Source: Ignavibacteriae bacterium HGW-Ignavibacteriae-2 (GTDB taxonomy: Bacteria; Bacteroidota; Ignavibacteria; Ignavibacteriales; Melioribacteraceae). From it: a stretch of DNA of 37,277 nt. Both the position numbers and the translations under genes were made by a program. Position 1 is the first letter of the stretch; each line of letters opens with the position of its first letter. This document shows, piece by piece, positions 1 through 37,277 of this stretch. Below the pieces are notes generated by a model, which saw nothing but the letters and a program-made list of their open reading frames with translations, did not search any database and was not told where the DNA came from. The DNA lies in contig PGYT01000004.1 of NCBI GenBank assembly GCA_002839805.1, positions 1 through 37,277 of the forward strand, in the 5' to 3' direction.

Positions 1-122
1 GGTTCTCACCTTACTGCGACGGTGTTATTGTAGGCAGCGCCGTGGTAAAAAGTTTAAGCGAAGACGATAATCAATTTTCAAATACAATTAAATTGATCAA
101 AGAATTAAGTTCGGCATGCTGA
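1..122 (+). CDS. trpA: Tryptophan synthase alpha chain, C-terminal end (partial)
   Basis: The frame beginning at base 3 reads into the window from the left and ends at TGA 120-122, giving about 40 residues. It contains YCDGVIVGSAVVK, the conserved GS-containing phosphate-binding strand near the C-terminus of tryptophan synthase alpha (indole-3-glycerol phosphate aldolase, last step of tryptophan synthesis). The catalytic Glu and Asp lie outside the window. The gene converges on hisIE with only four bases between the stops, so two amino-acid operons meet tail to tail. Identification rests on this short motif and the C-terminal position, which fit TrpA better than other TIM barrels. Confidence 0.8.
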   Translation, partial: FSPYCDGVIVGSAVVKSLSEDDNQFSNTIKLIKELSSAC

Positions 123-126
123 TAGT

Positions 127-729
127 TTATCTGTGCCTTTGCTCCAAATTCTGTACAATTTCATTGAACTTAATATTTTGTTCAGCAAGCATAACAAAAA
201 TGTGATATACAAGATCCGAGACTTCATTAATTATTTCCACTCGGTCCCGGTTTTTAGCAGCAATAACAGTTTCTATCGCTTCTTCACCGACTTTTTGAAT
301 GATGCGATTGGTGCCCTTTTGAAACAATTTAGTTGTGTAAGAATTTTCAGGAAGTTTATTTTTTCTGTCTTCGATAATATCGAACAGTTCATCAAGAAAT
401 TGGGGGTTACTCTTAGGTATATCGAAACATGAATACTCTCCAGTATGACATGTAGGTCCTGTAGGATTTACGTAAATAAGGATGCTATCTTTATCACAAT
501 CGGCTTTAATATCGATAAGATTAAGATAGCTACCGGACGTTTCACCTTTAATCCATAAACATTTTCTGCTGCGGCTATAAAATGTTACAAGTTTTGTTTC
601 AATGGTTTTATCGTATGATTCTTCATTCATAAAACCAAGCATTAATACTTGTCTTGTAGTATTATCTATAATAATTGCCGGGATAAGTCCATTAATTTTC
701 GAAAAATCCAATTCTTTTTTATCTATCAT
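127..729 (-). CDS. hisI: Bifunctional phosphoribosyl-AMP cyclohydrolase / phosphoribosyl-ATP pyrophosphatase HisIE
   Basis: This 200-residue protein catalyses steps 2 and 3 of histidine synthesis. The N-terminal half is the HisI cyclohydrolase, with the zinc cysteines in NPTGPTCHTGEYSC (about residues 88-101) and the upstream CDKDS segment. The C-terminal 90 residues are the HisE pyrophosphohydrolase, recognised by the acidic helix motif EEAIETVIAAK and the following NEVSDLVYH. Length fits the fused HisIE family. Its ATG overlaps the hisF stop by four bases (ATGA), so it is the last, translationally coupled gene of the operon. No terminator hairpin separates it from the convergent trpA. Confidence 0.96.
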   Translation of the reverse strand: MIDKKELDFSKINGLIPAIIIDNTTRQVLMLGFMNEESYDKTIETKLVTFYSRSRKCLWIKGETSGSYLNLIDIKADCDKDSILIYVNPTGPTCHTGEYSCFDIPKSNPQFLDELFDIIEDRKNKLPENSYTTKLFQKGTNRIIQKVGEEAIETVIAAKNRDRVEIINEVSDLVYHIFVMLAEQNIKFNEIVQNLEQRHR

Positions 730-1481
730 ATTCTCACATTAATATTTTTGTTGTAAAGATATTTTTTTAATTCACCAATGCTAAGTTCATTGTAATGGAA
801 CAGACTGGCGGCCAAACATGCGTCAACATTGGTGTTTATAAAAGTATCGGCAAAATGTTTTTTATTACCGGCACCTCCTGAGGCAATAACAGGAATATTA
901 ACTTTTTCACATAACTCTTTCAGAAAATCATTATTGTAGCCATCTTTTGTTCCATCGTGGTCCATTGAAGTAAGAAGAATTTCACCGGCACCTCTCTCCG
1001 CGCATTCCATACACCATAACATTCCATTTTTTTCCGTTTCAACTTTTCCACCTTTTACGAAAACTTTATGTGTGTTTTCAACTTTTTTAATATCAACGGC
1101 TGCTACAATCGCCTGGCTACCAAATTGTTTTGCAGCACTGGAAATCAATTCGGGGTGATTAACGATTGAAGTATTTAGCGAAACCTTATCCGAACCAGCT
1201 TTTAATAATTTGTCGATATCATTCAACTCAGAAATACCCCCTCCTACAGTAAAAGGAATTCGAATAACCGCTGCAACTTCAACTACAAGTTGCAGCAATG
1301 TTTTTCGTTTTTCTTCAGAAGCAGTAATATCTAAAAAAACTAATTCGTCCGCGCCCTCATTATAATACCTTTCTGCAAGCTCCACGGCGGATCCGGCATC
1401 ACGCAAGTTGATAAAATTTGTGCCTTTAACTACACGGCCTTCTTTAATATCAAGACAGGGAATAATTCTTTTAGTTACCAA
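726..1481 (-). CDS. hisF: Imidazole glycerol phosphate synthase cyclase subunit HisF
   Basis: This 251-residue TIM barrel takes ammonia from HisH and converts PRFAR to imidazole glycerol phosphate and AICAR. The family's two catalytic aspartates are visible in PCLDIKEGRVVKG near the N-terminus and in AAVDIKK near residue 130. Phosphate-binding loops FTVGGGI and IASGGAGN are intact. The start overlaps the end of hisA by 11 bases and the stop overlaps hisIE by four, indicating tight translational coupling. Length is normal for the family. Confidence 0.97.
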   Translation of the reverse strand: MVTKRIIPCLDIKEGRVVKGTNFINLRDAGSAVELAERYYNEGADELVFLDITASEEKRKTLLQLVVEVAAVIRIPFTVGGGISELNDIDKLLKAGSDKVSLNTSIVNHPELISSAAKQFGSQAIVAAVDIKKVENTHKVFVKGGKVETEKNGMLWCMECAERGAGEILLTSMDHDGTKDGYNNDFLKELCEKVNIPVIASGGAGNKKHFADTFINTNVDACLAASLFHYNELSIGELKKYLYNKNINVRI

Positions 1482-2190
1482 ACTGGGCGAGCTCCTTCAA
1501 ATCAATTTTATTTTCATAAATTGCTCGTCCAACTACGGCGGCGTAACAATTTATTTCATTTAAATTATTCAAATCTTTTAACGAACTAACACCTCCGGAA
1601 GCAATTATGTTAATTTGCGGAAATGTTGAAATGTATTTTTCATAAAGCGAAGTATTGGGACCTTCTAATAATCCGTCTTTATCGATATCTGTTATTAAAA
1701 AATTAGTGATTCCTAATTCAAAACAATATTTAATGTGATCGTTAAGTTTAATTCCGGAATTCTCAGTCCATCCTTTAACCTGAATGTTTTCATGTAATAC
1801 ATCAGCTGCTATTATAATTTTGTTTGGCCCCGTTTTAGCTACCGCCTTCTCAAATTCCTTTTTGTTATTTATTGATAACGATCCAATTATTACTTTATCA
1901 ACCCCGTAATCAATAACATTCAGAACATCTTCGCTGCTTCGTATTCCCCCGCCGAACTCAATTTTAAGTTTTGTTCTTTTTTTAATTTTAGTAATAATTT
2001 CGTCAATATTTATACTGCCTTCTTTCGAACCCATCAGATCTATTATATGTATCCACTCGAAATTATGTTCGGCAAAAATCAACGCCCGATCAAATGGTGA
2101 TTCTTTATAATCGGTTATATTGTCATACTTGCCTTTTGCAAGTCTAACAACAGAATTATTTATAATATCTATCGCCGGGATTATTAACAT
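1471..2190 (-). CDS. hisA: ProFAR isomerase HisA
   Basis: This 239-residue (beta/alpha)8 barrel performs the Amadori rearrangement of ProFAR to PRFAR (step 4 of histidine synthesis). The catalytic Asp is in PAIDIINNSVVRL at the N-terminus, and the second acid is in ITDIDKDG in the C-terminal half. Phosphate loops EFGGGIRS and IASGGVSS are present. The ATG lies inside the hisH stop region (seven-base overlap) and the 3' end overlaps hisF by 11 bases. Sequence and order fit HisA rather than TrpF or the bifunctional PriA. Confidence 0.96.
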   Translation of the reverse strand: MLIIPAIDIINNSVVRLAKGKYDNITDYKESPFDRALIFAEHNFEWIHIIDLMGSKEGSINIDEIITKIKKRTKLKIEFGGGIRSSEDVLNVIDYGVDKVIIGSLSINNKKEFEKAVAKTGPNKIIIAADVLHENIQVKGWTENSGIKLNDHIKYCFELGITNFLITDIDKDGLLEGPNTSLYEKYISTFPQINIIASGGVSSLKDLNNLNEINCYAAVVGRAIYENKIDLKELAQFGN

Positions 2191-2771
2191 TTTTCTAAAA
2201 AATTCCTTATGATATTTATGCCATATTCGCCTGATTTTTCAGGATGAAATTGAACTCCATAATAATTATCCTTTTGCATGGAAGCCGTAAAATCGACGCC
2301 ATGATTACAAATAGAGCTTGTGTTGACGTTTACAGGAACATAATACGAATGCGCAAAATAAAAATGTTGACCATTCGGAATTCCGTCAAACAGTTTACTT
2401 CCCTCCGAGAACTCAACTTTATTCCATCCCATATGTGGTATTTTTATATCATCTCCTTCGAACTTTTTACAGTAAGTGGGAAAAACACCCAAACAGTTTA
2501 CATTACCTTCCTCAGACCGTTCGCACATTAGCTGCATCCCCAAACATATACCAAGGAAAGGTTTTTTAATTACACGAAGAAGATTAATTAAATTGTAAAG
2601 ATTTAATTTTTTTATCGCGTAAGAGGCCTCGCCTACACCAGGAAAAATAATTTTATCTGATTTACAAATTTCTGATTCCTTTTGTGTTATTATATAATCT
2701 GTATTCAAATCTTTTAGCACATTGGCTACAGAAGCGGTGTTGCCGGCGCCGTAATCAATTAATGCAATCAT
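2184..2771 (-). CDS. hisH: Imidazole glycerol phosphate synthase glutaminase subunit HisH
   Basis: This class I glutamine amidotransferase supplies ammonia to HisF. The nucleophile is in FLGICLGMQL and the His-Glu pair is in HPEKSGEYG near the C-terminus. The reading frame stays open 54 bases further upstream, but I place the start at 2771 because family members begin directly with the MIALIDYGAGN strand. That ATG also forms an ATGA overlap with the hisB stop, the junction style used elsewhere in the operon. This gives 195 residues, normal for HisH. Confidence 0.95.
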   Translation of the reverse strand: MIALIDYGAGNTASVANVLKDLNTDYIITQKESEICKSDKIIFPGVGEASYAIKKLNLYNLINLLRVIKKPFLGICLGMQLMCERSEEGNVNCLGVFPTYCKKFEGDDIKIPHMGWNKVEFSEGSKLFDGIPNGQHFYFAHSYYVPVNVNTSSICNHGVDFTASMQKDNYYGVQFHPEKSGEYGINIIRNFLEKC

Positions 2772-3664
2772 ATTATCCCCTTTGTTGAAGGTACATTGCC
2801 CTTTGTTCTGTAATCTATTCTGCAAGCTTCATTCAGAGACTTTGCAAAAGCTTTAAATATAGCTTCAATTTTATGATGATCGTTTTTACCTTTGGCTCTA
2901 ATAAATATATTGGCTTTCAAACCCTGGGCGACTCCTTTGAAGAATTCTTCGGTTAACTCAGTGGGAAAATCACCTACTTTTTCACGTTCAAATTTACACT
3001 TAAAATTCAAATATTGCCTGCCTCCAATATCCATAGCGAACTTAGCTATGGTATCATCCATAGGAAGAAAATATCCATAACGTTTAATACCGCTTTTATC
3101 TCCCAGAGCTTCTAATACCGCTTCTCCAATAGCAATGCCTGTGTCTTCTATAGTATGGTGCTCGTCAACATGAAGATCCCCTTTAACATTAATTTTCAAA
3201 TCAACATTACCGTGTCGTGCAATTTGTTCGAGCATATGATCAAAAAATCCAAGACCCGTTTTAATTTCAGACTTTCCGAGCCCATCCAAATTTAAATCGA
3301 CCTCAATTAACGTTTCTTTTGTTTTTCTTTTCCTACTTACTATTCTTTCTTGTTTCATTATTAGTTCAACGGCAGAACCAATATTTTTGTACACACCGGC
3401 AGAATTTATATAAATGGTTTCAGGTTTATCTAACTTATTCGTTGTCAACTCGAATATTATTTTAGCCTCGGCTGGAATATTTTCCAGAGGATTTAATTCT
3501 TCACCCGAAATTATTTTTTTTATCTGATCCGAAACCTTTTTCTCATACTCGTGCACAATTATGACGTAACCGGCGTTCATTATAGATTTTAATGCGGTTA
3601 CTATTCCGCCGCTTTCATTTATATTCGGATTAAATAATTGCGAATCAATCACCACACAATTCAT
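2768..3664 (-). CDS. hisB: Imidazoleglycerol-phosphate dehydratase HisB with a degenerate HAD-like N-terminal extension
   Basis: Residues 109-298 are a complete imidazoleglycerol-phosphate dehydratase. The metal-binding motifs DHMLEQIARHG, DEHHTIEDTG and DDHHKIEAIFKAFAKS are all visible, so step 6 of the pathway should be active. Residues 1-108 resemble a shrunken N-terminal histidinol-phosphatase (HAD) domain of bifunctional HisB: the strand CVVIDSQLF sits where the catalytic DxDGT should be, followed by a helix and GYVIIVHEYEK where the Thr/Asn motif lies. DxDGT is absent and the segment is about 60 residues shorter than in E. coli HisB. I infer that the phosphatase activity is lost. Both ends overlap neighbours by ATGA. 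Confidence 0.92.
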   Translation of the reverse strand: MNCVVIDSQLFNPNINESGGIVTALKSIMNAGYVIIVHEYEKKVSDQIKKIISGEELNPLENIPAEAKIIFELTTNKLDKPETIYINSAGVYKNIGSAVELIMKQERIVSRKRKTKETLIEVDLNLDGLGKSEIKTGLGFFDHMLEQIARHGNVDLKINVKGDLHVDEHHTIEDTGIAIGEAVLEALGDKSGIKRYGYFLPMDDTIAKFAMDIGGRQYLNFKCKFEREKVGDFPTELTEEFFKGVAQGLKANIFIRAKGKNDHHKIEAIFKAFAKSLNEACRIDYRTKGNVPSTKGII

Positions 3665-4707
3665 ATTATTTCCCGCAGACTTTTTAAGAATAAATTGTTC
3701 TCACTTTCCGTCCCCACAGAAACGCGCAGACAATCTTGAAGATTCAATTGATTGCTTCTATCACGAATTATTACTCCTTTTGATGCCAATTTTTGATAAA
3801 CCATACGTGCATTTGAACATTTAAAAAGTACAAAATTTGCATTGGAAGAAAAAACTTTTTCGATCGAATCCATTTTATTTAATTCATTCGAGATACGCTT
3901 TCTTTCTTTATTAAGCTCATCTACAAATTGTTTTCTTCTACTATAATTCATAATAGCTTTAAGAATAATATCGGAACTGAGTTTATTAAGATTATATGGA
4001 GCCTTTATTTTAAATAAATATTCTGTTACCTCCTCATTAGCAATACAGTATCCACATCTCGCTCCAGCGAGGCCCCAGGCTTTAGAAAACGTTCTTGTTA
4101 TAACGACGTTATTATATGTATCAGTTAATCGCAACATACTATAGTCTTCGTCAAAATCTATGTACGCTTCATCAACGACTACAATTCCATTAAATCTCCC
4201 GCAAATTTCCTCTACGTCCTGTATTCTTAGTACATTGCCTGTAGGATTATTGGGAGAACATAAAAATATCATCTTAGAATTTTCATCAATCACTTCAAAA
4301 GTTGATTTAACATCTATTTGGAAATCTTCATCCAGAGCGATTTCTCTGGTAGCTACATCGTTAATATCACAAGCCACTTTATACATACCATATGTCGGTT
4401 CTGGAATAACAACATTGTCAACTCCAGGGGTACAAAATATTCTTACGAGTAAATCTATTATTTCATCGGAACCAACACCAAAAAATAGTTTTCCAGGACT
4501 TATTGAAATCAATTTGCCAAGTTCCGCGCGTAATAATTTTTGAGATGGATCCGGATAACGATTCAGATTACTGTTATTTTCAATTACGGAACCTATACTA
4601 TTTTCATTTGCATCCAGCAGAATCCCCGATTGATAACTATCTCGAGCGGAAGTATAAGGTTTCAGTTTTTTTATATTATTTCTAACTAAACTTTTTATAT
4701 CTTTCAT
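3661..4707 (-). CDS. hisC: Histidinol-phosphate aminotransferase HisC
   Basis: This 348-residue PLP fold-type I aminotransferase converts imidazole acetol phosphate to histidinol phosphate. Visible motifs are CSPNNPTGN, the PLP ring-binding VVVDEAYIDF, and RTFSKAWGLAGARCGY carrying the Schiff-base lysine. The C-terminal arginine region reads DCLRVSVGTESEN. It overlaps hisD upstream and hisB downstream by four bases each. Length is typical. Other class I/II aminotransferases are possible on fold alone, but operon position makes HisC secure. Confidence 0.96.
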   Translation of the reverse strand: MKDIKSLVRNNIKKLKPYTSARDSYQSGILLDANENSIGSVIENNSNLNRYPDPSQKLLRAELGKLISISPGKLFFGVGSDEIIDLLVRIFCTPGVDNVVIPEPTYGMYKVACDINDVATREIALDEDFQIDVKSTFEVIDENSKMIFLCSPNNPTGNVLRIQDVEEICGRFNGIVVVDEAYIDFDEDYSMLRLTDTYNNVVITRTFSKAWGLAGARCGYCIANEEVTEYLFKIKAPYNLNKLSSDIILKAIMNYSRRKQFVDELNKERKRISNELNKMDSIEKVFSSNANFVLFKCSNARMVYQKLASKGVIIRDRSNQLNLQDCLRVSVGTESENNLFLKSLREII

Positions 4708-5984
4708 TTTAATCTCACTCTAATTGCATTTGCATGTGCTAATAATTTTTCCGTTTCAGCTAACTGAATAACAGTTTGAGAAATTTTTTCAAGTCCGCTT
4801 TTTGTAAGGTTCTGAAAAGTGATCGCTTTCATAAACATTTCAACTGAAACACCTCCAATCGATTTAGCATAACCGTAGGTGGGTAATGAATGGTTTGTTC
4901 CCGAAGCATAATCTCCCGCGCTCTCGGGTGAATAAGCTCCAATAAAAACTGAGCCGGCATTAATTATTTTATCAACATATGATTCTGCCTGATCCACGTT
5001 AAGTATCAAATGTTCGGGTGCATATTTATTGGAAAAGATAATCCCATCACTTATAGAATTTATAAGTAAAGCATAGCTGGAATTGAGGCATTGCTCAACA
5101 TATTCTTTTCGCGGCAAATATTCCTTCTGAACATCAATTTCTTTTAGCACATCATCAATTAATTTTTTGTCGTCCGCCAACAGAATAACCTGGCTGTCTT
5201 TCCCATGTTCCGCTTGCGACAACAAGTCCGAAGCTATAAAGGATGCATCAGCATACTTATCAGCAATTATTAGAACTTCGCTTGGACCGGCGGGCATATC
5301 AACCAAACAACCATCCGGATCGGAGTTAACTAATATTTTTGCCGCTGTAACAAATTGATTACCAGGGCCAAAGATTTTATCAACTTTGGATATTTCTTCA
5401 TTTCCATATGCCATCATCGCGATCGCCTGGGCGCCGCCGACTTTATAAAATTCGTCTATACCTGCCACGCGTGCTGCGTATAAAACAGCCGGATCAATTT
5501 TTTCTTTTGCCGGGCTGCAGGCTATTATCCTTAAACAACCGGCAAGGTTAGCTGGTATGCCTAACATCAAAACTGTGGAGGGTAAAACAGCTGTACCTCC
5601 GGGAATATACAATCCAACGTTTTCTATAGCTCTGAATTCACGACTGCAGATTACACCCGGTTGTGTCTCAATAGAATAATTCTTTGGTAATTGTTTTTCA
5701 TGAAATCGTTTTATATTCTCGGCAGCAGCGTTTATAGCGTCTTTTTTTTCCTGCTTCAATTGACGAGACGAATCATCGAACTCCTCACTAGTTACACGAA
5801 TATTATTATCAATTAAGCCGTCAAACTTTTCCGCATATTCATAAACTTTTTTTAATCCCTGTTCTTTAATCTCTTTTAATATCGGTTTTACGATTTTAAA
5901 TGTACTATCCAGATCAATAGCAGGTCTTTTTAGGAGTAATGATATTTCTTTTTCCGTCAGTTTATTATACTCATAGATTTTCAT
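4704..5984 (-). CDS. hisD: Histidinol dehydrogenase HisD
   Basis: This 426-residue zinc enzyme performs the last two steps, oxidising L-histidinol to L-histidine with two NAD+. The zinc and catalytic segments are recognisable: LLSQAEHGKDSQ (zinc Gln/His), KYAPEHLIL (catalytic Glu-His) and the C-terminal AGDYASGTNHSLPT with its zinc Asp and conserved Asn-His. The NAD-binding region contains FGPGNQFVTAAK. The ATG overlaps the hisG stop by four bases. Length matches the family, with no truncation. Confidence 0.97.
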   Translation of the reverse strand: MKIYEYNKLTEKEISLLLKRPAIDLDSTFKIVKPILKEIKEQGLKKVYEYAEKFDGLIDNNIRVTSEEFDDSSRQLKQEKKDAINAAAENIKRFHEKQLPKNYSIETQPGVICSREFRAIENVGLYIPGGTAVLPSTVLMLGIPANLAGCLRIIACSPAKEKIDPAVLYAARVAGIDEFYKVGGAQAIAMMAYGNEEISKVDKIFGPGNQFVTAAKILVNSDPDGCLVDMPAGPSEVLIIADKYADASFIASDLLSQAEHGKDSQVILLADDKKLIDDVLKEIDVQKEYLPRKEYVEQCLNSSYALLINSISDGIIFSNKYAPEHLILNVDQAESYVDKIINAGSVFIGAYSPESAGDYASGTNHSLPTYGYAKSIGGVSVEMFMKAITFQNLTKSGLEKISQTVIQLAETEKLLAHANAIRVRLK

Positions 5985-6850
5985 AGAATAATATTCTCAA
6001 TTGGTAATAATAATATGTCTGTTGCACCCTCATTATGAAGGTCTTCATTAATTTCCCAAAATTTATCGGCCGGAATAACGGACTGAATAGCAAGCATATT
6101 TTCATCGGCTAGCGATAGTACCGTGGGACTTTTTAAGGAAGGAATGATTTCAACTATTTTCTTTAAAGAGTTCTTGGGAATGTTCATCATCAAATATTTG
6201 CTATTTTTAGCATTTAATCCAGATTCTATACGAGCCAGCAAATTAGAAAATATTTCCGCTTTTTCATTATTCATTTCCAGTTCTTTATACTTTATAAGAA
6301 CTGCTTCGGATTCGAGAATTGTGAAACTTTTTTTCAGTTTATTCATTTGTAATGTGGTCCCCGTTGAAACCAAATCGCATATATAATCAGCGATTCCCAG
6401 AGAAGGTGTAATTTCCACTGATCCACTTATCTGTATAACTCTGGAATCCAATTTATTTTCATTCAAAAAGGATTGCATAATATTTGGGTAGGAGGTGGCA
6501 ATAGTTTTTCCGTTTAACCCTTCAATATTCTCTAATTCTTCATACTCAGGAATTCCAATGCGTAATTTACATCTTCCATAACCGAGTTTTTTAGCGATGT
6601 CTACAACTGATCTTTTTTCAAGCAGTACATTCTCTCCTACTATTCCAAGATCGGCAACACCATTCTGAACGTATTCTGGTATATCGTCGTCGCGTAAAAA
6701 TAAAATATCCATTGGAAAATTCCTTACTGTAACAAATAGCCTATCCTTATAGTTTTCCACATCAAGTCCGCAAGTTTTTAATAACTGTAAAGATTTTTCG
6801 GTTAGCCTTCCACTTTTTTGGATGGCGAGTTTTAAATTTCCGTTTGGCAT
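5981..6850 (-). CDS. hisG: ATP phosphoribosyltransferase HisG, long form
   Basis: This is the first enzyme of histidine synthesis, condensing ATP with PRPP, and the usual point of feedback inhibition by histidine. At 289 residues it is the long form. Residues 1-210 are the periplasmic-binding-protein-like catalytic fold, with GVADLGIVGENVL and the PRPP-binding segment DLVSTGTTLQ. The last 75 residues form the ACT-like regulatory domain (PSLKSPTVLSLADEN, then NEGATDILLLPIENIIL). AAAGGAGATT stands a few bases before the ATG as a strong ribosome binding site, just after the attenuator terminator, so translation initiates independently of the leader peptide. Confidence 0.96.
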   Translation of the reverse strand: MPNGNLKLAIQKSGRLTEKSLQLLKTCGLDVENYKDRLFVTVRNFPMDILFLRDDDIPEYVQNGVADLGIVGENVLLEKRSVVDIAKKLGYGRCKLRIGIPEYEELENIEGLNGKTIATSYPNIMQSFLNENKLDSRVIQISGSVEITPSLGIADYICDLVSTGTTLQMNKLKKSFTILESEAVLIKYKELEMNNEKAEIFSNLLARIESGLNAKNSKYLMMNIPKNSLKKIVEIIPSLKSPTVLSLADENMLAIQSVIPADKFWEINEDLHNEGATDILLLPIENIIL

Positions 6851-6871
6851 TTTAATCTCCTTTTTAAAAAC

Positions 6872-6899
6872 AAAAAACCCGGCAAGTGCCGGGTTTTTG
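6872..6899 (-). terminator. Attenuator terminator of the his operon leader
   Basis: An 11-bp stem with a four-base loop (AAAAACCCGGC, ACTT, GCCGGGTTTTT on the minus strand) ends in a T run and sits about 20 bases before the hisG ATG. As an intrinsic terminator inside the leader it would stop transcription before hisG when histidine is plentiful. Because the A and T flanks are symmetrical it could also terminate rightward transcripts. The 5' arm shares bases with the antiterminator pairing described for the leader. Confidence 0.92.
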
Positions 6900-6966
6900 T
6901 AATAATCAAATTATAGTTCACCGACACTCATCGCAAGAGCAATATATGGTGATGATGTATAGTGAA
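6886..6966 (-). promoter_or_regulatory. his attenuator: mutually exclusive leader RNA pairings
   Basis: On the minus strand, segment GTGTCGG (6927-6921), immediately after the leader stop codon, can pair with CCGGCAC (6892-6886), the 5' arm of the terminator, over seven positions with one G-U. Segment TCACC over the third and fourth His codons (6952-6948) or TTCAC (6966-6962) can instead pair with GGTGA/GTGAA at 6922-6917. A ribosome stalled on the His codons would block the second pairing and leave the first free, forming the antiterminator. This reproduces the classic 1:2 / 2:3 / 3:4 logic. The pairings were worked out by eye; no folding energy was calculated. Confidence 0.8.
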
Positions 6967-6978
6967 TAAGTTATTCAT
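6928..6978 (-). CDS. hisL: his operon leader peptide (four tandem His codons)
   Basis: A 16-codon ORF reading M-N-N-L-F-T-I-H-H-H-H-I-L-L-L-R then TGA. The four consecutive histidine codons (CAT CAT CAC CAT, 6957-6946) followed by a short hydrophobic stretch and the attenuator are diagnostic of a histidine leader peptide. The ribosome would stall at the His codons when charged tRNA-His is scarce. No strong Shine-Dalgarno is visible before the ATG, only an A-rich tract. It was too short for ordinary gene calling and was found by reading the minus strand upstream of hisG. Confidence 0.9.
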   Translation of the reverse strand: MNNLFTIHHHHILLLR

Positions 6979-7108
6979 TTTTTTTCTAAATTTTAGTGAC
7001 ATAAAATTAACGATAAATATATAAATAACAAGCATTACTTTTTATTTTATCGCATGAAATAATTTTTTCATAATATTTTATCATTTTTTTGGATAAATTT
7101 TCATCACT
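6979..7108. promoter_or_regulatory. Divergent promoter region between the his leader and the metallophosphoesterase
   Basis: About 130 very AT-rich bases separate the leader peptide start (leftward) from the rightward phosphoesterase start, so both promoters should lie here. On the minus strand TTGTTA followed 16 bases later by TAATTT, upstream of the leader, is a possible -35/-10 pair, but sequence this AT-rich gives many such matches. Around the phosphoesterase GTG, ATCAC-T-GTGAT (7104-7114) forms a small palindrome that would place the start codon in a stem. I assign no specific regulator. Confidence 0.45.
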
Positions 7109-7972
7109 GTGATAAAATCTTTTTTTGTTTCCGACATACATGGCGATCAAGCAAAATATAAAAAACTGATCGAACAAATTTCTTATGATATCCCTCAAGT
7201 TGTATTTATAGGTGGCGATATTCTGCCAAGCGGTATTTCAAAATTTACATCGTTAAATATTGTACATCAGGATTTTGTAAACGGGTTTTTACTCCTCAAA
7301 TTTCAGAATCTTAAAGAAGAACTTGCAGAAAAATATCCAGCAATTTTTTTAATACTCGGCAATGATGACGCGAGAATTGAGGAGGCTGCAATAGTTGACG
7401 CTTCCACAAAAAGCGTATGGAATTATATTCATTTTCACAGACGAATATTCAGCAAATATAGAATATTCGGCTATAGTTTTGTACCGCCTTCACCATTCCA
7501 ATTGAAAGACTGGGAAAAATACGATGTATCAAGGTATGTCGATCCTGGCTGTATTTCACCTGAAGAAGGTTTACGAACTGTTCCGATAAGGAAATTAGAA
7601 GCGAGGAACTCTACAATAGAGTTAGATCTTGAAAATTTTACTTTGAATGAACAATTGGAAAATTCTATCTTCCTATTTCACTCCCCACCTTATCGAACGA
7701 ATTTGGATCGTGCAGCTCTCGATGGTAAAACCGTTGATTATGTTCCCTTAGATGTACATATAGGTAGTATAGCAATAAAAAGATTTATCGAGAAGAAACA
7801 ACCTTACATCACTCTGCACGGTCATGTTCACGAATCAACAAATATAACAGGTATATGGCATGAGACAATAGGAAGAACTCATTGTTTTAATGCTGCTCAT
7901 CATGGGGAGGAATTATCGATAATTAAATTCGATCTCGATAATCCCTCTAACGCTGAAAGAATTCTTATTTAG
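7109..7972 (+). CDS. Calcineurin-like metallophosphoesterase
   Basis: This 287-residue protein carries the signature blocks of the binuclear-metal phosphoesterase fold: FFVSDIHGD at residues 5-13, GGDILPSG, LGNDDAR (GNxD/H type motif), then FLFHSPPYRT and LHGHVHES towards the C-terminus. It is probably cytosolic, with no signal peptide or membrane segment. The substrate cannot be read from the sequence; relatives act on phosphodiesters or phosphomonoesters. It starts with GTG, since an in-frame stop lies just upstream and there is no closer ATG. It is divergent from the his operon, and its stop overlaps the end of the convergent fusion gene by eight bases. Confidence 0.88.
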   Translation: MIKSFFVSDIHGDQAKYKKLIEQISYDIPQVVFIGGDILPSGISKFTSLNIVHQDFVNGFLLLKFQNLKEELAEKYPAIFLILGNDDARIEEAAIVDASTKSVWNYIHFHRRIFSKYRIFGYSFVPPSPFQLKDWEKYDVSRYVDPGCISPEEGLRTVPIRKLEARNSTIELDLENFTLNEQLENSIFLFHSPPYRTNLDRAALDGKTVDYVPLDVHIGSIAIKRFIEKKQPYITLHGHVHESTNITGIWHETIGRTHCFNAAHHGEELSIIKFDLDNPSNAERILI

Positions 7973-10900
7973 ATCCCCCTTTTATTTTAAGTGCCTTTGC
8001 TCTGTCGGTTACCGAATTAATTCTTAGAGCGTAACTATTTTTATTTTCTATATCCTGGTCATTGATATAATGGATATCTAACAATCCTTCAGTTTTATAT
8101 CCGGTTCTTAAATAATTCATTTCACTAAGAGCCAAACTCCAACCTTCCAGCCATTCAGCCAACTCATTTTTTTTCCAACTTTTATCGTCAACATGAATAA
8201 TTAAATCAATATCACTACCCGGTCCTGCGCTCGCGTTCAAGGTACTTCCAAATATATAGATTCCCTTAACGCCATATTTATCGAGATCTAAACCATTACT
8301 CAATTTTTCTGCCATATTGTTGCGCCATTTCCAGTCTTCTGAGCTATATGCGCTGAATCCTGGTGATTTGGCCGCCTGGCTCTCCAACTCACCCCCGTGA
8401 TCTTTAAGAACAGCAACTGCCTCATCAATCTCAGCGTTTACAAGTATCCTAAGAATTTTTCCGTTTGTTACCGCGGGCACATCTATTACTCTAATTACTG
8501 GTATCAACTTTTTATATTGCGGCAGCAGATCGCCTAATAAATTCTTCGACAATTGAAAAAATCTTTCGTTAAAAATTATACCTTCGTCGTCAGGATATAA
8601 AGGAAGATATCGAATTGATGATTCAACTAAATCCTGGAAAAAATGCGTTCCAAAAGACAGATCGGGCACATAACTCCCCTTTTTTCGGGCCACTTCTATA
8701 AGCATAGCTGTATTATTTATATCAGAATAAGTTACACTTACTCCGAGCTTAATATCGCCTCTGCTTCCCCACCTACCCGGACCAATAAGTATAAATTTTC
8801 TTCGTGGCAGCAATTTATTTAGTTTGCCGATAGCTTTTCCAACTTTAAGCATCGAATCTTTATCGGGCAATTCAGAGTATTTAGTCGGATCAACATAAAC
8901 AACATGTGTTATTTCAGGTACTTTTCCATTAGATATATGTTTATTGGCGCTGAATAATACTCTGTCGCTTGGTATATCCCGAGGAATAATATCCGCGGTA
9001 TGTTCCCGTGTATAACTTTGTGGTCTGCATTGAAGTATGTAAAAGTCTCTTCCGTCCGAGGCGAACTCAATATCAACTGGGGTTTTAAGACTAGTTTGCA
9101 GAGTTTTAATTATTTCAGCAGATTTTTTAATAAATCTCGTATTTGATAATAACCCATTGAAAGTAACAATAGTGTTACTTGTAGCAAGATCATCCATAAT
9201 ATTTGCAGGACGTATATGCTCTCCATCGACAATTGAAATCATATCGTAAATACCCGGGCATTGTTCACCATACTGCGCAATTAAATCCTGCAGAAGAACG
9301 GTTTCAAATTCGTTGGATTCTATGTTAATTACATCTAATTTTTTTAATGAGTATTTTACAATTTCCTCATACGAAACATTTACCCTTAAATTAGGCTGAC
9401 CTGGTGCGATAAGTATCGGATAATCGTCTCCTACTCGATCTACAGCACGAGTTCCCAGACCTGCTACCAAACGGATTAAACCATCTTCACGTTTTATTCT
9501 TGGAGACCAACGAAATTCATTATTACTAAACATCACACCAGCGTAGGTAGGAAAGTAGTATTTCCCTATTCTGTTACCAACAACTTCCTGGATCATTACA
9601 CCCATTTCTTCGTGGTAATCGAGCAATCCTCTTTCAGCCCTGTATTCTATAGGATCAGGAGCAAAAGTGGATGCGTAAACTTCCGCAATCGCGTCCTGAA
9701 GCGCGGCCAGGCGTTCCTTTTTGGTTCCTTGATTTGCAAGGAATAAACTTTTATATTTTCCTGAAAATGATGCGCCGGCCTGATCTTCAAGTAAGCTTGA
9801 ACTGCGTACGACGAGCGGAGAATTTCCAAAATCATCTAGCGCAACGGACAAACCTTTTTCAATTTCAGGAGGGAACGGTGAATTTTTAAACATTTGAACT
9901 AAAAGAGGGTATTCCAATCTCAGTTCTTCAACTTCTTTGTATTTCTGCTCAAGAACTTCTTCCAAATTATTGTATCTCATAAATGCAAGCACACAATCTG
10001 AGGCCACAAACCAAGTTTTTGGAATTTTAATGTTCTTTAATATTTCGGAAACATCCGCTTGTTTTTCGAGAATGTTTGCCGCAACAAAAACACCTGAGCT
10101 TTTACCACCAAGTTTTCCCTGGCTGGTAGGAGTATAGATCATCTTATCGATTAACTTATAAAAGTCAGTTAGCTTAACAAAATCTTTGGCGACTCTTATA
10201 TAATTAAGATCTTCTGTAAAAAATCTGCGCAGTAAAGAAACACGCAAACCTTTTATCATTGAAGGTGACAGTTCGTATTTTTCCGGGGCGAGGTGATAAT
10301 ATTTACGGATAGCGTCGCTTATTTCAGCCAGAGTTGATTCTCGAGATTCCAATATCCGAACAAGCGGAATAGATTTATCTTCCTGTATCCACTTCTGTAT
10401 TTTCATTAATAATTCATCGTCTGATAAATTTTCATACGAAAGTCGTAAAATGGCGTTTATATATTCGTCGTAGTTATTAATTACCTTTTTACGTAAAGGC
10501 CTGTTGTCTTCGCCCGGTAATCTGTCTTCACCAATTTTCACTTCAATACTTGACTGGCTCAACAACACGGAAGCCTCGTCATTGCCTCTTAAACATAATT
10601 GATGCAGTAATTTGCGAAGTATACTCATAAAAAGAGTCGGATCGGTTTTTCGAATCATGTCAAGCACAACTTTCCAATCGCCTGCCGCATCAGATTTTTC
10701 TTTTCGTTTAATACTTTTGAACTCTTTAAATATGTGTTGCAGATCATTATGGAGGATAAAGTGTGCAATTCTATCGGCAATAGTTTTAAGTAGATTGCCC
10801 TCCTCTAAAAGGAAAATATCTTCAGAATGTTGTGACGGGTTTTGAATGTAGGAAACATAGATCTCACCTATTTTTTTCCCTCTTATTTCAATATTACGAA

Positions 10901-11153
10901 ACATTGAAAATTTTGATTCTGTCCATCCCTCTGTAATAAATACATTATCACGTAAAATTAGTTTAACCTGACAAAGATGCGGGTACTGCCAGCCCGGCGG
11001 GATGAAGTTAACTACGGATTGAAGTGTTTCTTCAAATTTAGCGTCTTGATTATTTAAAATATTTTCTATTTTATATAAACACTTCAATTCTTTTGCTCTC
11101 TCTTCAAGGTCGTGCACAATAGCACTCAATTGTTTAGATCCATGTTCCGTCAT
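7965..11153 (-). CDS. GAF-like / PEP-synthase-type ATP-grasp / nucleotidyltransferase fusion protein
   Basis: This 1062-residue multidomain protein has three parts. Residues 1-150 look like a GAF-type sensor (LKCLYKIENILNN, IPPGWQYPHLCQVKLIL). Residues about 340-690 are a pyruvate-phosphate-dikinase/PEP-synthase N-terminal ATP-binding domain, with KLGGKSSGVFVAAN, PLVVRSSSLLEDQAGASFSGKYKS and VDIEFASDGRDFYILQCRPQ. Next comes a family-specific domain with LIGPGRWGS and FGTHFFQDLV. Residues about 950-1050 are a minimal nucleotidyltransferase, with GS followed by SDIDLIIHV supplying the metal aspartates. No swivelling phosphohistidine domain (GGxxSH) or PEP TIM barrel is visible, so it is not a full PEP synthase. 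The function is unknown and presumably regulatory. Confidence 0.85.
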   Translation of the reverse strand: MTEHGSKQLSAIVHDLEERAKELKCLYKIENILNNQDAKFEETLQSVVNFIPPGWQYPHLCQVKLILRDNVFITEGWTESKFSMFRNIEIRGKKIGEIYVSYIQNPSQHSEDIFLLEEGNLLKTIADRIAHFILHNDLQHIFKEFKSIKRKEKSDAAGDWKVVLDMIRKTDPTLFMSILRKLLHQLCLRGNDEASVLLSQSSIEVKIGEDRLPGEDNRPLRKKVINNYDEYINAILRLSYENLSDDELLMKIQKWIQEDKSIPLVRILESRESTLAEISDAIRKYYHLAPEKYELSPSMIKGLRVSLLRRFFTEDLNYIRVAKDFVKLTDFYKLIDKMIYTPTSQGKLGGKSSGVFVAANILEKQADVSEILKNIKIPKTWFVASDCVLAFMRYNNLEEVLEQKYKEVEELRLEYPLLVQMFKNSPFPPEIEKGLSVALDDFGNSPLVVRSSSLLEDQAGASFSGKYKSLFLANQGTKKERLAALQDAIAEVYASTFAPDPIEYRAERGLLDYHEEMGVMIQEVVGNRIGKYYFPTYAGVMFSNNEFRWSPRIKREDGLIRLVAGLGTRAVDRVGDDYPILIAPGQPNLRVNVSYEEIVKYSLKKLDVINIESNEFETVLLQDLIAQYGEQCPGIYDMISIVDGEHIRPANIMDDLATSNTIVTFNGLLSNTRFIKKSAEIIKTLQTSLKTPVDIEFASDGRDFYILQCRPQSYTREHTADIIPRDIPSDRVLFSANKHISNGKVPEITHVVYVDPTKYSELPDKDSMLKVGKAIGKLNKLLPRRKFILIGPGRWGSRGDIKLGVSVTYSDINNTAMLIEVARKKGSYVPDLSFGTHFFQDLVESSIRYLPLYPDDEGIIFNERFFQLSKNLLGDLLPQYKKLIPVIRVIDVPAVTNGKILRILVNAEIDEAVAVLKDHGGELESQAAKSPGFSAYSSEDWKWRNNMAEKLSNGLDLDKYGVKGIYIFGSTLNASAGPGSDIDLIIHVDDKSWKKNELAEWLEGWSLALSEMNYLRTGYKTEGLLDIHYINDQDIENKNSYALRINSVTDRAKALKIKGGSK

Positions 11154-11235
11154 TAAATTTTCTCCGGGATTTTAAGCTATATCTACAAAAATAATACGGT
11201 AAAATACAATATTTGAGATAAAGAAATATACCCTT

Positions 11236-11273
11236 TAAAAAAGAAGAGGATTTCAGAAATATGAAATCCTCTT
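11236..11273 (-). terminator. Intrinsic terminator after gdhA
   Basis: A 12-bp perfect stem (AAGAGGATTTCA / TGAAATCCTCTT, 11244-11255 with 11262-11273) closes a six-base loop. On the minus strand it is followed by CTTTTTTAAA. It lies about 23 bases beyond the glutamate dehydrogenase stop, as expected for its terminator, and insulates the downstream fusion gene. T-rich flanks on both sides mean it could also act rightward. Confidence 0.9.
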
Positions 11274-11295
11274 TTTCAATAACTATTTTTAATTA

Positions 11296-12582
11296 TTAAA
11301 CCCAACCACGGTCTTTACATGCCTGAGCTACTCTTTGTATAGCGATCAGGTATGCCGCGTCTCTCATATAAAGTTTTTTCTTACGGGCTAATTCACTTAC
11401 AGCACTATAAGCCGATGTCATTTTAAGATCAAGTTTTCCGAGAACTTCATCTTTTTCCCAAAAATAATTCATATTGCACTGAACCTGCTCAAAATAACTG
11501 CATGTTACGCCACCTGCGTTGGCTAAAAAGTCCGGTATAACCCAAATACCTTTTTCGAAAATAACTTTATCGGCTTCCGGTGTTGTAGGCCCATTAGCGC
11601 CTTCAGCAATTATTTTAACTGAATCTTTAATTTTCAGCACTGTTTTACTGTTTATCTGATTCTCTAATGCAGCGGGGATTAATATATTAACTTCTTGTTC
11701 AATCCATGCGCCGCCATCCAATACTTCGTATCCAGCTTCTTTAGCTTTGGCTTTATCGATACCGCCGAATTTATCGGTTATTTTTCTCAATTCATCAAGA
11801 TTTACACCTTCGAGCTTTTTGAATGAGTAAGAGGTTTGGTCATTTTGATCCCAAGAAGAAACGCAGATAACTTTTCCACCCAATTGTGAAAACAATTGAA
11901 TTGCGTATTGAGAGACGTTTCCAAATCCTTGTACACTTGCGGTGGTATCCTCTATCTTAATATTCATATCTTTTAAAGCTTCTCGAACCGTATAAATTAC
12001 ACCATAACCAGTTGCTTCCGTTCTTCCCAGCGAACCGCCCATACCTACCGGTTTTCCTGTAATGAAGCCGGGATTTTTTCCGCCGCTAATTGTTTCGTAT
12101 TCGTCAAGCATCCATAACATATGTTGTCCATTTGTCATTACATCTGGTGCGGGGACGTCGTTAATAGGTCCAACGTTTTTTGCCATTTGGCGAACCCAGC
12201 CGCGGCAAATCTGCTCTTGCTCTCTCATGCTTAAATTATGCGGATCACAAATTACTCCACCTTTACCGCCTCCGAGAGGAATATCAACAACAGCACATTT
12301 CCATGTCATCCAAGTTGCTAACGCTTTTACAGTATCAACGGTTTCTTGAGGGTGGAATCTAATACCACCTTTTGCCGGACCTCTGGAGTCGTTATGCTGA
12401 ACTCTGAAACCTTTGTACACTTTTTTGGTTCCATCGTCCATTGTTATAGGAATACTGAAATGATATTCCCGTAAAGGATTTCTTAATAATTCTCTGGTAC
12501 CTTCATCAAGGTTAAGAATATTTGCTACTTTATCGAATTGAGCTTGTGCCATTTCGAAAGCGTTAAATTCTTTACCTGCCAT
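11296..12582 (-). CDS. gdhA: Glutamate dehydrogenase (Glu/Leu/Phe/Val dehydrogenase family)
   Basis: This 428-residue enzyme interconverts glutamate with 2-oxoglutarate and ammonia. The substrate-binding and catalytic segments GPAKGGIRFHP and VDIPLGGGKGGV, and the conserved PAPDVMTNGQHMLWM, are intact. The Rossmann loop reads VQGFGNVSQ, the G-x-G-x-x-S/A form of hexameric enzymes. Cofactor preference is not clear by eye, although the compact length suits the NAD-dependent or dual-specific group. GAGG stands seven bases before the ATG. It is monocistronic, with its own upstream region and a strong terminator. With purine degradation nearby releasing ammonia, a link is possible but not shown. 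Confidence 0.94.
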   Translation of the reverse strand: MAGKEFNAFEMAQAQFDKVANILNLDEGTRELLRNPLREYHFSIPITMDDGTKKVYKGFRVQHNDSRGPAKGGIRFHPQETVDTVKALATWMTWKCAVVDIPLGGGKGGVICDPHNLSMREQEQICRGWVRQMAKNVGPINDVPAPDVMTNGQHMLWMLDEYETISGGKNPGFITGKPVGMGGSLGRTEATGYGVIYTVREALKDMNIKIEDTTASVQGFGNVSQYAIQLFSQLGGKVICVSSWDQNDQTSYSFKKLEGVNLDELRKITDKFGGIDKAKAKEAGYEVLDGGAWIEQEVNILIPAALENQINSKTVLKIKDSVKIIAEGANGPTTPEADKVIFEKGIWVIPDFLANAGGVTCSYFEQVQCNMNYFWEKDEVLGKLDLKMTSAYSAVSELARKKKLYMRDAAYLIAIQRVAQACKDRGWV

Positions 12583-12968
12583 TTTTTACCTCAATTTAAA
12601 TGACTATTTAATTCTATTAATTACAACGTTTATTAACTTACAAAATCTGTGCTAAATTTTTTAAAGATAATCTTATGTTTCTTATGAAATCAAAATAGCC
12701 GATTTTTGACTATTTTTTTAATTATTTAAATTTATTTTTAATTATAAATTGAGCCAAAAGTTCCAAAATAAAATTAAATAGTGGATCTAAATAAATTAAA
12801 CTCACTTTTTCATTCTAAGTTCGTCTAATGGATTAAATGTTGTAAATGAAAATATTTGTAAAATCAGTTATTAGGAAGACAGGAGAGATTTGTTATTATT
12901 TTTGATTAATTTCTTTCTTTCTTAAATTTTAATAATACATTTCTCGAAATCGATAAAAATTATTTTAT
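12583..12968. other. Intergenic region between divergent gdhA and the membrane-anchored hypothetical gene
   Basis: These 386 bases are very AT-rich and hold no credible ORF or RNA gene. They must contain the leftward gdhA promoter and a rightward promoter for the gene at 12969. A weak stem (AAAATAG / CTATTTT with an 11-base loop around 12692-12716) is the only local structure I noticed. AGGAGAG near 12881 resembles a ribosome binding site but leads only to an 11-codon TTG frame that I do not accept. Confidence 0.5.
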
Positions 12969-13565
12969 ATGAAAAAAATTGGTTTATTACTATTCGGGAT
13001 TATTGTAATACTAATTGTATTAGTCGCTTTAAAATCTTCGGAAAAGATACATCCGCCAGGAATTCTAGTAAACGAAATACCACAACAGAACAACTTGAGT
13101 CAGCGCAAGACATGGATCAGAAACGGTTTTTTTTATAAAGCACTTGCGGAATTTAGCCTTACCGCAAGGGTACTTGGTAAAAAGGAATATTATACCGGTA
13201 CAGAGAGTATAATTTCGCAATATGACTTAGCTCTTGGCTGGGGACAAATGTCGGATTCAAAAATTTTGGATGATATTGAAATTACACAGGAATTTCGTTT
13301 TTATTTTTGGAAAACAGATCAATTTCCTATTCCGCGTGAGGATATTGAAAAGAAAAGTGCAAATATGCACATTATTGCCGCAAATGAGAATATAGAAGAA
13401 GTTCTCGACGAAATAGTTGTAGGAGATATAATCAAGTACTCCGGTTATTTGGTGGAAGTTCGCGGTCCTGAAAATTTCAATTGGAAAAGCTCATTAACTC
13501 GTAGTGACACCGGAAACGGAGCGTGCGAAATTGTTTGGGTCGAAAATATTGTTATATTATTCTGA
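12969..13565 (+). CDS. Conserved membrane-anchored protein of unknown function
   Basis: A 198-residue protein. Residues 4-23 form one hydrophobic segment (LLLFGIIVILIVLVAL) after two lysines, so it is probably a signal anchor or uncleaved signal peptide with the remainder outside the cytoplasmic membrane. The soluble part contains blocks that I recall as conserved in a widespread uncharacterised family: ALGWGQMSDS, FYFWKTDQFPIPREDIEKKS, SANMHIIAAN, and the C-terminal SLTRSDTGNGACEIVWVE. No catalytic motif is recognisable. It stands alone, reading rightward among leftward genes, and a hairpin follows its stop. Confidence 0.75.
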   Translation: MKKIGLLLFGIIVILIVLVALKSSEKIHPPGILVNEIPQQNNLSQRKTWIRNGFFYKALAEFSLTARVLGKKEYYTGTESIISQYDLALGWGQMSDSKILDDIEITQEFRFYFWKTDQFPIPREDIEKKSANMHIIAANENIEEVLDEIVVGDIIKYSGYLVEVRGPENFNWKSSLTRSDTGNGACEIVWVENIVILF

Positions 13566-13599
13566 AATATATTGAACGTAGGAGAGATATGAACCATAA

Positions 13600-13617
13600 A
13601 GTGCTTCAAAAAGCACT
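13600..13617 (+). terminator. Probable terminator after the membrane-anchored hypothetical gene
   Basis: AGTGCTT-CAAA-AAGCACT forms a seven-bp perfect stem with a four-base loop, 35 bases after the stop at 13565. It is followed by CTTTAATTAA, a weak U-tract. The position fits a rightward terminator. A 12-codon frame starting at 13589 runs through it and is probably fortuitous. Confidence 0.55.
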
Positions 13618-13682
13618 CTTTAATTAATGTATCGCCCATTAAAATTCATTTTAAGTATAGAGACAGGGTGAAAATAATCAAT

Positions 13683-13835
13683 TTAATTCATTTCAGTGAA
13701 ACACCGATAATTATAAAATAAGTCTATTCTAATGGTGTTGTAAAAAAATTTCACCTTCATTACTATTTCCTTTTTTTCAGTTCCCTCTTCATTTGAATAC
13801 CAGCTACCTGAAAGATTGAGTACATAGTCCCCTTT
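13683..13835 (-). pseudogene. Possible decayed gene fragment
   Basis: Between a stop at 13836-13838 and a TAA at 13683-13685, about 50 minus-strand codons read like part of a beta-rich protein: LNLSGSWYSNEEG, then EIVMKVKFFYNTIRIDL. There is no good start codon at its head, and the same frame upstream is broken by stops with no recognisable continuation. It may be the residue of a small beta-barrel protein, or chance. I name no function. Confidence 0.2.
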
Positions 13836-13914
13836 TTAGGATTCAACAAAAAGAGACGTATATATTATAATACGTTTTATTGGGGTGAACAATTATTTTG
13901 ATTAATAATTAAAA

Positions 13915-13941
13915 TACCGTTGAAAATCTTTTCAATCGGTA
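13915..13941. repeat. 27-base inverted repeat downstream of the MscS-type gene
   Basis: TACCGTTGAAAA-TC-TTTTCAATCGGTA is an inverted repeat with a single unpaired base, about 80 bases beyond the MscS-type stop. On the minus strand it is followed by ATTTTAATTATT, so it may be the terminator of the regulator/channel transcription unit. The stem is AT-rich and the T-tract is interrupted; a protein binding site is the alternative. Confidence 0.45.
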
Positions 13942-14022
13942 ATCGATTTTAAAATTATTTATCAGCTGCTCTTTTAAATGCGGATTTAGGAAAGCCAAAA
14001 AATAATTACAAATACATGTTTT

Positions 14023-14922
14023 TTACGTACTGCCTTTTCCCTCATTTTTATTATTATAAAATCTTGTGGTTGGATAAGCAAAATCTATATTATCATATTT
14101 GGCGAATTGAACTAATATTTCTTCCCAAATTTTTTCTTCTGTAGCTCTTCTTCTGCGGGCATGACAGATGTATCTGATGGTTAGTAAAATGCCGCTGTCT
14201 CTTACAGAAGTATATACAATTGGATCGAGTTTGTTAAAAATTATCATATATTTTTTTGATGCTTCTTTTATTTGCTTTTCAGCTTCGGGTGTTAGATTTA
14301 TTGAATGTATTTTTACAGCTTCATTTAAAATATTTTTAGCGGTTTTCCAATTGCTTTCGAATGTTATTAACACGGGAATTTCGTTCCAAATATATTCGAA
14401 TCCAGCAGTATAATTAGCCTGCCATTTAATATAAACCATTCCATTGGGGATATGAATTATTCGACCCGTACTTTGATCAGCGTCTACCCAATTGCCTACC
14501 TCTACGACCGAAAATTGAAACAAACGAAGATCTATTACATCCCCAATCACACCATCAATCTGAATTCTATCCCCAATTTTAAATGGTTTTCTTATCAAAA
14601 TAAAAACCCATCCGGTAAGGTTTACGAGTAAATCTTTCAAAGCAATAGCAATACCGGCAGACAATAATCCCAGGAAAGTACCGACCTGATCAAAAAATCC
14701 GAACCACACACGTGATAGCAATATAAGTGTTATAATTAGTGTAATAGTTTTAGTTGTTTTAGTCCATTGATATCTTTCCTTCTGATTTTCGAGTCGGTCC
14801 ACAATATATTTTACTATCAATTTTCTGAACAGCCACAAAACAATTAATATAATAACTGTATATAGCAATTGAGATTGTAGTTCTGGACCGATTCCTAAAT
14901 ATTTTTCCATAAGATTTTGCAT
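14023..14922 (-). CDS. MscS-family mechanosensitive ion channel protein
   Basis: This 299-residue inner-membrane protein has three hydrophobic segments (about residues 18-36, 58-78 and 82-108). The third is the glycine/alanine-rich pore helix FLGLLSAGIAIALKDLLVN, leading into the cytoplasmic MscS beta domain WVFILIRKPFKIGDRIQIDG. GRIIHIPNGMVY follows in the usual place. The alpha/beta C-terminal domain is present, so the protein is full length for the small-conductance type. It probably releases osmolytes on hypo-osmotic shock. It lies 66 bases after the ROK regulator on the same strand and may be read through from that operon, but a functional link is not evident. Confidence 0.9.
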   Translation of the reverse strand: MQNLMEKYLGIGPELQSQLLYTVIILIVLWLFRKLIVKYIVDRLENQKERYQWTKTTKTITLIITLILLSRVWFGFFDQVGTFLGLLSAGIAIALKDLLVNLTGWVFILIRKPFKIGDRIQIDGVIGDVIDLRLFQFSVVEVGNWVDADQSTGRIIHIPNGMVYIKWQANYTAGFEYIWNEIPVLITFESNWKTAKNILNEAVKIHSINLTPEAEKQIKEASKKYMIIFNKLDPIVYTSVRDSGILLTIRYICHARRRRATEEKIWEEILVQFAKYDNIDFAYPTTRFYNNKNEGKGST

Positions 14923-14930
14923 AATAAGTC

Positions 14931-14942
14931 CGTAATATTACG
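14931..14942. repeat. 12-bp perfect palindrome between the ROK gene and the MscS-type gene
   Basis: CGTAATATTACG is fully palindromic and sits eight bases upstream of the MscS-type ATG. It could be a small operator or chance; its closeness to the start would make a bound protein or RNA fold interfere with initiation. Nothing identifies the binder. Confidence 0.3.
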
Positions 14943-14988
14943 AAAATTATGTATTTGCTATAAATTTTAATATCGATCCGGGTACAGA

Positions 14989-16152
14989 TTAATCAGAACC
15001 AAACACCTTAGAATAGATGAGTGCGGTAGCTCCCATTGCCCCGCTGAACTCTCTAAATTCAGAAAAAGAAAACGGAATATTTTTGGTAATTTCAGAAATA
15101 AGATAATAATTAATTTGTTCTTCCAATACAGGTTTAATTATCATTTCAGCCTCACAAATATCGCCTCCAATCACTATAACTTCGGGATCCAACAAATTTA
15201 CCAACTGAGCCAAATGTTTACTTATTTCTTTCGCAATTTCTCCCAGAATATAAGTCCCTGTTTTACTCCCCTGCTCAGCATATTTTAAAACCGATTTCAA
15301 ATTATGATGATCTTTATTCTGATTTAATTCGATTACAAGTTTATCATTGGGCTCTTTTTTAGTAATTGTTTTCAATATTTTTAGCCAAACGGCATCGGTA
15401 ATAAATAATTTTAATTCCCCCGCTGCATTTCGGGCTCCGCGATAAATTCGATCATTAAAGATATACCCAATTCCCATACCTGAAAATTTTTGATGTATAC
15501 TAACGTAAAGAATATGTTTTTTATCCTGAAATTGAGGCTGCAGCCATTTTACTCCCAATGCCCCGGCATTAGCGTCATTATCAATTTCAAATAAAAACGG
15601 TATTTCATTTTCAAGCATTTTTTTTAGAGGGATTTTATGAAAACCAAAAGGATATGAAAATAGAATTTTGCCATTCTTGTTATCTATAGATCCCGGCATC
15701 CCGATTCCTATTCCTAAAATCTTTCCTTTATTCAATATTTGTTTAGAAAGAAGTGTGTTTATAATGTTTTTAATCTTGATAACAAGTTCTTCAGGATTTT
15801 TAATTCTTTTATGAGGAAATATATTTTTATATAAACATTCTCGCGAAAAATTCAGAACAACAAGCCTGATCTCCGTTGAAAACAATTCAATACCGATCAC
15901 ATTTCCATAACTATTCTGTATTCCCCAAAGGACAGGAGGCTTGCCGCCTAATGATGTTGTATTTCCAAAACCCAAATTCTTTATAAACCCATCTTGTTCT
16001 AAAGATTTTAGAGTATAAAGAACGGTGGACATTTGTAAACCAGTAAGATTACTAATTTCTCTGGCAGTTACGGAGTTTGACAATCTCACTAAATTTAAAA
16101 CATGATTTTTATTTAAATTTCGTATTAAACGTGTACTACCACTTTTGTACAT
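14989..16152 (-). CDS. ROK-family transcriptional regulator lacking the zinc motif
   Basis: This 387-residue protein has an N-terminal winged helix-turn-helix (about residues 15-70: VTAREISNLTGLQMSTVLYT, then LEQDGFIKNLG) followed by an ROK sugar-kinase-like domain with GIGIGMPGSID, EIDNDANAGALG and the C-terminal LLDPEVIVIGGDI. The canonical zinc-binding block of the family (His followed by CxCGxxGC) is missing: after the conserved AGE the sequence reads LKLFITDAVW with no cysteines. I infer a repressor whose ligand is probably not a standard hexose. It is the last gene of the corrinoid operon, five bases after the methyltransferase, and so likely controls it through the inverted repeat at 19524. 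Confidence 0.88.
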   Translation of the reverse strand: MYKSGSTRLIRNLNKNHVLNLVRLSNSVTAREISNLTGLQMSTVLYTLKSLEQDGFIKNLGFGNTTSLGGKPPVLWGIQNSYGNVIGIELFSTEIRLVVLNFSRECLYKNIFPHKRIKNPEELVIKIKNIINTLLSKQILNKGKILGIGIGMPGSIDNKNGKILFSYPFGFHKIPLKKMLENEIPFLFEIDNDANAGALGVKWLQPQFQDKKHILYVSIHQKFSGMGIGYIFNDRIYRGARNAAGELKLFITDAVWLKILKTITKKEPNDKLVIELNQNKDHHNLKSVLKYAEQGSKTGTYILGEIAKEISKHLAQLVNLLDPEVIVIGGDICEAEMIIKPVLEEQINYYLISEITKNIPFSFSEFREFSGAMGATALIYSKVFGSD

Positions 16153-16157
16153 AAAAC

Positions 16158-17183
16158 TTATAATACTCCGAATTCTTTAGCCGCTTTATTCATTGCAATG
16201 TAATTTTCGACATTTACATATGCTGGAATACTATTGCTTGAACCAACACAGTAACCTCCATTGAAAGCTGCCACATCAATATTTTTTCTCACAATTTGCC
16301 TTATATCTTCGGGTTTGCCACGTGATAAAATATCAACATCCACATGACCGATTAAACATAATTTATCCCCAACAGTCTTCTTAACTTTATCTAGTTCCAT
16401 TGCTTTGGGTTCCAATGGATGGATCGCATCTACACCACAACTTATTATCCTCTCAAATACTTCAAAGAGGACTCCGTCGGAATGATAAATAAGCGGTTTG
16501 TTATATTTTTTTGCGAGCTCCCCAATTTTTTTTAGCCACTTGAAAAGATATTTATCCAATATCTCAGGCGGCATTAAAAGTCCGTTTGTAAAAGCTATGT
16601 CGTCACTATACCATAATACATCAACAGAAGGATGCTGTGCCATAACCTCAAACATACTTAAAACTAATTCACCTAATTTGTCGTTAAGTAAATCAATCAA
16701 ATCCGGATTTTCGAACAATGCGAATGAAAATTTTTCGAATCCCATCATTTCCCAGGTCATGGTAAAAATGTCGCCGTATTGCCCAACTACTCCCATTCCT
16801 TCAGGGAGATATTTATTAATAGAGTCAAATTTCCAATAATTAAAATCAGCAGCAGATGGGAAAATATATTTCTCATAATCATTTAACGAAGTTATTATTC
16901 CATCTCCTTCGTGGGCCCAGTTAAAATTTGATACCGAATCTACTTTTTCTTCTGATGATAATGACTTGCCAATATTACCGGGATTAAAATCCACTTCAGG
17001 GGCGAGCTTCAAATAATCGTATCCCATTTTATTCCAAAACTCAACATCATCCTTAAGATTCATTATAGGACGTCCTATTATTTTTTCTTTGATCTTCGGA
17101 TGCACACCAAGTTCGGCTACTGGAACATAAGAGGATTTTCCTCTTCTAATCGTTTTGATAAATTCATCAATATTCGGCGACAT
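16158..17183 (-). CDS. UroD-superfamily corrinoid methyltransferase
   Basis: This 341-residue protein has the uroporphyrinogen decarboxylase fold as used by MtaA/MtbA-type and related methyltransferases, not heme synthesis. Likely zinc ligands are H234 in LIYHSDG and C312 in GGYCVGSSNSIP, with D236 beside the first. HPLEP and LIGHVDVDILSRG follow the pattern of the methyltransferase branch. It should move a methyl group to or from the corrinoid protein encoded in the same operon. Whether it takes the methyl from the growth substrate or passes it on to a thiol acceptor cannot be told. It starts three bases after the reactivation gene. Confidence 0.85.
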   Translation of the reverse strand: MSPNIDEFIKTIRRGKSSYVPVAELGVHPKIKEKIIGRPIMNLKDDVEFWNKMGYDYLKLAPEVDFNPGNIGKSLSSEEKVDSVSNFNWAHEGDGIITSLNDYEKYIFPSAADFNYWKFDSINKYLPEGMGVVGQYGDIFTMTWEMMGFEKFSFALFENPDLIDLLNDKLGELVLSMFEVMAQHPSVDVLWYSDDIAFTNGLLMPPEILDKYLFKWLKKIGELAKKYNKPLIYHSDGVLFEVFERIISCGVDAIHPLEPKAMELDKVKKTVGDKLCLIGHVDVDILSRGKPEDIRQIVRKNIDVAAFNGGYCVGSSNSIPAYVNVENYIAMNKAAKEFGVL

Positions 17184-17186
17184 ATT

Positions 17187-17900
17187 TTATTCCAAATTTT
17201 TATCTTTTCTTCGTTTATAACAATGCTCCAGATTACAAATGTTGCATTGATAATCTAATTTTCTGACTTCTCTACCGGCCGCAATAATACCGCTTATTGA
17301 TTTAATAGGTTTCATTAGGGCGGATTCATTTAATTTAATACCACAAAAATTATCTGGTAGCAAAGCAAAAATTTTATGTTGTTCTTCCACATTCCAATTG
17401 CAATAACCCGGACTAAGCCTGTTTGAACATTTCCAGTCAATACCCTCGAATTTTGCGACAAGAAAATTCTCGAGCCAGTCACAAGCCGATTCAACAATCT
17501 CGGACCCTATTGTATCGGCTATATAACCATAAAGCTGTTCGTTTGCATTAAACTGAGATGCTATCCACTTATCGAATTTTTCGCCCGCGCTCGCGGCAAA
17601 AACAATAATCGATTCTGCGCCTTTTAAGTGATTCGCTATAATTTTTCCCACATTAAATGTATATCCGCTTATTGATACAGTTGATCTTGTTAATTGAATT
17701 TGTTCCGCAGAATATTCTGCAAATCCCACTTTCAAATCAGCGTTTTTGTCGGCCAATTTGAGAAATTCTGCGGTAGCTGTAATAATATACTCGGGGGCAA
17801 CATCATCGTAATACCCCATGCCGCATAAAATCCTTTTTTCAGTAATTCCAAGATCACTCATTAATAAATTATATGTTTGAACGTTCATAGAAGCGATCAT
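17187..17900 (-). CDS. Stand-alone MetH-type reactivation domain (AdoMet-binding)
   Basis: This 237-residue protein matches the C-terminal activation domain of cobalamin-dependent methionine synthase. The AdoMet-binding motif RxxxGY is intact at R161-Y166 (SNRLSPGYCNW), followed by GIKLNESALMKPIKSISGI, the typical SMxPxxSVSG segment. A short C-terminal tail has C-x2-C-x4-C (CNICNLEHC), which could hold a metal or cluster. The expected role is reductive remethylation of oxidised cob(II)alamin on the partner corrinoid protein using AdoMet. It sits two bases after the PhyH-like gene. No catalytic MetH domains are present, so it serves another methyltransferase system. Confidence 0.85.
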   Translation of the reverse strand: MIASMNVQTYNLLMSDLGITEKRILCGMGYYDDVAPEYIITATAEFLKLADKNADLKVGFAEYSAEQIQLTRSTVSISGYTFNVGKIIANHLKGAESIIVFAASAGEKFDKWIASQFNANEQLYGYIADTIGSEIVESACDWLENFLVAKFEGIDWKCSNRLSPGYCNWNVEEQHKIFALLPDNFCGIKLNESALMKPIKSISGIIAAGREVRKLDYQCNICNLEHCYKRRKDKNLE

Positions 17901-17902
17901 TT

Positions 17903-18754
17903 TTAAACCAAAAGAGGAGTATAAATTGTATTAATTAAATCACCGTGTTTTAATTCAGAGCAAGATTTATGTGTAGCATTCCTGGCGTCGGTAGAATCAA
18001 ATCGATTTCCGTCAGCAAAATAAATTACAGTCATACCTTCACGCATTTCTTTTGTTTTATTTTCCAGAGCTCCATGATAGGTTAAACCGGTATGGAAAGT
18101 AACATCCCCGGCTTCTAGAGGTGCAATAACTGTTTTTCCGGTATTCAAAAAATCAGGTTTGTGAGGATTATTAAAAATATCAATGTATTCCCTTGGCAGT
18201 TTATGAGAACCAGGATAAAAATATAAACAACCTTTTTCTTCAGGTACTTCATTAAGTGCCATCCACATTGTTGTCGTTAATTCCGGCTGTTTTATGGGCC
18301 AATAACTGCTATCCTGATGAACATCCGTTTTTCTTCCACCCGCTTCTTTAAATAGAGCCTGGTCGTGCCATAATCTTACACCATCTACTTTCATTAAATC
18401 CCTGGCAATTCCAGCAAAAAGCTTTCCAAATACATAATCTTTAACGGCGGGAAAATTCCAGCATAAAAACCCACATTGTAAAAAACTTTGTTGATAAGGG
18501 GTTTTGTCCTTTAAGGATCGTTCGTCATCTTTTTTTTGTATTAGAACGGCAGATTGAATTAATTTACGAGTATAAGCCAGAGCGGAACCTGATAAAACAC
18601 CCTTTATTATAATGAATCCATTATTTTTGTAAAACTGCATTTGTTCTTGGGATAATAAATAAGTTTCGTTGTATTGTTTCAATATATTTGAAGGTGTAAT
18701 TCCATTTAGCATTGACTGTGCTTCTATCGTTGTAAGCCCATCTATTTTAACCAT
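17903..18754 (-). CDS. PhyH-type Fe(II)/2-oxoglutarate dioxygenase
   Basis: The open frame extends to 18823, but I place the start at 18754 because AAGGA lies seven bases upstream and the longer frame would run deep into the corrinoid gene. The 283-residue product has the phytanoyl-CoA dioxygenase fold: the iron ligands H146 and D148 in VHQDSSYW, the distal H227 in LTYHGALENK, and R238 as likely 2-oxoglutarate anchor. GCLYFYPGSHKLPREY is typical of the family. It should hydroxylate, or oxidatively demethylate, a small substrate using O2. It is embedded between corrinoid genes with spacings of 13 and two bases, an unexpected pairing of an O2-dependent with an O2-sensitive system. Confidence 0.85.
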   Translation of the reverse strand: MVKIDGLTTIEAQSMLNGITPSNILKQYNETYLLSQEQMQFYKNNGFIIIKGVLSGSALAYTRKLIQSAVLIQKKDDERSLKDKTPYQQSFLQCGFLCWNFPAVKDYVFGKLFAGIARDLMKVDGVRLWHDQALFKEAGGRKTDVHQDSSYWPIKQPELTTTMWMALNEVPEEKGCLYFYPGSHKLPREYIDIFNNPHKPDFLNTGKTVIAPLEAGDVTFHTGLTYHGALENKTKEMREGMTVIYFADGNRFDSTDARNATHKSCSELKHGDLINTIYTPLLV

Positions 18755-18767
18755 ATAAAATCCTTGA

Positions 18768-19421
18768 TTAGTTGATATATTTTGTAAGACTATGAGGATC
18801 GGCGAAATATTTATCAGCCCCAATTTTTAAGGCGAATTCTTCGGAAAGAGGAGCCCCTCCAACAAATACTTTTATGGACTCATTAAATTTTTTAATTTCC
18901 CGAACGGTTTCTTCCATATTCAACATTGTGGTGGTTAATAAAGCGCTTAAACCAACAATACAATTTTCGGTTTTATTCAAATTTTCCAAAAATAGTTCGG
19001 TTTTAACATTTACTCCTAAATCTATTACTTTCCAGCCGTCCCCTTCCATTACCATTTTAACAATGTTCTTACCAATATCGTGTAAGTCCCCAGCTACAGT
19101 TCCAATTAGCATAGTACCTTTATGTTTAGCTTCGCCGGATTCAAAAAATGGTTTAAGATGTTCCATTGCCGCGTACATTGCTTTAGCACTTATTAATAGA
19201 TTTGGGATAAAAGCTTTACCGGTAGAAAATTTTTCACCGATCCTGTTCATTCCTGTCATGAGTCCTTTTTTTAAAATATCATCGGGGGAAATTCCTTGTG
19301 ATAATGCAATTGCAGTTAATTCCGAAGCTCCGTCGGAACCAACTAAATGCGGAGGATGCTTAAACTCTTTATTCGATTTTCCATATTCTATGCACTCAGA
19401 AAGTTTTTCCAATATTTCCAT
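18768..19421 (-). CDS. Methyltransferase corrinoid protein (B12-binding)
   Basis: This 217-residue protein belongs to the MtaC/MtbC/MttC type. Residues 1-90 form the helical cap (B12-binding 1: LMTGMNRIGEKFSTGKAFIP and ISAKAMYAAME). Residues about 100-217 form the Rossmann-like cobalamin domain, with the DxHxxG signature at D112, H114 and G117 (GDLHDIGKNI), LSALLTTTM, and VGGAPL. H114 should be the lower cobalt ligand. It carries the methyl group between methyltransferases. It is the first gene of the operon, preceded by a 168-base region with two palindromes, and only a weak ribosome binding site (CGGATAAC) is visible. Confidence 0.93.
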   Translation of the reverse strand: MEILEKLSECIEYGKSNKEFKHPPHLVGSDGASELTAIALSQGISPDDILKKGLMTGMNRIGEKFSTGKAFIPNLLISAKAMYAAMEHLKPFFESGEAKHKGTMLIGTVAGDLHDIGKNIVKMVMEGDGWKVIDLGVNVKTELFLENLNKTENCIVGLSALLTTTMLNMEETVREIKKFNESIKVFVGGAPLSEEFALKIGADKYFADPHSLTKYIN

Positions 19422-19467
19422 TAAGTTATCCGTTTTATTTTAAAAATGAAATTAACAACGTTTAGAT

Positions 19468-19479
19468 ATCCAGCTGGAT
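19468..19479. repeat. 12-bp perfect palindrome in the corrinoid operon leader
   Basis: ATCCAGCTGGAT is a perfect palindrome about 50 bases upstream of the corrinoid gene start. It could be a second operator site, or a short RNA stem in the 5' leader. It shares no obvious sequence with the larger repeat at 19524. Confidence 0.35.
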
Positions 19480-19523
19480 GATTTTATATTACCTTAAGCG
19501 AGTATTAAAATAATATAATAATA

Positions 19524-19550
19524 AGGTTTATTCAATAGTTGAAATAACCT
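19524..19550. promoter_or_regulatory. Candidate operator of the corrinoid/ROK operon
   Basis: AGGTTTATTCAA-TAG-TTGAAATAACCT is a 27-base inverted repeat with 10 of 12 positions matching between arms, about 100 bases upstream of the first operon gene. On the minus strand its proximal half contains TTGAAT, followed 17 bases later by TATTTT, a possible -35/-10 pair overlapped by the repeat. The size and symmetry suit a dimeric winged-helix repressor, most simply the ROK protein at the end of the operon. The regulator assignment is inference. Confidence 0.5.
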
Positions 19551-19589
19551 AATCGGTAAATTATAATTGAAAATTTACGATCAATAATT

Positions 19590-21845
19590 TTATTTTTTAT
19601 AAAGCGCTAAAAGAACTTTTTCAGGAGTTAATGGTGCGCTAATCTGATAATGTACATTTGGGTTAAAAGCTCTCATCGCATTCAATAAAGCGAAGTATGT
19701 GCCAATGCCATACATCAGGGGTGGTTCTCCGATAGCTTTTGATTTTAGAGGCCCGAATGGATTTTCTGAATTCTTGAGGAAATGAATATTAATTTCTCTC
19801 GGAGCTGAATATATATCTGGAATTTTATATGTAGATAATGAATTCGAAAGCAAATCGCCGGAATCTGAATATTTTATTTCTTCCAAAGTCATCCAGCCTA
19901 TACCCTGAAGCAAACCGCCCTCAACCTGTCCTACATCAACATTATGATGCAAACTTTTACCATAGTCATGAACAATTGAAACCGATTCCACCTGATATCT
20001 GCCCAGTATACAATCCAATTCAACTACAGTTGCGGCAGTGCCGTACACGTGGTAAGCGAATGGCCGACCTTTATTTATTGTTCTGTCGAAATATATTTGA
20101 GGCGTAGCATAAAACGCGTGTGAACTAAGATTAATTCTTTTCATATAACTTTTATTGACAAGTAATTCCCAAGAAAGATCTGTTTTGATGTCCTTATTAT
20201 AAATCCAGTCTTCTTTAATAGAGATTGATGAATAATCATTTAATGATAATTCTTCTGCGGCTGATTTTTTTAATCTTTCCAGAATATTCTTACAAGCAAT
20301 CAATGCTGCGTTACCATTCAAGTCTGCCCCACTGCTGGCTGCTGTTGCAGAAGTGTTGGCAATCCGGGTTGTGTTTGTGGACTCTATCCTTATTTTGTCG
20401 GAATTTATGGAGAATGTTTGAGAAACTATTGAAATGATTTTCGCGTTTACACCCTGCCCCATTTCAATGGCCGCGGTACTAACACCTACACTGCCGTCGG
20501 AGTATACATGTATTAAGGCGCTGGCTTGATTTAGGAAAGTACTAGTAAATGATATTCCGAAACAAACAGGCATATATGCAATGCCCCTTTTGGTAATTTT
20601 GTTATCTTCATTAAATTTATGGACTTCGGATTCCATTTTTTCAAAACTATATATTTCATCGGCGTAATTCCAGCATTTACGCGCATTTACGTTCTCAGCA
20701 ATTTGACCATAATGAAATTCGTCGCCTTCATCTAATAAATTATTTTTTTGAATTAATTTAACGGGAATTCCAGATATTACTGAAGCATTGTATATAGCCG
20801 ATTCCATTACAAACATAGCCTGAGGGCCGCCGAATCCTCTGAAGGCTGTGTTTGGCGGAATATTAGTTTTACACGAAATGCCTGTTGCCAAAATATTTGG
20901 GATATGATAACTGTTTGCAACATGAAATAACGTACGTTCCAGAATAGCAGGTGAAAGATCGGCACAAGCTCCGGCATCCTGAAAATATGTAACTTGAAAC
21001 GCCAATATTTTTCCGTCGTCTGTTAATCCTATTTTATAATCAGATGAGTACGGATGCCGTTTTCCTGTGACGCGTAGATCCTGCAATCTTGAAAGAACCA
21101 ATTTTACAGGTCGCTTTGTTTTTTTTGCTGCTAATGCGGCTAATACAGCCCAATGTGTAGCTTGATCTTCTTTACCGCCAAAACCCCCTCCAAGACGGAG
21201 AACGTCAACCTCAATTTTATTCATCGGCAAATTCAATACTTTAGCTGCTGTCCTCTGAACAACAGTTGGTCCTTGCGTGGATGAATATATTTTTATTGAG
21301 TCCGATTCTTTGGGTACTGCCAGCGCACACTGCGTTTCCAGATAAAGATGTTCCTGTCCACCCGATTCTACGGTTCCTTCTGCAATGAAGGAGCACTCTT
21401 TCCATGCATTTTCAACATTTCCATTCTGAAATATTACAGGAGGTTTTATCAGTAATTTTTTTGAAAAAGCCTCCCGCGGATCCAAAACAACAGGCAGCTT
21501 TTCAAACTCAATACTTATTCTTTTTGCGATAAGTTTTGCGTTTCTTGCAGAATCGGCAACTATAACTGCAATAGGCTCGCCAATAAAATGCACCTCTTTT
21601 TCAGCCAGCAGAACTTCATCATGGATAATGCCACCAACCTGATTTTCACCTTCAATATCATGCCACGTTAATACATCAATGAATCCTTCAGCACTTTTTA
21701 TATCACCAAAATCTATAGATTTTATTATACCATGAGCAATTGGTGAATCAAGAACATAAGCATATAAAGTTCCTGCTGGTTCCGGTATATCATCCACAAA
21801 TAAAGATTCACCTTTTACGTGTTTTTCCAGATCAGCATTTTTCAT
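19590..21845 (-). CDS. xdhB: Xanthine dehydrogenase molybdenum-binding subunit
   Basis: This 751-residue large subunit of the xanthine dehydrogenase family holds the molybdopterin active site. Residues matching the purine-specific enzyme are present: Glu in LGGGFGGKEDQ, Arg in TAFRGFGGPQAM and the catalytic Glu in KAIGEPPLMYGIG; the moco loop GMGQ appears as IEMGQGVNAK. The substrate is therefore most likely hypoxanthine/xanthine. The start overlaps the stop of xdhA by four bases. The length suits a split bacterial XDH. No XdhC-type sulfuration factor is in the window, so maturation must come from elsewhere. It is the last gene before the corrinoid operon. Confidence 0.93.
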   Translation of the reverse strand: MKNADLEKHVKGESLFVDDIPEPAGTLYAYVLDSPIAHGIIKSIDFGDIKSAEGFIDVLTWHDIEGENQVGGIIHDEVLLAEKEVHFIGEPIAVIVADSARNAKLIAKRISIEFEKLPVVLDPREAFSKKLLIKPPVIFQNGNVENAWKECSFIAEGTVESGGQEHLYLETQCALAVPKESDSIKIYSSTQGPTVVQRTAAKVLNLPMNKIEVDVLRLGGGFGGKEDQATHWAVLAALAAKKTKRPVKLVLSRLQDLRVTGKRHPYSSDYKIGLTDDGKILAFQVTYFQDAGACADLSPAILERTLFHVANSYHIPNILATGISCKTNIPPNTAFRGFGGPQAMFVMESAIYNASVISGIPVKLIQKNNLLDEGDEFHYGQIAENVNARKCWNYADEIYSFEKMESEVHKFNEDNKITKRGIAYMPVCFGISFTSTFLNQASALIHVYSDGSVGVSTAAIEMGQGVNAKIISIVSQTFSINSDKIRIESTNTTRIANTSATAASSGADLNGNAALIACKNILERLKKSAAEELSLNDYSSISIKEDWIYNKDIKTDLSWELLVNKSYMKRINLSSHAFYATPQIYFDRTINKGRPFAYHVYGTAATVVELDCILGRYQVESVSIVHDYGKSLHHNVDVGQVEGGLLQGIGWMTLEEIKYSDSGDLLSNSLSTYKIPDIYSAPREINIHFLKNSENPFGPLKSKAIGEPPLMYGIGTYFALLNAMRAFNPNVHYQISAPLTPEKVLLALYKK

Positions 21846-23260
21846 TTTAACACCTCATGACTAATAAGTTCTGGAAAGAGAGTTATAAAGTGCTTTTTAA
21901 TTATCTGCGAAACCAACAACCTCTTATATTGGACGCTTCCCCGAATATCGGTAATTGGAGAAATTTCCGACTGAGCTATACTAATTATTTCAATAACAAG
22001 AGAAGTGTCTATTTCCTTATCTACTAAATATTCCGATGTTTTTTTAAGATACAAAGGCACCGGAGCCACTCCGCCGAAGGAAAGAGAAGCGCTGAATATT
22101 TTTTTGTTTTTATATACTAAATTTATGGCTGAGTTTACGGTAGCAATATCCAGGTGTGTCCGTTTCGATACTTTTTCAAAATTAAACTTATTATTCTCTC
22201 CAGGAATTTTAAATCTAATTTCTGATACCAATTCGTCGATCGATCTATCCAAACTTTTATATCCTTTGTATAGATCCTTAAGAAAAACTTTCCTCCTCGA
22301 TTTACCTTTTGTAAGCACTACCCTTGAGTCCAAAGCTAAAAGTATAATCGACATATCTCCGATTGGTGAAGCGTTAATTATATTACCAGCCAGCGTTGCA
22401 GTATTCCTAATAGGTAAAGAAGCTATCAACTTCATATAGTCATTTATTTGAGGCAAATATGTTTTAATTAAACTGGATTGATTAAACTCTTCGAAGGTGA
22501 TGGAACCGCTTATTTTGACTTCATTTTTACTAAGAGTAATTTCACTACGGTTTTTTTTGCCGACAAATAAAATGTTCTTATCCAATAAGGAATCGGCCTG
22601 CTGAACATATAGATCGGTGCCGCCGCCAATAATTTTTTCGTAATTCGTTTTTTCCCGAATAGGATTAGGATTATCAATTAGCGATAATGCTCTGTGTATA
22701 TTTTTAAAATACTCAGGTATTATTTTTAAACGTATCAAGGAATCTATATCTGGGTCGCCTACTGAACGGTTAGCTGCAATATAATCCAACATTTTAGCAA
22801 CTGATCGTTTAATTGATAAGTAACCTGTGCATCTGCAAATATTTCCGCCAATAGCATCTATTGCGGTATCAATATCATATTCTTTATTCGAAAGAAAATA
22901 AGTGGTTAGCGATATTATAAAACCAGGTGTACAAAATCCGCATTGGCTTGCGCTTTCGTCAATAATGTATTTTTGGATTGGAGTAAATCCGTTTTGATTT
23001 AATCCCTCGATTGTAACAACATGTTTACCTTCAACATTACCCAAAGGATAGAGGCAGGAGTTCACTGTTTTATATAATATTTCTCCATTAATCAACTCTC
23101 CCAAAACTATTGCGCATGCCCCGCAATCTCCTTCCTTACAAACTTCTTTTGTCCCGGTTAATCTTTTTTCTTTTCTTAAAAAATCCAGCAGTACTAAACC
23201 TTTAAAAGCTGTTGTCGAAACGGGTTTATCGTTTAGAATAAAATTAATTTGCTCTTTCAT
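21842..23260 (-). CDS. xdhA: Xanthine dehydrogenase small subunit (2Fe-2S / FAD)
   Basis: A 472-residue electron-transfer subunit. Residues 1-160 carry two 2Fe-2S clusters: C41, C46, C49 and C69 (plant-ferredoxin type, CKEGDCGAC) and C107, C110, C142 and C144 (CGFC and CRC). Residues about 200-470 form the FAD domain, with IIGGGTDLYV, the flavin loop LPIRNTATLAGNIINASPIGD and SLSFGGVAPVPLYLK. It passes electrons from the molybdenum subunit to NAD+ or another acceptor. It starts about 115 bases after the threonine-synthase-like gene, so it may have its own promoter; an inverted repeat lies in that gap. Confidence 0.94.
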   Translation of the reverse strand: MKEQINFILNDKPVSTTAFKGLVLLDFLRKEKRLTGTKEVCKEGDCGACAIVLGELINGEILYKTVNSCLYPLGNVEGKHVVTIEGLNQNGFTPIQKYIIDESASQCGFCTPGFIISLTTYFLSNKEYDIDTAIDAIGGNICRCTGYLSIKRSVAKMLDYIAANRSVGDPDIDSLIRLKIIPEYFKNIHRALSLIDNPNPIREKTNYEKIIGGGTDLYVQQADSLLDKNILFVGKKNRSEITLSKNEVKISGSITFEEFNQSSLIKTYLPQINDYMKLIASLPIRNTATLAGNIINASPIGDMSIILLALDSRVVLTKGKSRRKVFLKDLYKGYKSLDRSIDELVSEIRFKIPGENNKFNFEKVSKRTHLDIATVNSAINLVYKNKKIFSASLSFGGVAPVPLYLKKTSEYLVDKEIDTSLVIEIISIAQSEISPITDIRGSVQYKRLLVSQIIKKHFITLFPELISHEVLK

Positions 23261-23349
23261 TCAGTGAACCTCAAATTTTCAGTTCCATTTGGGAGATAGC
23301 AATTCCAACTTAAACAAAAAACATTATCGGGTCAATTTCCCAATTATTA

Positions 23350-23367
23350 AATGGTAAAATTACCATT
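23350..23367. repeat. 18-base inverted repeat upstream of xdhA
   Basis: AATGGTAA-AA-TTACCATT has perfect eight-base arms around a two-base centre. It lies 90 bases before the xdhA start and seven bases after the preceding stop. The tight centre and lack of a following T-run argue against a terminator. It looks like a binding site for a dimeric regulator of xanthine dehydrogenase, with the binder unknown. Confidence 0.45.
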
Positions 23368-23374
23368 ATCATTT

Positions 23375-24631
23375 TTATGTGAAATTTACGGCATTATTAC
23401 CTTCAGCAAAATATTTTTCCCACTGAGCGACCGTTTTTATTTCCGGAGTTTTATTCCAGAGAGTAAGACTATTAAAATCTTTTAATCCGTTACCGGTAAC
23501 AATTAGCATTGCATTGTTTGTATAAATATCTAAATCATTTACGCTCATTAAAATATAAGCGGCAAATACCGAAGCCGATGAGGGCTCGCACAAAATTCCA
23601 TATTTACGCGAAAGCATTTTTTGCGCTTCAATAATCTCATCATCTTTAACCGCAATTGCGGTACCTCCGGTTTTTTTTATTACATCTGTAGCTAAATAAA
23701 GATTTCTTGGAGCCGCAGCATCAATGCTGTCAGCGATCGTGTTTGTTTTAATGAACTCATATTTATTATTTTTTAGATATCTTACTAAAGCGTTACTGCC
23801 TTCTGATTGAACGCCTATAAGTTTGGGTATTTTTTCTATTAAACCAACTCGATGCAAATCATAAAATCCTTTGTAAAGCCCGGCAATTATAACTCCATCA
23901 CCAACTGGTACAAATAATGAATCAGGTATATTCCCTTTAGTTAGAATAAAGATATCAAACGCAGCTGATTTCTTACCTTCTATGGTCATAGGATTAAAAG
24001 CCGTATTTCTGTTGTACCATTTCATTTTATCCGATACAGACATGCATAGATCAAACGCGTCATCATAGGTTCCTTTAACAACATATAACTCAGCGCCATA
24101 AGCTTGAATTTGAATCCGTTTTGGCGCGGGAATTTTTTCGGGGACGAATAATTTACTTTTTAGTCCAAGTATAGCACTTATACCCGCAAGGGACGACCCT
24201 GCGTTTCCTGTAGATGCAGCCGATATTTCAGTTATTCCCAATTCAATAGCTTTTAAACATACGAGGAATGATGCCCGATCTTTAAAGGACAGTGTGGGAT
24301 TCAATGTATCGTTAAAAACTGAAATTTGTCTATTATCAAAAATAATATTTTGCAATGTAGGATTTAATTTAATGCTGTTTTTAATTACCGTGGATTTAAT
24401 TGGGAGTAAAACACTGTATGATCTGTAATCGCCGGCAAGAGAGGTTAAAAATTTTTTTGATGATATTTTTCTTTTAATCAACTCATAATTGTATTCAACT
24501 TCCAATACACCCTTAAGCGGTTTGTTTCTTTCGGCCAAACCGCATTTAGGGCAAATGTAAATTAAGTTCTTCTCAATATAATCGGCGTAATGTTCGACTC
24601 CGCAATCAAAACATCTATATAAATAGTTCAT
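23375..24631 (-). CDS. Threonine-synthase-like PLP enzyme in the YgeX position
   Basis: This 418-residue fold-type II PLP enzyme has an N-terminal zinc ribbon (CFDCG and CPKCG, residues 8-34) and the threonine synthase signature LNPTLSFKDRA with the Schiff-base lysine, ASTGNAGSSLAG for the PLP phosphate, and FVPVGDG. Near the C-terminus CEPSSASVFAAY fits the same family. By sequence it would be called threonine synthase. By location, seven bases after ygeW in a ygeY-ygeW-x order, it occupies the place of ygeX (2,3-diaminopropionate ammonia-lyase) in known purine clusters. I infer a beta-elimination or ammonia-lyase role on a catabolic amino acid, without proof. Confidence 0.82.
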   Translation of the reverse strand: MNYLYRCFDCGVEHYADYIEKNLIYICPKCGLAERNKPLKGVLEVEYNYELIKRKISSKKFLTSLAGDYRSYSVLLPIKSTVIKNSIKLNPTLQNIIFDNRQISVFNDTLNPTLSFKDRASFLVCLKAIELGITEISAASTGNAGSSLAGISAILGLKSKLFVPEKIPAPKRIQIQAYGAELYVVKGTYDDAFDLCMSVSDKMKWYNRNTAFNPMTIEGKKSAAFDIFILTKGNIPDSLFVPVGDGVIIAGLYKGFYDLHRVGLIEKIPKLIGVQSEGSNALVRYLKNNKYEFIKTNTIADSIDAAAPRNLYLATDVIKKTGGTAIAVKDDEIIEAQKMLSRKYGILCEPSSASVFAAYILMSVNDLDIYTNNAMLIVTGNGLKDFNSLTLWNKTPEIKTVAQWEKYFAEGNNAVNFT

Positions 24632-24638
24632 TAAAGCC

Positions 24639-25649
24639 CTACATTGTTAAAGACATTATTGCTTTAGCTGTGTGTAAACGGTTTTCGGCTTCGTCAAAAA
24701 CGATAGAAATATTTTCATTATCGATTATTTCATCGGTTACTTCGTGACCTCTGTCCGCCGGCAATGCATGCATAAGTTTAACATTTTCATCAGCGAGTTT
24801 AATCCGTCTGTCGTCACAAATCCAATCGTGATATTTTTCAAGATTCACTTTCATTTCTTTTTTGCATTGATCTTCGTTCTGTAAATAATCCTGAACATCG
24901 TAGTACCCGAACCCACCCCAATTTTTTGGAATAACTATGTTAGCGCCCTCAAAAGCTTCGTCCATATCATTAGTAAATTTTAAAGATCCCCCGCCAATCT
25001 CTGCGTTTTTTTGAGCCTTATCGATAATTGATTGTGACAATGGGAATTCTTTTGGATTGGCGACAGTAACGTCTATTCCGTATCTCGGGAAAAGTAATAT
25101 TTGTGTTTGTGGAACTGAAAGAGGTTTGCTGTGCGTATCTGCATAAGCCCACGAAATTGTTACTTTTAAACCTTTCGGATTTTTATCGAAGTGTTCGAAG
25201 ACTGTCATAAGATCCGCCAGCCCTTGAAAAGGATGATAAATATCGTCCTGAAGCGACATAACGGGTTTTTGGGAGTGTTTAGCCATTTCATTCAGATATT
25301 CGGCCCCAATTCCGTAAAAACAATTTCGCGAGGCTATTCCGTGTCCCATTCGTGATAGTATAATGGCTGTGTCCTTAGCCGATTCACCATGCGATAACTG
25401 CATTTTATCAGATGTAAGGTCATGGGCGTGTCCACCCAATTGAGTCATACCGGCTTCCATTGAATTTCGTGTTCTTGTAGATTGTTCAAAAAATATCATA
25501 AACAAAGTTTTGTGGGGCAAATAAAGATGGGGTTCCTCTTTATAAAAATTATCCTTTAATTCGAAAGCTCTGTTAAAAACAACATCTAACTCATCCTTGC
25601 TCCAGTCCTCGCAAGTTAAAAAGTGTTTCCCTTTAAGATTTTTAGACAT
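24639..25649 (-). CDS. ygeW: YgeW-type knotted transcarbamylase
   Basis: This 336-residue aspartate/ornithine transcarbamylase-fold protein has the carbamoyl-phosphate loop FFEQSTRTRNSMEAG, the HPFQGLADLMTV segment, and a C-terminal MHALPADRGHEVTDE (HxLPADR-like loop). The SMEAG variant, KMQLSHGESAKDT and the DADRGHE-like end are those of YgeW rather than ArgF or PyrB. The substrate is unsettled in the family. In the purine cluster it is thought to release carbamoyl phosphate from a ureido intermediate for ATP formation. It is about 60 residues shorter at the N-terminus than E. coli YgeW. It lies 15 bases after ygeY. Confidence 0.88.
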   Translation of the reverse strand: MSKNLKGKHFLTCEDWSKDELDVVFNRAFELKDNFYKEEPHLYLPHKTLFMIFFEQSTRTRNSMEAGMTQLGGHAHDLTSDKMQLSHGESAKDTAIILSRMGHGIASRNCFYGIGAEYLNEMAKHSQKPVMSLQDDIYHPFQGLADLMTVFEHFDKNPKGLKVTISWAYADTHSKPLSVPQTQILLFPRYGIDVTVANPKEFPLSQSIIDKAQKNAEIGGGSLKFTNDMDEAFEGANIVIPKNWGGFGYYDVQDYLQNEDQCKKEMKVNLEKYHDWICDDRRIKLADENVKLMHALPADRGHEVTDEIIDNENISIVFDEAENRLHTAKAIMSLTM

Positions 25650-25664
25650 ATTTATAACTCCAGA

Positions 25665-26849
25665 TTAATAATGTAAACAATATTGTGCGTAAAAAGCTGC
25701 GGCTTTTACCAAATGTTCTACAGGAACTTTTTCATTTGGTGAATGTGCCATTTTTTCCTCTCCGGGTCCGAAACCAATAATCGGTATATTATGCATGCCA
25801 TTTATCGCTATACCGTTGGTGGAAAATGTCCATTTATCCACTAAAGGCTCCGAGTTAAACAATTTTTTATAACAATCGATACCTTTAGCGATAACCGGAT
25901 GAGATTCTTCAATTACCCATGTTGGAAAATATTTTTTCATACCGTATTCTTTTCCAGTAAAAGTTGTAATTTTATAATCGAGTGTGCGCACTTGCGCATC
26001 ATAATCCTTTAGTAATTCATTAATTTGTGACAATGCCAATTCCTCATTTTCACCCCATGTCAATCTTCGGTCCAGATGAAAACGAGCGTAATCGGAAACT
26101 GCGCATAACGAAGGGCTATCAGATTTAAACTCGGTTACGGCAATTGTTCCTTTGCCTAAAAAATTATCAACTTTTAATCTTTCATTCAACTCCTCAATTT
26201 TTAAAGCAACACGTGATCCCATATATATAGCATTTTTTCCCCTTTCCGGGGCGGATCCATGAGAGGAAATACCTTTGAAAACAACTTCCATTTCCATCCG
26301 GCCTCTTTGCCCTCTATAAATATTAAGATCGGTTGGTTCGGTAATAATAACGCACTCTGGTTTAATTCCCTCCTCTTCAATTATATATTTCCAGCAAAGC
26401 CCGTCACAATCTTCTTCAATTATAGATCCAGTAAAATAAACTGAAAGATCATTTGGAAGACCAATTTCCTTCATAATTTTGCCAGCGCTAATAAATGAGG
26501 CTACACCACTCTTTTGATCAACAGTACCTCTCCCGAAAACATAGCCGTTTTTAATTTCACCGCCAAAAGGATCAAACTCCCAGTTCGATATGTTCCCTGC
26601 GTCAACGGTATCGACGTGCCCGTCAATTGCTATAACTTTAGGACCATTTCCGATTTTGCCAATTACATTTCCCAAGCCGTCAATCCGGGCCTCATCAAAT
26701 CCGGCTTCGAGCATCATCTTTTTGATAAGTTTAACTACGTTTTCTTCCTGATTACTTAATGACTTGGTTTTAATTAATTCCGATAAATTATTTGCTGTAT
26801 AATCGGAATATTTTTTTGATAACTGATAAATTTCATTGGGAGTAGTCAT
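25665..26849 (-). CDS. ygeY: YgeY-type M20 family metallohydrolase
   Basis: This 394-residue M20 peptidase/deacylase has the metal motifs DGHVDTVDAG, GRGTVDQKSGVASF, the catalytic EEDCDG pair and a C-terminal histidine in KMAHSPNEKVP. The dimerisation lid is between about residues 195 and 300. The M20 family removes acyl or carbamoyl groups from amino acids. In the purine cluster YgeY is expected to hydrolyse an acylated or ureido diamino acid before YgeW and the PLP enzyme act. It is the first gene of its transcription unit, divergent from ygfK. Confidence 0.87.
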   Translation of the reverse strand: MTTPNEIYQLSKKYSDYTANNLSELIKTKSLSNQEENVVKLIKKMMLEAGFDEARIDGLGNVIGKIGNGPKVIAIDGHVDTVDAGNISNWEFDPFGGEIKNGYVFGRGTVDQKSGVASFISAGKIMKEIGLPNDLSVYFTGSIIEEDCDGLCWKYIIEEEGIKPECVIITEPTDLNIYRGQRGRMEMEVVFKGISSHGSAPERGKNAIYMGSRVALKIEELNERLKVDNFLGKGTIAVTEFKSDSPSLCAVSDYARFHLDRRLTWGENEELALSQINELLKDYDAQVRTLDYKITTFTGKEYGMKKYFPTWVIEESHPVIAKGIDCYKKLFNSEPLVDKWTFSTNGIAINGMHNIPIIGFGPGEEKMAHSPNEKVPVEHLVKAAAFYAQYCLHY

Positions 26850-26952
26850 GTAATTTTAACCCCATTATTGTTCTGAATTTTTAAATTAATTTCTGAAGAT
26901 GAACGGTCGGTACAATAGATAATATAGAAGTCCATAATATTCCGAATTGCAA

Positions 26953-26975
26953 TTTTGTATTTTAAAAATACAAAA
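26953..26975. promoter_or_regulatory. Inverted repeat in the ygeY/ygfK divergent promoter region
   Basis: TTTTGTATTTT-A-AAAATACAAAA is an inverted repeat with perfect 11-base arms and a one-base centre, in the roughly 180 bases between the divergent ygeY and ygfK starts. A terminator makes no sense between divergent genes, so a shared operator controlling both arms of the purine locus is the simplest reading. It is AT-rich, which lowers its significance. No regulator gene for this locus is in the window. Confidence 0.45.
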
Positions 26976-27030
26976 AAAATGTCTTAATTAATACGGCGAT
27001 ATCTTTTATAAATTTTTATTGAGTTATTCT

Positions 27031-30000
27031 ATGTCAGATAAAATGAAACCTCTTACTATTTCTCAATTATTGAATTGGATACTAATCGAATATCACAAAT
27101 ACAATTCAATTTTTGGAATATCAAAAGAAAACTTTTATTTCCATACTTCCAAAAATAATTTGAAAATATTCGGGAGAGGAATCGATTCTCAGCTAGGACC
27201 TGCCGCTGGTCCGCATACTCAACTTGCCCAAAATATAATTGCTTCTTATCTAACCGGAGGAAGGTTTGTTGAGTTAAAAACCGTACAAATTCTCGATGAG
27301 CTCGAAATTAAAAAACCTTGCATTGATGCCGGTGACGAATGTTATAACATTGAATGGTCGCAGGAATTACTGCTTGACCAATCATATGAAGAGTATGTTA
27401 AAGCCTGGGTATTGATTCATGTTATAAAAAAATTATTCAAACTTTCTGATTCGGCTGAAAGTGGTTTTATTTTTAATATGAGTGTGGGTTACAATCTTGA
27501 AGGAATTAAATCAAATAAAATAAACTCATTTATTGAAAATATGATTGATGCCGATAAATCCCCGATATTTAACAAATTAATTGATCAGGTAAAAAAGATT
27601 TTATCGGACAATTACTTATCAAAAGTTATAAATGAATTGAATCCTGATTTAATTGATATTGACGGTTTATTAAAATCGATACCGTATAATATTAGCGATT
27701 CAATGACGCTTTCCACAATGCATGGTTGCCCGCCTTCCGAAATTGAAGCCATAATAAAATATCTCCTCGAAGAAAAAAAACTTAATACCTTCGTAAAACT
27801 TAATCCTACACTTCTCGGGTACGATTTTGTAAATAATGTTCTTACTTCTTTGGGTTATACTTATCTATCTGTGCCGGAAAAAGTATTCGAAAAAGACATG
27901 AAAATGGATGCCGCAATCCCAATGATAAAACGGCTTCAGCAATGCGCTGTATCTAATAATCTTAATTTTGGGGTAAAACTTTCCAATACACTTCCTGTGG
28001 ATAACAGTAGACCAAATCTCAATGAAGATGAAATGTATATGTCCGGAAGATCACTTTTCCCAATAACAATTAATCTGGCGTTGAAACTTTCCACTGAATT
28101 TAATGGAAAATTGAATATATCTTATTCCGGAGGCGCTTGTTCTCATAATATAAAAGAATTGGCTGAGTGCGGTTTCTTTCCGATTACAATTGCGACTGAT
28201 CTACTTAAACCGGGCGGTTATGGCAGACTAAAACAAATGAATGATATTTTAACTGACATTCCACTTGCTGGCAAAGTAGATATTGAGAAACTGAAAAAAT
28301 TGGCTCTTATGTCTTTTGAAGATCCCGAATATAAAAAAGATAAACGCCAAATAGGCAGTATAAAAATTCCTAAATCTTTACCTCTATTTGATTGCTACAT
28401 TGCGCCATGCCGCGAAGCCTGTCCTATAGGTCAGGATGTGCCCGAATACATTAGTCTTGTTAAACAAGAAAGATATAAAGAAGCGCTTGAGATAATTACA
28501 GCTCGGAATCCACTACCTCATATAACGGGATATATTTGCGATCATCAGTGCATGGAACATTGCACTCGATGGGATTACGATAACCCTGTTTTAATAAGGG
28601 ACATAAAAAAAGAAGCCGCAATAAAAGGGTTTGATGAATTTATAAACTCGTACAATTTTCCAGAAAATAAAAATAAAGTATCATCGCCTGTCGCAATAAT
28701 CGGCGCCGGACCCGCGGGACTTGCAGCAGCGTATTTTCTTAGCCGCAAAGGTTTTGAAGTGACCGTTTTTGAAAAAGAAAATAACGCCGGCGGAATTGTG
28801 AGAAATGTAATTCCATTATTCAGACTTCCGGCAGAAGCTATTGATAAGGACATTAAATTTATAGAAAAACATGGCGTGCGCTTTGTCTTTGGTTTTGATT
28901 ATAATTTTTCTTTAACAGATCTTAAAAAAGAGGGTTTCCAATATATTTTAATAGCAATAGGGGCCGGACTTTCCAATCGAATGGAACTTAATGACTGGAA
29001 CGACAACGTAATAGACGCGATAGATTTCCTATGGGAATATCATCATCGAAATACTTACGAACTGGGCAAAAATGTAGCCGTCATTGGCGGCGGCAATTCC
29101 GCAATGGATGGCGCTAGGGCCGCAAAAAAATGTAAAGAAGTAGAAAATGTTTATTTGATTTACAGGCGTACGAAAGAGTTCATGCCGGCTGATATGGAAG
29201 AATTTTATGCCGCCCTTGAAGATGGTGTTGTATATAAAGAATTGCTACAGCCGATTAGTTTTTCTGAAGGGTTATTAAAATGTCAAAAAATGATACTCGG
29301 GGAATTGGACACCGATGGTCGACGAAAAGCCATACCGGTTGAAAACAATTTCGTCGAAATAAAAGTTGACACTGTTATTTCCGCAATTGGAGAACACGCC
29401 GATTTTAATTTGCTGGAATCTAATAAGATCAGAGTAGAAAACAACAAAACGTTTGTTAATAACTCTAACTATGAAACAAATATTAAAAATGTATTTGTAT
29501 GCGGAGATGCCTCAAAAGGTCCCGACACAGTGGTTCAAGCGATAGCTGATGCCAGAAAAGTGACAGATGAGATTCTTTCTCGAGAGAATATGCTATTACC
29601 AGAAACTGTAGATTTTATATCAGAAATTGAAAATTTGAATGTGAAAAAATCTTTTGTTAAAAACAGTCTTCCAACAAATTTTATTGAGGAAGCCGATAGA
29701 TGTTTAATGTGCAGTTACGAATGCAATAAGTGTATTGACGTTTGTCCGAACCGGGCAAATGTAGCCGTAAAGATTTCTTCGAATGGATTCAAAGATTCAC
29801 ATCAAATTGTTCATATTGACGATTTATGCAACGAATGCGGTAATTGCTCAACCTTCTGTCCATATCAGGGGAATCCATATAAAGAAAAGTTCACATACTT
29901 CTCTAATGAAAAAGATTTTCAAGAAAGCAATAATCCGGGATTTGTTAAGATCACTTCTCCCGACGGGGGGAAATCCTATAAGATTCGCCTTGATGGGAAA

Positions 30001-30108
30001 ATAATATCCTTAAATTCAATAAATCAGATTAACTTGGAAGAGGTTCCAAAAGATTGTGTAAAAGTTATAGAACAGCTAGAAAAGGGATATTCGTTTTTAA
30101 TGCTATAA
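27031..30108 (+). CDS. ygfK: YgfK-type flavin/iron-sulfur oxidoreductase
   Basis: A 1025-residue protein aligned by memory along its length with E. coli YgfK (putative selenate reductase subunit). The N-terminal barrel has GPAAGPHTQLAQNI, STMHGCPP and VKLNPTLLGY. A GltD-like module follows at about 455-860: the cluster cysteines CYIAPCREACPIGQD and CDHQCMEHC, the FAD loop VAIIGAGPAGLAAAYF, the NAD(P) loop VAVIGGGNSAMDGARAAKKC. Two C-terminal 4Fe-4S motifs end it (CSYECNKCIDVCP and CNECGNCSTFCP). It is thought to shuttle electrons for the XdhD-type hydroxylase. I use the ATG at 27031 rather than the TTG at 27019, matching E. coli. It is the only rightward gene of the locus. Confidence 0.93.
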   Translation: MSDKMKPLTISQLLNWILIEYHKYNSIFGISKENFYFHTSKNNLKIFGRGIDSQLGPAAGPHTQLAQNIIASYLTGGRFVELKTVQILDELEIKKPCIDAGDECYNIEWSQELLLDQSYEEYVKAWVLIHVIKKLFKLSDSAESGFIFNMSVGYNLEGIKSNKINSFIENMIDADKSPIFNKLIDQVKKILSDNYLSKVINELNPDLIDIDGLLKSIPYNISDSMTLSTMHGCPPSEIEAIIKYLLEEKKLNTFVKLNPTLLGYDFVNNVLTSLGYTYLSVPEKVFEKDMKMDAAIPMIKRLQQCAVSNNLNFGVKLSNTLPVDNSRPNLNEDEMYMSGRSLFPITINLALKLSTEFNGKLNISYSGGACSHNIKELAECGFFPITIATDLLKPGGYGRLKQMNDILTDIPLAGKVDIEKLKKLALMSFEDPEYKKDKRQIGSIKIPKSLPLFDCYIAPCREACPIGQDVPEYISLVKQERYKEALEIITARNPLPHITGYICDHQCMEHCTRWDYDNPVLIRDIKKEAAIKGFDEFINSYNFPENKNKVSSPVAIIGAGPAGLAAAYFLSRKGFEVTVFEKENNAGGIVRNVIPLFRLPAEAIDKDIKFIEKHGVRFVFGFDYNFSLTDLKKEGFQYILIAIGAGLSNRMELNDWNDNVIDAIDFLWEYHHRNTYELGKNVAVIGGGNSAMDGARAAKKCKEVENVYLIYRRTKEFMPADMEEFYAALEDGVVYKELLQPISFSEGLLKCQKMILGELDTDGRRKAIPVENNFVEIKVDTVISAIGEHADFNLLESNKIRVENNKTFVNNSNYETNIKNVFVCGDASKGPDTVVQAIADARKVTDEILSRENMLLPETVDFISEIENLNVKKSFVKNSLPTNFIEEADRCLMCSYECNKCIDVCPNRANVAVKISSNGFKDSHQIVHIDDLCNECGNCSTFCPYQGNPYKEKFTYFSNEKDFQESNNPGFVKITSPDGGKSYKIRLDGKIISLNSINQINLEEVPKDCVKVIEQLEKGYSFLML

Positions 30109-30112
30109 TAAT

Positions 30113-30589
30113 TCAGCTGTCATTTAATTCTTTTACAGCGGAGTGAACGGCATCAATTATCGGTTTGTAACCTGTGCAACGGCAGAGGTTACCTTCTATT
30201 GCTTCTTTTATTTCTTCAATTCCCGGATTATTATTTTTAAGTAATAACGCGTATGCGGACATGGCCATACCAGGCGTACAAAAACCACATTGTATTGCGC
30301 CTTTATCAATAAATTGTTTTTGCAGTTCATGCAGCTTGCCGTCTTTCTCTAATCCTTCGATTGTTATAATCTCGGATCCTCCGCATTGGCCGATTAAAAT
30401 TAAGCATGAGTTAACCGCTTCCCCATCCAATACTACAGTACAGGCGCCACATTCCCCTATTGAACAACCTTCCTTCGTACCAGTAAGCAAAAAATTCTCG
30501 CGCAATACGTCCAAAAGTCTTTTTGACTGCTCAACAAATATTTTTTTAGCAGTACCGTTTATGTTTAGTTCTATATCACTTTTCATCAT
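30113..30589 (-). CDS. Molybdenum hydroxylase 2Fe-2S subunit
   Basis: This 158-residue two-cluster ferredoxin-like subunit has cysteines in CSIGECGACTVVLDGEAVNSC (first 2Fe-2S), IQCGFCTPG and NLCRCTGY (second 2Fe-2S). It links the molybdenum active site to the FAD subunit. The second ATG (30586), six bases after GGA, may be the real start. It overlaps the FAD subunit gene by 11-14 bases. Its stop is four bases from the stop of the convergent ygfK, with no terminator between them. Confidence 0.93.
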   Translation of the reverse strand: MMKSDIELNINGTAKKIFVEQSKRLLDVLRENFLLTGTKEGCSIGECGACTVVLDGEAVNSCLILIGQCGGSEIITIEGLEKDGKLHELQKQFIDKGAIQCGFCTPGMAMSAYALLLKNNNPGIEEIKEAIEGNLCRCTGYKPIIDAVHSAVKELNDS

Positions 30590-31454
30590 TTTCCAGAAAA
30601 TTATTTACCAATAATTGATACAATGTTTTTTGTAGAACCGGTAATTTATGAGGAGTAGACCATCTTAATCCTGTAACTTCAAGAATTTTAGAACCAGTTT
30701 TAACAGCCACTTCTTTTAACAGATCCCTATCAATTCCTTTCCCCAAAATAAATGATTCAATTTCTTTAAATCTCATTCCTATTGGTGTAATTGCTCCACT
30801 GGCTAACCTGAAATCGGTAAAAATACCATTTTCAACTGATCCTAAAACAGCAAGGGAAATTCTGCTTATAGCAACCGCTCGCCTTCTGCCAAGCTTGTAA
30901 AAAGACCCTAGTAAATGAGCGTTCTTTTTGGGTATTCTGATCTCAGTAATAATTTCATCATTCTTAAGAATTGTTTTATAAGGAAATTCAAGAAAATCCT
31001 GAAGACTTACAATCGATTCATTTTCAATTGATTTTACAACAACCTGAGCGTCATAAACAAGCAGGGCCGGCACGCTATCAGCACATGGAGCGTTATTTAT
31101 AAAATTTCCGGCAATTGTTGCTCTGTTGCGTATTTGTTTGTTGCCAATTCCGGACGCGGCTTCATATAAAACAGGCAATTTTTCACGAACTAATGAGCTT
31201 GCCTGCAGATGGGAAAATGTTACCGACGAACCTATTGAAAAATATGAATCTAATTCTATTATTTGGCTAATTTCTTTTATACCGTTTATATCAACTAAAA
31301 CGTCAATTCCAGTGAAGCGAGGAGAATTAATATGAAAACCCGGAATAATATCTGTACCGCCCGCAATAATTTTATTCTTTGTTCTGTGATTGGATAGAAT
31401 TTGTAGAACTTCTTCAACTGACGAAGGATTTTTTATTATCATTTCAGGAATCAA
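30576..31454 (-). CDS. Molybdenum hydroxylase FAD-binding subunit (YgfM-like)
   Basis: This 292-residue FAD-binding subunit of the CO dehydrogenase/xanthine dehydrogenase medium-chain type has the flavin loops KIIAGGTDIIPGFH near residue 33 and NRATIAGNFINNAPCADS near residue 115. YKLGRRRAVAISRISLAV and ASGAITPIGMRF follow in the usual order. It transfers electrons from the iron-sulfur subunit to NAD(P)+ or to a partner such as YgfK. Start and stop overlap the molybdenum and iron-sulfur subunit genes, indicating stoichiometric co-translation. Confidence 0.92.
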   Translation of the reverse strand: MIPEMIIKNPSSVEEVLQILSNHRTKNKIIAGGTDIIPGFHINSPRFTGIDVLVDINGIKEISQIIELDSYFSIGSSVTFSHLQASSLVREKLPVLYEAASGIGNKQIRNRATIAGNFINNAPCADSVPALLVYDAQVVVKSIENESIVSLQDFLEFPYKTILKNDEIITEIRIPKKNAHLLGSFYKLGRRRAVAISRISLAVLGSVENGIFTDFRLASGAITPIGMRFKEIESFILGKGIDRDLLKEVAVKTGSKILEVTGLRWSTPHKLPVLQKTLYQLLVNNFLENDEK

Positions 31455-33844
31455 TTTGTACTTCCTCTTTTTAGATCCGTAGGTTTTAACTTTCTATTCA
31501 ACAACACTTCCTCCAAGTTGATTGGCAGATTAAAAAACCTTTTCCCTGTCGCATTTTTGATTGCGTTTGAAATCGCTGCTGCTGTTAATTCGAGTGTTGG
31601 TTCACCTAACGATTTGGCGCCCCACGCTCCGTAGATATCCTCACCCTCAATAAAATGCGGTTCAATTTCCCCTATATCTCTGCTTGTAGGAATAAGGTAT
31701 TGATCAAAATTATCTTCTTTAATTTTTCCATCGAATGATGATATTTCCTCCCATAACGCATAACCAGCTCCCTGAGTAACACCACCATAAACTTGTCCAA
31801 GAGCCCCAAGTTTATTGATAACTTTTCCGGCATCATGAACGGCAGTAATTTTATCTATATAAACTTCCCCTGTAGCAACGTTTACCGATACTTCCGCCAC
31901 CTGACACCCGTAAACGTATGTAAAATATGCGGATCCCTGCCCGGTTTCCTCATCCCAGTGAACGTTTGGACCCTTATACCACCCTATCACTGCAAGGTTT
32001 ACACCTTTCGAATAAGCCAATGAACAAATTTCCTGAAAGGATACACGTTTGGTCTCATCTCCTCTCAATAAAATCTCATTCTCGGTGAAAATTATTTCTT
32101 CAGTGTTTTTCACATTCCAAAAGTTTAAAACAATTTCTTTCAGTCTGGATTTCAGAATTTCAGCGGCGTTTTTAACCGCTCCACCTCCCATTAAAGTGGA
32201 GCGCGAAGCGACTGTTGGACCGCTATCAGGAACAATGCCAGTATCTTGTTCAAGATATTGTATATGATCAGGTGAGATGCCTAAAACTTCAGCGGCAATT
32301 ATGCTGAAAGTTGTTTTTAGACCTTGTCCGTTTTCGGCCAATCCCGAAATTAAATAAACCGATCCGTCTTGTTGAACTGACATATATGCGGCCGCGGCAT
32401 CTATTCCTTCCGCGCCTAAGGAGCATCCTCTATAACTAACAGCCAATCCAATTCCTTTCTGAATGGTTTCGTTGGGTTCCACAAATTCATTGTGAGATAA
32501 TAAAAAGTTGTTGTTTTCTTCAATCTGAAAATTTTTGATTTTTTTATTTTTACGATGTAATTGCCACTTTTTATCAAATTCGGATTTGATAGCAGCCTCA
32601 TTTAAAACGGTAATAAGGTTAATATCATGATCAACAAGTTTTTGACCAGAAGCTGTAATAGAACCGGCTTTAAAACCATTTAACTCTCTGATTTCCAAAG
32701 GAGATTTCCCAAGTATATCCGCTATTTCATCCATCAAGGATTCCTGGGCAAAAATTGGCTGAGGTGATCCGAATCCACGCATCGCTCCTGTATAAGGATT
32801 GTTCGTGTATACTGCTTTTACATCAGTACAAACATTCTCAACCTGATAGGGTCCGGTAGCTTGAACAACTGTACGCCATGTAACAAATGGGCTCATTGAA
32901 GAATAAGCGCCTCCATCGGCGGTTATATCAATTTTCATAGCTTTTAACAACCCATCTTTTGTAAAACCAACCTTGTAATGCAAATTATAAGGATGACGTT
33001 TGTAAGATTCTACAATAGATTCTTCCCGACCGAATTTGATTTTTACCGGTTTACCTGTTTTCAGCGCAGCAACTGCCGCCCGGGCTGCAAGTATATTCAT
33101 TGTGTCGTCTTTTCCGCCGAACGATCCGCCAATTTCAGCCTGTACCGCTCGTACCTTCGTCAGAGGCAATCCGAGAACCGAGGCAACTACTTTTCTTGTT
33201 GTATGCGGATTTTGAATGCTGCCCAAGATTTTAATTCCCTTTTTACCCTCGAGAGGGATAGCGATTACGGCTTCAGGTTCCAAATACGCATGCTCAATCA
33301 ATTGAGTTGAGTAATGTTGTTCAATTATATGATCCGATTCTGAGAATCCTTTTTCAACATTCCCCTTTCTTAATGGATAATGATTGATAAGATTGTTTCC
33401 GTTTTCAGAATGAATTATCGGTGAATCTATATCAAGAGCTTTTAGAGGCTCTGTTAATACAGGCAATTCTTCCAAATCTATATCTACTAATTCCCTACTT
33501 TGTAATAGTTCCTGTATATCACCGCCCACAAGCATACAAACTACATCACCGGGAGTTACAATTTTATCGTAACAGAAAATGGGTTGGTCTTTTTTTATTG
33601 GGCCAACTTTTTTACTTCCAATTATATCGTTATGATCACAAACAATAATATTTTCTGCTGAGGCGAGTAATCGAGTGTAATCAACATTCAATATTTTCGC
33701 GTGAGAGGATTTTGTCCTAACCATAACAGCATGCAGCATTCCAGGAAAATAATAATCATCGGTAAATTTTGCCTGTCCTGTTACTTTTTCGAAAGCGTCC
33801 TGTCGTGGTGTTGATTTTCCAACATATTTAAAATCTTTTTTCAT
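31451..33844 (-). CDS. xdhD: Molybdenum hydroxylase large subunit, XdhD / selenium-dependent type
   Basis: This 797-residue molybdopterin subunit has IGGSFGGKDDTM, GAMRGFGSPQP, the GLAENGQG moco loop and the catalytic GEP glutamate in AKSLGEPTLELTAAAI. It differs from classical xanthine dehydrogenase: Asp replaces the purine-contacting Glu after GGK, and AMRGFG replaces TAFRGFG. The neighbours YgfK, SsnA and a cyclic amidohydrolase point to the XdhD/selenium-dependent hydroxylase group. In E. coli XdhD the 2Fe-2S part is fused; here it is a separate gene. The selenium-cofactor genes yqeB/yqeC are not in the window, so the presence of selenium is inference. It overlaps ssnA by four bases. Confidence 0.88.
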   Translation of the reverse strand: MKKDFKYVGKSTPRQDAFEKVTGQAKFTDDYYFPGMLHAVMVRTKSSHAKILNVDYTRLLASAENIIVCDHNDIIGSKKVGPIKKDQPIFCYDKIVTPGDVVCMLVGGDIQELLQSRELVDIDLEELPVLTEPLKALDIDSPIIHSENGNNLINHYPLRKGNVEKGFSESDHIIEQHYSTQLIEHAYLEPEAVIAIPLEGKKGIKILGSIQNPHTTRKVVASVLGLPLTKVRAVQAEIGGSFGGKDDTMNILAARAAVAALKTGKPVKIKFGREESIVESYKRHPYNLHYKVGFTKDGLLKAMKIDITADGGAYSSMSPFVTWRTVVQATGPYQVENVCTDVKAVYTNNPYTGAMRGFGSPQPIFAQESLMDEIADILGKSPLEIRELNGFKAGSITASGQKLVDHDINLITVLNEAAIKSEFDKKWQLHRKNKKIKNFQIEENNNFLLSHNEFVEPNETIQKGIGLAVSYRGCSLGAEGIDAAAAYMSVQQDGSVYLISGLAENGQGLKTTFSIIAAEVLGISPDHIQYLEQDTGIVPDSGPTVASRSTLMGGGAVKNAAEILKSRLKEIVLNFWNVKNTEEIIFTENEILLRGDETKRVSFQEICSLAYSKGVNLAVIGWYKGPNVHWDEETGQGSAYFTYVYGCQVAEVSVNVATGEVYIDKITAVHDAGKVINKLGALGQVYGGVTQGAGYALWEEISSFDGKIKEDNFDQYLIPTSRDIGEIEPHFIEGEDIYGAWGAKSLGEPTLELTAAAISNAIKNATGKRFFNLPINLEEVLLNRKLKPTDLKRGSTN

Positions 33845-35160
33845 TCAACTGCTTCCGAAAATTTTTGAAAAAGTCTGTTACCCTGAGTATTTATAATTTT
33901 TCGTTTTTCATTTACGTCAAAATTAATCTGAAAATCTTTCATTAGAAAATTACCTTTCTGAATAACGTGTTGAACCGGGGACTCAAGTATTCCGTAAATG
34001 TAATGCCCCCAAAAATTCTCTTTTGTAAAAGGTGTGGGTGGAACATAATCCCATATAATTAAATCGGCTCTGTCATTAATGTGTAATGAAGGAAAATCGT
34101 GGAAGTACTGTTTAATAAAACTTAGCTGTTTAAAATAGTTGGAGGAAATTCTCCCAAAAACTTCTTCGAAAGATAAGCCTGCGTTTCGCATTAATAAAAA
34201 ATATTGTTTTAATGACGAAGCTACATTCGCGTGCATTCCATCGGTACCAAGAAGAATTGGAATTGATTTTGGAACCGAAGTAAAATCAGGAATACCTACA
34301 GAGTTATTAAGATTAGAATGAAGATTATACGCAATAGCACTTCCAGATTCAGAAATAATTTTATAGTCGGTTGCCGTTAAATGAATTCCGTGTGCTAATA
34401 TGCTGCGATCATTTAATAATCCGAAATTATTCAATCTCTCAATTGGCGTATAATTGGTTTTTTCTAAAGTGATTTCTGCGTCGCTTTTGTCTTCACACAA
34501 ATGTATATGTATTCCGAGATGGTGTTCTTTTAATAATTTGTGAGCCAAATTAAGTGTAGAATCATTTAATGTAAATGAAGCGTGCAAACCAAGAAGCACC
34601 TGAAAATCTAAATTATCAAAATCACTAAAGGTATTTACGTGCTCGTTTATTGAATCTTCGCTAATTGATTTCCCATTTCTATCGGATGTTTCGAAGCATA
34701 ACACACCCCGCAGCGAGTACTGGCTCATTACATCGCCGATAGTCCGTAAGCTCCCCGTAGTAAAATTAGGCGATGAATGATGATCGAACACATATGTAAC
34801 TCCGTTACGAATAGATTCAATGGCTCCCATATGCACTGAGGCTTTAAGCATATCTTCATCTAAAAGTTTATCCAGTTTCCACCAGAGGTTTTCAAGAATT
34901 TCCTGAAAATTGGTAGATGGACCAATACTGGGCAAACCTTTCGCCAATCGAGAGTAAAAATGTTCGTGGAAGTTTATATTCGGAATTGTTACAACTCTAC
35001 CAGCTCCGTCTATGTCTTCTGCGGATTCAACATTTTCGAAAATATAATCTCTCTCAATTAATGATGAAATAGATCCATCGGCCAATTCAATGTCGCCGAA
35101 AAAGGGATCTATATTATTATCATTTATCTGACATATCCAAACATTTTTTATTTTAAACAT
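33841..35160 (-). CDS. ssnA: SsnA-type amidohydrolase
   Basis: This 439-residue metal-dependent amidohydrolase of the ATZ/TRZ (guanine deaminase-like) branch has its metal ligands in NFHEHF (H65, H67), GIHIHLCED, AHGIHL and LGTDGMH. HEHFYSR and STNFQEILENLWWKLDK are characteristic of SsnA. It is a required member of the purine-degradation cluster in gut bacteria and is likely to open a ring or deaminate a hydroxylated purine derivative; the exact substrate is not established. It lies 12 bases after the cyclic amidohydrolase and overlaps xdhD. Confidence 0.88.
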   Translation of the reverse strand: MFKIKNVWICQINDNNIDPFFGDIELADGSISSLIERDYIFENVESAEDIDGAGRVVTIPNINFHEHFYSRLAKGLPSIGPSTNFQEILENLWWKLDKLLDEDMLKASVHMGAIESIRNGVTYVFDHHSSPNFTTGSLRTIGDVMSQYSLRGVLCFETSDRNGKSISEDSINEHVNTFSDFDNLDFQVLLGLHASFTLNDSTLNLAHKLLKEHHLGIHIHLCEDKSDAEITLEKTNYTPIERLNNFGLLNDRSILAHGIHLTATDYKIISESGSAIAYNLHSNLNNSVGIPDFTSVPKSIPILLGTDGMHANVASSLKQYFLLMRNAGLSFEEVFGRISSNYFKQLSFIKQYFHDFPSLHINDRADLIIWDYVPPTPFTKENFWGHYIYGILESPVQHVIQKGNFLMKDFQINFDVNEKRKIINTQGNRLFQKFSEAVE

Positions 35161-35172
35161 CCATACCTAATA

Positions 35173-36636
35173 TTAATTTATCGGGATAAAATTACCAAAT
35201 CCATAGTTCGGTGATATATCAGTACTGGGATCATAAATTTTAACTCCTCTCAAATAAGTTGAATCAATTACACAATTTAATTCTAACCCATCGAACGGAG
35301 TGTACTGACCTTTACTGTGCATTTCTTTAGCGTTTATTTTTTTTGAGTTCCATAAATCTATTAATACAAAATCAGCAAAGTTACCCTTTTTTATACCATC
35401 TTTTTGAGGAATGTTAAAAAAGTTGGCCGGACCACAAACAAGCAGTTCACAGGTCCTTTGTAAAGTTAATCTTCCTTTAAGGAATCCTTCACTGAGCATA
35501 AATGGCACTCTATGTTGAACACCCGGTATTCCACCGTAAATATTCCAAAAATTGGATCCTGTTTTTTCAGTTTCCGGGTTACAACCCGCGTGATCCGTAG
35601 TGACAAAATCTATAGAACCTTCTGCAAGGCCTTGCCAGAGAGCTTCTTTGTCCTCTTCATTTTTTACAGGAGGAGCAGTTTTTAAATAATTTGAAATAGC
35701 AGTATTATTAAAATCATTTTGAGTAAAATGAAGATAATGCGGACAAGTTTCCGTAGTAATAATAACTTCTTCTTCAAACCTGGCGTATCTTATTTTATTT
35801 AGCGCATCTTTCGAGCTGAGATGCACCACATGCACCTTACAGCCTGTTTCTTTACAAATTTTAATACAATTATCCACTGCAACCAATTCAGCGGATACGT
35901 CACGCGCGTTGCAATAATCTTTCCAGCTGTTTTTGTTTTCCGATTTATAAAGTTCAGTTCTGCTATTTACAAGATTTTTATCTTCAGCATGAATCGCTAA
36001 AATTTTATTGTATTTATGGAGAATAAAAGCAACCTTTCTCATTTCTTCATAATTTAAATCTTGGAAAGAATCCATGCCCGACAAAAAGTATGCTTTAAAA
36101 CCTGCTACCCCTTTGTTTATTAAATCAACGACTATGTGTTCCAATAAAGATAAATCGCTAAAATCCTGTTTCCGAATACCACCCCAAAAAGCATAATCAA
36201 TCATACTTCTGTTTTTTACCGCGTTTTGTTTAATCCTGAAATTTTCATCATTCGTAACTGGAGGTATCGAGGTACAAGGCATATCAATAACGGTTGTAAC
36301 GCCTCCCGCTGCCGCTGCCAAGGATCCATGCTCAAAATCTTCTCTGAATTCGAATCCAGGAGTATTAAAATGAACATGTGGATCGATGCTGCCGGGAATA
36401 AGTAAATGATAGTTTCCGTCCTGCACGGGAATATTCGATTTTTCAGGAAGCAGATTTAAAGAGTTGATAAATTTTGTTTTCTCTGATTGCGTGGCAATAT
36501 CTTTCCACTCTACCGGTCTTGAAATTTTCTTTATAACTTCAGTAATGTGTCCATGGAAAATTATGTCGACCAGTGCTAAGTTATTTTCATGATATGGAAT
36601 AAAAACGTTTTCGATCTTCTTAAAAGATTCGATCAT
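35173..36636 (-). CDS. Allantoinase/dihydroorotase-like cyclic amidohydrolase in the HyuA position
   Basis: This 487-residue cyclic amidohydrolase has SIDPHVHFNTPG (H87, H89), GVAGFKAYF with the carbamylated lysine, LAIHAED, VHVVHLSS and FVTTDHAGC, which together form a binuclear zinc site. The wording of the motifs (AAAAGGVTTVIDMPCTSIPP, AFWGGI, ETCPHYLHFTQ, TAPPVKNEEDKEALW, GGIPGVQHRVPFM) follows allantoinase rather than the HyuA phenylhydantoinase usually found here. It should hydrolyse a five- or six-membered ureide ring, plausibly allantoin-like. Its ATG overlaps the preceding PLP gene by four bases. Confidence 0.87.
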   Translation of the reverse strand: MIESFKKIENVFIPYHENNLALVDIIFHGHITEVIKKISRPVEWKDIATQSEKTKFINSLNLLPEKSNIPVQDGNYHLLIPGSIDPHVHFNTPGFEFREDFEHGSLAAAAGGVTTVIDMPCTSIPPVTNDENFRIKQNAVKNRSMIDYAFWGGIRKQDFSDLSLLEHIVVDLINKGVAGFKAYFLSGMDSFQDLNYEEMRKVAFILHKYNKILAIHAEDKNLVNSRTELYKSENKNSWKDYCNARDVSAELVAVDNCIKICKETGCKVHVVHLSSKDALNKIRYARFEEEVIITTETCPHYLHFTQNDFNNTAISNYLKTAPPVKNEEDKEALWQGLAEGSIDFVTTDHAGCNPETEKTGSNFWNIYGGIPGVQHRVPFMLSEGFLKGRLTLQRTCELLVCGPANFFNIPQKDGIKKGNFADFVLIDLWNSKKINAKEMHSKGQYTPFDGLELNCVIDSTYLRGVKIYDPSTDISPNYGFGNFIPIN

Positions 36637-37277
36637 TCTATTTGTAATCCCACTTTTGAATTGAAATTCTCAATCAGTGCATCCCATTTATCTACCACAG
36701 TAAATTTTTGTTGCCAATAATTTTCATCATACCATTGTGCATTTAATTCTTTTACATCCTTGCCCTGCTGTTCAACCCAAGTGAAATATTTCAAGTTATG
36801 GATTGCTTTTTTATCGTAATAATTTAATTCTTTTGTGTAGTCTATACTTTGCTTTTTTAATACTGAAATGAAGTCTATTTCAGCTTGTTTTAGATTATAA
36901 TTACCCCACGATTCATTCATTTCTACAAGGCGTGATTGATACAAATCGGCGGAATCTGTAAATATTGTAAATATCACGTCATCTTCATTCATTTCATAAT
37001 ACTTTGCCAGTTTTATGGAGCTTAGCAGATTGCTTATACCTGAAATTCCAAGTTCCGGCAGACGGGCAATCAAGTTCTTGTCAACACCTGATGATTCAAG
37101 GTAATTTTGCCCGGCAGTTTCATTAAACAATCGAAATATTCTAAGCGCTTCTTCGTCATCAATGGCCACTATCATATCCGTGTTTTTTACATTATGCACC
37201 CACGGCACATGTTTGTCTCCAATGCCTTCAATTCTATGTCCGCCGAATCCATTTATTAAAAGAGTAGGACATTGCAA
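36633..37277 (-). CDS. PLP-dependent cysteine-synthase-like enzyme, C-terminal part (cut by window edge)
   Basis: The final 214-215 residues of a larger protein are seen; the frame is open to the right edge and no true start is visible, since TTG at the edge is an internal Leu codon. The segments INGFGGHRIEGIGDKHVPWV, DMIVAIDDEEALRI, ELGISGISNLLSSIKLAKYY and TIFTDSADLYQSRL fit the C-terminal half of a fold-type II PLP enzyme annotated as a beta-subunit-like protein, related to cysteine synthase. The Schiff-base lysine lies outside the window. As first seen gene of this operon it may perform the lyase step of purine breakdown, alongside the PLP enzyme at 23375. Confidence 0.72.
   Translation of the reverse strand: MQCPTLLINGFGGHRIEGIGDKHVPWVHNVKNTDMIVAIDDEEALRIFRLFNETAGQNYLESSGVDKNLIARLPELGISGISNLLSSIKLAKYYEMNEDDVIFTIFTDSADLYQSRLVEMNESWGNYNLKQAEIDFISVLKKQSIDYTKELNYYDKKAIHNLKYFTWVEQQGKDVKELNAQWYDENYWQQKFTVVDKWDALIENFNSKVGLQIE

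Follow-up and report, generated by a model that had tools for sequence, protein, structure and literature searches.

We identified a five-gene operon on the minus strand of the window (the whole stretch analysed, 37,277 nucleotides from Ignavibacteriae bacterium HGW-Ignavibacteriae-2), in which corrinoid methyl-transfer genes enclose a gene for a PhyH-type oxygenase. We read this operon, with a likelihood just short of even, as encoding the donor side of a methionine synthase that is independent of folate and fed by demethylation, in which an O-methyl sugar would donate the methyl group and the oxygenase would be an accessory.

The gene order is CORR-PhyH-MSAD-UroD1-ROK, with CORR first, and a xanthine dehydrogenase gene lies upstream of CORR, 168 bases away. 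An earlier note had named five tightly packed genes, and Pfam confirmed all five (gaps of 2-13 bases, namely 13, 2, 3 and 5). The same order was found in locus L152 and, minus ROK, in L161, so the composition of the operon is beyond chance. For the loci, genes were called mechanically as the longest open frames and named after their best BLAST hit in a small reference set, with Pfam run on a minority of neighbour genes. Rfam matched nothing at its gathering score, either in the window or in six loci (L152, L154, L157, L161, L162 and L165), and riboswitch control was dropped.

CORR (18768..19421, minus strand, 217 aa; PF02310 and PF02607) is a methyltransferase-type corrinoid carrier, with Pfam scores of 86.1 bits for B12-binding and 62.4 bits for B12-binding_2. 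Its best NCBIfam match is MtgC-type, with a score under the cut-off, and its closest solved structure is 1y80 (E 3.5e-44). Besides MetH, it is the sole match in its own genome at E 1e-10. The last gene, ROK (14989..16152, minus strand, 387 aa; PF00480, 125.8 bits), encodes a ROK-family transcriptional regulator whose N-terminus matches the winged-helix family HTH_24 at 20.8 bits, just short of the 21.9 cut-off. The ROK gene is retained in L152, L154 and L022. A putative ROK operator, the palindrome GTTATT-N10-AATAAAC, is located upstream of CORR (19526..19548, minus strand). An operator-like motif with an N11 spacer was found 5' of CORR in L152 and L154, both ROK-bearing, and none upstream of CORR in L161 or L162, two loci with no visible ROK gene. 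One more match was found in the flanking stretch L086; about 0.2 matches would be expected in 37 kb when both strands are counted, and the test is post hoc because the motif was picked by eye from the same sequences.

UroD1 (16158..17183, minus strand, 341 aa; PF01208, 75.6 bits) is the only UroD-family protein in the genome besides HemE. Duplication of HemE was ruled out, since the canonical hemE is encoded on contig C21 (461 bits) and UroD1 differs at the compared motifs. Comparison over UroD families revealed that the motif His-x-Asp...Asn replaces His-x-Cys...Cys. H234, D236 and N317 are invariant in 12 aligned rows, and the His-Cys-Cys site is missing in all 12. By the metal-site rule given in the available part of PMC10418091, the UroD1 site reads from its sequence as O-type, not thiol-type. 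C312, kept in 11/12 rows, could be a thiol ligand outside this motif reading. The zinc motif of acetogen O-demethylases, E-X14-E-X20-H, was absent from 15/15 UroD rows. The UroD1 model (pLDDT 85.8) has Z scores of 28.1 to the MtaA-type protein 4ay7 and 29.9 to UroD 3cyv, while the UroD1 sequence matched nothing in the PDB at E 0.01. None of the best 50 Foldseek/VIA matches is described as an O-demethylase, a result that is silent on membership. UroD1 is best given as a probable, predicted donor-side (MT-I) enzyme. The earlier note had pointed out that no familiar substrate-specific methyltransferase (MttB, MtaB or MtgB type) is present; this does not amount to a gap, because in several O-demethylases and dehalogenases the donor-side enzyme is itself a UroD-superfamily protein, according to the available parts of PMC10418091 and PMC13222342.

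UroD1 and MSAD occur together in 8/10 genomes (chance 9.8e-10, kinship ignored; 4 of 14 genomes, with matches at only 29-31% identity, are excluded from the count). UroD1 is distant from CORR in L021, L027 and L028, lies 9 kb off in L023 and stands at a contig end in L025.

MSAD (17187..17900, minus strand, 237 aa; PF02965, 35.5 bits) is a stand-alone MetH-type reactivation domain, and its Met_synt_B12 match spans profile positions 125-264 of 273 only. It aligned across RxSPGY to 1j6r (E 2.7e-9), a stand-alone MetH activation domain named 'methionine synthase', which is presumably a Thermotoga maritima protein. The two share the fold family and RxSPGY, whereas MSAD has a C-terminal CxxCx4C, and the alignment stops before that tail. 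The three cysteines of this variant (C219, C222 and C227) are invariant in 16/16 rows. RamA gave no match in the source genome (G000), nor in 14/16 genomes overall. The two RamA-bearing genomes are G014, without an MSAD match, and G093, with a weak one; in both, RamA lies <2 kb from HcyMT and CORR. The weak MSAD match and RamA are side by side in G093, and so MSAD and RamA are not simple mutual replacements. Neither was matched in G031, G220 and G396 (behind L154), which have CORR, UroD proteins and PhyH, and this counts against the preferred reading.

The candidate methyl acceptor enzyme is encoded in trans. An HcyMT (PF02574) orthologue on contig C62, outside the operon, retains the zinc-ligand motif NC...GGCCGT, and is 50-58% identical to 9 CORR-adjoining HcyMTs and 40-41% identical to those of L119 and L120 (one MetH frame was end-trimmed before this alignment). 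CORR, MSAD and HcyMT are clustered in 12 loci (L024, L026, L081, L082, L140, L141, L143, L144 and L146-L149), and a UroD-family gene lies within the stretch read in all of these except L081 and L082 (10/12). The larger plan in relatives is CORR, MSAD, HcyMT and UroD proteins. A Pterin_bind search found no stand-alone pterin-binding methyltransferase in 12/12 genomes; each had two matches, MetH and a frame of 288-409 aa taken as FolP. The location of HcyMT outside the operon and the full MetH also encoded in the source genome count against a demethylation-fed methionine synthase.

Compared with a split cobalamin-dependent methionine synthase, the system has the HcyMT in trans, the carrier and the MetH-type domain, but no separate pterin-binding donor was found. 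The three-part methionine synthase of Phaeobacter inhibens, as presented in the available part of PMC5764234, likewise has a separate PF02574 HcyMT, a corrinoid protein and a reactivation function. There, a pterin-binding protein supplies the folate methyl, whereas here none was found and the UroD-type protein is in its place; reactivation by a MetH-type domain is a further difference. The three-component O-demethylases and dehalogenases (MtvB/OdmB/VdmB/CdmB), in the parts of PMC13222342 and PMC10418091 available, combine these donor proteins with a carrier, a methyl-folate transferase and an activase. They have in common with the operon a UroD-superfamily donor, a carrier and reactivation, although the activity is predicted here. 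The operon differs from them by its PhyH gene, by oxidase-family genes in the hosts, and by having no match to a pterin-binding transferase or a RamA/RACE-type activase. MesA-D, as far as the available part of PMC7857596 describes them, pass methyl to homocysteine without folate, as proposed here, and MesD requires an O2-dependent partner. However, MesA-D are MetE-like, while the acceptor here is MetH/BHMT-like (PF02574), with a carrier and a UroD protein.

For the substrate, we examined the genomic context. The sister family UroD3 was located in xylan/glucuronate loci in 8/8 genomes, with GH115 in 5 (8 matches at a minimum of 59%, query included, of 11). This observation points to O-methyl sugars. 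Plant and algal polymers commonly contain such sugars, 4-O-methylglucuronic acid being one example. By analogy with UroD3, the UroD1 substrate would be a methylated compound, probably an O-methyl sugar. At the UroD1 loci themselves, substrate hints are limited to ROK and to a glucose-6-phosphate-isomerase-like neighbour in L161; no operon gene names the substrate. A search of open-licence PMC papers found no corrinoid route for O-methyl sugars. No paper with a matching composition was found in that literature either, in keeping with the earlier note, which knew of no described system of this kind.

Demethylation of methylated purines, tied to the neighbouring xanthine dehydrogenase/YgfK/SsnA cluster, would fit the xanthine dehydrogenase genes that adjoin the operon here and in L152. 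However, the gene order to either side of the operon is the same in L161, with a Pgi-like gene upstream and the GDH and his genes downstream, and the purine cluster is absent there. This suggests that the purine neighbourhood is probably incidental. In the other stretches inspected, UroD1 had no neighbour recognised as a purine gene. On the strength of the synteny with L161, we rejected the purine link as the leading explanation and consider it highly improbable.

The YgfK/SsnA/YgeY cluster next door is 'selenium-linked', and would also suit a system for methyl-selenide/sulfur compounds resembling the Type 1 mlp clusters. In the available part of PMC10418091, these clusters pair UroD-family proteins of the same superfamily with a corrinoid protein and lack a folate transferase, as here. 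They are also described with His-Cys-Cys sites, a Ram protein and a methyl-selenide/sulfur link, which do not apply here. Instead of at least two Mlps with a His-Cys-Cys zinc site, the operon has one protein with His-Asp-Asn, its 12 rows being uniform in this respect, and RamA, part of the definition, was unmatched. An mlp-like function is thus very unlikely.

The second gene of the operon encodes a PhyH-type Fe(II)/2-oxoglutarate oxygenase (17903..18754, minus strand, 283 aa; PF05721, 100.6 bits). Its mechanical ORF begins at TTG 18823, within CORR, and homologues favour ATG 18754. H146, D148, H221, H227 and R238 are invariant across 17 aligned rows; we take H146, D148 and H221/H227 to be the HxD...H iron site and R238 the 2OG-binding Arg. 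The predicted model has a pLDDT of 93.5, and its top Foldseek matches, which are also its two best solved matches, are SnoK (carbocyclase) and SnoN (epimerase). Both enzymes work on sugar units. PF00115, a family that includes NO reductases too, was matched in 16/16 genomes tested, making O2 use plausible beside Co(I) chemistry.

We compared the position of PhyH with that of CORR in 18 orthologous loci, and found the two adjoining in 6 and one gene apart in 3, with no CORR beside PhyH in 9. The count covers those 6 of 32 matched genomes that reach at least 54%, together with 16 loci, the window and G232. The 16 loci were drawn from the best 80 of 114 (the 17th is at 40%); L153/G062, L162/G349, L166/G031 and L167/G220 were treated as identical pairs and each counted once, and L156 (3.7 kb) and L158 (6 kb), too short for a neighbourhood view, were scored as not adjacent. 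The partners of PhyH vary by locus (UroD1, UroD2, UroD5 or MtaB), and at six PhyH loci the neighbours are amidase/NamZ genes, with no visible corrinoid gene. In the PhyH tree (two frames were end-trimmed before its alignment), the corrinoid link needs 3 changes, and a single origin is compatible. PhyH recurs as a partner of CORR without being obligatory, and it follows this carrier more than any single methyltransferase. The earlier note's proposal of a corrinoid methyl-transfer operon with a PhyH oxygenase is supported. Conservation of the oxygenase in homologous operons held in part: PhyH is present in 5/8 loci where UroD1 accompanies CORR, but in 5/13 of the UroD1 loci seen overall, and it is unlinked to UroD1 in some relatives. 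G051, a same-genus relative whose operon is otherwise present, has no PhyH match in its genome; PhyH is absent from the G232 cluster (L026), and G128, a UroD1 genome, is not among the 32 genomes matched.

These data bear on two further explanations. As the earlier note suggested, PhyH with O2 (formaldehyde lost) and UroD1/CORR without O2 (methyl kept) may demethylate the same compound, both taking off the same methyl group, which is consistent with CORR being near PhyH in 9/18 loci with several methyltransferase types, with PF00115 in the hosts, and with the sugar-unit enzymes SnoK and SnoN as structural matches. However, one PhyH subfamily stands alongside four methyltransferase types whose substrates should differ, it is missing in G051, G128 and the G232 cluster, and it also occurs at loci without a nearby corrinoid gene. 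We consider this explanation rather unlikely. Alternatively, PhyH may act in series, on the product of demethylation or elsewhere in the molecule, by hydroxylation or epimerisation. The epimerase and carbocyclase matches fit such a role, as do several genomes with UroD1 and no PhyH, but PhyH tracks the carrier rather than any one methyltransferase, and this option seems to us similarly on the unlikely side.

We therefore return to the demethylation-fed methionine synthase as the preferred reading. A methylated, probably O-methyl, sugar would lift ROK repression. The His/Asp/Asn site of UroD1 would bind the methoxy oxygen, and the methyl group would pass to the Co(I) of CORR. Methionine would then be formed by the HcyMT encoded on C62, with methyl-Co(III)-CORR as methyl donor and homocysteine as acceptor. 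Whenever Co(I) is oxidised, MSAD would bind S-adenosylmethionine and drive reductive remethylation, with electrons perhaps arriving via its Cys motif. PhyH would be an O2-dependent accessory on the same methylated-sugar pool, either removing methyl oxidatively with O2 or handling a position closed to the corrinoid route; this is the least secure of the proposed steps.

A broader scheme is also conceivable, though we think it unlikely. A facultative host would apply two opposite demethylases to one sugar methyl-ether pool under one sugar-responsive regulator, the corrinoid route yielding methionine without O2 and PhyH acting with O2. The corrinoid part would belong to a wider, undescribed 'methyl-ether-to-methionine' family, with UroD proteins tuned to different O-methyl sugars, including 4-O-methylglucuronate from xylan.

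If the preferred reading is true, methyl groups of polysaccharides would feed methionine while bypassing folate, and a reactivase variant would serve corrinoid enzymes in cells exposed to O2. The operon would then be a directly testable case of O2-dependent and O2-sensitive enzymes encoded together.

The window comes from contig C52, in a genome of 4.16 Mb with 99.92% completeness. The five-gene corrinoid operon that the earlier note had placed at 14989-19421 was confirmed. Its genes encode a corrinoid carrier (CORR), a PhyH-type Fe/2-oxoglutarate oxygenase, a stand-alone MetH-type reactivation domain (MSAD), a UroD-superfamily methyltransferase (UroD1) and a ROK regulator, all on the minus strand and separated by 13, 2, 3 and 5 bases. 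The PhyH start is probably ATG 18754, not TTG 18823. Based on gene content, the operon may encode the donor half of a folate-independent, demethylation-fed methionine synthase, a tentative reading that we place just short of evenly balanced. The steps would form a consistent chain: derepression through ROK, methyl transfer by UroD1 to CORR, methionine formation by a homocysteine methyltransferase (HcyMT), and reactivation of the carrier by MSAD.

The UroD1 model has the UroD/MtaA fold (pLDDT 85.8) and matches 4ay7 over 310 residues (Z 28.1, rmsd 3.2). Kountz and Balskus (PMC10418091) describe thiol-type enzymes of this superfamily with a His-Cys-Cys zinc site, and O-type enzymes with a carboxylate or non-coordinating residue in place of Cys. 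We found that H234-x-D236 and N317 of UroD1 are invariant in 12 rows, and that C312, a possible thiol ligand outside the O-type motif reading, is kept in 11 of them. By this rule, an O-methyl substrate is favoured over an S- or Se-methyl one. The ROK regulator and the presence of sister UroD families in sugar loci point to a sugar, and in locus L161 a gene resembling glucose-6-phosphate isomerase (570 bits, against a cut-off of 712) precedes CORR by a few bases. O-type sites are not universal in the system, since several further UroD families (U2, U6) retain His-Cys-Cys.

HcyMT (PF02574, ~295 aa) occurs with CORR and MSAD at 12 loci of relatives (L024, L026, L081, L082, L140, L141, L143, L144, L146-L149), with CORR and no adjoining MSAD at three (L076, L119, L120), and in a looser set at L151. 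In the window's genome, HcyMT stands alone on contig C62. This protein retains NC...GGCCGT and is 50-58% identical to nine clustered HcyMTs, and 40-41% to those of L119 and L120. Pterin_bind gave two matches in each of 12 genomes. One belongs to MetH, which in G014 and G212 is read in short frames; the other falls in a frame of 288-409 aa that we took to be FolP. Thus, this search, which covered proteins of the Pterin_bind family, found no stand-alone pterin-binding methyl-folate:corrinoid transferase in the 12 genomes.

Of 16 genomes, 14 gave no match to RACo_C_ter, the RamA domain. The other two, G014 (MSAD match absent) and G093 (weak MSAD match, side by side with RamA), carry RamA no more than 2 kb from HcyMT and CORR. 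Neither MSAD nor RamA was found by these searches in G031, G220 and G396 (the genome of L154). The pattern fits MSAD as the usual reactivase, within the limits set by G093 with both and these three genomes with neither; because of these exceptions, our estimate for the methionine synthase reading fell slightly from even. RxSPGYC and a C-terminal CxxCx4C are kept in all 16 aligned MSAD rows (including window 17187-17900), and the latter possibly has an Fe-S or metal role.

Each component is a known family. The combination here joins a UroD protein, carrier, MetH-type reactivase and HcyMT, with no RamA match and no pterin-binding transferase found. It departs in at least one tested feature from each of three defined systems, namely acetogen O-demethylases, type 1 mlp clusters and split methionine synthases. 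No paper with this set was found in an open-licence library, in line with the earlier note, whose author knew of no described system of this composition.

Among 395 genomes of the phylum, 6 carry PhyH orthologues (54-62% identity), counting the window's genome. A named-genome collection has them at 16 loci (among the best 80 of 114 matches), which place the relatives of the window's genome in the Melioribacteraceae/Ignavibacteriota. Four of these 16 were taken as genomes already in the phylum set, and the collection may omit records nearest the window's genome. We counted linkage over 18 distinct loci (the window, these 16 and G232). PhyH is directly beside CORR in six: CORR-PhyH-MSAD-UroD1 in the window, L152 and L161; CORR-PhyH-UroD6-type-UroD1-ROK in L154; CORR-PhyH-UroD1 in L162; and, in L157, UroD5-CORR-PhyH, then an MtaB-like gene that by eye spans two frames, then MSAD. 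In three it is one gene away: L165 has CORR-MtaB-PhyH-MSAD (MtaB 495 bits), and in both L166 and L167 PhyH stands facing UroD2, with CORR and HcyMT coming next. The remaining nine have no CORR beside PhyH, L156 among them being a 3.7 kb contig. PhyH adjoins an amidase/NamZ-like gene in six loci (L158, L159, L160, L163, L164, G232; Pfam-checked in G232, L118, only), and a Golvesin/fn3 protein gene in L153 and L155. The six amidase/NamZ loci belong to the Ignavibacterium group, with no corrinoid gene seen in view. In G062 (L153) a CORR-MSAD-HcyMT cluster lies ~10 kb from PhyH, and both genomes tested among the non-adjacent loci (L155, L160) carry an MSAD of the same type elsewhere.

The co-occurrence of the four enzyme families in one operon, raised in the earlier note, held in part: the arrangement recurs in L152 and L161, but PhyH is found at only 5 of the 13 UroD1 loci seen. 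It is present at 5 of the 8 with UroD1 and CORR together. The same-genus relative G051 speaks against the link: it has CORR-MSAD-UroD1-ROK on a contig that opens shortly ahead of CORR, and PhyH found no match in its entire genome. Of the 395 genomes, 10 have UroD1, 6 have PhyH and 4 have both (hypergeometric 3e-6, without correction for kinship). PhyH is a recurrent but optional partner. It lies near the carrier in the company of varied donor enzymes, as would suit an enzyme that acts broadly, or as an accessory, on the pool of substrate. PF00115, a family that takes in NO reductases as well as terminal oxidases, matched in all 16 genomes tested.

A palindrome, GTTATT-N10-AATAAAC, first picked by eye, lies at 19526-19548. 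Similar palindromes (N11) precede CORR in L152 and L154, both with ROK; none was found in L161 and L162, where a ROK gene was not seen. The motif was matched once more, in the flanking stretch L086. In L022, the stretch from G051, ROK is 38% identical to the window's, with other shared genes mostly at 53-85%, which suggests a different effector.

The neighbouring region 19590-37277 resembles the clusters with which gut bacteria degrade purines anaerobically. It contains two xanthine-dehydrogenase-like sets, YgfK (1339 bits), YgeY hydrolase (519 bits), SsnA- and YgeW-like proteins scoring below their cut-offs, and a threonine-synthase-like PALP protein (23375-24631). L152 shares the xanthine dehydrogenase genes. 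Since L161 preserves the order of the flanking genes on both sides and has the operon, but no purine cluster, between them, the adjacency probably reflects later insertion, or loss in L161.

Sister UroD families were found in sugar loci. L139, L143, L145 and L079 hold CORR, MSAD and UroD-family genes, some of them alongside ribokinase and a lyxose-isomerase-like protein; RbsD-like genes occur in L143, L145 and L079, and L145 also has a distant PhyH (27%). The UroD7/8 families accompany RbsD, ribokinase or lyxose-isomerase-like genes in L143 and L145. For these four loci the substrate may be the O-methyl form of ribose or of a different pentose.

The clearest of these families is UroD3, which occurs in 8 genomes at ≥59% identity, query included, and CORR is in its cluster in five (L076, L141, L144, L146, L147). 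GH115 enzymes free (4-O-methyl)glucuronate from xylan. A GH115 gene lies within 10 kb of UroD3 in 5 of the 8 (G051, G184, G329 and G393 by Pfam, G014 by 42% identity), and UxuA within ~10 kb in G039, G255 and G373 (in G039 by sequence likeness only). At the level of loci, UroD3 stands with GH115 alpha-glucuronidase or GH43 plus UxuA in L076, L141, L144, L146 and L234, as well as L147, L232 and L233, several joined by CORR, HcyMT and MSAD. Given the neighbouring GH115 and its product, 4-O-methylglucuronate is the likely UroD3 substrate. Taken together, the UroD3 loci likely represent a corrinoid route for xylan-derived 4-O-methylglucuronate.
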